NCBI RefSeq assembly: GCF_965363235.1
Contig: NC_134840.1
Span: 95,740,416 to 95,804,415, forward strand
Direction: 5' to 3'
Source of the DNA: Mytilus galloprovincialis
Taxonomy: Eukaryota > Mollusca > Bivalvia > Mytilida > Mytilidae
Length of the DNA: 64,000 nt
How positions within the stretch are numbered: position 1 is the stretch's first letter; the number at the start of each line of letters is the position of its first letter. A program made the translations under genes and the position numbers. Below the pieces are notes generated by a model. That model was given only the letters and a program-made list of their open reading frames with translations, was not told where the DNA came from and did no database searches. Below are positions 1-64,000 of the stretch, in pieces.

Positions 1-896
1 CTCTATAACCCTAACCCTAATGCTGTTTATAACCCTAACCCTAGTGCTCTCTTTAACCCTAAAGCTAATACTGTCTATAACCCTAACCCTAGTGCTGTCT
101 ATAACCCTAACCTTAGTGCTCTCTATAACCCTAACCCTAGTGCTCTCTATAACCCTAACCCTAATACTGTTAATAACCCTAACCCTAGTGCTGTCTATAA
201 CCCTAACCCTATTACTGTTTATAACCCTAACCCTAGTGCTCTTTATAACCCTAACCCTACTGCTCTTTATAACCCTAGCCCTATTGCTCTCTATAACCCT
301 AACCCTAATGCTGTTTATAACCCTAACCCTACTGCTGTCTATAACCCTAACCCTAGTGCTGTCTATAACCCTAACCCTAGTCCTCTCTATAACCCTAACC
401 CTAGTACTCGCTATTACCCTACCCTAGTACTCTCTATAAACCTAACCCTAGTGCTCTCTATAACCCTAACTCTAGTGCTGTTTATAACCCTAACTCTAGT
501 GCTCTCTATGACTGTAACCTTAATACTGTTTATAACCCTAACCCTAGTGCTGTCTATAACCCTAACCCTAGTGCTCTCTATAACCCTAACCCTAGTGCTC
601 TCTATTACCCTAACCCTAGTGCTGTCTATAACCATAACCTTAATGCACTCTATAACCCTAACCCTGATGCTCTCTATAACCCTAACCCTAGTGCTCTCTA
701 TAACCCTAACCCTAATGCTGTTTATAACCCTTACCCTAGTGCTCTCTATAACCCTAACCCTAATACTGTTTATAACCCTAACCCTAGTGCTCTCTATAAC
801 GCTAACCCTAGTGCTCTCTATAACCGTAACCCTAGTGCTCTCTATAACCCTAACCCTAATGCTGTTCATAACCCTAACCCTAGTGCTCTCTATAAC

Positions 897-3644
897 CCTA
901 ACCCTAATGCTGTTTATAACCCTAACCCCAGTGCTCTCTATAACCCTAACCCTAATACTGTCTATAACCCTAACCCTTGTGCTCTCTATAACCCTAACCC
1001 TAGTGCTGTCTATAACCCTAACCCTAGTGATCTCTATAACACTAACCCTAATGCTGTTTATAACCCTAACCCTAGTGCTCTCTATAACCCTAAATCTAGT
1101 GCTGTCTTTAACCCTAACCTTAGTGCTCTCTATAACCCTTACCCTAATGCTGTGTATAACCCTAACCCTAGTGCTGTCTATAACCCTAACCCTAGTGCTG
1201 TCTATAACCCTAACCCTAGTGCTCTCTACAACCCTAACCCTAGTGCTGTCTATAACCCTAACCCTAGTGCTCTCTATAACCCTAACCCTAGTGCTGTCTA
1301 TAACCCTAACCCTAGTGCTCTCTATAACCCTAACCCTAGTGCTGTCTATAACCCTAACCCTAATACTGTTAATAACCCTAACCCTAGTGCTGTCTATAAC
1401 CCTAACCCTATTAATGTTTATAACCCTAACCCTAGTGCTCTTTATAACCTTAACCCTAGTGCTCTCTATAAACCTAGCCCTAGTGCTGACTATAACCCTA
1501 ACCCTAATGCTGTTTATAACCCTAACCCTAGTGCTGTCTATAACCCTAACCCTAGTGCTCTCTATAACCCTAACCCTAGTGCTGTCTATAACCCTGACCC
1601 TAGTGCTCTATATAACCCCAACCCTAGTGCTCTCTATAACTCTAACTCTAGTGCTGTTTATAACCCTAACTCTAGTGCTCTCTATAACCCTAACCCTAAT
1701 ACTGTTTATGACACTAACCCTAGTGCTGTCTATAACCCTAACCCTAGTGCTGTCTATAACCGTAACCCTAGTGCTGTCTATAACCGTAACCATAGTGCTC
1801 TCTATAACCCTAAACCTAGTGCTGTCTATAACCTAAACCTTAATGCACTCTATAACCCTAACCCTAATGCTCTCTATAACCCTAACCCTAGTGCACTCTA
1901 TAACTCTAATCCTAATACTGTCTATAACCCTAACCCTAATGCTGTTTATAACCCTAACCCTAGTTCTCTCTATAACTCTAACCCTAATACTGTTGATAAC
2001 CCTAACCCTAGTGCTCTCTATAACCCTAACCTTAATACTGTTTATAACACTAACCCTAGTGCTTTCTATAACCCTTACCCTAGTGCTTTCTATAACCCTA
2101 ACCCTAGTGCTCTCTATAACCCTAACCCTAGTGTTTTCTATAACCCTTACCCTAGTGCTTTCTATAACCCTAACCCTAGTGCTGTCTATAACCCTAACCT
2201 TAGTGCTGTCTATAACCCTAACCCTAGTGCTCTCTATAACCCTAACCCTAATACTGTTAATAACCCTAACCCTAGTGCTGTCTATAACCCTAACCCTATT
2301 ACTGTTTATAACCCTAACCCTAGTGCTCTTTATAACCCTAACCCTAGTGCTCTTTATTACCCTAGCCCTATTGCTCTCTATAACCCTAACCCTAATACTG
2401 TCTATAACCCTAACCCTTGTGCTCTCTATAACCCTAACCCTAGTGCTGTCTATAACCCTAACCCTAGTGATCTCTATAACACTAACCCTAATGCTGTTTA
2501 TAACCCTAACCCCAGTGCTCTCTATAACCCTAACCCTAATACTGTCTATAACCCTAACCCTTGTGCTCTCTATAACCCTAACCCTAGTGCTGTCTATAAC
2601 CCTAACCCTAGTGATCTCTATAACACTAACCCTAATGCTGTTTATAACCCTAACCCTAGTGCTCTCTATAACCCTAAATCTAGTGCTGTCTTTAACCCTA
2701 ACCTTAGTGCTCTCTATAACCCTTACCCTAATGCTGTGTATAACCCTAACCCTAGTGCTGTCTATAACCCTAACCCTAGTGCTGTCTATAACCCTAACCC
2801 TAGTGCTCTCTACAACCCTAACCCTAGTGCTGTCTATAACCCTAACCCTAGTGCTCTCTATAACCCTAACCCTAGTGCTGTCTATAACCCTAACCCTAGT
2901 GCTCTCTATAACCCTAACCCTAGTGCTGTCTATAACCCTAACCCTAATACTGTTAATAACCCTAACCCTAGTGCTGTCTATAACCCTAACCCTATTAATG
3001 TTTATAACCCTAACCCTAGTGCTCTTTATAACCTTAACCCTAGTGCTCTCTATAAACCTAGCCCTAGTGCTGACTATAACCCTAACCCTAATGCTGTTTA
3101 TAACCCTAACCCTAGTGCTGTCTATAACCCTAACCCTAGTGCTCTCTATAACCCTAACCCTAGTGCTGTCTATAACCCTGACCCTAGTGCTCTATATAAC
3201 CCCAACCCTAGTGCTCTCTATAACTCTAACTCTAGTGCTGTTTATAACCCTAACTCTAGTGCTCTCTATAACCCTAACCCTAATACTGTTTATGACACTA
3301 ACCCTAGTGCTGTCTATAACCCTAACCCTAGTGCTGTCTATAACCGTAACCCTAGTGCTGTCTATAACCGTAACCATAGTGCTCTCTATAACCCTAAACC
3401 TAGTGCTGTCTATAACCTAAACCTTAATGCACTCTATAACCCTAACCCTAATGCTCTCTATAACCCTAACCCTAGTGCACTCTATAACTCTAATCCTAAT
3501 ACTGTCTATAACCCTAACCCTAATGCTGTTTATAACCCTAACCCTAGTTCTCTCTATAACTCTAACCCTAATACTGTTGATAACCCTAACCCTAGTGCTC
3601 TCTATAACCCTAACCTTAATACTGTTTATAACACTAACCCTAAT
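897..3644. repeat. Higher-order duplication inside the satellite (1584-bp spacing)
   Basis: A block of roughly 1.15 kb starting near 897 recurs 1584 bp later (66 units of 24 bp), starting near 2481, with the same order of rare variants. Examples are TTTAACCCTAACCTTAG at about 1110 and 2694, and TATAACCGTAACCATAG at about 1780 and 3364. Smaller echoes exist: a 144-bp (six-unit) repeat is duplicated between about 2391 and 2678, and the block at 762-870 reappears at about 4551-4660. This is direct evidence of segmental amplification by unequal exchange. Exact borders are approximate. Confidence 0.88.
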
Positions 3645-4660
3645 GCTGTTTATAACCCTAACCCTAATGCTGTTTATAACCCTAACCCTAATACTGTCTA
3701 TAACCCTAACCCTAGTGCTGTCTATAACCCTAACCCTAGTGCTGTCTATAACCCTAACCCTAGTGCTCTCTATAACCCTAACCCTAGTGCTGTCTATAAC
3801 CCTAACCCTAATACTGTTAATAACCCTAACCCTAGTGCTGTCTATAACCCTAACCCTATTAATGTTTATAACCCTAACCCTAGTGCTCTCTATAAATCTA
3901 ACCCTAGTGCTCTCTATAACCCTAACTCTAGTGCTGTTTATAACCCTAACTCTAGTGCTCTCTATAACCGTAACCTTAATACTGTTTATAACCCTAACCC
4001 TAGTGCTGTCTATAACCCTAACCCTAGTGCTCTTTATAACCCTAACCCTAGTGCTCTCTATAACCATAACCCTAATGCTGTCTATGACCCTAACCCTAGT
4101 GCTGTCTATAACCCTAACCTTAATGCACTCTATAACCCTAATCCTTATGCTCTCTATAACCCTAACCCTAGTGCTGTCTATAACCCTAACCTTAATGCAC
4201 TCTATAACCCTAACCCTTATGCTCTCTATAACCCTAACCCTAGTGCTCTCTATAACCCTAATCCTAATGCTGTTTATGACCCTTACCCTAGTGCTCTCTA
4301 TAACCGTAACCTTAATACTGTTTATAACCCTAACCCTAGTGCTGTCTATAACCCTAACCCTAGTGCTCTCTATAACCCTAACCCTAGTGCTCTCTGTAAC
4401 CCTAACCCTAGTGCTGTCTATAACCCTAACCTTAATGCACTCTATAACCCTAACCCTTATGCTCTCTATAACCCTAACCCTAGTGCTCTCTATAAACCTA
4501 ACCCTAATGCTGTTTATAACCCTTACCCTAGTGCTCTCTATAACCCTAACCCTAATACTGTTTATAACCCTAACCCTAGTGCTCTCTATAACGCTAACCC
4601 TAGTGGTCTCTATAACCGTAACCCTAGTGCTCTCTATAACCCTAACCCTAATGCTGTTCA

Positions 4661-4693
4661 TAACCCTAACCCTAACCCTAACCCTAACCCTAA
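4661..4693 (+). repeat. Pure telomeric (TAACCC)n tract
   Basis: Five and a half uninterrupted TAACCC hexamers at the right edge of the satellite, the only place in the array where the spacer is missing. The array ends here abruptly and ordinary AT-rich DNA follows. It could be the ancestral telomeric seed of the satellite or a telomere repair scar. Confidence 0.95.
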
Positions 4694-4735
4694 AGTCAAG
4701 GAATATTACAAAATTCTTGGACATGTTTTGACCAT

Positions 4736-5363
4736 TTAAGGGCATACGATACAGTTTTGAACCTGTATTTACAAGTTGATGAAAATTTGCATATAGGCTA
4801 TTTTTTACCTGATTAAATCAAATATGTAATAAAAAATATACCTTCATGTGCTACTTTTTGAGTAAAATAAGGTCGAAATTTTGTACATTTGCTCAAAATT
4901 CAGATTTGTGTCCGTATTTTCTTTTTCGAAAGAAAGACATAACTTTTTTGTTTTAAAAGATAAACACAAAATGGTTTTTGTTAAATAATCGGTAATTTCT
5001 GCATTTTATAAGTATCATTAAAAATTATGCAATTTTTATTCCAAAATGACTCTATATTTATCAAATGTTCATGAATAGAGGAAAAAACGTCATTTTTTGC
5101 TGCATGTTTATCAAAATTAAAAAAATTACGCTATTTACAGTTTTATAAAATTTGGGTCACATAATCTCCTTGCAAAATGAAACAAATTGCTGTTTTAAAA
5201 AATAGGGGTCCATGCACTCGTTTTCAAATTAAATCAGTTTGAATGATAAAAATCAGTCGAAAAATGCATCTTTTCCCGATATGTCAGAGTTTGACGTCGC
5301 GAAAATAACATTTTACGTTAGCAACGTCATTACCTTCACTGTAACTGTATCGTATGCCCTTAA
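4736..5363. mobile_element. TTAA-flanked MITE, 620 bp
   Basis: The inverted termini GGGCATACGATACAGTT and its reverse complement bound positions 4740-5359, and TTAA flanks both sides (4736-4739 and 5360-5363). TTAA target duplication is the hallmark of the piggyBac superfamily. The interior is AT-rich without an open frame, so it is non-autonomous. It begins only 43 bp after the telomeric tract. Confidence 0.85.
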
Positions 5364-5925
5364 TACCAGATAGATATATAGTTCTTTGAGAAAATATGAG
5401 CCCTTTTGTACAAACAAATATATAAATAACTTATATTGATCCCTCATAAAACATGTAAAAGGGATATTTATAACATTAAGGGGTTGTCCCCAAACTGATT
5501 ATGACTTGGATGGAGAATTGTCTCATTGTCAGTCACACATACATATGCCAGATTTAATTATTTCTTGGTGAACAGGGAAAAAATACTTCAGAAAATTAAA
5601 GAAATGTCAAAGTACAAGTGATAAATCAAGCTTTAATATTGTCATATTTTGGATATGTTTCTAAAACAAAGAAAACGTTTAGTTCATACACAATATTTGT
5701 CCCTAAGTAACAATGTAAACAAATTGCTTTTTCATAAAATTAGCAAATCTCACGATTTTAAGATTAACTGAGACAATAATCAATTTTCTTCTGTTTTACC
5801 CAATAATCACCATTTCCTCCCTTGTTCAACGAATTCGGATAGTTGTGGCATTAATCTGAGGTATTTCATTTTGCTAAAAATAGCCGAGCCAAGTGCTTAT
5901 CCTTCATTTTCTATTGATTTCTTAC
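5364..5925. other. AT-rich sequence, nothing recognised
   Basis: No open frame, repeat or RNA gene was recognised. It lies downstream of a splice donor on the minus strand (5925-5921), so it may be intron of the zinc-finger gene. Confidence 0.4.
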
Positions 5926-6060
5926 CTTATATTCCCCGGAGACTGGCTCTGCTAAGTTCACTAGACTGTCTAGCACGCCAGTATCCAGAAGTTTGTGCTT
6001 TCTTTTAAGATGGTCCCTTTGACGCGTTTTCTCTTCCCCACACTTTGGGCAGATCTTCAT
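5926..6060 (-). CDS. C2H2 zinc-finger exon, partial (second finger)
   Basis: Reading the minus strand from an ATG at 6060 gives 45 codons ending at a consensus donor (AAG|GTAAG, exon end 5926). It encodes a finger of the form C-x2-C-x9-H-x4-H (CPKCGEEKTRQRDHLKRKH) followed by a short acidic-hydrophobic tail. It lies in the same frame as the upstream finger at 6091-6271, but one in-frame TAA (6093-6091) separates them. Either this is a decaying gene, or the two pieces belong to different transcripts. C2H2 fingers bind nucleic acid; the target is unknown. Later exons are not visible before the satellite. Confidence 0.5.
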
Positions 6061-6090
6061 TATATACCCATGTGAATCCTGCACCCTGTC

Positions 6091-6271
6091 TTATATAGTT
6101 TTGCTTATGCCATGTTTGTCAAATAAATGACGGTTCAAATTTTGGTAGTCTTTTCCACAAACATGGCATTGATTTGGAATTTTTTTTGGCTTGTTCAATT
6201 TTAGTCGTTTAATATTCCTATTTCTTGGTTCAATGAACTCATCTCCAGATGATTCACATTCTGATGATTCA
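6091..6271 (-). CDS. C2H2 zinc-finger exon, partial (first finger)
   Basis: The minus-strand exon starts after a good acceptor (pyrimidine-rich …TATCTAG, ending 6272). It encodes a Ser/Glu-rich stretch, a basic nuclear-localisation-like stretch (RNRNIKRLKLNKPKK) and one finger, CHVCGKDYQNLNRHLFDKH, then a stop at 6093-6091. An acidic patch, a basic patch and an isolated finger look like a small DNA-binding or chromatin protein. The first exon upstream (above 6273) was not identified. The transcript reads toward the telomeric satellite, so it may be truncated by it. The fold assignment rests only on Cys/His spacing. Confidence 0.5.
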
Positions 6272-6342
6272 CTAGATATGAAATGAAAGTTATTAGCACA
6301 TGCATAAATACATACTTGTAAACTTAAATTTAACCTTAACAA

Positions 6343-8004
6343 TTAACTTATGTATAAATGTATATAATGTATAATGTTATGCATTTTTGCACTATAAATC
6401 CCCAAAGGCAAGTTATGAATTTGTAACATTTATTAGAGAGAGTGGCTGGGGACTCATCAAATTAGACCAATCTTTCCAAAGTTAATCGGTTGATGTAAGG
6501 GATAGCACACCATACATTATTCATTATGCTTTGAAATTTCGACGAAGACGGTCACACAAAAGGTTAGTCCATATTTTTTGAAAAATGGCTCGTTTTTTAA
6601 CTCTTTGAGTGCCAAGCTTTTTATCTGGTGAGTGCCAGATGATATTCAGAAGATTTGTTTATCAGAGTGGTATAGTGACGTCGTACGCAACAACCATTGT
6701 TTTACGTAACAGTATTGAAGGACTCTTGATGCGCAGTGCCTGCTACGTCGAAATTTATGGTTTTCATAGGACATTCGAATATTTTCAAATCCAAAACATG
6801 CATGCATTATTTCAATGTGTTTTTTTTTTAATTGATGGTTTTTAACATGTCCTCGCATATTTTTAGAAAGAAAAACAGGGGAAAGGATTGCATAAAAAAT
6901 ACATCGTATAAAGTTTCAAGAAACGTGTCATCGCACACTTAATAAATGTAGCAGGTAGTTGTATATAATTATGTGTTTTATTAGACAAATCAAATGTCTA
7001 TATTTAATCAACGGTTAAGTCTTTGTCAGATCCAGTATTCAAGTTCCAAGCACCACCATGAAAAAAAAACTCTGCTTTTTATAAAATTGAGAATGGAAAT
7101 GGGGAATGTGTCAAAGAGACAACAACCCGACCAAATAAAATTTTATAGTTTACATGTCATAAAAACCCACACAAAAAGTTTTAAAAAAAATGTTTTTTGG
7201 GGTAGGTGTCATCAGCTGGCATTTTACATGTAAAGATTCAATATCTTTATATAACATAGTGATCAGTCTCTCGATAACAGGGGTTCATGTGTCAATACTT
7301 AAAATAAAATAAAATATCTTGAAAATGTATTTACAAGTAGGCCTTTTATAAGTATATTTAATTTAATATTTTGCCATTACGTTGTCTTCTGTTTTCTTCT
7401 CACACTATATGGCTGTTAATGTTACGAATAATTTATATTGCAAAAACAAAGCACTGTCTATTCAAAAAAAAAAAACTGCGTGCATTCAGCTGACTCCTTC
7501 AATTCCTGTTACTCAAACTTCGACTTTTTCATTTAAAAGTGTGTTTGTATGTAGTCAATTTCAAGTTGAGCTCGTTGTCTATACACATGGTCCGTGGACT
7601 CTTAACTTTATTCAACCAGTGTATGACCTTTTACGGTGGTGAGATACTTTTTTCCAGGATCGTTAGAAAAGTCCATAAGTAATTTGACACCTTGCATTTT
7701 CGACTTGTCTATAAATTACTTACTCGATCGAGATGAAGCCTATTATTATTTGCAAGATACTTTAAAAAAAAATTGTAATAAATGCGACCCCATCCTTAAA
7801 AAAACAAATTTCCGTAAAAATCAGATGATGTATATCATTCTAGAAGTACAGAATATGAGATTCGAAAAGAATACGCAGGTCGTACTTGAGATTTCTAAAT
7901 CAATAATTTATTCTATGATAAGTTTCTTAATTTTAATAATTAGGCTTAATACTTATCACATAATTAAATGCGATAATATAAACGGTGCCAATTTTTCTGC
8001 ACCA
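6343..8004. other. Gene-poor AT-rich stretch with one repeat scrap
   Basis: No gene was recognised; small open frames here have no recognisable motif. Positions 7082-7140 are a fragment of the dispersed repeat seen more fully at 20785-20925 (GGGGAATGTGTCAAAGAG). Confidence 0.5.
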
Positions 8005-8128
8005 GATGGCATCCAATCTAATAAAAAAAACCGATCTCCCATCGCTCCCGTTTTCTGATATGTCCCACGCGTCATATCAGAAAACAAGAGCGAGGAGAGA
8101 TCGGTTTTTACTTAGATTGGATGGCATC
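8005..8128. mobile_element. Foldback MITE or near-perfect palindrome, 124 bp
   Basis: The left half (GATGGCATCCAATCTAA … CCGATCTCCC … GTTTTCTGATATG) reappears as its reverse complement in the right half, with only a few mismatches around a ~7-nt loop near 8062. The whole sequence can fold into one long hairpin, typical of small foldback elements. No coding content. Confidence 0.75.
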
Positions 8129-8660
8129 ATGCGAATACATCATACTTGGGTTTTTTTTATCGAACATCTTCCTAATGTCGTAACTAATCCCGTTCCTATC
8201 CATGAATTTCAAATTGACCTACCGAATTAGACTGCTAACCGGGTTTGTAAAATGATGATAAACACGAGTGCCACATGTGGAGCAGGATCTGCTCATCCTT
8301 CAGGAGCACCTGATATCACCCATTTTTTGGTTTGGTATGTGTTGCTCAGTCAGTCTTTAGTTTTCTTTAATGTGTCGTGTGTACTTTTATTTGTCCGTTT
8401 GTCTTGATTTCTTTTTTTAATTTTTGAGTTTAAATGCCCCTTTGGTATCTTTCAACTCTCCAGTTTTACGATATACTATACAAATTCTTGGTTGAATTCG
8501 ACCGTTAGTCGGACACCATTTACATTACACACTCCCTTTACTTCCTAGGAGTATATATGTACCTTGTCAAGTTCTTAATTCAACTAACTAACATCAGTAT
8601 TGATCCAGAAACTACCGTAACTGGTCCAAGTTAGTGTTTTAATTTTAAGGTCCACAGAAC
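8129..8660. other. Dispersed-repeat remnant and AT-rich DNA
   Basis: About 8330-8475 resembles a repeat tail also glimpsed at 54178-54216 (shared CCCTYTGGTATCTTTC). Nothing else recognised. Confidence 0.4.
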
Positions 8661-8945
8661 ACAGAAAAGAGGGGGAGGACAGGGGGTACCCTTTCTCCCT
8701 TCTCCCACCCCTCTTCTCCTTTCTCCTACCCCCGTTCTCCTTTCTCCCATTAGAATAAAACATCTCCTTTACAGATATTTTTTCTTGAAATATTATATCA
8801 TTTTTTAAAAGGAGAGATATTTTATTTTTTCTCCTTTCTCCAAATTTTTCTCTTTTCTCCCAGCCTTCCTCTCCTTTCTCCCACCCCTTTCTCCTTTCTC
8901 CTACCCCCTTTCTCCCTGTCTCCCTTACCCCTGTCATCCCCCTCA
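8661..8945. repeat. TTCTCC polypyrimidine microsatellite
   Basis: Imperfect repeats of CTTTCTCC and TTCTCC occur on both sides of a short AT-rich break (8755-8830). One strand is nearly all pyrimidine. Such mirror-like tracts can adopt triplex (H-DNA) structure. The open frame on the minus strand (Gly/Glu/Arg/Lys-rich) is a by-product of the repeat. Confidence 0.8.
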
Positions 8946-11339
8946 GAAAAGGATAGTACGAGTAGGACACATATGTCTATGTTTTAATTTATGCAAACTT
9001 CTCATCATTGCTGTACCACTCTCAAAATAAAAGACCGTAATAAAAAAGTGTAATATGTTTCTACAATGGCTCTCAAATGTAACGGTCATTACGACAGAAC
9101 GTCATATATCGAATGACTTCATTGTTTGGTATATCACGTCAAAAACGTCGGGCGGTCGTATTTTCTGGTATACGAAATGCAACCCCGAAAAACAGCTGGC
9201 AGCAAGAGGATTAATTTTCGAGAAAAAGTTTTAAAATAAACAAACGTTGATGACCTTGTTTTTTGTATAACGTTGAACGTTGTGTATGACGTAATGATCA
9301 ACTAAATAGAAGACTACACTTGTAATCTATTTCGTTTGTTTACAGATGGATTATGGCAAATTAATTATCTATCTCTTGGATTGCATATTTTGATAATGGT
9401 ACTTTTGAAATATGTAGTTCCGGTTATAAGCATTGATTTTACAGAAACACAACAGAAGAAGATAGAAGACAACGAATCAATAATTTTAGTATAAAGCACA
9501 ACAAACAAAGTAAATAATAAATTTGTATTTACTTTTTAGTGGTGTTTCAACTAAATTATTTTTATCAACTAGAATAGAAAAAAAGAAATTTAACCCTTTC
9601 GCTGCCACGGTGAAATTTCAAACTTCTACGTTCAGTGCCAAGACTTGTTTTGGACGTCGTTGTGAAGGTAAAAGAGGCTTTGTGACGTCAAAAATAGAAG
9701 AAAGCTCTATTGAGAAATGAATGATGGTTTACAGCATGTTATATGGCAATTCCGATATTTCCGGAATAATGCAATATTGTTACTTGTTAAAATTGATATC
9801 TATATAATATATATAAATAAATGTTTCTTCAATAACAAATAATATACCATCAGAAACATAAATCAATATTTACAACAAAAAGATCAAAATCAATAACACG
9901 ATATAATTTATTATAAATATACAGTCAATAAAAAAAACCCACCAAGATGAAGTCTAGCTATATTTGAAATTGTGATGCAATGCAAATTATGCAGAACATG
10001 TAGTAGGATGTAAACGAGGGGAAAACTATAATACCTTCTGAAAGGTATTGATACATAAAATGCAAACATCAGATATTTTGAAAAGCCCAATTTATGGCAC
10101 GGTCCACCATACACATTACGAAACCCTTTTGCCACCCGTCTCATGCTATGTCAAATATTATCAAGCAAAGAAAACTTTGCTCAGAGGTCCACCCGGTACA
10201 AAATATTATTTTTACCAGAAATACTGAAGAATTTAAAACGCCGAGGTCTAAGAAAATAAACAAGAGTTTCTTGATATTTCATAATATATTTACAAAAACT
10301 AATAACTCAGAATATTTACAACAAAAAGTCCAGCTTGTCTCTACAAATGTGTAGCATAGCCAGTGCTGAGAGTCTGAGTCTCATCGTTGTTCTCAAGAAG
10401 GTTTTAATATTCTGTTCATTGTTCTAAAAGATCAAAGTCTCAAATAGGTGGTGCATACATCTCATCATGTAAAAGATGATTTTCTATAAGTATTTCATTA
10501 AATTTCATTTAGCGTTTATGAAGCAATCATTCAATTTTCAAGATGGGAAATTTGGATCAAATTATGGATCCTAATTATTTTTTAGGCAAAATTTCGATCT
10601 CGGCATTGTCTTTCGGCACGCTGGTGCCCTCATTTTTTTTCTGAATTAAAATAATCTTTAATTGTGTACCCCTTTTGTGTTCCGGCTGTTTTATTTTAAC
10701 AATTATTGAACATCCCCCCGCCCCCGGAATAAATTAAACTAAAATTGTTACTTACTGAGAAGATGTGGATACATAATTTGGACGGACGGACGATGCAAAC
10801 CAAGATTGAGACTTGAGTAATAAAATAATGTCATGTCATGAAGCGATAGCGGTAAATCGGTAAATCTTGTGTTTGGAATGTTACACATGTAAGAGAATAA
10901 AAAATGTATATTTTATTAGGAATAAAATAAATATTTGTACCTACACGTATATAAAAAGGGGTACTTATAAGCTCATGAATGATCACACTCAGTGACTCTG
11001 TCCCAATTTGAGTATTTGAGTTTTTATAAGACAGACCACGCTATTTTTCTGGCGTCGCCAAAAAAATATATGTATACTGTTTTGCCGGCCTTAGATACAT
11101 GTAAGAAGAAGTTCAAACCTAAATTTAAATAATAATTGATTAATGGCACAAAAGAATGGTAAATTATTAATTTATTTACTAATTTTTTGTGACATAAATT
11201 CAATTATGTATTATCAACTCGAACTTAAGAAAACAAAAGAAGAATAAAAAGATAAATGTTTTTTTGATATATTTATATATGTAAGTTAACATAATCAAAT
11301 GTATTATTAATTTTTGAGGCTAATAATTTTACATATATT
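8946..11339. other. AT-rich intergenic DNA, nothing recognised
   Basis: No convincing gene. 'TTAACCCTTTCGCTGCC' at 9589-9605 resembles a TTAA-type transposon end, but I found no partner end. The remainder holds only short open frames without motifs. Confidence 0.4.
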
Positions 11340-12219
11340 ACAGCCAGGTTTAGTTCTCCTTAAAGACATTTTGGTTTTTAATGACACAGTACGACACTGT
11401 CGCATTTCGAAATGTGAGACCAAAGGCTGCAAAACTTGTGCAATTTTAATTACAGATGCTAAATTCACTAGCAATTTGACCAAGAAGTCATATTTTACCA
11501 GAAGTTACAGTGATCTGAATTGTAAATCGATAAATGTCGGCTACGGATTAGAGTGCAACCTTTGCGGATTGGTATACGTTGGTGAAACGAAATGAAGGCT
11601 GAACAAACGTATGTGCGGTCATAGATCAGACATTAACCTCAATGCTATCGACATTCTAAACCAGCATTTCAATCAGCCCGATCATTCCATCGTTTCAATT
11701 ACAGTTCGCATTATCGAAAAGATATACCATAGCTCTAACAGTCCTAATCTTTCAACGACTCTCCGTAGACAAAAAGAGGACTACTGGATTAGACAATTGG
11801 GAACTGTGACATCTTATGTTTGCAATGACAAAATTGATTTCATAGGTATTCTATCTTGTCCTCCGTGTAACTCGGTGAATGTTATGAATATTTTCAACTC
11901 GACTCCTCGACGTAGACGCAGTCGTGGTCATCGTCATTATACATCACCTTCTCTGCATGATGTCTCTAGGCTGCCATTTAAACAAAAGCCGTTATGTATT
12001 CATCACATTCGCACGAAACTTTATTCATTACCCCTTTCAAAACTTCATTCTCTGTTCAATTTATGTTTTGGATCCACTGTGACGAACCCTCATTCAAACC
12101 AATACAAACTTGAAGCTATAATTTCGGATATTGCAAGTCACAGACTTTTCAAGACAGTCCACATTGGAAAAGATGAAAAAGAGAAAAGATCTTTCCTTAA
12201 TTATACAATAAAAAAGTGA
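11340..12219 (+). pseudogene. Penelope-like retroelement fragment (GIY-YIG endonuclease part)
   Basis: The conceptual translation shows a Cys-rich linker (CETKGCKTC), then ECNLCGLVYVGET and LNKRM..HRSDI, then a long C-terminal tail ending at 12219. This order (Cys knuckle, GIY-YIG-like core, basic helix) matches the endonuclease module that follows reverse transcriptase in Penelope-like elements. The reverse transcriptase part is not seen upstream, so the copy is truncated at its 5' side, and its frame is broken at least once. In intact elements this nuclease nicks target DNA to prime reverse transcription. Assignment is by motif. Confidence 0.72.
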
Positions 12220-13124
12220 AACCATTCCACTCGAACATCATATATACGGACGCTAGTACAATTCTAAAATTTCAAAACAAAATAACGCTATGACATGTCG
12301 AAAATATAAATAGTCATTAGAGATATGAACTGGCACAACTCTAAATTTCCAAAATGACGTCAGTTAAGATGTTACAACCAATGTGTGTAAATACATTCCC
12401 AATAAAAAGCACTGATCGATCTAAGCTGGTAAAATATGTCAAACAGAGGATGCGTATTTATCATCCCAAATAGATAGCAGTTTAATACTGATAAGAAAAA
12501 AATAATAATAAATTTTGCATTAGGTGAAATAATTGAACGTGGATGCGTACTTTTACATCCCTACCGAATGAAACAAACCCTGGTACTCAAACTAGTAACA
12601 TTCAAAAATATATAATGATAATTACAAATAGTAAAGATATAATCCTTGAACAACATGAATGACAGAAATTTAGCAGTTATTAATGAAAATATTAAAATTC
12701 GGAAAGGCCCTCTTATTTTGTATTCGGTAAATATATTTATCAATAAAAACCATGTAAATATATAGGTAAAAGCGTATAACCCATCCATAGGTTTCACACA
12801 ACCCTGAATAAAAATACAGGTATAAAAAGATATTACAGTTAAGAAAATATTTTTTGGCGGTAACTAGAAATCATGCCGGTAAAAAGGTGTGTTTGATTTG
12901 GATTTGCCATTCGTTAAGCGTCAAAGTGATATGATAATTTGTACGACTTTGCCCCTCCCCCCCCCCGCAGAGCTATAGAAAAACAGTACATTAACGGGTG
13001 TTACACGGACTCTTTTTAGATGATACACGGACTCTTTTTCGTTGTTGCACGGACACTTTTTATGAATAGAATCACTCGTGCATGATCAGTGAGTTCATGG
13101 GCACTTTAATTTTCAATTATATTT
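12220..13124. other. AT-rich DNA with a short ACACGGACTCTTTTT repeat
   Basis: No gene recognised. A C-rich run lies at 12953-12967. Three degenerate copies of 'ACACGGACTCTTTTT' with ~25-bp spacing lie at about 13002-13062. Confidence 0.45.
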
Positions 13125-13143
13125 GGTTAGGGTTAGGGTTAGG
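13125..13143 (+). repeat. Interstitial telomere-type TTAGGG tract
   Basis: GGTTAGGGTTAGGGTTAGG, about three hexamers in the orientation opposite to the satellite at the left edge. Confidence 0.8.
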
Positions 13144-15437
13144 TTTTTTTTTGGTTCACCAACTTATTTCCTGTCTTTTTATTGAACAAAATAATTACGT
13201 TAGCATCAATATCTTTTTTCAAACATTTCCAGTAAAATACTATTCATATCAGTACATTAAGGGATTAGACATTTAACTTCAAAAGGGGGGGGGGTATGGT
13301 TTCTCCTAAAAAAAATATTTTGATCCCAAATTTTACGAGAAAAAAATTATTATGGTCAAGCAGATGACAAATTAATGTTTTGCATGATTCCTGATTTTCC
13401 GAATACCGTAAATAGTGCTAATTTAAACAAAAACATTTGGGTGATAGCGTTGAAAAGTATATAGTTAATATACTCAAAAAAAGAACATACCGCCCCCTTT
13501 ATGAAGCAAAATATTCGGTCAATAAATGTTTTCTTCAATATATGGACATGAATAGTATTTTGGACAACACTGAGAGTAAAGAAATGATGATACTGACGTG
13601 TATATTTCAATAAAAATAAGACAGGAAATAAATAAATAATCAAAGTACTGAAGTACTGAACATCGGATGACAGCAGGTTCTTGTGGATGGTCAAAAGCAC
13701 ATGTCACAGAAACAGATCACATCTCTATACCTGAAACTTGGGTTAATTTACAGAGATACTTTTTTCTGATACAAGGTCCTGCTTGGATGATGAATAAATG
13801 ACAGGAAATTCAACCTCACCGTAATAACTATTATATTGTAGTGCAAGAAATCAGTAAACCTTGGACTATTATACTTATATAATAATAGTCGTAGAGAATA
13901 CACTGGTTTGTTGTTATATATATTATTAATATTACGATTGCATGTATATCCAATTTTCATCTATTTGTATATGATAATTCTATTCTACTATTATTATAGT
14001 GCAGTGCAAGTGCATGGTGGACACTGTTCTGTAAAAAAAATCAAAGCCTTAAAGGCTGTAAAAGCAATTGCTGCCATGTTAATGTTTTGGGGACTTTTAT
14101 TTTTCATCTACATATATAAGAATTAAACCTGACAGGACATGGTTGTCTAGTGAAAAGCAAGAAGGTTTTGACTTTATATCAATAAAAGACTTAAGCAGGA
14201 AATCATTTTTAATATGTTTTATATTTCACAAGGAGACAAGAAGTTTACCAGGCTAAAGTTGGGGTTAATTATGGATTATCCCCTGGTAGTGTTTGTAACT
14301 CGGCAATAATTACTTTTATTTATTTAATTTTAACAATTTTCATAATTAATTTAAATTAACCATTCAGTTAAAACATTTCACCTTTCGAGACGCTAATGTT
14401 GAAAAATGGGACAGAAATAAAATAACTTACAAGACATAAACATGTAAAAAATAAATATATATTTCAGCTTACTAAAAATATTTTCATAGTGTTACTTTGA
14501 CATCATTTCTTAAAACTAAATCCCACACATAATTGTTCATTTGATATGTGTCATCCTCATGCGATACGAGAAGTTTTCATGTCGCTAAATAGTCTTCTTG
14601 TCGCTTAATTTATTCTTCTTGTCCGTTCTTGACGCTTCTTGTCGCTGAAATTCTTCTTGTCGTTATTAGTGAGACCGCTATTTTTAGATTACAGGTGGTC
14701 ATTTACACTACACCAAGGATGTATATTAGACACGTATAACCTGTGTAGTGATTTTTATTTTACGATAAATTTATGAATGAACGATATTTTATGAATGAAC
14801 AAGAGCACCTGACCTCTTTCTGAAACACCAATTAAACATATAAAATCGTATTTATTTTAGATATAATTCAGTCAAATTTTCACCACTAAATCAACAACTG
14901 AAATGATTCCATATTTTGTTGAAACATCGTACAACCGGAGAACAGAAATCGCAGGTATGAAAATGCACTTTTTTCACTGGTGTTGAAAACCCAAAACTAA
15001 TTTGACTATTATTTATGAATGACGGAAATTTAAGCGATAACAACACATCGGAGTGACCTCAAGGTCATCCTCTGTAAAAATCAAATCTTATCAAAAGATA
15101 AAATCCCCATCAACTCACCAATACACGATTGATCCTATAAACAAAAAGTGTTCATGTAATACACGTCCAAATAGGCAGCAAATCTACAAGAAAATCATTC
15201 AACTTATGTCATCAATTTTGGGCGGTAAGCTGCGATTGGATCATAATGTAACTCGTGTTTAATCCCGATCAAAACTTGCAGATCTAGAGACGAGCAAAAA
15301 TTAAAAAAAAAATTAAAGTATATGCCTGAATTTATTATAATATTAAGACAGAATCCATTTTTTCACAAACATTTCATTCACCAACGAAGTAGGAAATTCA
15401 TTCTTTTGATACATTTATATTGTTATCGAATTTATAT
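13144..15437. other. AT-rich DNA; short TTCTTGTCGCT cluster
   Basis: No gene recognised. Five degenerate copies of TTCTTGTCGCT occur at about 14568-14662. Homopolymer G and A runs are scattered. Confidence 0.45.
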
Positions 15438-15561
15438 CAGTGGCGGATCAAGGTCCAAATCCAGGACAAATAAGGGGGGGGGGGCAACTTTATGTCCCCA
15501 TTTAAATGCATTGATCATAACAAAAAAGGGTTGTTCCAACCCCCGGGAACCCCCACCACTG
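15438..15561. mobile_element. Short MITE with CAGTGGCGGATC-type ends
   Basis: It begins CAGTGGCGGATCAAGG and ends CCACCACTG, so the outer bases are inverted. A related sequence with the same end lies at 32814-32976, and related inner sequence lies in element 2 (about 41767-41925). The termini resemble hAT-type MITEs, but no target duplication is visible. Confidence 0.55.
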
Positions 15562-16066
15562 AATGTTAAATTCATGTATTTGGCAACAAACGCGCGATTT
15601 TTACGATTTTTTTAAGGGGGATGGGGGGATGTAATGGCACATTCTGCATTTTTTCATCAAAAATAAAGATCACAGCCTGTTTATTTTTAAATTAATTACC
15701 GCCCCCCCTTTTTTCCCCGTTTTCCGTTTGATCCATAATAATTAAACGTTATCCTACTTGCCACTAAAATATTTCTTTAATATATTACTTTTTTACGAAG
15801 TTGCATTTTAAAAAGTCTTAAATGTGTACAACATTCATCTTTTACTTGAAATTGTTCTTTTTTTATCAAATTATATAAGATTCCTGATTTTTTATCTTGA
15901 AAAAAAATCTCGGTTGAAGGGAAATGAAAAAAATTAAGGAGTTTATACTGTAACTTACATTTACTGCTTTATGGCTATCTAAGTTTCTATGTTTAGTATT
16001 CTTTCAAAATATATTATTACTTTCTTGAAACGTCGTACAAGTCAGATAAAAAAACAAAAGTAACAA
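15562..16066. other. AT-rich DNA, nothing recognised
   Basis: Low-complexity T and A runs and no gene or repeat I could name. Confidence 0.4.
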
Positions 16067-16209
16067 AAGAAACAGGCCGGTAACAACCAACCGAATAGTT
16101 TTTCTGAACTTGTAGTCAGGTCAAGGTCCTCGGCTATCGCCTCGGACCTTGACCTGACTACTCGTGCAGAAAAACTATCCGGCAACGGTTGTTACCGGCC
16201 TGTTTCTTT
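16067..16209. mobile_element. Foldback element (143-bp palindrome)
   Basis: AAAGAAACAGGCCGGTAACA at the left is matched by its reverse complement at the right. A second perfect stem, GTAGTCAGGTCAAGGTCC, brackets the centre near 16135. The arms differ at only a few sites, so it can form a strong hairpin. No coding content. Confidence 0.8.
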
Positions 16210-17370
16210 GTTTTCTTTGTATTTTATCTAATACGAATATGACATATATGAATAAATATATAAACACAAGAAATATATCATGCGATACCAGTAACGTCGG
16301 TGCAACTATCGTCTACAAAGGAAAGGGAGCATGACGATTAAAGTGTTTCAATATATGCCCTTTTAGATGCCGTTATTTATATTAGGACACATACATACTA
16401 TAAATCTGAATAGACAATATAAACGAAGAACGTGTCAAAAAGATACAACCATACCAATAGGTAGAACACACCACTAGGCAACCAATGCGTCTTCAACGCA
16501 GATGGTCCCCTTTTAAAACATTCAGGTTTATGACCCCTTCTGTAGCCAGATTAGTATGAAATTTTCAAACTGCAATAGCATCAAAACAACAAATATTATA
16601 AGTGATAAGGATGGGCCATTTTGTACAGATACTAAGTAGACGCTTCGTGCAAAGCATTATTATTTATTGTTTTATTGCATTTAAAAAAGGGCATTTATGT
16701 GGCAAATAAACCAAGATTTTTTAATAGAAAATCAAGTATTTAATACAGAACTTTTTTTTATAAAATTTTAATCATTATATATAGATTACTCACTTACTTT
16801 GCTATGATATGCTTGCGTTTAATGTTTTTACAAAAAGTCATAAAAAACCATTAAAAAAAAACTCTTGCCGAGTCACTAAAGTCAAGCACGTCCTAGAAGG
16901 TGCACTTGATTTGATCCATATTTATATGTATTCTCACCAATAACTAAATTTATACACAAGGCTAGCACTGAATGCAATAATCAGGAAAGGCTGTGAATTT
17001 TCTAAAAAAAAATGTTTAGCATTGAATCAACACAAGGGTACCTATTTGACAGTTCATATTTTAATATTAGCGTGCAATGAAAATATATGTACAGGTGCAT
17101 GTACATCAAAAAGACAATTAAAACAAAAGAAAAGTTTATTGTACACGTTATGATTATATACTGTGTTTGGAGAGTCATTTAAAAAACGTTTATTAAGACT
17201 ACATATAATATCAACTTGATCATATCAAATCTAATAACGCAGCACTGTTTAACTCAGATTGTATAGTAAAACTAGCTATTTAAAATTTTACCTACTATGC
17301 TCTGATACACCAACATATGAGAGATCACTTCCCGCAAAAAAAAAGTGCACAATCACTTGCTATTGAAATC
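16210..17370. other. AT-rich DNA with a diverged repeat scrap
   Basis: Positions 16425-16515 look like a diverged relative of the repeat at 20785-20925. Nothing else recognised. Confidence 0.4.
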
Positions 17371-17642
17371 CAAGTCAGGAGCCTGTTATTCAGTGGTTTT
17401 CGTTTGTTTATGTGTTGCCTGCTTGTTTTTTGTTTATTTTTTGTACATAGATTAGGCCGTCAGTTTTCTCGTTTGAATTATTTTACATTGTCTATTCGGG
17501 GCATTTTACAGCTGACTATGCAGTATGGTATTTGCTCATTGTTGAAGACGATAAGGTGACCTATAGTTGTTAATTTCTGTGTCTGTTGGTGTCTTGTGGG
17601 GGAGTTGTCTAATTGGCAATCATAACACATCTTTTTTATATG
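17371..17642 (+). repeat. Dispersed mussel-type repeat, subfamily B
   Basis: The signature runs from GATTAGGCCGTCAGTTTTC through GCTGACTATGC to ATTGGCAATCATAACACAT. Related copies lie at 48470-48545, 55155-55365 and 56505-56585. No open frame; the copy class (SINE or LINE tail) is unknown. Confidence 0.75.
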
Positions 17643-17882
17643 ATATAGTTTACCAAAAGGTTAAGTAAATCAAATGATCTGCAAATTTGCGAAGATAAAG
17701 GAGAATATAGTGTGCACTTCCTTTTTATATTTCCCAACGTTTTGGAGAGTTTATGTGTTCCCAGGCTTTTAAATTACTATAAAATACTATGAATATTTTT
17801 TCTTCTTTAAATCAGACGCAACTAGCGGGCGCTAAGTGTTGACCTCAATGTCAATAAATAATGACTACATGATCTCCAAAAA

Positions 17883-18150
17883 CCGGATGAGTAGTAACTT
17901 CTAGTACAGTGTACTTTATTCCCGGATGAGTAGTAACTTCTAGTACAATGTACTTTATTCCCGGATGAGTAGTAACTTCTAGTACAATGTACTTTATGAG
18001 TAGTAACTTCTAGTACAATGTACTTTATTCCCGGATGAGTAGTAACTTCTAGTACAATGTACTTTATTCCCGGATGAGTAGTAACTTCTAGTACAATGTA
18101 CTTTATTCCCGGATGAGTAGTAACTTTTAGTACAATGTACTTTATTCCTT
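17883..18150. repeat. 39-bp minisatellite, ~7 copies
   Basis: The unit contains GGATGAGTAGTAACTTCTAG followed by TACAATGTACTTTATTCC. Copies are almost identical; the fourth lacks about 8 bp. TAGTACAATGTACT is itself partly palindromic. Confidence 0.93.
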
Positions 18151-18514
18151 GATATTTACCATTTTATTCCTCGTGCAACGTCTAAAACTTTTTACCGATT
18201 TTTATTTTTCGTGCAGCGTTTTTGCGATTTTAATTTCACGTGTTTTTCCGTGTTAATAGTCTCCCTTTACCAAGCTTATCAATGATATTTTTGTTTATAA
18301 ATACTGCTTTAAAAACTTTGAATTATTCAAAATATAAAGGATTTTCTAGCTCTAGGCATAGATTACCGTAGTCTTATTTGGTATGACTTTATTTTTTTGC
18401 TGAGTCCTCGATGCTCTTCAGCCATAATCTTTATTCGCTAGATAACCTAAGGATAATTCAAATACAGTTTGATTTAAATTGTATGATACTTGCCCCTGTG
18501 ATTTATATAAAGTA

Positions 18515-18795
18515 AAAATATCAAAAATTAACAGTTGGTGAGAGCATGTTGGCCCAACAATACTAAAAATATCATTTGGTAAGAAAATATTGGGCCAACA
18601 TAAGGCCAACCACACCAAAATGACAGTTGGTGGAAACTTGTTGGGTCAACGAGGGGCCAATAGTGTCAAAATAACTGTTGGCTGAGTTTTGTTGGGCCAA
18701 CATTGGTCTCACGTTGTCCTGCCAACGCCAACGATTTACTAACTGTTCTATCCGATTACCAACGTTGGGCCAACAAAGTATTGTTATCTGGGAGA
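18515..18795. repeat. Degenerate GTTGGGCCAAC repeat cluster
   Basis: Four to five diverged units, each ~55-60 bp, carry the palindromic core TGTTGGGCCAAC with a preceding AGTTGG. It belongs to the same sequence family as the tandem array at 19188-19810 but is far more diverged and in mixed orientation. Confidence 0.75.
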
Positions 18796-19187
18796 GAAAG
18801 AAATAGACCAAAATATGTTTAAAACCATACAATATCAAATCAACTATAAAACTTAAGACTCTAAAAACTTGCCTAAAAATGATGAATTAAAAATTAATAA
18901 TGAAGAAGTAAAATTTTGAATATTTGTTATCTTAACTAAATATTTCTAAAATTGCAGAAGGCTACTACTGTTTTGAATTAAAAAATAAGTTACTAAAATA
19001 CATCTGCTTTTTAAAAAAATGTAAATTAAATTATACAGAAACACATCAAAACAGATTATAAAATATTAAAAATCAAATGAAGTGAATGTGAGCAATTACA
19101 GGTAACCGTACTGCAATTACAATTAGAAAAAAACCCATTTGAATTTCAAAACAATGCTTCTCGGTCAAGAGACTAACAGTTGCCGGA
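18796..19187. other. AT-rich spacer between two GTTGGCC repeat blocks
   Basis: No features seen beyond A/T runs. Confidence 0.4.
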
Positions 19188-19810
19188 CGTTGGCAAATTG
19201 TCGGTCCGTTGGTTGCACGTTGATGTTGGATGCGCAACATTGGCCCAACGTTGGCAAATTATCGGTCCGTTGGTCGCACGTTGGTGTTGGATGCACAACA
19301 TTGGTCCAACGTTGGCAAATTATCGATCTGTTAGTCGCACGTTGGGTTGGCTGCACAACATTGGCCAAACGTTGGCAAATTATCGGTCCGTTGGTCGCAC
19401 GTTGATGTTGGCTGCATAACATTGGCCCAACGTTGGCAAATTGTCGGTCCGTTATTTACACTTTGGGGTTGGCTGCACAACAGTTGCCCAACGTTGGCAA
19501 ATTATCTGTCCGTTGGTCGCACGTTGGTGTTGGCTGCACACCAATGACCAAACGTTGGCAAATTATCGGTCCGTTGGTCGCACGTTGCTGTTGGCTGCAC
19601 ACCACTGGCCCAACGTTGGCAAATTATCGGTCCGTTGGTCGCACGTTGGTGTTGGCTGAACAACATTGGCCCAACGTTGGCAAATTATCGGTCTGTATGT
19701 CGCACGTTGGTGTTGGCTGAACAACATTGGCCCAACGTTGGCAAATTATCGGTCCGTTGGTCGCACGTTGCTGTTGGCTGCACAACATTGGCCAAACGTT
19801 GGCCTGCTAT
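19188..19810. repeat. 61-bp tandem array of the TTGGCCCAACGTTGG family
   Basis: About ten copies start near 19188, 19249, 19310, 19370, 19431, 19492, 19553, 19614, 19675 and 19736, plus a partial one. Each has CGTTGGCAAATTATCGG, GTTGGTCGCACGTTGG and ACATTGGCCCAACG. The palindrome TTGGCCCAACGTTGG sits at every junction. The overlapping short open frames here come from the repeat. Confidence 0.95.
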
Positions 19811-20784
19811 TGTAAATCCATATCATTATCTCATGCTGGTTATAAATAATTGGGCCATCGTTGGCATTATGTTAGTAGCAACATATATATAGAGCCGATA
19901 TGAAATTTTGTTAATTTGAATTGATTAATTTATGAAATGTTTTACGCTTTATTTCTCTTGAGAGGCGGATGATTTCGATTACTGTATGCTTTGAAAAGTT
20001 AATGTTATACCGAAAGTGTTCAAAAACTGAAAACTGTCATGTGACGTTGTTTCTATATATCATACTCTATATATAAGCCAGGTAAAATTTATACTGGAAT
20101 AACATTACTGTAATAAAAAAATATATATATCATCGTAAAAATAGTTTGCCTTGTTAAAAGTTTTATTTTATTGCAATCATTTTTTATAATAACTTTATTC
20201 ATTAAACTTTGTGAAACATAATAATTGAGCAATTATACACAGACTGATATTTCATACAGCCAGTCTGTTAATCGAGCACATTCTGATAAGGTTAACCATA
20301 TGTTAGACAAATGTCAAAGATAGTTGCGTTGCATGGTAATTAGGGTCATAGGAAATCTGAATGTAATGGGATGGTCACTTGTGTGACCATATTATTTTCT
20401 GTTCTGTATTTTTAAGAAGGCAGTGAAACGAAGGATACAAAAAGAGAAAATCATATCATATGGGTTCAAAGACAAAGAAAGAAACTTGTAAGTTCTAACT
20501 TTAAAAATCCTAATATATATACGATTATGAAGGACAAATACAATATGTCTTTTTAATCTGAGGGATGTTATTCAAAATTAAAACAGAATTATAATTTTTA
20601 TCATTTTATAATGTTGATCTTGAAATTTATACGTTTCGGGTTAAATATTTCCAAGATTTTGTTTTAATCATTTTAATCCTAGATAATCATGAAATATTTG
20701 CCACTGAACATAAGTATCATCAAACAAATTGTGAATAACTATATAAATATTTTATTTCTGAAATCTATAACGATTAAAATTGAG
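19811..20784. other. AT-rich DNA, nothing recognised
   Basis: No gene, RNA or repeat family identified. Confidence 0.4.
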
Positions 20785-20925
20785 AATGGAAATGGGGAAT
20801 GTGTCAAAGAGACAACAACCCGACCAAATAAAAAACAAGAGCAGAGGGTCACCAACAGGTCTTCAATGTAGCGAGAAATTCCCGCACCCGGAGGCGTCCT
20901 TCAGCTGGCCCCTAAACAAATATAT
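20785..20925 (-). repeat. LINE-tail-like dispersed repeat (minus orientation)
   Basis: Reverse complement of the 3' part of the repeats at 35807-36150 and 39478-39816: GGGCCAGCTGAAGGA … CGGGTGCGGGAA … GTCGGGTTGTTGTCTC … CCATTTCC. It ends with the same CTCAATTTT as the others, as expected of a retroposed, 5'-truncated tail. Confidence 0.75.
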
Positions 20926-22235
20926 ACTAGTCCAGTGCATTTATTACCATTACTGAAGTTAATGGAAAAATTCTGTTTTAAGATATACCTTGTTCTGTAA
21001 TGCTTCAGAAAAATGAATGTGGTAATGATTTCTACTTCATAGAACTTTAAATGAATTTGTTACTTTTATTATTTCTAAATCGCATGCAAACATATATACG
21101 ATATATATGTGAAACTTGATCATATGTATACACACTTTCATGTGTAACAGTGTTTTAGATATCAAATAGAGTATTTATTTCTTAATCTTATTAAATTCAT
21201 TGCAAGAATGTTGTAATTTATTTGTATTTATACGGACTCCACTGAATTTTTTATTTTTTTTGTCCTCGGCAAAATTTTTGCAAAACAAACCCGATATTTG
21301 AACAGTTTTTAGAAGTAAATATCATTCCCCAAAAAATGACGTTTGAAATATAAAAAAGAGGGAGGAAGTACAAAAAAAATGACTATACCACACATCAGGA
21401 TATTTATAAAAGAAAACTATAAAGACCATAAAGATTACTGTCTGAATTACTCGAAGTAGCTTTTCTTTTTGATATGCAATTTATCATAGGTCAGTTAGTT
21501 CAGTACCACAGAAGACAAAATAAATCAGAGTGCAAAAGGGATTATACAGAGCTAGAAATAATATGAATGATCGACAACATCCGGGCTAGAAAATGCATGG
21601 GAATGGAGATGGGAAAAAATGCATTCTACCATTTGATAGCCCAGAATGAATAACTGTAAGAAAGTAAGTTAACATAATAACCATCCTTTATGCTATCTCG
21701 GATTCGAATTTCACAGAAATATATGCATAAAATGTTTAATACTACTGTTACTGCTTGTGAATTTTGATTTGACTTTGTATCTTTTTCAACTAGTTTAATT
21801 TATTTATTTACTTAGAACGTTTTTTGAAGTTTCCGGTCTGTATCCATTTCTACATTCAATTGTCCTGCTTAACCTAGCTAGCGAGGTGAAGTCTAACCAT
21901 AATGGTAAAGCGTGCAATACGCCTTTTGCCTTGGCTTGTAGAGGCTAGGGAAAATATTAAAAACATAATTGTTATGTGCCAGAACACCGGAAACAATGTA
22001 TTTTTTTATGTTTATTTTTTAGGAGGATTTGATTATTCTAAATATACATACATTCAATACTCAATTATTCATTACTTCATTACAGAGGCAGTGAAATAAC
22101 TTTTATGAAGATATGCTAAAATGGAAAAAAAGATTTAACATGAAAAGGAGCCAGATATAGTGACAAAACAAAATTAAACAGAAAACAAAAGGAACACTCT
22201 TGTGAATAAAAACCATGTAGGAATAAAGAACAAGA
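20926..22235. other. AT-rich DNA, nothing recognised
   Basis: No convincing gene. The 65-codon open frame at 21902-22099 has no motif I know. Confidence 0.4.
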
Positions 22236-22465
22236 AAAGAGGGCCCTCATGGGGTTTTTGATTATGTGATTACTTGGCCGTTTTTTTAATGATTATTTGA
22301 TTATTAAGCCAAATATTTCATGATTATTTGATTACCTAGGACTGTATTTTTAGTTTATGATTATTTGATTACTAAAGATAAGCAAATATTTAATGATTAT
22401 GTGATTATATTGGCAAAAAAATGGTGATTATGTGATTACTAGGACCCCCCATGAGGGGCCTCAGA
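22236..22465. mobile_element. MITE with CCCTCATGGGG ends and TGATTATTTGATTA core
   Basis: The termini AGGGCCCTCATGGGG and, inverted, AGGCCCCTCATGGGG bound ~230 bp. The inside holds six or so copies of TGATTATKTGATTA. No coding sequence and no clear target duplication. Confidence 0.72.
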
Positions 22466-23089
22466 AAAATAGCAGTTTATAAAATGAATTATCAATGCCT
22501 TTATACAGAGCTTGGATAATGCAAACATAAACTGTAATGATATTATACAAATGGGACAAACGAATAGACAGTTAAAATAAGACTTTATAATTTTCATTTT
22601 AGATTTGATTTAGCAACGTATATATACAAAAAAATGTTTTCATTTTTGCTGGTTGTCTGGCTAATAATAAATTATATCTAATCATACCTTTGTATTATCA
22701 TTATTTGTGAGAAATAGGTAACATAGATATGTTGATTGAATTCATTCAAATACGGATAAAGTTTAGAAGTACGATTCCTGGAGAGAGATTGTTTGGTTGT
22801 TAGTTACTGAAACGTCCATTGGCAAATATTTCATGCATGTAAAGGAAAATGGAGAGAACGTGGCAAAATACAAAATTTACGGGTAATATGTAAGACACAG
22901 CATGGTATAGTTGATATGTAAAACACAATAATTGCAACATTTAAAAAAAGTAATACTTTCGCAATTTTGAACTAATGTAAGAACCAGAAATTATTGCAGT
23001 TGTTTCCTGGAAGGAATTTTAGTATACTTCATATGGATAACAAAAATTACAGATGGAACCAACGGAGTGCACACGCTTGTTTACAGCTT
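22466..23089. other. AT-rich DNA, nothing recognised
   Basis: No gene or repeat identified. Confidence 0.4.
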
Positions 23090-23335
23090 GAATATCTACG
23101 TTGGCCCAACGTTTGTTCAACATCGGCAAGTATTATTCCATCATTGGACCAACGTTTTGTATACATCTTACAACGTTGTGCCAACGTTTAGCTATCACGT
23201 TGAGCCAACATACATGTAGGGCCACATTGCACGTATATGTAGGGTAACTTTGCACGTATACATTGGGCCAACGTTTAAAACTATTGGGCCATTGAATGCA
23301 TGTAGATACGTTGGGCCAACTTAGGCAGCAACCAT
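23090..23335. repeat. Diverged TTGGCCCAACG-family repeats
   Basis: Six or more CGTTGGSCCAACG-like cores at irregular spacing, the same family as 18515-18795 and 19188-19810. Confidence 0.7.
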
Positions 23336-23806
23336 TAAATTTTCTGGGGGGGGGCTATGGATTTTTTTCTGGATAAACTTTTTTTTCGGCGGCGAAAAAC
23401 AATCTATTTTTTTCGCGACAAGTCGAAAGCAACTTTTCTCAGAATCAAAAACAAATTATTGTTTTCTCCAAAAAGATCCACTGCAAAATGCTTGACTTTT
23501 CTTACTACCACTGCAAAGTGCTTGGCGTTAGATAATTGAAAAGCGCGAAACTTCCTAATGACGTGACAAGAACGCCATTATGACGTCATTTAATGTCATA
23601 TTTATACATGGAAATATAATGACATTAGTTTGTTTAGTATGTTTTGAAAAATTAAACATCTCGACTTTATATCGTAGTAATTCTTCAATTCAGTCAAAAC
23701 TGAATAATAATTTACTTATATTTACTGGTATATTTTTTTACGGAAATCGTCCCGTTTCTTGACAAAGTTTGGAAACTTCACTATGCACTATTAAAGAAGG
23801 ATATAT
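23336..23806. other. Left flank of element 1
   Basis: AT-rich with a G8 run near 23346. The short open frames lack motifs. The last bases before the element terminus are ATATAT. Confidence 0.4.
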
Positions 23807-24131
23807 TATGGAAACGTATATTAGTCACCAGTTGATCAGTTGTCAACACAACTTGACGACAAAAATAAGAGGGAAAGTTGCATTGTTACTGAACTTGTAC
23901 ACTTAAACAAGTTTACTTGTTTAATTAATAATTCAACTTGTAGACTTACTACAAGTTGACTTGTTGAGTTCTTCTGAACAAGACCACAGACCAAAAAGTG
24001 TACATAATATTATTGTGTCCTAGTAAACTTTGCCGTTTGTTCACTTGCTAAATTGAACGTTTCTTTCTTGCTTTAGAAAAGTATACTTTCCGAGTTAATC
24101 GTGGTCACTTGTCGTGTTGTTTCTCGCCTTT
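23807..24131 (+). repeat. Left inverted repeat of element 1
   Basis: Matches the reverse complement of 39820-39919 and 38858-39080 over its whole length at high identity. Rich in CAAGTT, ACAAGTTGAC and TTTACTTGTT motifs. Confidence 0.88.
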
Positions 24132-24305
24132 CCGAATTCGTGAAAGTATACTTGTGTTCAAAAACTGCACAAGAGAACTTTTTAAATGTCAATTTGTTCT
24201 GGAAAACAGTCCATGTTTACTTTCAAAATGTCGACTTGTTTTAGTGCAAAAGTGAAAAAAATAATATTTGACCACGCGGTTCCTAGTGTCTTTTTGGAAT
24301 TTAAG

Positions 24306-27121
24306 ATGAGCTTCATCTACAGTATTTTAATGGTGAGTATAAATTTTTTGTGGAAAAACCTTTTGATTTTCTTCTAATTATTAAATATTTTTTTTGCCAA
24401 ATATTTTTGTTAAGCTTATTTTTTCTTTCGCAAGCTATCGCTTTGATTTTTTTAACATGATGTGGTTTCACCACTGACCCTGTGAAGACTTTCTTTTTTG
24501 TATGCCATTCATAAGATAGTAGAGGGGCATTATGTTTTTTGGTCTGTGTGTCCGTTTGTTCGTCGTAGGGTCCGCCCGTGCGTTCGTTCGTCTGTACGTC
24601 CGTCACTCCGCCTGTCCCGTGTGAGGTTAAAGTTTTGGTCTAGGTCGTCTTTGCTGAAGTTGAGGTCCCCTCAACTTGATCCTTAGTACACATGTGACCT
24701 ATCATAATATCTTTCTAATTTTAATTCCAAATACGAGTTTTGACGCCAATTTCACGATCTACTGAACATAGAAAATGATCGTGTGAGGGTACTTTGGACA
24801 CATTCTTGTTTCATTGTATTTTTCTTCTGAAACTTCTGCTCTTACTTGACCGAGATTTGAGAACCCGAATGCACAACCACAGAAAAGGTAACCTGTCCAA
24901 ATTTTCATATATACTCCGAAATCAAAAGTCGGTAATATACAAACTGACTACGACGTCTTCTTATATAAGTAATTGCCCCTTCTGTTAAATAAACATATCG
25001 CCTGTTTTAATTTTAATGAAACGATTGGAAATATTTGACCTTGAAAAGAGTAAACCGGAAGTGACCTTGACCAAGCCGAAAGTAGTGTTTTAACAGATTT
25101 TCATTGATAACATTCATAATTTTCATATAATTGTGGAATCTGGGTACAAATGTATAAAATTGCCTTAAATGAGACAAAAAAAATATTTTGTTAACCGGAA
25201 GTGGTAGAATATTGGTCTTATTTCAAGTAGAAGTCCTTTTTCGGAATCAAGAGAACTTTTGAAATTATCTTTAAAGTTAGACCAAAAGTAAAAGAAAAAC
25301 ATGACATGACTGTTCCTTATGAGGTGCTGACAAAGCTTTGTTACTTTGTGCGAATCCATCATTCAAGATGGCCACCAGCGGGGTATCAGGGCAAGATTTA
25401 TCATTAATTGACCCATTCAATACCTATTTTGGTATTTTAGTTTTCTCATTACCAATTCTCAATCAAAAAGGGGAAAAGGCTTAATTTTTTGTATGTTTAT
25501 GATCATCCGGTTGTTTTTTTGTTGTTCATACTAGTCCGGAAGTTAACAAGGGATATATAGATTAGACCGTTGGTTTTTCCGTTTGAATGGTTTTACACGT
25601 CTAGTAATTTTGGGGCCCTTTATAGCTTGTTGTTCGGTGTGAGCCAAGGCTCCGTGTTGAAGGCCGTACTTTAACTTATAATGGTTTACTTTTTGAATTG
25701 TTATTTGGATGGAGAGTTGTCTCTTTGGCACTCACACCACATCTTCCTATATCTATATAAAGGAAAACAATGAATTTGTTTCTGTACAATTTAAATGACA
25801 AGGGTGGATTAAGGAATTTTCAAGAGAGGCGGGTGCTTGTAAATTCAGATCGATTATAGCATTGATATGTTTGGTTATTTTTCAGGCACTTATTTTCTTA
25901 CCAGATGGCATTGCATTCCCATTCCCTGGTGAAGATGGCACAAAAGAAGATCTTGTTAGATATTATTTTAGTCGACTTTATACAACAAAAGAAATCTGTG
26001 GATTTCTTATGTTATATCATGGTATTATAGTGAGCTTCTCGACGATAGAAAGAATTAAAAGGAGACTTCGATTAAGGCGACGCCAAAACCAAGCCCCAAT
26101 ATTACTTGTATGTCAGAAAATATATGAACTACGTGCTAATGGCTTTACAAATGTAGGATACAAGTCAATGTGGAGACTCCTCAACTCAAATTACAATATC
26201 ACTGTTTCACAGGAAAATGTAAGAAATTGCTTGGGTTTCATAGACACTAATGGCGTAAGCTTAAGAAGAAGGCACAGACTTCAGAGAAGGAGTTATTACA
26301 ATAGTGGACCGAACTATCTGATACACATAGACGGTTACGACAAGATCAAACCATATGGTATTGCCATTCACGGAGCTATTGATGGCTATTCTAGAAGAAT
26401 ATTGTGGCTAAAAGCAGGTTGCTCCAACAACAACCCTAGATACATTGCTAAGTTTTACATTGATTTTGTGAAGGAATTACGACGAGTTCCCCGAGCCATT
26501 CGTGCTGACGCTGGCACCGAGAACGTTTTGGTAAAAGACTTACACATTGCATTGCGATTCGTTCATGGGGATGACATATCTGGATTAAACAGTTTTTTAA
26601 CAGGAAGATCAACAGGAAACCAAAGAATTGAAAGGTTGTGGAGAAGTCTTTCGGAATATTTAATGTTATTTTGGAGAAATACATTTGCGAACATGCGTGA
26701 TATTGGACTTTTTAGTACCGCAGATCATCTCCATATTGAATGTTTAAGATTTTGTTTTCTTCCTTTAATTCAGACTCAACTAAATCAGTTTATGGAAAAC
26801 TGGAACGACCATAGAATACGCAGACAACGACAAGAGGTTATAGTCCCATCGGGTATTCCAAACGTTCTCTATTTTCAACCTGAAATATATGATTCGTCTG
26901 ATTTTTCTTTTCCTATACTATGCAATGACCAGACATTGAGTGAACTTGAAAATGAGCATACTTCAGACTTACCAGTAAGAGGGTGTTCCGAAGACTTCAT
27001 GCATCTCATCGGATACCTTAGTGGCGAAGAACCAATGCAAGCCCTTATTCCACAAACCCTTGACGAAGCTTTTCAAAACTTTTGTACACTCATTTATATT
27101 TGTAATGGTTGTAGGATTTAG
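24306..27121 (+). CDS. Integrase-like (DDE) protein A, spliced, 420 aa
   Basis: Proposed exons are 24306-24332 (9 codons, donor ATG|GTGAGT) and 25886-27121 (acceptor …TTTTTCAG, 411 codons and a TAG). The intron is phase 0, ~1.55 kb. The N-terminal part has a helix-turn-helix-like region (EICGFLMLYHG … IERIKRRLRLRRR). The core has NYLIHIDGYD, RADAGTEN and NQRIERLW; the likely catalytic residues are D158, D217 and E258, with 40 residues between the last two. C-terminal to this is a conserved RIRRQRQEVIVPSGIPNVLY block. It is the fold of retroviral-type integrases and rve transposases, which cut and join DNA ends; it resembles the poorly studied stand-alone integrase-core proteins of animals and fungi. 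By eye over half the core residues match gene B at 42081-46643. The start is inferred from the matching short exon in B; an in-frame ATG also exists at 24186. Confidence 0.7.
24333..25885 (+). other. Intron of integrase A with repeat insertions
   Basis: Contains a dispersed repeat (24520-24800; GGGGCATTATGTTTTTTGG, TTGGTCTGTGTGTCCG) whose reverse-complement relative is at 33575-33745. A second repeat (25548-25760) is listed separately. AAGGTCA/TGACCTTGA-rich text lies at 25040-25080. Confidence 0.55.
25548..25760 (+). repeat. Dispersed mussel-type repeat, subfamily A
   Basis: Signature AGATTAGACCGTTGG, GGGGCCCTTTATAGC, GTGTGAGCCAAGGCTCCG and GGATGGAGAGTTGTC. Nearly the same sequence occurs at 32163-32432, 33995-34255, 48598-48802, 51677-51990 and 56155-56442. 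Confidence 0.82.
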
Positions 27122-27689
27122 GTTTAAGCCATGCAACGTTACTTTCTTCAAATTAGCCTTAAAGTCAGTTTTGTTGTTTGTGTGAAACGAATGATATGTA
27201 ATGGCAGAAATCTGAAAAACAATTTTCTAATGGAAGAAGGACAACACGTTGGCGGGAACCTGCTTAGACTACCTGCTTATACATGGATTCACCTTATTTG
27301 CGACTAAAAATTTAGTTTATTATAATCTTTTTGCAAATTAGATTTGTTACAGTATTTGCATAATCTGGGATTATTTATAATTACTGAAAATTTCAGGGAT
27401 CTACATAATCACTGAAATTTCAAGTATTCTACATAATCCCTTATTATCCATTTTCACTGTAACATGCACTCTATTAACTATATTGAAAGATGTTGGGTTT
27501 TTTTAATTAAACAGATAGACACGATTTTTTGAATCTAAAATGCTTGTCATATTTGCATAACTTATTAAAGTACCTATCTCATATAGCAGCCGCGTATAGA
27601 AAAATAGTTTGTGTTGGGAATTAGGGTGATGGAAACGCAATTTCATTTTTGGCTACCCTAAAATAAACACTTTAACATACTTCAGATAG
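27122..27689. other. 3' flank of integrase A
   Basis: AT-rich with repeated TTACATAATC-like text (27350-27450). No gene recognised. Confidence 0.4.
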
Positions 27690-27885
27690 GGTATGAGTGT
27701 TGATAAGACACAATGTAGTTAAAGTTGGCAATAAAATGTTTCAGTACGGCATTCGATCCACAGCCGTGGCTCACACCGAACAGCAAGCTGAAAAGGGCCA
27801 TTACAATAACAGTGTAACAAATTCCAACGTGACAACCAACGGTCTAATTAATAAACAAACGAGAAAGGAAAACCACATATGAACC
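27690..27885 (-). repeat. Diverged subfamily A dispersed repeat (minus)
   Basis: CCGTGGCTCACACCGAACAG, AAAGGGCC and AACCAACGGTCTAAT match the reverse complement of the family A signature. Confidence 0.72.
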
Positions 27886-28014
27886 ACACCAACAAACGAT
27901 AGCTACTGAAAAATAGGTCCCTGACTTAGTACAGCTGCATACAATGCAGTGGTTATAAACTTTTTAACAGACGTTGACCTTATCCTGAGACAAACACAGT
28001 ATTGTACCATTACT

Positions 28015-28150
28015 CATAAATACATAATACATGTATCAAAGATGTCAGGCTTACAATTTATATTACACCAGACGCGCATTTCGTCTATTAAAGACTCAAC
28101 AATGACGCTCGAATTGAAGTATATTGAAAGGCCAAATAAAGCAAACAAAT
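28015..28150. repeat. Dispersed repeat with CCAGACGCGCATTTCGTC
   Basis: CACCAGACGCGCATTTCGTC followed by AAAGACTCAACAATGACGCT. I recall this as a recurrent mussel repeat; it is a single copy in this window. Confidence 0.45.
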
Positions 28151-28689
28151 GAAAACAAAAAAGTTTCAAAAGGTTGTGCCTGTCACGGAATAGAAGTTCC
28201 TTCATAACATAAGTTCCAAAAGGAAAATATATTCTGGAATATTATTCCCACAGGAATAAATATTACAGTATATGTTCCTTAATGGATTAAAAGAAATATT
28301 CTACTCAATGGAAGAAATATTCTACTCAATAAAACTACAGTTGGGTGCGATGGTATGATATGTATCACACAACAAGTTTTTATTGAATTAAAGAAATGTA
28401 TTACAATAGTGTCAACGGGCCAACTAAAGACTCAAAGTCTTTAACCTAACGGGTACCTATAGAGACTCTAAAAATGACTGATAAAATGAAAAACCAATTC
28501 TTCAGGGAACAATTGAAGGTCTTTCCATCTCGATACTAAGAATGAATTTTAAAAAAAGATGTTAGAAAAAGTCACTCCTTGTTGATTTGATTTGGTACCT
28601 CAAACTGATATAAAAAAAAAGATTAATAGGTATATGCAGGAGACTTTATTGTTTTATAATGAACAAGCAATAATTTAAGGTCAAAATCT
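28151..28689. other. AT-rich DNA with GGAATATT-type short repeats
   Basis: A cluster of ATATTCTACTCAAT-like text lies at 28295-28330. No gene recognised. Confidence 0.4.
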
Positions 28690-29545
28690 GAAACGTCAAT
28701 TTGACCGTGACCTAAATTTCAAGGCCATAGGTCAGTGATCTCAAATCAAAATACCCCAGGTCAATCACTTGTATGGTTGTGGAGAAATACCGATTTCAAA
28801 TACAAAAGGGGAGAAAACTCCTATAAGGGTTGACCAAACACTTCGACTTAAATGGGTAGAAGTTGCCCCTTATGGTAAACAGTAATTTGGCAAACACATC
28901 ATATCATTAACTGTTACAGTTTCTTTGAATATAGATTACAAGCAAAATCCACAAATTTTGAAAATGACCTTGACCTTCAACCTTGACCTCAAATTCAATG
29001 TCATATGTCAGGGAACTCAAATCGAAAGGCCCGAGGTCAATCACTTGTATTGTTGTGGAGAAATAATGATTTCAAATACATAAGGGGAGAAAACTCCTAT
29101 AAGGGTTAACTAAAACACTTCGACTGAAATAGGTTGAAGTTGCACCTTACTGTAAACAGTAATTTGGCAACACATCATATCATTAACTGTAACAGTTTCT
29201 TTTGAATAACGATAACAAGCAAAATTCAATATTTATAACATGACCATGACCTCAATTTCAAGGTCATGGGTCAGTGAACTCAAATTGGAAGGTCCGAGGT
29301 CAATCACTTGTATGGTTGTGGAGAAATAATGATTTCAAATATATAAGGGGAGAAAACTCCTATAAGGGTTAACCAAAACACTTCGACTGAATAGGTTGAA
29401 GTTGCGCCTTATTGTAAACAGTAATTTGGCAAATATATCATTTCATTAACTGTAACAGTTTCTTTTGAATAACGATAACAAGCAAAATTCAAAATTTATA
29501 ACATGACCTTGATCTTTGACCTTGACCTCAAAGTCCTTCAAATAG
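28690..29545. repeat. ~270-bp tandem repeat, three copies plus a partial
   Basis: Landmark CAATCACTTGTATGGTTGTG recurs near 28762, 29038 (one change) and 29301, giving periods of ~276 and ~263 bp. Each unit has ACTCCTATAAGGGTT, AACACTTCGACT, ACAGTAATTTGGCAA and several TGACCT/AGGTCA motifs. No open frame. Confidence 0.9.
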
Positions 29546-29682
29546 ACCAAGGACTTCATATCTAAAGACTGTATGCCTCTACGACTTATACCGTATGAAT
29601 TTATCCAACATATCGCCTATCTTAAATTTTCAAAGGGAAATAACTCCCATAAGATGTGTTCCGATCACGTCAAAATAAAACC

Positions 29683-30230
29683 ACGGGGGGGGGGGGGGAG
29701 GGGGGGGTAACTTCTTATTATTGGGTATACGGGGATGTGCCAAAAATATGGGTCATAATTTTGCGAGATTTTATATAGAAATGATCCTCCTTTTTAATGA
29801 CATCTTATATTAAAATGCCTTTACGTTTGATAACTGTATATGGATTTTGGGTATGATCTACATATCATATATAAATATGCTATTGAGAATCTTACAATAT
29901 TAATGGTCAATTATTATATTAAATGAAATCAATTCATTTGAAAGTTCACCTTTCAAATAAGTTCCCAAACGAACCCAGGAAATTTGTCGCCTGAGTTAGT
30001 GCTTATATAAGCATGAAGTATAGGTCATTCTTTCTTAAATGTTTTTATAACTATAGGTACTGAATTTCAGTCGAACTACGTGTATCTCGAAATATTTCTC
30101 TGGTCCGGCTGACTTCGACATAACGAGAGTCGACTGTATTAAAATGGGTACGTTTTTTGAGGCAAAAATGGCACACCCTTACCAAAAAAAATATCGAAGT
30201 TACCCCCCCCCCCCCCCCCCCCCCAACCGG
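29683..30230. mobile_element. MITE with homopolymer G/C ends
   Basis: The left end is a run of ~20 G (one A) followed by TAACTTC and ATGTGCCAAAAATA. The right end is the inverted equivalent: GGCACACCC … GAAGTTA then ~24 C. Near 30080-30140, CTTCGACATAACGAGAGTCG recalls pogo/Tigger-type MITE text. No coding sequence. Homopolymer lengths are likely to be uncertain in any assembly. Confidence 0.6.
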
Positions 30231-31343
30231 GAATAAAACAAATCATTCTTAAGAGTAGACGAACAATTTGGTGAAAACAATTTGTAAAAGATTAAGTGTT
30301 CGGTCACACATGATGAGTTTTGAAACCCCCATTACTGTACAACATCATTGGCCAAACATCCATTCCATAAGTGGTAAAACAAAAAAGCATCTCAGACGGC
30401 TGAAGAAGAAAAAAATATAATTAGAAGAAACACAAAAAGTCTTTCCACGAAAAGTGGAAAAACCTCATAATTCAAAAAGAAAAACCAACGGTATAATCTA
30501 TACACACAACTGCCGAGAAAGACTTTTAAACCAAATCAACAAACGACAACCACTGAACAACATATGACATTGGATATATGTGTAAAAATGCAGCCGAAGT
30601 TTGCTACTCAGTTTCAAGAAAAATAACTTTCCAATAGACTAATATATATTGAAAGGGGATTAATTAAGAAAGCAAAAGAGCAAACAAAAATATAGAGGTC
30701 AATGTGCTTGTTTTTGAGATATTAGCTATTGAAATTTAGGCGGGAAAACGTTCTCTCTTGACTTTTCATAGTCTTATCATTGACAAGCTAAAGTTCTCAA
30801 AACTATTAAAAACTAATTAATATTTTATAAGACTTTTACAAATGGCTTATAATTATACATGTAAAAGATTTATAAAATGAATGAGGGTCAATGGGCAAAT
30901 TATTTTAAGGCATTCAAATGGATAAAACCAGAAGATTTCGAAAATCTGATAAAAATTCCAAAACATGACAAGCGAACATCCTACCCTTAACAGACGTCAT
31001 AACCTGAGACAGTAGTGTAACATTAAACAATTATTGTAATTTTTTACCCGAGATGGGTTGTTTTCTTCGAGGGCTGTAAACCGAGAGAAAAAAAACTTCA
31101 ATCAAGGATAAACAATTTGGATGTTTGCCTTGTATGATGGCAATGAATCACATCGGGTATCCAAATCCGAAGAACAAACAGCAAGATCTCAAAAAGTGTT
31201 TATCATGATTTTAAAACTTGTTTTATTCATATTTTGAGGTTCGATTTTTCCAAACTTACATGTCAGCTCAAAGACATCAAGTGAACTGATAAAAAGAAAT
31301 ACGTCTTCGACCTGTACATCTTCCAAAAATTGGGGGATTTATA
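30231..31343. other. AT-rich DNA with a subfamily A scrap
   Basis: Positions 30475-30570 carry AAACCAACGGTATAATCTAT and CAACAAACGACAACCACTG, a diverged minus-strand piece of the family A repeat. Otherwise nothing recognised. Confidence 0.45.
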
Positions 31344-31901
31344 TGGCAAGCCCTTTTACTATTTATTCGAATTTCAAGATATCTCCTATAATATATAAGA
31401 TATCTTATATAATATATAAGATATCTCCTTTAATATATAAGATATCTTATATAATAGATATCTCATATATATATTATATAAGATATCTCCTAAAGTTTAT
31501 AAGATATCTCCTAAAGTTTATAAGATATCTCCTAAAGTTTATAAGATATCTCATATAGTTTATAAGATATCTTATATGTAATTTATAAGATATCTTATAA
31601 AGTATATGAAATATCTTATAAACAACTTTTATATCAGATATCTTATATAGTTTATAAGATATGTTATATAGTTTATATAAGATATGTTATATAGTTTATA
31701 AGATATCTCATATAGTTTATAAGATATCTTATATAGTTTATGAGATATCTTATAAAGACAATTATATAACTATATGAGATATCTTAAAAACTATTAAAGA
31801 TATCTTATAAACTATATAAGATATCTTATAAACTATATAAGATATCTTATAAAGTTTATGAGATATCTTGAAGTAAGAATAAATAGCAAAACGGCTTGCC
31901 A
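31344..31901. mobile_element. TA-flanked foldback MITE filled with GATATC repeats
   Basis: The termini TGGCAAGCC and GGCTTGCCA are part of ~40-bp inverted ends that include CTATTTATTC and TTCAAGATATC. The flanking TA (31342-31343 and 31902-31903) fits a Tc1/mariner-type duplication. The interior is a run of ~21-24-bp units with AAGATATCTTATAT and its reverse, so the whole element is a multi-way palindrome. A lone related end lies at 33240-33272. Confidence 0.8.
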
Positions 31902-32162
31902 TAGGTTTACAATATAGTCATTTTCATTTATCAACTAGCAGGCTGTTTGTTGTTGTATTCGTGCTTTGTCGCGAGATGTGTTTGTTCTCGTTGTTGTATT
32001 TTGTGTACTTCGTATTTTTGATAGAGTTTAGCTATTTTAATTAATATTTTATAGTGCGTCATTTCTTGTTGCAATGTTGTACTGCTGTATCAGGTTAAGG
32101 TCAAAGGTTGGTGTCTGTTAAAATCTTCAAACCGGCACCTGCATATATTATATGCACCTTTC
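31902..32162. other. Repeat-like flank, no gene
   Basis: T/G-rich text (TTGTTGTATTCGTGCTTTG) that reads like more dispersed repeat; not classified. Confidence 0.3.
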
Positions 32163-32432
32163 CTAAGTTAGGAACCAGCAGTGGTTGTCGTTTGTTGGAA
32201 TGTTTCATAGATGTTTCTCGTTTCTCGTTTTGTAAATAGATTAGACCGTCTGTTTTCCTGTTTGAATTTTGTTACACTGATTATTTTGCGGCTGTTTATA
32301 GCTTACTGTACGATGTGAGTTAATGCTCCGTGTTGAAGGTCGTACTGAGACCTATGATTGTTAACTTTTTTAACATTATGACTTGGATGGAACCTTGTCT
32401 CATTGGCACACTTATCACATCTTCTTATTGAT
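32163..32432 (+). repeat. Dispersed mussel-type repeat, subfamily A
   Basis: GTTGTCGTTTGTTGG, AGATTAGACCGTC, TGCTCCGTGTTGAAGG and CTCATTGGCAC in family order. Diverged relative to 56155-56442. Confidence 0.78.
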
Positions 32433-32813
32433 TGTTATTTAAACCTTCCTAGATTTTGTTTAAAAGAAATTTGGCATAATTCCTTGTGCTTCAACTTTTA
32501 TTACATGGTGATACATCCACATGCCAAATTAACGCATATATATATAATGAATAAAGTAAGGAAAAGTAACACCTTGAGGTCAATGTCACATTAAGATCAT
32601 CGTGGCACCGGACACATCATCCCACGACGATATATTCACATGCAATGAGGCCAAAGAACACAAGCCTATGTCAAATGAGAAAAAGTCATGTCCTGGTCAA
32701 GCGTTTTTAGACTAAATCTGCATTAGCTGTAGGTGAAAAGGGGGAGGTTGAGATTCACGAAACACCCGTTTTTAACCCGCCGCATTTTACTTGTCTCTTT
32801 GGTAGCAATACAC
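32433..32813. other. AT-rich DNA with an old LINE-tail relic
   Basis: Positions 32725-32800 (GGGGGAGGTTGAGATTCACG, TTTTTAACCCGCCGCATTTT) are an old relative of the repeat at 35807-36150. Confidence 0.5.
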
Positions 32814-32976
32814 CAGAGGCGGATTTAGGGGTGTGCCACGGTGGCCAGGCTCCCCCCTTTTTTGGAAAAAAAATGTGGTTGCTTATAGAGGGAATCACTG
32901 AAGCGTAACTGAAGTGGGCCCCCTCTTAGGTCAGTTAGTGGGCCCCCACTTATGACAATTTCTGGATCCGCCACTG
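32814..32976. mobile_element. Short MITE with GGCGGAT-type inverted ends
   Basis: Left CAGAGGCGGATTTAGG, right CTGGATCCGCCACTG (inverse CAGTGGCGGATCCAG). TACAC lies directly outside both ends (32809-32813, 32977-32981) and may be part of a degraded target duplication. hAT-like by terminus. Confidence 0.6.
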
Positions 32977-33229
32977 TACACATGTACAATTAGGATTCGA
33001 CCCGGAACGTGTTAATTATTGGTATTATATATTAATATGAGGAAATCAAAAGGGCCGGGAATGTATCGGGAATGGTGAAAATTTGGTTAACACCATTGTC
33101 CTATATTAGTGGCGGGGGTCATTAGTTACATATAAAGTTAAATTCTTTAATTCGTCCGGCGTTTTTAAGTCATGACGGCTGACATTTAATTGGACCTGGC
33201 GATCGTTATTTTAGTATTATAGATGTGAG

Positions 33230-33275
33230 ATTATCCTGAAGTTATAATAAATAGTAAAACGGCTTCCCATACATA
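33230..33275. repeat. Solo end of the GATATC foldback MITE
   Basis: AATAAATAGTAAAACGGCTT followed by CCCATA matches the right end of the element at 31344-31901. No partner end nearby. Confidence 0.6.
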
Positions 33276-33574
33276 TTGTGTATAATTCCATTTTTAGTAA
33301 TATCGTTTTTGCGGGGCTCGATATTTATACATCCCGCCAGTGTCCTGTTGTGTTATTGTTAATCATATTTTTGTATTCTTGTTTTTAATTTATTTTTTTT
33401 GGTTAATGATGTCTTGTCTAATTATTTTTTTTTTTTTTGTTTTTATACACTTATCCCGTTTTTATGGTATTTAAAATTCTAACACTGTCTGTATTGACTG
33501 CTGTTCCCCGATTTTTGATTATTGTCAATATATGTAATACTATGCGTCTATCATACCAGTAAGAGTTTTAGTTA
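33276..33574. other. AT-rich DNA, nothing recognised
   Basis: Contains a T13 run near 33427 and no recognised gene. Confidence 0.35.
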
Positions 33575-33745
33575 AATTTAAGCCACCACTTCTACATACC
33601 ATAAGGAACCTCTGTACTAAGTTTCAAGATGATTGGACTTCAGCTTCATCAAAAAATACCTTGACCAAAAACTTTTAACCTGAAGTGGACGGACGAACGA
33701 ACGAACGGACGCACAGACCAGAAAACATAATGCTCGTAGGTAGCA
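33575..33745. repeat. Dispersed repeat ending GGACGGACGAACGAACG
   Basis: The minus-strand equivalent of 24520-24600 (GCACAGACCAGAAAACATAA). GAACGAACGGACG is a common tail of non-autonomous mollusc repeats. Confidence 0.6.
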
Positions 33746-33994
33746 TAAAAATTAAAATCTGGTAGACATGCACATCCTTAGGTTAGGGTTTAAACATCTT
33801 AAAGTATTAAAAGCAATACACTTCCAAAAACTGAAGAAGCAGCTAAACAGACAAATCATGTATCTATTTCCAGACTGGTAAATTAACATGGCTCTCAAAT
33901 TATTGTTACTGGACATAATAAAAAGATTATCCATTAATGATCTTCATGTCTCCAATATACATTAAAACTCGTTGCATTGTTATATGCACCCATC

Positions 33995-34255
33995 CTATGT
34001 CAGCTCTTTGTTCAGTGATTGTCGTTTGTTGGTGTGCCTTATAGGTGTTTTTGTATCTCAATTTATATATAAAGATAGACTTTTAGTTTTCCTGTTTGGA
34101 TTACTTTACGCTGGTCATTTTGGGGCCCTTTATAGCATGCTCTTTGTTGCAAGCCAAGACAATGTGTTGAAGGCCATACTATCACCAATAACGGTTTACT
34201 TTAATACATTGTGACTTGGATGGAGGTTTGTCTCATTGGCATCACATCTTATTTA
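33995..34255 (+). repeat. Dispersed mussel-type repeat, subfamily A
   Basis: GTTTGTTGGTGTGCCTTATA, GGGGCCCTTTATAGC and TTGGATGGAGGTTTGTCTC in order. Diverged. Confidence 0.78.
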
Positions 34256-35499
34256 TATTAAATTCATTACCATGAAATTTTTATCAACTTGAAGAAACAG
34301 AAAATTTCTAACAATATGCACATCTCCATTCAGTGACCCCACATTGCTTTAGTACACTTGTACTACTACAAACAAGCATCTTATGAGCAGTAGTGGATTG
34401 TATGTTGGACAGACCACAGACTGACATAATGAAACATCTATATCACCCAAACTTAGTTTAAAGGTATTTAAAAATACTCTGGAGGGATCAAGTGACATTG
34501 TATACCCTAGACTTTGTAAGGAGCTAACCATTGATAAGCAGAAACGATAAAACTGTAGACTCAAAGCACAGAATAGGTAGGTTCATATTGAATCTTAAAA
34601 TTTGAAAGTCAACCTATTGTTATCAATCATTTGTGAATGGTAATAGTTGATCAAAGGTTGATTATGATCAATTAATAAATATATTAAAGCAATAATGAAT
34701 TAAAATAAAGAACAAAACATCATAACATTTTATTAAAGTTTGATCATCAGACCAGAGACCAATAAAATAAAAAATACAATTTGTATAAAATGAGAACTTA
34801 AATAAATAACAATGCAAGTTATGATTGCAATAAAAATATAACTTATAAGTCATAAAATGTTATAAAAGAAATACTTCAGGAATAATCATACAAATTTAAA
34901 TTTTAACTGAACATATGTCAATTAATTAATTACGTATGCTGTTATACTGTTGATATCATATAAATAGATATCAGTAATAAATAAACAGCCAAAACTCCCA
35001 GAAAGGTCTCAAATTATTATTAAAAATTAAAGGGCAGCTTTTTGTTGAGTCATTGGTCATTTTTTCTCCAATATATCTCATAGATTTTAATTTGATTGCT
35101 AAAAACTACAATTTACCGTTACACATAATTATGATCTTTTTTACAATGACATCCTTGTTTTTTCACCAAATAAGTTCTGTGCAGAATACCGCAGAAAATA
35201 TTTTAAAACATTTTAAAGAACATTAATACAAATCAATCTTGAGGTTTTAGTGGAGATTTTTTACAATCATACAATAAAATTAAACAGCAATATAGCTTAA
35301 ATTGCACATTAATGGCCATTTCTAGTTTGAGATAAATAAATTGAGCTTGATAATTTCTGTACCATTTGTCCTTGCAAAAATAGGGAAAATAAGAACTTAA
35401 AACTGTTTTGTGTTATCTAGTTTACATATGTCAAAATAGTTCCTTATGTTTTCCAAATCTTTAGCATAACAAACCAAAAAAAATGCTATAGTATATATA
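34256..35499. other. AT-rich DNA, nothing recognised
   Basis: No gene or known repeat recognised over ~1.2 kb; very A/T-rich. Confidence 0.4.
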
Positions 35500-36732
35500 A
35501 ACAAGAGGCTCTCAAGAGCTTGAATCGCTCACCTTAATTTTTTTGGTTAAATCTCCCATCAATGATTACTTTGGCTTTTCAATTTACTTAAATGTTCTTT
35601 GAATTATCCTATTTTCTTCAAAAGCAAAAAAAAAAAATATTTTCTCCTATGTTCCATTTTAGCCATAGGAGCTATGTTAATTGACATACAAGAAAATAAA
35701 ATATAAAATTTATTCTAGATACTCTGAAACTCATTTAGCCTAAGTTTGGCTGAAATTGATACAGCAGTTTCAAAGGAGAAGATTTTTAAAAGTAAGTCAA
35801 CATGATATTCTTTTACTTTTCTACATTGGCTAGAGGTATAGGGGGAGGGTTGAGATCTCATAAACATGTTTAACCCCGCCGCAATTTTGCGCCTGTCCCA
35901 AGTCAGGAGCCTCTGGCCTTTGTTAGTCTTGTATGATTTTAAATTTTAGTTTCTTGTGTATAATTCGGAGTTTAGTATGACGTCCATTATCACTGTACTA
36001 TTATGCATATTTTAGGGGCCAGCTGAAGGACACCTACGGGTGCGGGAATCCTCGCTACATTGAAGACCCATTGATTGCCTTCGGCTGTTGTTTACTCTAT
36101 GGTCGGGTGGTTGTCGCTTTGACATATTCACCATTTCCTTTCTCAATTTTATGATGAACAAATTGTGAAAAAAAGACTTTAAAGGGCAATAACTCCTTAA
36201 GGGGTCAATTGACAATTTTGGTCAAATTGACTTATTTGTAGATCTTACTTTGCTGATCATTTTTGCTGTTTACAATGTATCTTTATCTATAATAATATTC
36301 AAGATAATGACCAAAAACTGCATAATTTCCTTAAAATTACCAATTAAGTGGCAGCAACCCAACAATGGGTTGTTTGATTTATCTGAAAATTTCAGGGCTG
36401 ATAGATCTTGACCTAATGAACATTTTACCCCCCATGTCAGATTTGCTCTAAATGCTTTCGTTTTTGAGATATAAGCCAAAAACTGCATTTGACCCCTATG
36501 TTCTATTTTAAGAAACGGTGGCCATGTTTTTTGACGGATCATTAATCAAAGCACAAACTTTGTGCAGGATAATCTAAGGAACAATCATGCTAAGTTTCAT
36601 CCAAATCCATTCAGTAATTTCAGAGGAGAAGATGTTTGAAAAATTGTTAACGACGACAGACGACGGCGACGACGACGGACGCCAAGTGATGAGAAAAGCT
36701 CGCATTTCCGTTTAGGGAAGGTGAGCTAAAAA
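35500..36732. mobile_element. Non-autonomous 'CGCTCACCT' element carrying a nested insertion
   Basis: It starts AACAAGAGGCTCTCAAGAGC, TTGAATCGCTCACCT and ends GACGACGACGGACGCC … GGGAAGGTGAGCT. The sequence GCTCACCT thus occurs inverted at the two ends. Related text (AAGAGGCCCAAATCGGG) lies in the element 2 arms. No coding frame. Confidence 0.65.
35807..36150 (+). mobile_element. Retroposed LINE-tail-like insertion, 344 bp
   Basis: It starts ATTCTTTTACTTTTC, ends CTCAATTTT, and is flanked by a 5-bp duplication ATGAT (35802-35806 and 36151-36155). It is nearly identical to 39478-39816, where the same family extends further 5'. A 5'-truncated copy with target duplication fits LINE-type retroposition. 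It sits inside the 35500-36732 element. Confidence 0.82.
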
Positions 36733-37840
36733 AGGAAATTGTTAATTGTTATCATATAAAACCTGATCATCAATTGTCAGATTCATTTACAAAAAAATAC
36801 AGAACCATATATCTAAAAGATACAAGTTAAGATTAAACCACAATCCATCTCTTGGAAACAAATGCTATCTGTAAAACAGTTCTGCGGTTTTAATGAACTC
36901 ACCCTGCTTTTTAAATCAATTAAAGCTCACTTTTCCAATCGACAACATAATGCTTATATTGAAAAAGAGAACTTTTGACATTGCTGCCAAGTTGCATATC
37001 TCAGACATTTTGTGAGGACAAAATTATTTCCTTTTTGTTTGTAATTAAAAGATTTCTTGTTTGCCTGATATTTCAATATTATTTTTGGCTTACTAGTAAA
37101 ACACCCAAGTTTTTTAATACATTTGCAGGAGTCAGTTTCTATGATACCAATATTTCAAGCCATCATCACCTACATTATAATTACAATTTTTTTGGCTGTA
37201 ACTCAATCTACATCTACTGCAAAAATAAATATATTAGGCCAGAAACTTAAATAAATAAAGACTCCACGAAATGATGAAGCATTTCTAATCATTTACATGA
37301 TCTAATTACTACATTTTCCTAATGTTCATAAGATAAACACAATAAGATATGAAATTTGAAGACTTTGTCATAATGAAGGAAGAGCTACTGTCAACCTTTA
37401 AACAAACATTTTAGTATGACAATAAACAGAAGAAAGATTGTCCTCTTTAGACTCATAACAACAACAGAACAAGTTGTTTGATCTGATCAATAAATGGAAG
37501 CATGTCAATTATGGATTTTATAAAATGATACACTTATCTTATTTATATTCATGCATAAATAAATGACAGTTGCACAAAACAGACTAAAAAGTGCATCAGC
37601 TCAGATGCATGTCTGACGTAAAACCATTGTAAACATTTAAGTATATGTAGATAGAGTTGTCGTCAAATCAAGTAAAATTTCTATCATGACCTTCAACTAT
37701 GAATTGGTGCAAACTGTCCGAACAAAAGTTATCCAAAAATGACAGAACTTCTTCACAGCCATCATTTATACTACCAAGAAAAAAATACAAAAAACAAATC
37801 TCATATCATCATACATGTTCATTATGTCTATAATCCTCTT
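36733..37840. other. AT-rich DNA downstream of the RING gene
   Basis: No gene recognised. On the minus strand this would be 3' flank of the RING-finger gene. Confidence 0.4.
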
Positions 37841-38703
37841 TTAAGGAAAACACTGATTTACATCTTGAATGGCTGTTCTGCATACCGGACAAGGCTGGTC
37901 TAATGCCTCAATCTGTGTAGCACATGCCATACAAAATGTATGACCACATGGTATTATAACTGCAGTTTTTGGTCGATCCACACACACTGTACACCTTTAT
38001 GAATTATCATCATGCTAAAAGACAAGAAATTATAATATTACATTAATTAACAGTTTGGCATAAAATTGGTAGCTGATATACCTAAAACTAAGGTAAAAAA
38101 TTGTGTCTGATTGTCAGATTTTTTATTTTAACAAAGATAATCGATAGAATTTTTAGTTGTTAGTAAGCTTTTAATGGAAGAAAAAAATAAAAATTGGTCA
38201 GTCAAAAATGCCCAGGTTGGTTTAGTGATTTTTGAATTAGGATCGTAGTTGAAAACTGTGTGATCAGGAGATTATTACAAAAAAATACAATTGTGTAATA
38301 AACCTGGTTACTATAATAGTTAGCTAAACCTCTCACTTGAAATTTGATGGTTTACCCACAGGGTTTACCAGGCCTCACGGTCATAAAACTTTCGAGTAAG
38401 TTTTTAGTACTCGTACTCCAACTTTAACCGATCATAATGGATCATAATGCTGGAATTCATGTTTCAAGCACGATTTTTGTGCTCCGGGCGTGATTCATGG
38501 AAAAGAATAAACTTAGCTATCTCGATAAGTAGCCTGATGATCGCTAACAGATAAATAGTATCTACGTCTCTGATATTACACACCTTTGACATGAAAAAAA
38601 ACCCAACATTTTTACAATATTAACTTTTAGTCACAGGCCTGTTAAAAAAATTGTAGTTAATTACCTCATCACTGTTACAGTCGGTCTCCATTTTTGCATC
38701 CAT
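37841..38703 (-). CDS. RING-finger protein gene, two exons, possibly decaying
   Basis: Minus strand: exon 38703-38665 (13 codons, donor GAG|GTAATT) and exon 38014-37841 (acceptor …CTTTTAG). The second encodes a C3HC4 RING: CTVC … CGHTFC … CATQI … CPVC, then a short tail and TAA. The spacing is good for a zinc-binding E3 ubiquitin-ligase domain, most like the C-terminal RINGs of IAP or mind-bomb type proteins. Oddity: with the acceptor at 38015 a TAA falls in frame five codons into exon 2. Using a second AG 34 bp downstream (GTACAG) keeps the frame open but drops the first zinc-binding Cys. Its first exon lies ~480 bp inside the right terminus of element 1 (insertion excluded), reading inward opposite integrase A. 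Its start (ATGGAGACCGAC part) resembles the leader exon of element 2 at 41309. Confidence 0.58.
38015..38664 (-). other. Intron of the RING-finger gene
   Basis: AT-rich, bounded by GTAATT and CTTTTAG. No nested repeat recognised. Confidence 0.5.
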
Positions 38704-38857
38704 TCTTGCTCAGAGATCTTCTCGCTATAATTTCGCGCGCAATATGAAAATTATGTTTACTTTGCACTTGTAGACCAACGATATTTGCTTAACAAGTTCA
38801 CTTGTGTGAAGTTGACTTATTCATAAAAACAATACAAATGAACTTATACTATGTAAG

Positions 38858-39919
38858 AAAGGCGAGAAACAACACGACAAGTGACCACGATTAACTCGGA
38901 AAGTATACTTTTCTAAAGCAAGAAAGAAACGTTCAATTTAGCAAGTGTACAAACGGCAAAGTTTACTAGGACACAATAATATTATGTACACTTTTTGGTC
39001 TGTGGTCTTGTTCAGAAGAACTCAACAAGTCAACTTGTAGTAAGTTTACAAGTTGAATTATTAATTAAACAAGTAAACTTATATATATATAGTTACGATA
39101 CTGTTGTCAGGTCATTAAAGATTGCATATTTTGGCTTTAACATTGATTCACTGATAGGGTCTTTGCATCGGAACTAAACACATTTATTTCTAAAAAAAAC
39201 AGTTGTTGGCATGACACGGGTTATGTTCTTCTCATATATTTTATGATAGTATGATACTAAACCCCTAACGGGAGGGATTGTACCTGATATTCATATGATG
39301 AAGACATAATCTTTCAATCAGTTTAATTGAAGTCTGGAGCTGGCATGTCAGTTAACTGCTAGTAGTCTGTTGTTATTTATGTATTATTGTCATTTTGTTT
39401 ATTTTCTTTTGTTACATCTTTTGACATCAGACTCGGACTTCTCTTGAACTGAATTTTAATGTGCGTATTGTTATTCTTTTACTTTTCTACATTGGCTAGA
39501 GGTATAGGGGGAGGGTTGAGATCTCATAAACATGTTTAACCCCGCCGCAATTTTGCGCCTGTCCCAAGTCAGGAGCCTCTGGCCTTTGTTAGTCTTGTAT
39601 GATTTTAAATTTTAGTTTCTTGTGTATAATTCGGAGTTTAGTATGACGTCCATTATCACTGTACTATTATGCATATTTTAGGGGCCAGCTGAAGGACACC
39701 TACGGGTGCGGGAATTCTCGCTACATTGAAGACCCATTGGTTGCCTTCGGCTGTTGTTTGCTCTATGGTCGGGTGGTTGTCGCTTTGACATATTCACCAT
39801 TTCCTTTCTCAATTTTATTGTTTAAGTGTACAAGTTCAGTAACAATGCAACTTTCCCTCTTATTTTTGTCGTCAAGTTGTGTTGACAACTGATCAACTGG
39901 TGACTAATATACGTTTCCA
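38858..39919 (-). repeat. Right inverted repeat of element 1 (split)
   Basis: 38858-39080 plus 39820-39919 equal the reverse complement of 23807-24131. The left copy gives the uninterrupted site AAGTAAACTTGTTTAAGTG, showing that 39081-39819 is a later insertion. The outer end reads CGTTTCCA. Confidence 0.87.
39081..39819 (+). mobile_element. 739-bp LINE-tail-like insertion in the right repeat of element 1
   Basis: Absent from the matching left repeat, so its borders are known. The last ~340 bp (39478-39816) equal the insertion at 35807-36150. The first part starts with an ATATATATATAG run. No clear target duplication. Confidence 0.82.
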
Positions 39920-40844
39920 AATGACTAACCCGAGTTAAGAGAGAGCAGTATCTCTTGCACGTAAAAGACACCCTTTTAGATTTCGAAAAGAGCAGGCTAA
40001 GGCTACAAGGAGGAACTCGCACCCTCAAAGTGGAAACGGATTAATATAAGTTGTAATAACTTGTTTCCCAATCCACTATAAATAAATATGTTTAAACTAA
40101 AAGAAAAAGCAGCAGAAAAGACAGGGGTTTAAACTTTTTTTTTAAATATTCTGTTTCAATCAAAAAAAGAGAAAATATCTTTGCTCCAAGGGGATACTAA
40201 TTTAAATGAATATTATGTTTCTGTTTTAATTTAACTGTACTTAAAAAAAAATGTGCCGCTTTTTCATTTCGGTTCTATACGTAGCAAGTCAAACAAACCG
40301 CTCATATAAATTATGCTTTATGATTGAGCTGCACGAAATGAAAAAAGTACGACGTTATTTATACAATGCATGAAAAATAACGTCAAACTAACGTTACCAA
40401 AACTAACACCAACACCGTACGCGACGTCATAGGATATAGAAGTTATGCCGTAACGTTGGTTTTCTCGTTTTAACTATGATATGTCGACTTTATTATCTCA
40501 ACAAGTCGACATTATGGAAGCATTAAATCGACTTGTCTAGATAGTTAACACAACATGTCGACATACTTAACTGCCACAAGTCGACAAAAGATATCTCGGC
40601 ACCCGTAACTGCCCTTGTCTTGTTGAGTTGTCGTATTAATTATCACAAGTCAGCTTTATTTTCTTGACAAGTCTACATGCAACGGGGTCGGTAGAAACAA
40701 GATAGGTTAAAATGTCGAATTCTTATTTTGCTTCCAATTTCGATGGAATTTTTATCATAGAATACCTCTTGACAGGATTTTTCGGTGGTTCATTGTATTC
40801 AACGGATTTCACAAAGCTCGATTGTTTTTCAAGATAAAGGGGCC
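39920..40844. other. Segment between elements 1 and 2, with GTCGAC motifs
   Basis: Positions 40481-40533 hold a hairpin-forming unit (ATGTCGACTT … AAGTCGACAT, then ATGGAAGCATTAAATCGAC), with further CAAGTCGAC and CAAGTCAGC copies to about 40680. A closely similar unit in the same orientation lies outside the other end of element 2 (62527-62578). No gene recognised. Confidence 0.6.
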
Positions 40845-40850
40845 CATTTG
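40845..40850 (+). other. Target-site duplication, left (CATTTG)
   Basis: CATTTG directly abuts the left terminus of element 2 and is repeated in the same orientation at 62245-62250. Confidence 0.8.
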
Positions 40851-41308
40851 TATGGAAGCGCATATGGTACACCCCTTGTAAAGTTATTTTGTTGCTAATA
40901 AGTCGGAATTATTAGTCAAGTTGTGTGTTATAAGCTGGAATCTTATCATCAAGTTGAAGTCAAGTTGTCGGAATGATGTAGAAAAATTGTTTTACAATGT
41001 CGACTTTCTGATATAAATATAATGGCATAGTAATAAGAGTCGACACGTTGAATTCAACTTATTAATTGATTAAGTCGACAACTTGTTTATTTGATATTAA
41101 ATCATCATGTTGAAGTCAACTTGTCGGAATGATGTAGATAAAGTTTTTATTACAATGTCGACTTGCTAATATAAATGTAAATGACATAAAATAAGAAGTC
41201 GACTTGTTTATTAATTAAGTCAACTTGCTTATTTGATGTTAACTTTATTCGTTCTCATTGTCAGATTCCCACGGTCCGTATTTTACTTCCTGTGCTGACA
41301 CATTAAAG

Positions 41309-41359
41309 ATGGAGATCGACAGCAACAACATCAGCGGGAGCAGTGGAAACGAGTCATAA
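41309..41359 (+). other. Putative 5' leader exon with a 16-codon upstream frame
   Basis: The sequence ATGGAGATCGACAGC…GAGTCATAA is followed at once by a consensus donor GTAAGT (41360). The ATG opens a 16-codon frame that ends at the splice site, so translation of integrase B must start downstream. The copy in arm 2 (61785-61735) is identical. The upstream boundary is unknown. It lies 458 bp from the element end. Preceding text TTCCTGTGCTGACACATT may be promoter-proximal. Confidence 0.5.
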
Positions 41360-41764
41360 GTAAGTTTATATTTGTTTTCTTTGGAGACTTAGCGTTATAT
41401 TTTAATATGAAGCAATACTGAACACAAAATGAAAAAGATCATAGGGAGAAAAAACGTTATTGTTTGAATGAAAGGGCATCGAAAAGTTACAGTTTAACGT
41501 GACCTGTGATAAGATCTAGAGTTAAGACGTCTGCTATTATTAAAGATATATTCTACTTAAAGGGTTTCACCCCTCTCCCCACCATCCCATCACAAGTACA
41601 CTACCCGTTCTGTACGACTGTCAATGAAAAATGGAAAAAAACTGAATGGTCCCTCCCTTTCGCCTTTCATAGTCCTTTGTAGATCAATCTCCATGACTCA
41701 TTTAATTCATAACAGCTAAGCAAAAAAAAATTAGTATTCTAAACAAATAATTTGATTCACAACT

Positions 41765-41932
41765 AGCAGGGTGGATCTTGTCATTTATAAGGGTTGGGTA
41801 TGGGGATCCTAGCCCACGATAAAGGGGAGTTCCAACTATATGTCCCCATTCAATTGCATTGATCTTCCAAATAAATGTAAAAAAGGGTTCCAACCCCGGA
41901 CCCCCTGGATTCGCCACTAATGCCAGGTAGAA
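41765..41932. repeat. Short GGATCY-rich MITE-like sequence in arm 1
   Basis: GGGTGGATCTTGTC … TATGTCCCCATTC … GGGTTCCAACCCC … CTGGATTCGCCACT. Related to 15438-15561. The mirror copy is at 61165-61330 in arm 2. Confidence 0.6.
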
Positions 41933-42080
41933 AAGCATGATGCGAAACGAAATATGTGTTCACTTTATTTTGATATTGACCGATTAGAAGATTTTGCTAT
42001 TCATTAAACATTTCAATTGACGAAATATCGTCTATTTCAGCTGCTTGGTCACCTGCCCGTCTAATAAATGGTCAAAGACT

Positions 42081-42970
42081 ATGGAATCAAGCAATATTTT
42101 AAAGGTAATGTTGAAAGTAAAACAAAGAAATATGTTGCTGACATCGAACATCAAATCAACACACTTTGGCTTAAAAACAAACAAAATTTGTCAAAACTTT
42201 CTTGTATAGTTTTTATAATGTTTTTCTTCATTTAGACTAATCAGCTCCATCTTCGTGGAAAGTATGAAAAAGGTTTAATACTGTATTGTGATTTATTTTT
42301 TGTAAAAACTGCACCTTAAACGGCCAAAAATTACAAAAAATAAAGGATTACCAAAATAGGAAAAATGAGCACACATTTACACGGCTCTAGCGAAAAATAT
42401 AGTGAACCATGATATAAAGTTTCTTCATATTTTGTCTAGCATGCGCAGTAAAAGCGAGACATGTAGGTACGGTTTTACAGGCGACGGTGAATATATGGCG
42501 TTAACATTGCAACCAAGTTTGCTGTTCATACCTTTATCTCGTGAAGCATAACGAGTAAGGTTCTTATATTTAGGATGCAGATTTCCTACATATTGTTCTT
42601 GCCAGTCAGTCATGTGCCATTTATCTTTGACCTATTTTAAATGCTTGAATGACCCTGAAGAACTCTAATAGTCAATTTTGCAACCGAGTTTACTGCTTAA
42701 GTCCATATCTCAAGAAATAGAAGTCTAAGGTTGATAATATTTGGCAATAACGTCTCCAACTACAAGGGGATGATAGTCTGAAGTGTAATTTTAGCTTTGA
42801 CTTAGGTTGATGATATTAGACAAGGAGGTTCCCCACTACCAGGGGATGTCATTTTGATACCTGTAATTAGGTCTTTCAACCTTTCAGGTGAAAGACCTAT
42901 AGGGTTTGTTCTGATTATTATTATTAGGTCTTTCAACCTTTCTGTTGAAAGACCTATTGTATTCGTTCTG

Positions 42971-43006
<36 letters not shown>

Positions 43007-46000
43007 TTTATTTTTTTTCTTCCGCCAACTTTTTTTTCCTTCGCTGTTTTTTTGTTTCACAAGATGTCACTTAGATATATGGTATATGATATCGAACAGT
43101 TAATGCGCTTCTGAAACTGACACCGCGTAACAAAAACCTTTACCTTGTAAGAGTTATCTCCCCGAACACTGTTTTTCTTGTGGCCACTAAGGCTTCGCAA
43201 CCGTAAAAGAAAGCGACAAATTTATTTTTCCAAATTGCTCGTTATATCCTCAGGATGATCTGTTTTATTTTGACCGAAGCTATCTGGAGACTCCATATGA
43301 GAGTTATCCCCCCTTTTATATATGATATAAGTGATTTGCATTTCTAACTGGTAAACCATTAGTGATAGAGACCTAGGGTCTTTAGATTTAAGATCCTTGG
43401 TCCAAAAAAATGAAAATTAGGTCAAGGTCAAAGGTCAAGGTCAAATTCTAAATTTTGATTTTGGCTTATTTTTACTTATTTTCAATTACTTTATAAGATT
43501 TCGACAAAATATTTTTACTAAATTGTTAGTTGCGACATGACGTAACTTATAAATTTTGATTGGAAGGGTGCGTAGACAATAAATGGGAGTTTTTGCCCCT
43601 CTTATATTTAGAATTATGCGTAAAGTGATATTACTCATGAACCATACATAATACAGATCTGGGGTCTTTTGATTTGGGATTCTATGTTTATGACCTTGAA
43701 ATTGAGGTCAAGGTCATAGGTTATTTGGACGTTCTAGATTTTGGCCTTTGCTCGAAATTCATATTTATACATCATAAAGCTATAGGAACTGACATTTTCA
43801 ACTGAATCTTAATATTTTCATATCAAAATACATCCTTATTGGTTGAAAGACCTTCAATTGTTCTTTGAACAATTGGTTTTTAATTATTATTATTATTATT
43901 ATTATTATTATTTTTTTTTTTTTTTTTTTCTTCCGCCAACTTTTTTTTCCTTCGCTGTTTTTTTGTTTCACAAGATGTCGCTTAGATATTTAATATATGA
44001 TATTGAACAGTTGATGCGCTTCTGAAACTGACACCGCGTAACAAAAACCTTTACCTTGTAAGAGTTATCTCCCCAAACACTGTTTTTCTTGTGGCCACTA
44101 CTACTTCGCAACCGTATAAGAAACCGACAAATTTATTTTTCCAAATTGCTCGTTATATCCTTAGGATGTTCTGTTTCGTTTCAACTGAAGCTATCCGGAG
44201 ACTCCATATGAGAGTTATCCCCCCTTTTATATATGATATCAGTGATATGCATTTCTAACTGGTAAACTATAAGTGATAGAGACCTAGGGTCTTTTGATTT
44301 AAGATCCTTGGTCCAAAAAGATGAAAATTAGGTCAAGGTCAAAGGTCAAGGTCAAATTCTAAATTTTGATTTGGGCTTATTTTCACTTATTTTCATTAAC
44401 CTTATAAGATATCGACAATTTATTTTTACTAAATTGTTAGTTGCAACATGTCGTAACTTATAAATTTTGGTTGCAAGGGTGCGTAGACAATAAATGGGAG
44501 TTTTCGCCCCTCTTATCTTTAGAATTATGCGTAAAGTGATATTACTCATGAACCATACATAATATAGAACAAGGGTCTTTTAATTTGGGATCCTTGGTTT
44601 ATGACCTTGAAATTGAGGTCAAGGTCATAGGTTAATTGGACGTTCTAGATTTTGACCTTTGCTTGAAATTCATATTTATACATCATTAAGCCATAGGAAC
44701 TGACATTTTCAACTGAATTTTAATATTTTCATATCAAAATAGATCTTTATTAGTTGAAAGACCTTCAATTGTTCTCTGAACAATTGGTTTTTAATTTGAT
44801 CTTGGCCTTGTTTTTATGGTTGATTGACTTTGACAATATGCGACCAAATTTTATAAATTAGTCAATGATTGATAAAGAACTAGATATCATGTTTAAGGAG
44901 GCATGATGTTACAACAAATTTAGCAAAAATTGAAACATATTTTTTTCATAACAAATTTTATTCATTAGGTACACTATTCGTTGTTTCTTTAAGATATGGT
45001 ACAAAAATCAACCAAACAAAATAAATTCGTTTAGGCATCAGATGACTTTTAAAATGTTTATTCGATTGCAATATGCTGGAAGAAGATATGTCCTCTTGTT
45101 TGAAAATGAAAACATGTTCAAATGTAAAAATATCATATGCTTATACCTGATACCTATAACGGGTAAATTTAAAAATGAAATATGTTATAAATATCGCCAT
45201 GAAGATTTATTTTGGATTGTCAAAACTTACTGTGTATTTTTCCATTTCGTATTCCATTAAATGTGAAGGCGCAGCGCATTTCCTAGTAGTTTTATAGTAA
45301 GCTGATGACGTCACAGTGAACACCCTATTTAGATATCAAGCCAATCGGATTTTTCATTTTATCATTACATCATACGTGTAATTTCTATCTTTATGTTTCA
45401 GTTACTCTGTTGTCTCCTTTGTGTTGCTGATCATGACGTTACAGGAATACCTTACCCAGGCGATGATGCTTCTGTGCCTGAACTAGTCCAATACTATCAT
45501 CAATTATGCTACACGTCCCTTCAAATATGTGGATTTCTCTTGTTTGTTCACGGAACATTCATGAGTTGTTCCATGTTAAAAAGACTTAAGAGAAGATTAA
45601 ATATCAGACGGCGTAGCAACCAGTCGCCATTACCTACAGTTGTAAGGACAATCCTGGCTTTACACCGTAATGGCCTGTCTAATGTTGGATACAGGTATAT
45701 GTGGAGGACTCTGAACATAGGCTTTGGACTTTGCGTCACACAATCAAGAGCAAGGCTTTGCTTAAGAACAATAGACCAACAGGGTGTACTTAACAGATCG
45801 CATCGAGTTCTTCGAAGGAGAGTGTACTACAATAGAGGACCTAACTATCTGATTCATGTCGATGGTTACGATAAATTAAAACCCTACGGCATAGCTATAC
45901 ATGGGGCAATCGATGGATACTCTCGTAAACTTTTATGGTTGATAGCAAGTCCCTCCAACAATAACCCCAGATATGTCGGTTACTGGTATCTTAATTGGAT

Positions 46001-46643
46001 CAAACAAAGAAAGATGCTTCCAAGGGTTGTTCGATCGGATGCAGGAACAGAAAACGTCATAATGAGGGATTTACAAAGATCGTTGCGACATAATCAAAAC
46101 GATGAAATGTCGGGACAAAATTCTTTTCTCGTCGGCAGATCTGTTGCAAATCAAAGAATAGAAAGGCTTTGGGGTACACTAAAAACGAGTTTCACTCAGT
46201 TTTGGAGAAACCGTTTCCAGGATTTCCAAGACACTGGACTTCTTAATGTATCGTGTCCAGTACATAAAGAATGTGTTCGATTTTGTTTCCTCTCCGTTAT
46301 CCAACATCAATTGGACATGTTTGCTGAGAACTGGAACTCACATAGAATAAGAAGACAACGTGCTGAAGTTGTAACACCCAGTGGTATTCCAAATATGTTA
46401 TACTATCAGCCAGAGATCTTTGGTGGAAGAGACTGTTCATTTCCTTTACCATGTAACTTACAAACAATTGACAATCTCATAGAGGAATATACAGAGAACT
46501 TTCCAGAGCATGGCTGTAGCAATGAATTTATTAACATTGTCGAGTTGCTTACTGGGAACAGACGAGATCAGTTTCCCATCATCACATCATACGATGACGC
46601 AGAGCTATTGTTTCGGACATTGATTGCTGCCTTACCGAATTGA
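42081..46643 (+). CDS. Integrase-like (DDE) protein B, spliced, 421 aa (arm 1 copy)
   Basis: The coding exons are 42081-42104 (MESSNILK, in the exon 42041-42104 between …TATTTCAG and AAG|GTAATG) and 45402-46643 (acceptor …ATGTTTCAG, 413 codons plus stop). The intron is phase 0 and 3.3 kb, inflated by the insertion at 42869-44791. Domain order: HTH-like segment (LQICGFLLFVHG … LKRLKRRLNIRRR), a second helical segment (NGLSNVGYRYMWRTLN), then the catalytic core NYLIHVDGYD, RSDAGTEN and NQRIERLW, with putative D162, D221 and E262. The end carries RIRRQRAEVVTPSGIPNMLY. Length and splice position match integrase A (420 aa), arguing that both models are right. Expected role: cutting and joining of the element ends in the nucleus. 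The frame is intact. A host-domesticated integrase is an alternative reading. Confidence 0.78.
42869..44791. mobile_element. Dimeric AGGTCTTTCAAC element inserted in arm 1 only
   Basis: The equivalent site in arm 2 is empty, and TAATT flanks the insert (42864-42868 and 44792-44796). It holds two tandem ~920-bp units. Each has an (ATT)n tract, GCCAACTTTTTTTTCCTTCG, TCGCAACCGTA, a cluster of AGGTCA motifs and the end GTTGAAAGACCTTCAATTG with a hairpin CAATTGTTC…GAACAATTG. The start AGGTCTTTCAAC is the inverse of GTTGAAAGACCT near the end. Non-coding; the open frames over the T-rich tract are spurious. Confidence 0.85.
42969..43008. repeat. (ATT)n microsatellite, first unit
   Basis: ATT trinucleotide tract at the head of the first unit of the dimeric insert; a second tract is at 43882-43912. 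Confidence 0.9.
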
Positions 46644-47085
46644 ACATTTGCTATACATTTTTTATACAATAATGATTTTGCATAAACATTTTTTTAGAAA
46701 TTAATTATATATATAATATAAGTAGGTTTGATATTTGGTTTTACCATACAAGAATTAAATCAAACAAAATTACTAGGAGTTACTATATACTGTTTCTTGG
46801 TCTAGATTTTTTGTTGTTGATTATGGTAAATATAAAAGAAAATACTCTCTACGCCTAGTGCAGCATGATACGATCACATTTATCAAGGGAACAAACAGTA
46901 GGGCAAGTGTTGACACAAAGCTCATGCCTGATTTGTAACGCCTGGTCTCGGCACAAAAAAGTTTGCCAATGGGATATGATATTCCTATGTTGATCGCATT
47001 CGTTTGAATGGTTTTGTTTCTACTTTCTTGTACTCAAGGATCTAGTTTAATGACAAACTTTTTGCGCCAATACTTTAGGATATGA
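46644..47085. other. 3' flank of integrase B
   Basis: AT-rich, with the mirror at 57935-58374. No polyadenylation signal stands out. Confidence 0.4.
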
Positions 47086-47910
47086 AACAAAAGACTATTA
47101 AGAGGCTGTATCGCTCACATCAACCGTGGCTACATAAGCCAGCCCAATTTAGACCCCGATATAATAGGTATGTTCCCCGTTATTGCCCATCAAGGATGGA
47201 TATAGCACTGCTTGAAAAGTGTTCATACAAAAACAAATGTTATCAAGTTTGGTCTCAGTAGTTTTGTTTAAGATCTTTGATCCCCCTGGCCCTCAGCTCA
47301 GGGTCCAATGTTAAACTATGTTGTTAGTAATTCCTGCAATCTTGGGTTATAGTCTTGAACCTACCAGGCATAGTTTGCCTGTGCATTTTAAAAGATCATT
47401 GTGACCAAGTTTCATTGTAATTTGCACTGTACTTTTAGAAAATATCTTTCAATAAATTTCGCCATATGGTATAATCTCAACTACGTTCGTCACTGGCAAT
47501 CAAGTTGGATTGTACCCTGTCCTGCCGAACACAATTTTGCTAGAAGGCCATCCAATGATAAGTTTTGCTTCAATTTGTTTAGTAGTTTCTAAGTAGAAGA
47601 TCTTTCTATGCATTTCCAAATAAGATGCACTTACACTACGTTTTCCGCGGGCGGCCATCTACGATTGGAGACATACCTGACAGATATATTTATTGTAAGG
47701 ATTTACTAGTAGTTTGTTTGCAATTAGTTCTATAAATTCTGTGTAAAAATGTGCTCCGTTGAGCGTAGCAAGTAACGACCGTATAAAGGGTACATTCGGG
47801 TAAGTGTTGACACAAAGTAAATGTAGACATATTAAATTGCTAGACTCCATCCAATTCAATCGCCCCGAAAGGGCCAATCACATCTCTAGACCCGATTTGG
47901 GCCTCTTGTT
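47086..47910. repeat. Dispersed 'AAGAGGC' repeat in arm 1
   Basis: Starts GACTATTAAGAGGCTGTATC and ends CCCGATTTGGGCCTCTTG. It contains CCTGCCGAACACAATTTTGC, a phrase echoed at 50578 and 53118 in the spacer. Mirror copy 57115-57930. No credible coding frame. Confidence 0.55.
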
Positions 47911-48469
47911 TGTTGGAAACGATAAACAAAAAACTTAAAAAATTAAGTAAAACACAATGTATGAAATCTACAAAATAAAAATATAAATCTATAAAGTATA
48001 CACATGTCGAACAACATTTTTCGTTTCATCAAGTTGAAGCATTTTCAGTCTAGATCCTTTTTGGTACTCTTCTTTTTCAAAACCGCCAACAAATTACATA
48101 ATCCATTAAAATACCTTCATATGATTTCTGTTCCAAACATCTTCATCAAAATCGGACAAAAAAAAATTGATTTCCAATTTGTTCTTGGTTCACCCCTTTT
48201 GGCCTTGTGTTTCTCAAAAACGGTAAATTCAACATCAAATATTTAAAACTATTTCCTACAGGGTCCAATGTGAAATCGTTGTTCCCCTCGGAGGCCTTGG
48301 ATCAAACCAAAACCGGCCGGAAACAATTTGCAAAGGGAACTAGGTTTTGTTCCAATTGGTTGTTTTGAGCAACTGTTTAACTATGTTCCCGCTATGCCAG
48401 ATCGTTTAAAAAGAATCAATACAAGAACCAATGTAAACAAGTTTGGTTCCAATTGACCTATAATTGTTA
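47911..48469. other. Arm 1 sequence with no recognised gene
   Basis: The 80-codon open frame at 48004-48246 is the same in arm 2, but that follows from the duplication and is not evidence of coding. Text such as GGGTCCAATGTG and AAACAATTTGCAAAGGGAAC belongs to a dispersed repeat. Confidence 0.4.
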
Positions 48470-48545
48470 ATGTTTGTGTCATTTTGGTCTTTTGTGGATA
48501 GTTGTCTCATTGGCAATCATACCACATCTTCTTTTTTATAAGTAA
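48470..48545 (+). repeat. Dispersed repeat fragment, subfamily B
   Basis: TTGGTCTTTTGTGGATAG and TTGGCAATCATACCACATC. Mirror copy at 56505-56575. Confidence 0.75.
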
Positions 48546-48597
48546 GTTCAGAGAAGATATTTGAATGCATTTCATACAAGTGTGGCAGTTAGTAGAT

Positions 48598-48802
48598 AGA
48601 TATAGGAAGATGTGGTGTGAGTGCCAATGAGACAACTCTCCATCCAAATAACAATTTAAAAATTAAACCATTATAGGTTAAAGTACGGCCTTCAACACGG
48701 AGCCTTGGCTCACACCGAACAACAAGCTATAAAGGGCCCCAAAATTACTAGTGTAAAACCATTCAAACGGGAAAACCAACGGTCTAATCTATATAAACAA
48801 AA
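48598..48802 (-). repeat. Dispersed repeat, subfamily A (minus), cut at the arm border
   Basis: The arm 1 copy stops at ATATAAACAAAA, whereas the arm 2 copy continues ACGAGAAACACG as in other family members. Confidence 0.82.
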
Positions 48803-49019
48803 TTTATTATGTCATCATTATTTCCCTTGTTTAAAACTATAAATTTCATATTTCTTTATTTGATGATTTAGATGAAGCTTATTCGCTATATATTTGTTAA
48901 ATAGCATAGCTTTTGCTATTTGAATACATTGGTAAAGGATATCTATTTATATTGTAAAGTTTAATATTTGCACCGTCGCAAAACCTTTGAGAAACTTATA
49001 TATTTTATAGAACTCGTTA
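48803..49019. other. Start of the element 2 spacer
   Basis: AT-rich; nothing recognised. Confidence 0.35.
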
Positions 49020-49745
49020 ACCGGATTTTAGGGACAAAAATGTCGGTTATTGATTGGGGATGTACGGCGACCGGGCGGGCGGCAATCAAATGTTGTCCGT
49101 GCATTAACTCATGAACCGTTCAACCAAAGCTTTTAAAATACTAATAACTAAATGAAGGTCAAGTTCAATAATGGCGAATTTGACTTTTACCGTTCAGGAG
49201 TTATGGTTCTTAAATGATGGAAAAATGGAGTTTCCAGTCGTGTCCGTGCATTAACTCATGAACAGTTCAACCAAAGCTTTTAAAATTTTAAAATGTTGTT
49301 ACTGACAACTAAATGAAGGTCAAGTTCAATAATGGCGATTTTGACTTTTACTGTTCAGGAGTTATGGTTCTTGAAAAATAGAATATTGAAGTTTCCAGTC
49401 GTGTCCATGCATTTACACATGAACTGTTCTACCAAATCTTCCCAAATTTTAATATGTTATTATTGATGACAAAATGAAGGTCAAGTTCAATAATGACGAT
49501 TTTGACTTTTACCGTTTAGGAGTTATGGTTCTTGAAAGAATGTGAAATGGCATTTCCATTCAAGTGGTTGCATCTAAGCTTTTCAAATTTTAATATGTTG
49601 ATACTGATGACAAAGTGGAGGTCAAATTTGATACTGACAATTTTCACTTTCACCGTCCAGCAGTTATGGTTCTTGTGATATTGGCAGGACAAAAATAAAT
49701 GATAATAAATCCGGTTTGCTGTCGTTGTGACAGCCAGCCTCTTGT
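49020..49745. repeat. ~155-bp degenerate tandem repeat, four units
   Basis: Landmark AAGGTCAAGTTCAATAATGG recurs near 49155, 49316 and, with changes, 49477 and 49620, each followed by GACTTTTACCGTTCAGGAGT and TATGGTTCTT. It starts AACCGGATTTTAGGGAC and ends AAATCCGGTTTGCTG, so the outer ends are inverted and this is probably one non-autonomous element. Confidence 0.8.
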
Positions 49746-50082
49746 TTTAGATTATTATCTTGAATTCTCTAAGGATTGATATTCAGTCCAACCAAGGAAC
49801 GCCAAGCTCTCAAAACAGAATTTAGGATAGTGCATTTGATACGTGCCTCCATAGTACATTAGTGCATTTGCTACATGCTTTCTAAGTACGAGTTTGAAGA
49901 TATTGAATGCTCCATTTCTGATTACCTTTGGCATGTGATAATAAAAGTTGTACTTTGTTAATTAAATTATATATTGTTTTCAGTTTTTGGTTTTCATTCA
50001 CTTAGATATATTTTAGCGCATCACATTTGGCATCAGTCATTTCTATTACATCAGTTTACAAACTAGAACTAGTATCTCAATT
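49746..50082. other. Spacer DNA, nothing recognised
   Basis: AT-rich, with repeated ATTAGTGCATTTGCTACATG-like text at 49830-49880. Confidence 0.35.
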
Positions 50083-50490
50083 GTTTGTAAAACAATTGAA
50101 AGGTCTTTCCTGTTAAAGTGATGTTTTCGTAATGTACTTTGTACGACCTTTCGTTTGATATACGACAAGCATACCTTCTAAAACTTTTCGCTTATAACAC
50201 TTAATGGTCTCATCCGCCTAATTTTTTTTAGATCGGAAGTATGATATATGTAACATAGAGTATATGAGCTTTCATTTTATATGCGACAACTCCATGTTCT
50301 AGAAAGTTTGATTTTTGCACTTAATAACCCTATTCAACTTATTTTTGGAGGTCGGGAATTTGATATTTCATATGTTCATATCATGACCTTTCATTTGATA
50401 TACAACAACCCTATCTTAAAAGAAAATGTATTGTTTGCACTCAATAACCCCATTGGCCAAGTAATTTCAGAGGAAAAGATTCTTCAATGT
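50083..50490 (-). repeat. Relative of the AGGTCTTTCAAC element (minus)
   Basis: CAATTGTTTGTAAAACAATT followed by GAAAGGTCTTTCC matches, in reverse, the hairpin end of the insert at 42869-44791. It is followed by CTTTCATTTGATATACAACA repeats. Confidence 0.55.
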
Positions 50491-51676
50491 TAAGGTCCTG
50501 TTATGTTTTGATATGTTACATGTATGTTGTCAACAATTTTTGTTTAGATGATGTATGATATGTACTGGAACGGACCTTGACCTGTCGAACACAATTTTCA
50601 AAGGGTACCATTTAAGAGTCGTTGAGACCAAGTATGGTTCTAATTGACCATTTAGTTCCAGAGGGAAACAATTGTGAAAGTTTTACCATAGGTTTAAATG
50701 TTAAACTCTGTTAACAGCTGTTGGTCATCTTGGAAAATATCTTTGAATGTTTCCTATAGGGTCGAATGTTTTAATGTTTCCCTCTTGCGGTAATCTTGGA
50801 TGGTACCATAAACTGCTGACATAATTTAATCAAAGCACCGGAAGCGCTGTAGGCAGTTAACCAAAAACCAAGCCAAACATAATTATAAAAACTGTGGCAA
50901 TGTTGCTTCAATTTTTTTAAAGATTTTTTTAAAATGAACAAACATTAGACAGTCATATATTGTACATTTATGTTCATTTAATGAATTAATCATTAAGGCA
51001 AATAATTCATATTTTGTCAAAGTTTTAAAAGCATCGCATATATCAAGTATATTTTTTTCATGGTAATGAGTCTGCAGTGGTACAAGTTTGCAATGATTGT
51101 AGTCCTTCTAGTTGATAGTTAACGTTGGTATAAGTTGACTGTTAGTAGTTCAAGTTGCCTTTAGTAAGAGCTTGTAAAAGTATGAATGGACTTGCTTCCC
51201 TGGAAAGAAAACTGAGTTTGTGTTCAACAGTACAAAAGTTATGAGACACAAATCAGACAAATGTTTACTACTACAAGGATCAAAGGTGAGGTCTGACTAA
51301 CCTGTCCATAGTAAATGTTAATGTCCCCCACCTTCACCCCAAGTTTATGACGTCTGAGTTTGGAATAAAATGGCAGGTAATTATAAAAACAGTTGGTCAA
51401 ACATTCTTGGGCTTGAAAGATATGTTTTCTTTATAATGAGCCATATGAAAATGCAAATTTTTATAGGACCAGTAATAATTCAAATTATAATTAAGGGAAA
51501 TTCTTTAAAACTACTTATTATTTTCCATCAATAAAATTTTACAATTATCAAAAAAAGATATTGTTACATAATGCTGTTATGAATTCTTTCAAACAAAACT
51601 TCAATAATTATTCATTCCTATGGTCACCGACAAATTGGGCAAGATCTAGTACACGTTGGATAGGTCTATCAAAGTG
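50491..51676. other. Spacer DNA with dispersed-repeat scraps
   Basis: Around 50570-50830, phrases like CTGTCGAACACAATTTTC and AAAGGGTACCATT recall the arm repeat at 47086-47910. No gene recognised. Confidence 0.4.
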
Positions 51677-51990
51677 ACATAGATATAGGACGATATGGTG
51701 TGACTGCTAATGAGACAACGCTCCATCCAAATAACAATTTCAAAAAAGTAAATCAGTATAGGTCAATGTACGGCCTTCAACACGGATCCTTGGCTCACAC
51801 CAAACAACAAGCTATAAAGGGCCCCAAAATTACTAGTGTTAAACCATTCAAACGGGAAAACCAACGGTCTAACCTATAAAAAAAACGAGAAACGAGAAAC
51901 ACGTATAAATTACATAAACAAACGGCAACTACTGTACATCAGATTCCTGACTTAGGACAGGTGCAAACATTTGCAGCGGGATTAAACGTT
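51677..51990 (-). repeat. Dispersed mussel-type repeat, subfamily A (minus), near complete
   Basis: GATATAGGACGATATGG … AGGGCCCCAAAATTACTAG … AACCAACGGTCTAA … ACGAGAAACACG … TCAGATTCCTGACTTAGGAC. Extends past the point where the arm 1 copy is cut. Confidence 0.85.
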
Positions 51991-52139
51991 TTAATGGATC
52001 CAAACCTTCTCCCTTTTACAGAAACAATAGCATAACATCACAACATAGAAAGACATGCATATGTGACGCCTATGAGATTGACATTGTATGTCATTCAATC
52101 TTTTTGAAATGACAAACAGGAATGAATATGATTTAGTTT

Positions 52140-52595
52140 AGGAGTTGGTTTTTCAATCTTTTACAAGTTCTCAAAACACACACAAGAGGGGATGGGGTGA
52201 CCCTAGGGACTGCCCTAATATTTCATTTAATGTTTTTGTATCTTGTCCCATACATGCATATATATGGTTTGGGGTGGGGATCTCAATCGTTATCAAGTTT
52301 TCAAACAGGAGGGGTGGGATGATCCTAGTATATTTCATTTGATTTGTTATGTTGTCCAATACATGGATATATATGGTTGAGGAAGTATTATTTGAAACAT
52401 CAGTGACTAGCAGACTTATAATCCAGATGAAATAAAGTGGAAAATTTTGGATATAAATTTCTGTTTCTAAGTTATCAAACAGGAGTTTGTAGGGTGACCC
52501 TAAGGACTCTCCCTATATTTCATTTGATTAGTTCTCAATCATGAATATATATGGTTTAATTTAAAGGTGGGGATCTCGACTGTTTCGACTCGGGG
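52140..52595. repeat. Degenerate tandem repeat, three units
   Basis: Units near 52145, 52280 and 52470 share GGGGATCTC, TCAAACAGGAG, GTGACCCTA, TATTTCATTTGAT and ATATATGGTTT. Period ~130-180 bp with indels. Confidence 0.65.
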
Positions 52596-55154
52596 GCTTA
52601 TAAACAACATAAGGAATCCTAATGTGCTCTACTTCCTATGTGCAACTTCAAAACTTTTGGGAAAATCGATCATTTAAGGTTTTTCTGGTCATATCTTTTG
52701 TAATCCAGAACGAAAAGTATGAAAAAACTATCCTTTAAGTTATAAATAGCAAAGTTACCAGCTAGATAAGAACAATGGCAAGTATTTCAGCATTTATTGG
52801 GTAGAACACAAATCCAGGGTGCTTGCATAAAGCAGCTTAACTGCATAAAAAGGTTACATTCCAAGGACCACCATGATCAATTTTGATCCTTATTGGCCAA
52901 ATACTTTCAGCTATCTTAGATTGTGTATCCCTTTTAAGTTCAAATGTTCAATTAAGATCTGTGGCATGTTGTTAACCATCTTGGATCGGACCCGAACCTT
53001 CTGGATACCCATTTTGACCATGTTTGGTTACAATTTGGCAAGTAGTTTCAAAGACTTTCCTTATGGTCCAATGTTTAACTATGTTCCATGCTGGCAGTAA
53101 TCTTATAGATTGAACCTACCAGACACAATTTTTAAAGGACGCCATCCGTGAATACTTGTGATAGAGTTTGGTTCTAATTGGCATAGGAAGGAACAGATCT
53201 CACAATTCATGCCATACCAATATGCAACCACAAAAACTGTTTGAGGCCATATAAAATGAAGTCCACGATAAAGAGGAAGTGAATGTTTAATTGCTCTCTG
53301 ATTGCACCCAGGGTATGGCATTAATACATAATGAATTGTGCATCAGGATTCAAAGATGGGTAGTTGCTGAGAAAAATGTGATTAATATTCGGTGAAGTCA
53401 TCACTTTATTAATTCCACCCAAACTATGAATTTACCAAGTCAAACTGAACTGCTATTGTTAGCTAATAGCTGTTATTTACCAGTTCTTCATATTTTTGGC
53501 ATTATTTTAGCTGTTCTTAGCATTCCATATAATACCAGTTTGAAAAAACTGTCTAATTTGACCATTTCTTAGCAGTCATGGTACCTTTTAAAGTGTTGTC
53601 AATTGGACAACAGTTATGACAGCAGTTCCATAGCAGTTAGATAGCTGATTGGATTTTAATCTTTGTTATAAAAATGCTTGGACCTGACTTGTGTTTTCAG
53701 CTTGAAAGTAAACCTTCATTTGAATGATCAAATGTGCATTTTTGGCTCCAAACTGTGTGTAAATTCTTGCTAGTGAAAAACTATTTTTGTCAATTATAAA
53801 TTATAATTTAGGCTAAATGGAATGCATTCACAAACCCACAGTACAGTAAGTTGAAGTTACAGTTAGTGTATGTGTATATTCTGACATAAATTTGTAGGGG
53901 AAAACAGAAATCACACAGACAGCCCAAAAAGGGGGGATACTGGTTTATTCAAATAGAATAGTTGATGTTGGCAGGAATGTAATAAACTAATATCATATAC
54001 TTGCAGTGCAAGATGTTATTTGAAAATGAAGATACGACTATTTTAATATGATTTTTTTTAAAAACAAAAATACATCATATTCATTATTCAAGACTTGAAA
54101 AACGGGGAGGGAGTATTAGGTAAACATAGGCTGCAAATAGCCGATTGGTTATGGTTAATATTGACCAAACAATCCATTTTATGAGTTTGACTGTCCCTCT
54201 GGTATCTTTCGTCCCTCTTTTAATGAAGTTGATGTATGTTACTGAAGTTTGTTTCCAAAATTGGAAACATAATTTTGGAAACATGATACAATGTTTTACA
54301 TAATACATAACATTATTATTACGTGTATTATTTTGTTTTTGTTTAAATCCAAAAGAGAAAGAGAATTAATATAGTTTCACCACTGCAACAAGTGTGTTGC
54401 AATATTTCTCCACTGGAGACAGTCAATTTTCAATATTTTAAGTGCTAGGCTTTCTTAGTTTTTTTAAATTTTACTGTGGAGAATGGAGAAATATTGTAAT
54501 ACACGAGTTATTAGTGGTGAAATCTGTTTCTCTGATGTACAGCTTAGAAAATCAACTTAGCACTTTGTATGAATATGCATTATTGATAGCTGTTAGTATA
54601 CCAGTTCTCATGAATATTCAGTGCTGACATCAGTTTTTTTGGGTACATGTATCTCATTTAAAATTTTCGTCACAAAAACCTGCTTATAATTGTGAAGGCT
54701 AAATAAACTGCTATGAAATGCCTATTATGCAAACTAGCCATTGCCTTGAATTTGTCAACTGTGAATGCTAATGAACTGCTGTCATTAGTTAGAACTGTGA
54801 ATGCTAATAAACTGCTGTCCACTTTGACTTGGGTTATCAAAACATTCAAGTATTCATTTTAAAAAGTTGAATATACTTGACTTTATACTTCATCTGGGCA
54901 CTGATTGAGTCAAAATTAACAATGAAACAGATGTTATTAGTATCTGTTATTCTTGTATCTTTCTTTGTAAACGCATTTTGTATGTTCAGTTATGTATTGG
55001 TTTATTAGGACCCAGCTACAAAATGTGGCTGATGCCTTATAGTGATCAGGTCGTCCAGACATAACACAGTGTCCAGGCTGTGCCTCTTTATATAATTGGC
55101 ATTACAGTACTGCAACTGATCTCAAAAGAGACGCTTAGTTAACAGTTTAATGTT
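52596..55154. other. Spacer DNA, no gene recognised
   Basis: About 2.5 kb of AT-rich DNA. 52880-53170 contains the dispersed phrase AACCTACCAGACACAATTTT. 54178-54216 is a repeat scrap shared with 8440-8465. 54700-54820 has two copies of GTGAATGCTAATRAACTGCT. No motif-bearing open frame. Confidence 0.4.
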
Positions 55155-55365
55155 CATTTTTTTTTACATAAATAAGGCCGTTAGTTTTCTCGTTTGAATT
55201 GTTTTACCGGTCTTATCGTGGCCTTTTATAGCTGACTATGCGGTATGGGCTTTGCTCATTGTTGAAGGCCGTACGATGACCTATAGTTGTTAATGTTTGG
55301 GTCATTTTTGTGGATATTTATAGTTGCCTCATTGGCAATCATACCACATCTTCTTTTTTATAATA
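55155..55365 (+). repeat. Dispersed repeat, subfamily B
   Basis: AAGGCCGTTAGTTTTCTCG, GCTGACTATGCGGTATGGGC, GCAATCATACCACATCTTC. Close to 17371-17642. Confidence 0.8.
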
Positions 55366-56154
55366 TAACAGTTCCGGAATAAAACACGGCTGCAAATTGT
55401 TTTAAATGATAGACTAGTATATAGATTTAAATTTCTTTCTGTTCATAAAAAGTTTTGTGGTCACATTTTTGTATTTTAGCACTTTTAATTGGGTATACAC
55501 CTCAATTTACGGTGTTAGTAGTCACCTTTAAATCCCAAAACCAAAATCATTTTGTTATTTATTGACTCTTTTTATTAAAATTTTCGATGCACATATAATC
55601 AAGGATCATTGGACTGATGAAGACATAAATTTAATACCATCCTCGAGTAAAGCTCTCAAACTTAAAGTTGGCAGTTTCTAAGATGGAAATTTAACGCATT
55701 TATTTTTGGAAAACAAGAAAATATATGATTCAAAAGTAATATTTGACGTTTCAGAGGACAAATCATTATTATTGTGATACTGCATGCAAAATTTGTTGGG
55801 CAAATTCCAAAGTTTTGTAAAAAAAAAATAAAAAAAATAAATAAATTAAAACATCATTTAAAGGGAAACCGGTACTACAATATATTACATTTCCCCAACA
55901 TTAGGTTGGCCTTTTGTGTACCCAAGGCAGATGAAGGAAGTCAACTTAGAAACGCCGTGATTGGATGCAAGAGTACAATATATTTTTTTTACTGATCTAT
56001 GAATATTAAACTGCAGTGTGTATATTTACAATAAAGATTTAAAAACCCATTGAAGATTTTCTAGAGAATATTCGAAAAGACTTCCAAAATTTCATAAATT
56101 TGGTGTAAAATGACGGCGGGCATGGATATGCCAGACCTAAATCAGAAACTCGCT
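55366..56154. other. Spacer DNA, nothing recognised
   Basis: AT-rich with an A-run near 55818-55850. No gene recognised. Confidence 0.4.
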
Positions 56155-56442
56155 GCAAATGTTTGCACCTGTCCTAAGTCAGGAATCTGATGTACAGTAG
56201 TTGTCGTTTGTTTATGTAATATATACGTGTTTCTCGTTTTGTTTATATAGATTAGACCGTTGGTTTTCCCGTTTGAATGGTTTTACACTAGTAATTTTGG
56301 GGCCCTTTATAGCTTGTTGTTCGGTGTGAGCCAAGGCTCCGTGTTGAAGGCCGTACTTTAACCTATAATGGTTTAATTTTTAAATTGTTATTTGGATGGA
56401 GAGTTGTCTCATTGGCACTCACACCACATCTTCCTATATCTA
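56155..56442 (+). repeat. Dispersed repeat, subfamily A, full copy spanning the arm 2 border
   Basis: The inverted-arm homology begins at 56238, inside this repeat. The part left of 56238 (TCCTAAGTCAGGAATCTGAT, ACGTGTTTCTCG) is shared with 51677-51990 but missing from arm 1. Confidence 0.85.
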
Positions 56443-56504
56443 TCTACTAACTGCCACACTTGTATGAAATGCATTCAAATATCTTCTCTGAACTTACTTA
56501 TAAA

Positions 56505-56585
56505 AAAGAAGATGTGGTATGATTGCCAATGAGACAACTATCCACAAAAGACCAAAATGACACAAACATTAACAATTATAGGTCA
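56505..56585 (-). repeat. Dispersed repeat fragment, subfamily B (minus)
   Basis: Mirror of 48470-48545. Confidence 0.75.
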
Positions 56586-58374
56586 ATTGGAACCAAACTT
56601 GTTTACATTGGTTCTTGTATTGATTCTTTTTAAACGATCTGGCATAGCGGGAACATAGTTAAACAGTTGCTCAAAACAACCAATTGGAACAAAACCTAGT
56701 TCCCTTTGCAAATTGTTTCCGGCCGGTTTTGGTTTGATCCAAGGCCTCCGAGGGGAACAACGATTTCACATTGGACCCTGTAGGAGATAGTTTTAAATAT
56801 TTGATGTTGAATTTACCGTTTTTGAGAAACACAAGGCCAAAAGGGGTGAACCAAGAACAAATTGGAAATCAATTTTTTTTTGTCCGATTTTGATGAAGAT
56901 GTTTGGAACAGAAATCATATGAAGGTATTTTAATGGATTATGTAATTTGTTGGCGGTTTTGAAAAAGAAGAGTACCAAAAAGGATCTAGACTGAAAATGC
57001 TTCAACTTGATGAAACGAAAAATGTTGTTCGACATGTGTATACTTTATAGATTTATATTTTTATTTTGTAGATTTCATACATTGTGTTTTACTTAATTTT
57101 TTAATTTTTTTGTTTATCGTTTCCAACAAACAAGAGGCCCAAATCGGGTCTAGAGATGTGATTGGCCCTTTCGGGGCGATTGAATTGGATGGAGTCTAGC
57201 AATTTAATATGTCTACATTTACTTTGTGTCAACACTTACCCGAATGTACCCTTTATACGGTCGTTACTTTTTTACACAGAATTTATAGAACTAATTGCAA
57301 ACAAACTACTAGTAAATCCTTACAATAAATATATATGTCAGGTATGTCTCCAATCGTAGATGGCCGCCCGCGGAAAACGTAGTGTAAGTGCATCTTATTT
57401 GGAAATGCATAGAAAGATCTTCTACTTAGAAACTACTAAGCAAATTGAAGCAAAACTTATCATTGGATGGCCTTCTAGCAAAATTGTGTTCGGCAGGACA
57501 GGGTACAATCCAACTTGATTGCCAGTGACGAACGTAGTTGAGATTATACCATATGGCGAAATTTATTGAAAGATATTTTCTAAAAGTACAGTGCAAATTA
57601 CAATGAAACTTGGTCACAATGATCTTTTAAAATGCACAGGCAAACTATGTCTGGTAGGTTCAAGACTATAACCCAAGATTGCAGGAATTACTAACAACAT
57701 AGTTTAACATTGGACCCTGAGCTGAGGGCCAGGGGGATCAAAGATCTTAAACAAAACTACTGAGACCAAACTTGATAACATTTGTTTTTGTATGAACACT
57801 TTTCAAGCAGTGCTATATCCATCCTTGATGGGCAATAACGGGGAACATACCTATTATATCGGGGTCTAAATTGGGCTGGCTTATGTAGCCACGGTTGATG
57901 TGAGCGATACAGCCTCTTAATAGTCTTTTGTTTCATATCCTAAAGTATTGGCGCAAAAAGATTGTCATTAAACTAGATCCTTGAGTACAAGAAAGTAGAA
58001 ACAAAACCATTCAAACGAATGCGATCAACATAGGAATATCATATCCCATTGGCAAACTTTTTTGTGCCGAGACCAGGCGTTACAAATCAGGCATGAGCTT
58101 TGTGTCAACACTTGCCCTATTGTTTGTTCCCTTGATAAATGTGATCGTATCATGCTGCACTAGGCGTAGAGAGTATTTTCTTTTATATTTACCATAATCA
58201 ACAACAAAAAATCTAGACCAAGAAACAGTATATAGTAACTCCTAGTAATTTTGTTTGATTTAATTCTTGTATGGTAAAACCAAATATCAAACCTACTTAT
58301 ATTAAATATATAATTAATTTCTAAAAAAATGTTTATGCAAAATCATTATTGTATAAAAAATGTATAGCAAATGT
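56586..58374. other. Arm 2 sequence mirroring 46644-48469
   Basis: Holds the mirror of the 'AAGAGGC' repeat (57115-57930) and non-coding flank; no gene recognised. Confidence 0.5.
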
Positions 58375-61013
58375 TCAATTCGGTAAGGCAGCAATCAATG
58401 TCCGAAACAATAGCTCTGCGTCATCGTATGATGTGATGATGGGAAACTGATCTCGTCTGTTCCCAGTAAGCAACTCGACAATGTTAATAAATTCATTGCT
58501 ACAGCCATGCTCTGGAAAGTTCTCTGTATATTCCTCTATGAGATTGTCAATTGTTTGTAAGTTACATGGTAAAGGAAATGAACAGTCTCTTCCACCAAAG
58601 ATCTCTGGCTGATAGTATAACATATTTGGAATACCACTTGGTGTTACAACTTCAGCACGTTGTCTTCTTATTCTATGTGAGTTCCAGTTCTCAGCAAACA
58701 TGTCCAATTGATGTTGGATAACGGAGAGGAAACAAAATCGAACACATTCTTTATGTACTGGACACGATACATTAAGAAGTCCAGTGTCTTGGAAATCCTG
58801 GAAACGGTTTCTCCAAAACTGGGTGAAACTCGTTTTTAGTGTACCCCAAAGCCTTTCTATTCTTTGATTTGCAACAGATCTGCCGACGAGAAAAGAATTT
58901 TGTCCCGACATTTCATCGTTTTGATTATGTCGCAACGATCTTTGTAAATCCCTCATTATGACGTTTTCTGTTCCTGCATCCGATCGAACAACCCTTGGAA
59001 GCATCTTTCTTTGTTTGATCCAATTAAGATACCAGTAACCGACATATCTGGGGTTATTGTTGGAGGGACTTGCTATCAACCATAAAAGTTTACGAGAGTA
59101 TCCATCGATTGCCCCATGTATAGCTATGCCGTAGGGTTTTAATTTATCGTAACCATCGACATGAATCAGATAGTTTGGTCCTCTATTGTAGTACACTCTC
59201 CTTCGAAGAACTCGATGCGATCTGTTAAGTACACCCTGTTGGTCTATTGTTCTTAAGCAAAGCCTTGCTCTTGATTGTGTGACGCAAAGTCCAAAGCCTA
59301 TGTTCAGAGTCCTCCACATATACCTGTATCCAACATTAGACAGGCCATTACGGTGTAAAGCCAGGATTGTCCTTACAACTGTAGGTAATGGCGACTGGTT
59401 GTTACGCCGTCTTATATTTAATCTTCTCTTAAGTCTTTTTAACATGGAACAACTCATGAATGTTCCGTGAACAAACAAGAGAAATCCACATATTTGAAGG
59501 GACGTGTAGCATAATTGATGATAGTATTTGGACTAGTTCAGGCACAGAAGCATCATCGCCTGGGTAAGGTATTCCTGTAACGTCATGATCAGCAACACAA
59601 AGGAGACAACAGAGTAACTGAAACATAAAGATAGAAATTACACGTATGATGTAATGATAAAATGAAAAATCCGATTGGCTTGATATCTAAATAGGGTGTT
59701 CACTGTGACGTCATCAGCTTACTATAAAACTACTAGGAAATGCGCTGCGCCTTCACATTTAATGGAATACGAAATGGAAAAATACACAGTAAGTTTTGAC
59801 AATCCAAAATAAATCTTCATGGCGATATTTATAACATATTTCATTTTTAAATTTACCCGTTATAGGTATCAGGTATAAGCATATGATATTTTTACATTTG
59901 AACATGTTTTCATTTTCAAACAAGAGGACATATCTTCTTCCAGCATATTGCAATCGAATAAACATTTTAAAAGTCATCTGATGCCTAAACGAATGTATTT
60001 TGTTTGGTTGATTTTTGTACCATATCTTAAAGAAACAACGAATAGTGTACCTAATGAATAAAATTTGTTATGAAAAAAATATGTTTCAATTTTTGCTAAA
60101 TTTGTTGTAACATCATGCCTCCTTAAACATGATATCTAGTTCTTTATCAATCATTGACTAATTTATAAAATTTGGTCGCATATTGTCAAAGTCAATCAAC
60201 CATAAAAACAAGGCCAAGATCAAATTACAGGTATCAAAATGACATCCCCTGGTAGTGGGGAACCTCCTTGTCTAATATCATCAACCTAAGTCAAAGCTAA
60301 AATTACACTTCAGACTATCATCCCCTTGTAGTTGGAGACGTTAATGCCAAATATTATCAACCTTAGACTTCTATTTCTTGAGATATGGACTTAAGCAGTA
60401 AACTCGGTTGCAAAATTGACTATTAGAGTTCTTTAGGGTCATTCAAGCATTTAAAATAGGTCAAAGATAAATGGCACATGACTGACTGGCAAGAACAATA
60501 TGTAGGAAATCTGCATCCTAAATATAAGAACCTTACTCGTTATGCTTCACGAGATAAAGACATGAAAAACAAAAACTTGGTTGCAATGTTAACGCCATAT
60601 ATTCACCGTCGCCTGTAAAACCGTACCTACATGTCTCGCTTTTACTGCGCATGCTAGACAAAATATGAAGAAAACTTTATATCATGGTTCACTATATTTT
60701 TCGCTAGAGCCGTGTAAATGTGTGCTCATTTTTCCTATTTTGGTAATCCTTTATTTTTTGTAATTTTTGGCCGTTTAAGGTGCAGTTTTTACAAAAAATA
60801 AATCACAATACAGTATTAAACCTTTTTCATACTTTCCACGAAGATGGAGCTGATTAGTCTAAATGAAGAAAAACATTATAAAAACTATACAAGAAAGTTT
60901 TGACAAATTTTGTTTGTTTTTAAGCCAAAGTGTGTTGATTTGATGTTCGATGTCAGCAACATATTTCTTTGTTTTACTTTCAACATTACCTTTAAAATAT
61001 TGCTTGATTCCAT
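58375..61013 (-). pseudogene. Integrase-like protein B, arm 2 copy, frame broken once
   Basis: Mirror of the gene at 42081-46643: first coding exon 61013-60990, main exon 59617-58375, with the same donor and acceptor. The intron is only ~1.4 kb because the 1.9-kb insert is absent, which probably shows its original length. The protein is almost identical to the arm 1 copy, including the DDE core (NYLIHVDGYD, RSDAGTEN, NQRIERLW), but the frame is interrupted once in the N-terminal quarter. An isolated read-error explanation cannot be excluded. The leader exon is mirrored at 61785-61735. Confidence 0.72.
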
Positions 61014-62244
61014 AGTCTTTGACCATTTATTAGACGGGTAGGTGACCAAGCAGCTGAAATAGACGATATTTCGTCAATTGAAATGTTTAATGAATAGCAA
61101 AATCTTCTAATCGGTCAATATCAAAATAAAGTGAACACATATTTCGTTTCGCATCATGCTTTTCTACCTGGCATTAGTGGCGAATCCAGGGGGTCCGGGG
61201 TTGGAACCCTTTTTTACATTTATTTGGAAGATCAATGCAATTGAATGGGGACATATAGTTGGAACTCCCCTTTATCGTGGGCTAGGATCCCCATACCCAA
61301 CCCTTATAAATGACAAGATCCACCCTGCTAGTTGTGAATCAAATTATTTGTTTAGATTACTAATTTTTTTTTTGCTTAGCTGTTATGAATTAAATGAGTC
61401 ATGGAGATTGATCTACAAAGGACTCTGAAAGGCGAAAGGGAGGGACCATTCAGTTTTTTTCCATTTTTCATTGACAGTCGTACAGAACGGGTAGTGTACT
61501 TGTGATGGGATGGTGGGGAGAGGGGTGAAACCCTTTAAGTAGAATATATCTTTAATAATAGCAGACGTCTTACTCTAGATCTTATCACAGGTCACGTTAA
61601 ACTGTAACTTTTCAATGCCCTTTCATTCAAACAATAACGTTTTTTCTCCCTATGATCTTTTTCATTTTGTGTTCAGTATTGCTTCATATTAAAATATAAC
61701 GCTAAGTCTCCAAAGAAAACAAATATAAACTTACTTATGACTCGTTTCCACTGCTCCCGCTGATGTTGTTGCTGTCGATCTCCATCTTTAATGTGTCAGC
61801 ACAGGAAGTAAAATACGGACCGTGGGAATCTGACCGTGAGAACGAATAAAGTTAACATCAAATAAGCAAGTTGACTTAATTAATCAACAAGTCGACTTCT
61901 TATTTTATGTCATTTACATTTATATTAGCAAGTCGACATTGTAATTAAAACTTTTTCTGTAGCATTCCGACAAGTTGACTTCAACATGATGATTTAATAT
62001 CAAATAAACAAGTTGTCGACTTAATCAATTAACAAGTTGAATTCAACATGCCGGCTTCTTATTACTATGTCATTATATTTATATCAGCAAGTCGACATTG
62101 TAAAACAATTTTTCTACATCATTCCGACAACTTGACTTCAACTTGATGATAAGATTCCAGCTTATAACACACAACTTGACTAATAATTCCGACTTATTAG
62201 CAACAAAATAACTTTACAAGGGGTGTACCATATGCGCTTCCATA

Positions 62245-62250
62245 CATTTG
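62245..62250 (+). other. Target-site duplication, right (CATTTG)
   Basis: Same six bases, same orientation as 40845-40850, directly outside CGCTTCCATA. Confidence 0.8.
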
Positions 62251-62922
62251 GGATCAAACCCCCCAAAAATAACTTTTTTTTAAATTTTAAGTCCGATTTT
62301 CACCAAGAGTGGACACATTGAAGTCTCGCCTGTACTAGTGTTCATAATATAATTTATATTGAAGAATACAAAACTAGGTTATACCACAAGCACTACATTT
62401 AAATAAAAATATAACATTTAAATGACAAATGTATGGTGGCATACAGCTGCCATCGAATTGACCTGCCCAGATAATTATAACGGCAAATTGATATATAATC
62501 ACGATAAGTCGATATATCATCTCGACATGTCGACTTAATTATCTCAACAAGTCGACATAATGGAAACATTAAATCGACCTCCTTTTACGGCTAAAACTGT
62601 ACCACTTTTACTATGAAGTTTTGAAAAAAATTTTATCCTAGAATTGAAAGTTCATATGCACCACATTTTTTTCAAAGGTCAAAATATAGGGCTGTGCGGC
62701 ATATTTTCAACGTTTATATGCCCTGAACTTCCCAGAGTTTAAAATTACTCTAATTTTCTTAACTACCCCTACCTCGAATAAAAGGTTCCCACAGATTTTA
62801 ATGTAAACAATATGCACAGGTTTATTTCCTGGTAACATTCCCAAGTTATGTCTCTGTGAGATGGAACACAGAGAGCATAACTTGGAACCAGTATGTAAAC
62901 AAAATTAATTTTCTATGAATAT
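62251..62922. other. Right flank of element 2 with GTCGAC motifs
   Basis: 62527-62578 is a hairpin unit (ATGTCGACTT … AAGTCGACAT, ATGGAAACATTAAATCGAC) closely matching 40481-40533 in direct orientation. The rest is AT-rich. AAGTTATGTCTCTGTG and CACAGAGAGCATAACTT at 62843-62885 form a small inverted repeat. Confidence 0.55.
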
Positions 62923-63880
62923 TCAAGATCTCCCAAAAAGAGGCGTGTTTTGAGAAACAGCTGTATTTACAAAGCGCAACCTATAGTTATAGACTTGATA
63001 AAGTTGTTGAGGTACGAGACTCCAAAGATAATTAGGAGCTTGATCGTGAAACATTTCGTATAATTTGATAACTTTATGTCTGGATCTTCTTTCACTCAGA
63101 GATACCCAACCAGTATCATTATAAAGTTTAGATTAAGAGCAAAGTTTAGTGGCACCTGTGACTATACGAGCCGCTTCTATTTGAATGCTCTCTATTTTGT
63201 CCTTTGAATAAATTGGTATGTTATCCCACACAGTATCTGTAGCTTGTCCTTTAAATAAATTGGTATGTTATCCCACACAGTATCTCTAGCTGGTCCTTTA
63301 AATAAATTGGTATGTTATCCCACACAGTATCTCTAGCTTGTCCTTTAAATAAATTGGTATGTTATCCCACACAGTATCTCTAGCTTGTCCTTTAAATAAA
63401 TTGGTATGTTATCCCACACAGTATCTCTAGCTTGTCCTTTAAATAAATTGGTATGTTATCCCACACAGTATCTCTAGCTTGTCCTTTAAATAAATTGGTA
63501 TGTTATCCCACACAGTATCTCTAGCTTGTCCTTTAAATAAATTGGTATGTTATCCCACACAGTATCTCTAGCTTGTCCTTTAAATAAATTGGTATGTTAT
63601 CCCACACAGTGTCCGCATATTCGAGAATAGGCCTGATGAAGCTGATATATATAACTTGTAGATTTTTACGCAATAACTTAAACTTTAAACTCCTCATAAG
63701 ATCTAAGCGCGGCGTAGCTTTATCAATAATATAGTTATCATGACTTTCCCCAACAATCCTTTTCTTGAAAAAATTAACCCTAAATGTTTATGTTCTTCAA
63801 CCTCTTGTATCAGTGTACAGTTTTTTGTGGACAAGGCCAAGTAAGACATTAACACCTCAAAGGAGCACAAATAGAACCAT
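62923..63880 (-). pseudogene. LINE reverse transcriptase C-terminal fragment
   Basis: Minus-strand translation gives, in order, EEHKHLGLIFS, LDLMRSLKFKLLRKNLQVIY, SFIRPILEYADTVWDNIPIY, IEAARIVTGATKL, GWVSLSERRSRHK and LRFVNTAVSQNTPLFGRS. This is the conserved thumb and C-terminal region of jockey/CR1-like non-LTR retrotransposons. The copy is dead: an in-frame stop follows ATKLCS, a frame change lies after HLGLIFS, and a stop at 62925-62923 comes before the usual end. A 47-bp minisatellite (63195-63609) has expanded inside it. Confidence 0.75.
63195..63609. repeat. 47-bp minisatellite inside the LINE fragment, ~9 copies
   Basis: The unit contains TTTAAATAAATTGGTATGTT, ATCCCACACAG and TATCTCTAGCTTGTCC. 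Copies are nearly identical. On the minus strand the unit encodes the LINE motif VWDNIPIY, so the array arose from LINE coding sequence; 47 is not a multiple of three, so the frame shifts at each copy. Confidence 0.95.
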
Positions 63881-64000
63881 ATAAATATAACATACTTGCA
63901 TGTTTTTGGATGCCATGTCGCATATTAGAGTCACATCATGCAGAAATGCACCTGAAAATGTGATCCTCGTCTTATTTTGCGCGTTTCCTGCTATGCGAAA
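63881..64000. other. Right edge of window, nothing recognised
   Basis: May be further LINE sequence upstream of the fragment, but I could not confirm it. Confidence 0.3.

Follow-up and report, generated by a model that had tools for sequence, protein, structure and literature searches.

A family of ~19.8-kb, IS3EU-like DNA transposons in Mytilus galloprovincialis with transposase-bearing inverted arms that evolve together

The element and its architecture

Positions 40851-62244 of the window (the whole 64,000-nucleotide stretch of M. galloprovincialis DNA analysed here) are one member of a DNA transposon family of ~19.8 kb per element, in which a transposase gene, the sole recognised gene of the element, is present once in each of two long inverted arms, and the arms evolve together, apparently copying sequence from one another. 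Probably this is an IS3-like rva_4 cut-and-paste transposon, most likely of the IS3EU superfamily, one end of which was duplicated in inverted orientation and whose arms have later been converting each other. The first-pass annotation had proposed an unusually large transposed unit with perfect inverted termini, a 6-bp target duplication and two arms that both code for an integrase-like protein. This outline is borne out by the termini, target site duplications (TSDs), further copies and empty sites: TATGGAAGCGCATATGG starts at 40851 and its reverse complement ends at 62244, CATTTG lies directly outside each end, full copies measure ~19.8 kb, and the arm-encoded protein is an rva_4 transposase. 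The features of the window copy are as follows.

40845..40850, + strand: left TSD, CATTTG, 6 bp
40851..40867, + strand: left terminus TATGGAAGCGCATATGG, 92 exact genome matches (control, 0)
40851..48802, + strand: left arm, made up of 6.0 kb and a ~1.92-kb private insert
40999..41246: AAGTYRAC motif cluster of the left end, possible transposase binding sites
about 42876..44791: private left-arm insert, ~1.92 kb, missing from the other 21 aligned arms
45333..46643, + strand: transposase frame of 436 codons, intact, with its first ATG at 45393 and an rva_4 integrase core
48589..48802, + strand: dispersed ~300-bp repeat, truncated by the inner boundary of the left arm
48803..56236: 7.4-kb unique centre without a recognised protein domain
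51679..51978, + strand: third copy of the dispersed ~300-bp repeat, inside the centre, 92%
56141..56450, - strand: dispersed ~300-bp repeat, spanning the inner boundary of the right arm
56237..62244, - strand: right arm, 6.0 kb (6.01 kb)
58375..59686, - strand: second transposase gene, carrying a frameshift close to residue 53
61849..62096: AAGTYRAC motif cluster of the right end, possible transposase binding sites
62228..62244, - strand: right terminus, matching the left one in reverse complement
62245..62250, + strand: right TSD, CATTTG, 6 bp

The inverted match between 40851-48802 and 56237-62244 consists of blocks that are 97-100% complementary, and in the alignment of the two arms 38 sites differ (99.37% identity); it is solely through its private insert that the left arm reaches 7.95 kb. 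In the 1.38-Gb genome, the terminal 17-mer has 92 occurrences and its reversed control none; given also ten further armed pairs, the inverted structure with TATGGAAGCGCATATGG ends is not due to chance.

Family copies and insertion sites

Eleven full copies were read, namely the window copy and ten fetched pairs of plus- and minus-strand termini spaced 19.4-20.0 kb apart, and ~6.0-kb inverted arms ending in TATGGAAGCGCATATGG are present in all of them. Among the ten other full copies, the inverted homology invariably begins at TATGG rather than extending past the terminus, and the flanking duplication is 6 bp long in eight, 7 bp in one and absent from one. Across all 19 fetched elements (11 full and eight short), TSDs of 6 bp were found in 16 and of 7 bp in one, with none in two; the short pair L007/L008, of which the ends alone were read, also has a 6-bp TSD. 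Inspection by eye of the TSDs and flanks of the 11 full copies revealed no common target site. Unoccupied sites confirm that three elements inserted cleanly: the site of L025 was found empty in an adjacent tandem repeat, and L009 and L035 are inserted in copies of one dispersed repeat, each of which shows the empty site of the other. A 701-bp probe from the centre (53400-54100) detected 14 loci at 97-100% identity, and the family is young and recently multiplied. The genome also contains an older pair of the family (C9:9373807/9380704), as well as two inverted transposase pairs that are degenerate (C1:125958465/125966181 and C1:57004967/57016300).

The same terminus is also found in short elements of 3.1-3.4 kb (13 pairs, eight fetched). 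Their origin as internal deletion products was rejected: apart from short dispersed-repeat matches, only the outer ~245 bp match the full elements (87-92%), so the short elements represent a separate non-autonomous family.

Concerted evolution of the arms

Allele-sharing and permutation tests, both run with L013 dropped, demonstrate that the arms of a copy evolve together. Among 34 alleles present in exactly two arms, 32 occupy both arms of one copy, compared with 1.8 expected under random pairing; similarly, arms differ by 0.46% within copies and by 0.66% between copies (permutation P 5e-5). Both arms of L019, and of no other copy, contain a 392-bp insert that is the same in sequence and in TSD. 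The exchange is patchy: every copy is concordant at 32 of the 69 informative arm sites, and each of the other sites is discordant in one copy or more, in most cases L013 or L017. Within the window copy, 10 discordant sites fall in the outer 360 bp, and private alleles common to both arms occur at arm positions 1172 and 3783; concordance is also mixed in L011.

Among possible copying routes, gene conversion is presumably the homogenising one. An alternative route would rebuild both arms from a single arm at each transposition, by hairpin, self-primed or template-switch copying, and it could account for mutations, and even an insert, of one lineage being found in both arms. We consider this scenario improbable, since L013 and L017, which have different flanks, share 24 arm differences, demonstrating that homogenisation does not happen at every transposition and that at least that round proceeded without re-formation of the arms; the patchy concordance of the window copy and of L011 also argues against it.

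Origin of the arms

In the window copy, the breakpoint of the arm duplication falls within the dispersed ~300-bp repeat, and the arm end of the other full copies maps no more than 2 bp away from this position. Bacterial composite transposons carry a transposase in each arm, and foldback elements possess very long inverted arms. By likeness to the former, with a transposase in each arm, the present element could be a composite unit formed by two smaller elements that inserted in opposite orientation and trapped the centre by chance. This explanation is very unlikely: the inner arm edges of the window copy lie inside a dispersed repeat and lack an inner terminus, and the nearly constant position of the arm end across full copies argues against it as well. 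The termini also form several odd-sized pairs (8.7, 9.0, 12.8, 19.0 and 31 kb); among the 11 full copies and the eight of 13 short pairs that were fetched, none proved to be a solo arm bounded by a TSD of its own. Unlike those of foldback and composite transposons, the arms show no sign of being independent elements.

The transposase and the gene content of the element

The transposase matches the Pfam rva_4 model with E=3.3e-35 and the plain rve model with E=0.14. Its match to the NF033516 transpos_IS3 model (E=1.1e-3, 18 bits) is far below the cut-off of 160, as is that of a sister protein to the IS481 model (E=2.5e-6, 27 bits; cut-off, 224); the sister protein also matches HTH_21 under the cut-off (E=1.3e-3). 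Residues D177, D236 and E277 (numbered in the 436-aa frame) are invariant across three families and constitute a candidate catalytic triad. The predicted structure was too poor for use (mean pLDDT 52), a PDB sequence search returned no relevant match, and PHROGs gave no match. Pattern-limited scans of bacterial/archaeal and viral collections yielded no confirmed relative.

Among the 11 full copies, both transposase frames are uninterrupted in four, exactly one in five (including the near duplicates L013 and L017) and none in two. Because five of the 11 copies keep exactly one uninterrupted frame, the presence of a second arm retains an open frame where it would otherwise have been lost. The copies display 43 distinct non-synonymous changes (five of them stops) and 12 synonymous ones in the transposase, and with an omega of about 1.2 purifying selection is not visible among these copies; such a value would be expected were most changes younger than the insertions, and it lends function no support.

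Polinton/Maverick elements have 6-bp TSDs, a length of 15-20 kb, an integrase and genes for DNA polymerase B, capsid, ATPase and protease. The present element has in common with them the 6-bp TSD, a size of ~20 kb, long inverted ends and an integrase, and one centre frame weakly matches the N-terminal model of DNA polymerase zeta (E=0.067). However, descent from a Polinton or virus-like element by gene loss appears extremely improbable. The integrase belongs to rva_4 and scores only E=0.14 with plain rve, and no polymerase B, capsid, ATPase or protease was matched above chance by the 74 centre frames and 52/66 arm frames of at least 38 codons, a scan that could miss spliced genes whose exons are shorter than 38 codons. 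The remaining weak frame matches (best E 0.015-0.016) are to unrelated models. Since the centre frames lack a polymerase, capsid or ATPase match above chance, the element is not a recognisable Polinton; as for a viral origin, 78 stretches of IMG/VR viral contigs fit the peptide patterns and none was confirmed. An assembly artefact is unlikely, because the arms hold private differences and inserts and the copies have distinct flanks.

Sister elements and subterminal motifs

Two sister elements in the same genome encode transposases 51% (window sister) and 48% (L043/L044) identical to that of the present element.

Window, ~23807-39921: window sister element, 16.1 kb, one transposase, inverted ends of ~0.33 kb
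L043+L044 locus, 3318-17870: sister element L043/L044, 14.6 kb, one transposase, inverted ends of ~1.4 kb

The ends of the sister elements are TAYGGAARCGYATAT, with an altered right end in the window sister. No TSD was seen for the window sister, and that of L043/L044 is 5 bp long. In both, the single transposase is located outside the inverted ends, whereas in the present element the inverted ends contain it.

The AAGTYRAC motif is concentrated at the element ends, with 20 of its 23 occurrences within the outer 600 bp of either end. It was rejected as a group-wide binding site, as such clustering is absent from the two sister elements: the window sister has three of its 12 motifs in the outer 600 bp, and the L043/L044 inner element has three motifs, none in its outer 600 bp, the 14 clustered matches at this locus belonging to an outer nested element.

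Proposed mechanism and its significance

In the IS3EU-like reading favoured here, the transposase would recognise the ends, possibly via the AAGTYRAC sites close to them, cut at TATGG and integrate the element at breaks staggered by 6 bp. The ancestral element probably carried a single transposase gene, and its inverted ends were probably shorter. Its transposase-bearing end may then have been duplicated and inverted at the opposite end, with a breakpoint inside the dispersed ~300-bp repeat, and the arms would since have exchanged sequence by gene conversion, like the arms of a large palindrome. Through such exchange, an intact transposase in one arm could back up or overwrite a broken one.

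Gene conversion is known in Y-chromosome palindromes, of which the arms are a proposed element-borne counterpart. We tentatively suggest that IS3EU-type giants use their palindromic arms as a repair system, inter-arm conversion keeping a working transposase available and letting 20-kb elements remain active. Animal cut-and-paste elements usually have short inverted ends and a single transposase, and mutations gradually inactivate them; here, the second arm may keep a spare transposase gene intact. Relatives without long arms in the same genome offer a natural system to test if palindrome gene conversion prolongs transposon life. The unusual feature is the architecture: mirror arms with two transposase genes, whose variants show mutual copying, in a recent family of at least 11 full copies.

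Comparison with known transposon superfamilies

IS3EU elements are characterised by an IS3-like DDE transposase, a 6-bp TSD and a terminus starting with TAY. Judged by these general traits rather than by Repbase sequences, the present element fits IS3EU best: the transposase has an rva_4 core with weak similarity to the IS3 model, 6-bp TSDs predominate (16 of 19 fetched elements), and the termini are TATGG here and TATGG and TACGG in the sister families. The first-pass view that no described family matches is less well supported, as the protein type, TSD and TAY ends point to IS3EU. The superfamily is listed in the Repbase Update report (PMC4455052) and in PMC5753468.

Other superfamilies fit less well. 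Ginger1 and Ginger2/TDD are likewise cut-and-paste elements with an integrase-like transposase; their TSDs measure 4-5 bp, their inverted ends about 40-270 bp and the whole elements 2.6-7 kb, Ginger1 ending in TGTNR (PMC2836005). Both were rejected given the 6-bp TSD, 6-kb arms, 19.8-kb length and TATGG ends found here. Dada inserts into small RNA genes, and Dada-U1 has no terminal inverted repeats (PMC3706591); it was rejected given the long inverted ends and, by eye, no common target site in 11 copies. Compared by description rather than by sequence, the element resembles IS3EU in its apparently IS3-like DDE transposase, 6-bp TSD and TAY terminus, and differs in its 19.8-kb length and in 6-kb inverted arms that include the transposase.

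Structure and distribution of the large element

The first-pass annotation had described long inverted arms in the window, and comparison of the window sequence with itself showed that this inverted match, between positions 40851–48802 and 56237–62244, is real. The two arms have 38 aligned differences (99.37% identity), and the outer ends of the element are the 17-mer TATGGAAGCGCATATGG, with CATTTG flanking both ends. In the 1.38-Gb genome (331 contigs), where the window spans C3:95740416-95804415, this terminus has 92 exact matches versus 0 for the reversed control.

The set of full copies comprises 11 plus/minus terminus pairs spaced 19.4–21.4 kb, including the window copy; the other ten were fetched as two halves each. 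Outside this set are a twelfth pair, spaced 19.0 kb (C4:64647885-64666846), and pairs of unusual size (8.7, 9.0, 12.8 and 31 kb). Inverted arms of ~6.0 kb are present in all ten fetched copies, the inner edge varying by at most 2 bp, with arm identities of 98.9–99.9% in blocks longer than 1 kb and 99.4–99.9% at aligned columns. Target site duplications (TSDs) of 6 bp flank the window copy and eight of the ten others; locus L019 has 7 bp, and the comparison of flanks revealed no TSD for L013, whose flanks match a repeat also found at window positions 39928–40099. The same terminus bounds 13 pairs of short elements, of which eight were fetched: seven have a 6-bp TSD and one, L036, has none. A ninth short pair (L007/L008), read at its ends only, has CAGTTG at both sides. 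Short dispersed-repeat matches aside, the eight short elements have only the outer ~245 bp in common with the large one.

The motif AAGTYRAC, picked after inspecting the ends, has 23 occurrences in the window element. The outer 600 bp of the two ends hold 20 of these, against 1.3 expected under a uniform distribution, and the motif also lies near both ends of all three short elements examined (L029, L032 and L034).

Insertion sites

The joined flanks of copy L025 match an intact neighboring unit of a local tandem repeat across the junction (85.7%), where AATGAC is present once. The full copy L009 and the short element L035 occupy positions ~19 bp apart in different copies of a dispersed repeat, so that each displays the empty site of the other: the unoccupied L009 site matches over 39 nt at 92% across the junction in the repeat copy hosting L035, and the unoccupied L035 site was read by eye in that of L009. 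Thus, in these three cases insertion was precise and duplicated 6 bp. Insertions at L009, L035 and L001 (one end read) lie at most ~40 bp apart in copies of this repeat, which may be a favored target.

Coding capacity and the central region

Each arm contains one 436-codon frame (416 amino acids from the first ATG) matching Pfam rva_4 (E=3.3e-35). NCBIfam matches to IS3 for this transposase (E=1.1e-3) and to IS481 for the transposase of a sister element (E=2.5e-6) are both far under the curated cut-offs. Residues D177, D236 and E277, invariant in a protein comparison across three families of this genome, form a candidate catalytic triad. The frame is open in 13 of the 22 arms: four of the 11 copies have it open in both arms, five in one and two in neither. 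It is stop-free over residues 1–436 in at least 16 genome matches among the best 96 of 286 candidates scored. Of the distinct changes in the transposase among copies, 43 are non-synonymous, five of these being stops, and 12 are synonymous (omega ~1.17), with no signal of purifying selection among copies, as expected if most of the changes post-date insertion.

A Pfam search covered 74 central frames and, from the 66 arm frames with a length of 38 codons or more, the 52 that remained after setting aside one duplicate and 13 that overlap the transposase. It yielded nothing but rva_4 above chance; other families at E 0.015–0.1 numbered 8 and 5, including a DNA polymerase zeta N-terminal model (0.067). 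The center thus contains no gene recognized by Pfam in these 74 frames, though the search could overlook small exons.

Among the best 40 of 49 candidates scored, a 701-bp central probe detected at least 14 loci at 97–100% identity and at least 26 more distant loci with best pieces 74–80% identical. None of the 26 distant relatives of window positions 53400–54100 lies near a transposase match, among the matches listed. Divergence of the center between copies is 0.68%, with 185 singletons and three informative sites (10 copies, 5750 columns), the pattern of a star-like burst.

Exchange between arms

All 22 arms were aligned and oriented by the center. With L013 dropped as a near duplicate of L017, 34 alleles are found in exactly two arms: 32 occur in both arms of one copy (random pairing expects 1.8), one in same-side and one in opposite-side arms of different copies. 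Mean arm difference is 0.46% within copies versus 0.66% between copies (permutation P 5e-5), and none of 69 gapless informative sites splits all left from all right arms. Two apparent left/right fixed differences were rejected as gap columns at the trimmed inner arm end. Both arms of L019 carry identical copies of a 392-bp MITE-like insert, which has inverted ends of ~94 bp and a duplication of TGAAGTTGT; none of the other 20 arms has it, and it is a single insertion copied to the opposite arm.

Strict re-formation of the arms at each transposition is countered by the 24 arm differences that L013 and L017 have in common, and by the window copy, whose arms disagree at 10 sites within the outer 360 bp yet carry the same private alleles at arm positions 1172 and 3783. 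Exchange between existing arms is the preferred explanation.

Sister elements and origin of the long arms

Relatives of the large element and inverted transposase pairs
Window ~23807–39921: sister element, 16.1 kb, ~330-bp inverted ends, one transposase
L043+L044 3318–17870: sister element, 14.6 kb, ~1.4-kb inverted ends, one interior transposase, TACGGAAGCGTATATTACCC ends
L043 3175 to L044 8330: outer element enclosing the latter sister, TATGGTGGCAT ends (also given as TATGGTGGCATAC), CCCATC on both sides
C9:9373807-9381576: old degenerate inverted transposase pair of the large-element family, 86–93%
C1:28.27 Mb: inverted pair whose two members belong to different families
C1: two degenerate inverted sister pairs, known from transposase matches alone

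The window sister encodes an intact 419-codon transposase (25862–27121); its right inverted end is split by a ~740-bp insert, with an altered terminus, and inspection of its flanks revealed no TSD. In the second sister, the inverted ends are 94–96% identical in two long blocks, and the repeat outside them, CATAC, has only 5 bp and so falls short of a 6-bp TSD. AAGTYRAC is not clustered in the sisters, with 3 of 12 and 0 of 3 occurrences, respectively, in the outer 600 bp. The outer element, with 14 AAGTYRAC motifs, may represent another TATGG-type family; a motif resembling its ends also occurs at window ~62432. Elsewhere in the window, positions 1–4745 form a very long tandem-repeat tract with strong GC skew and an open frame of 1195 codons (YNPNPSA repeats), probably a minisatellite.

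We checked 67 of at least 97 transposase matches, those outside the young family, for inverted pairs under 40 kb. The pairs found are those on C9 and C1 listed above, so most sister matches are single, although long arms may exist elsewhere. The C9 pair suggests an origin of the arms before the recent burst.

The inner arm edge of the window copy lies in a dispersed ~300-bp repeat, which crosses the right edge, is truncated at the left edge and has a further copy in the center. The transposase-bearing end would have undergone an inverted duplication with its breakpoint in this repeat. Judging from just the two sister elements, the direction would have been from short to long arms.

Classification

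We consider it likely that the large element is an IS3-like cut-and-paste transposon with exchanging arms, our confidence being slightly reduced by the lesser support from the motif and from the TSD of the sister. TSD and end length rule out Ginger. IS3EU elements have 6-bp TSDs and TAY ends. On these traits the large element is probably a member of IS3EU. IS3EU is among the superfamilies listed in Repbase Update (PMC4455052; PMC5753468).
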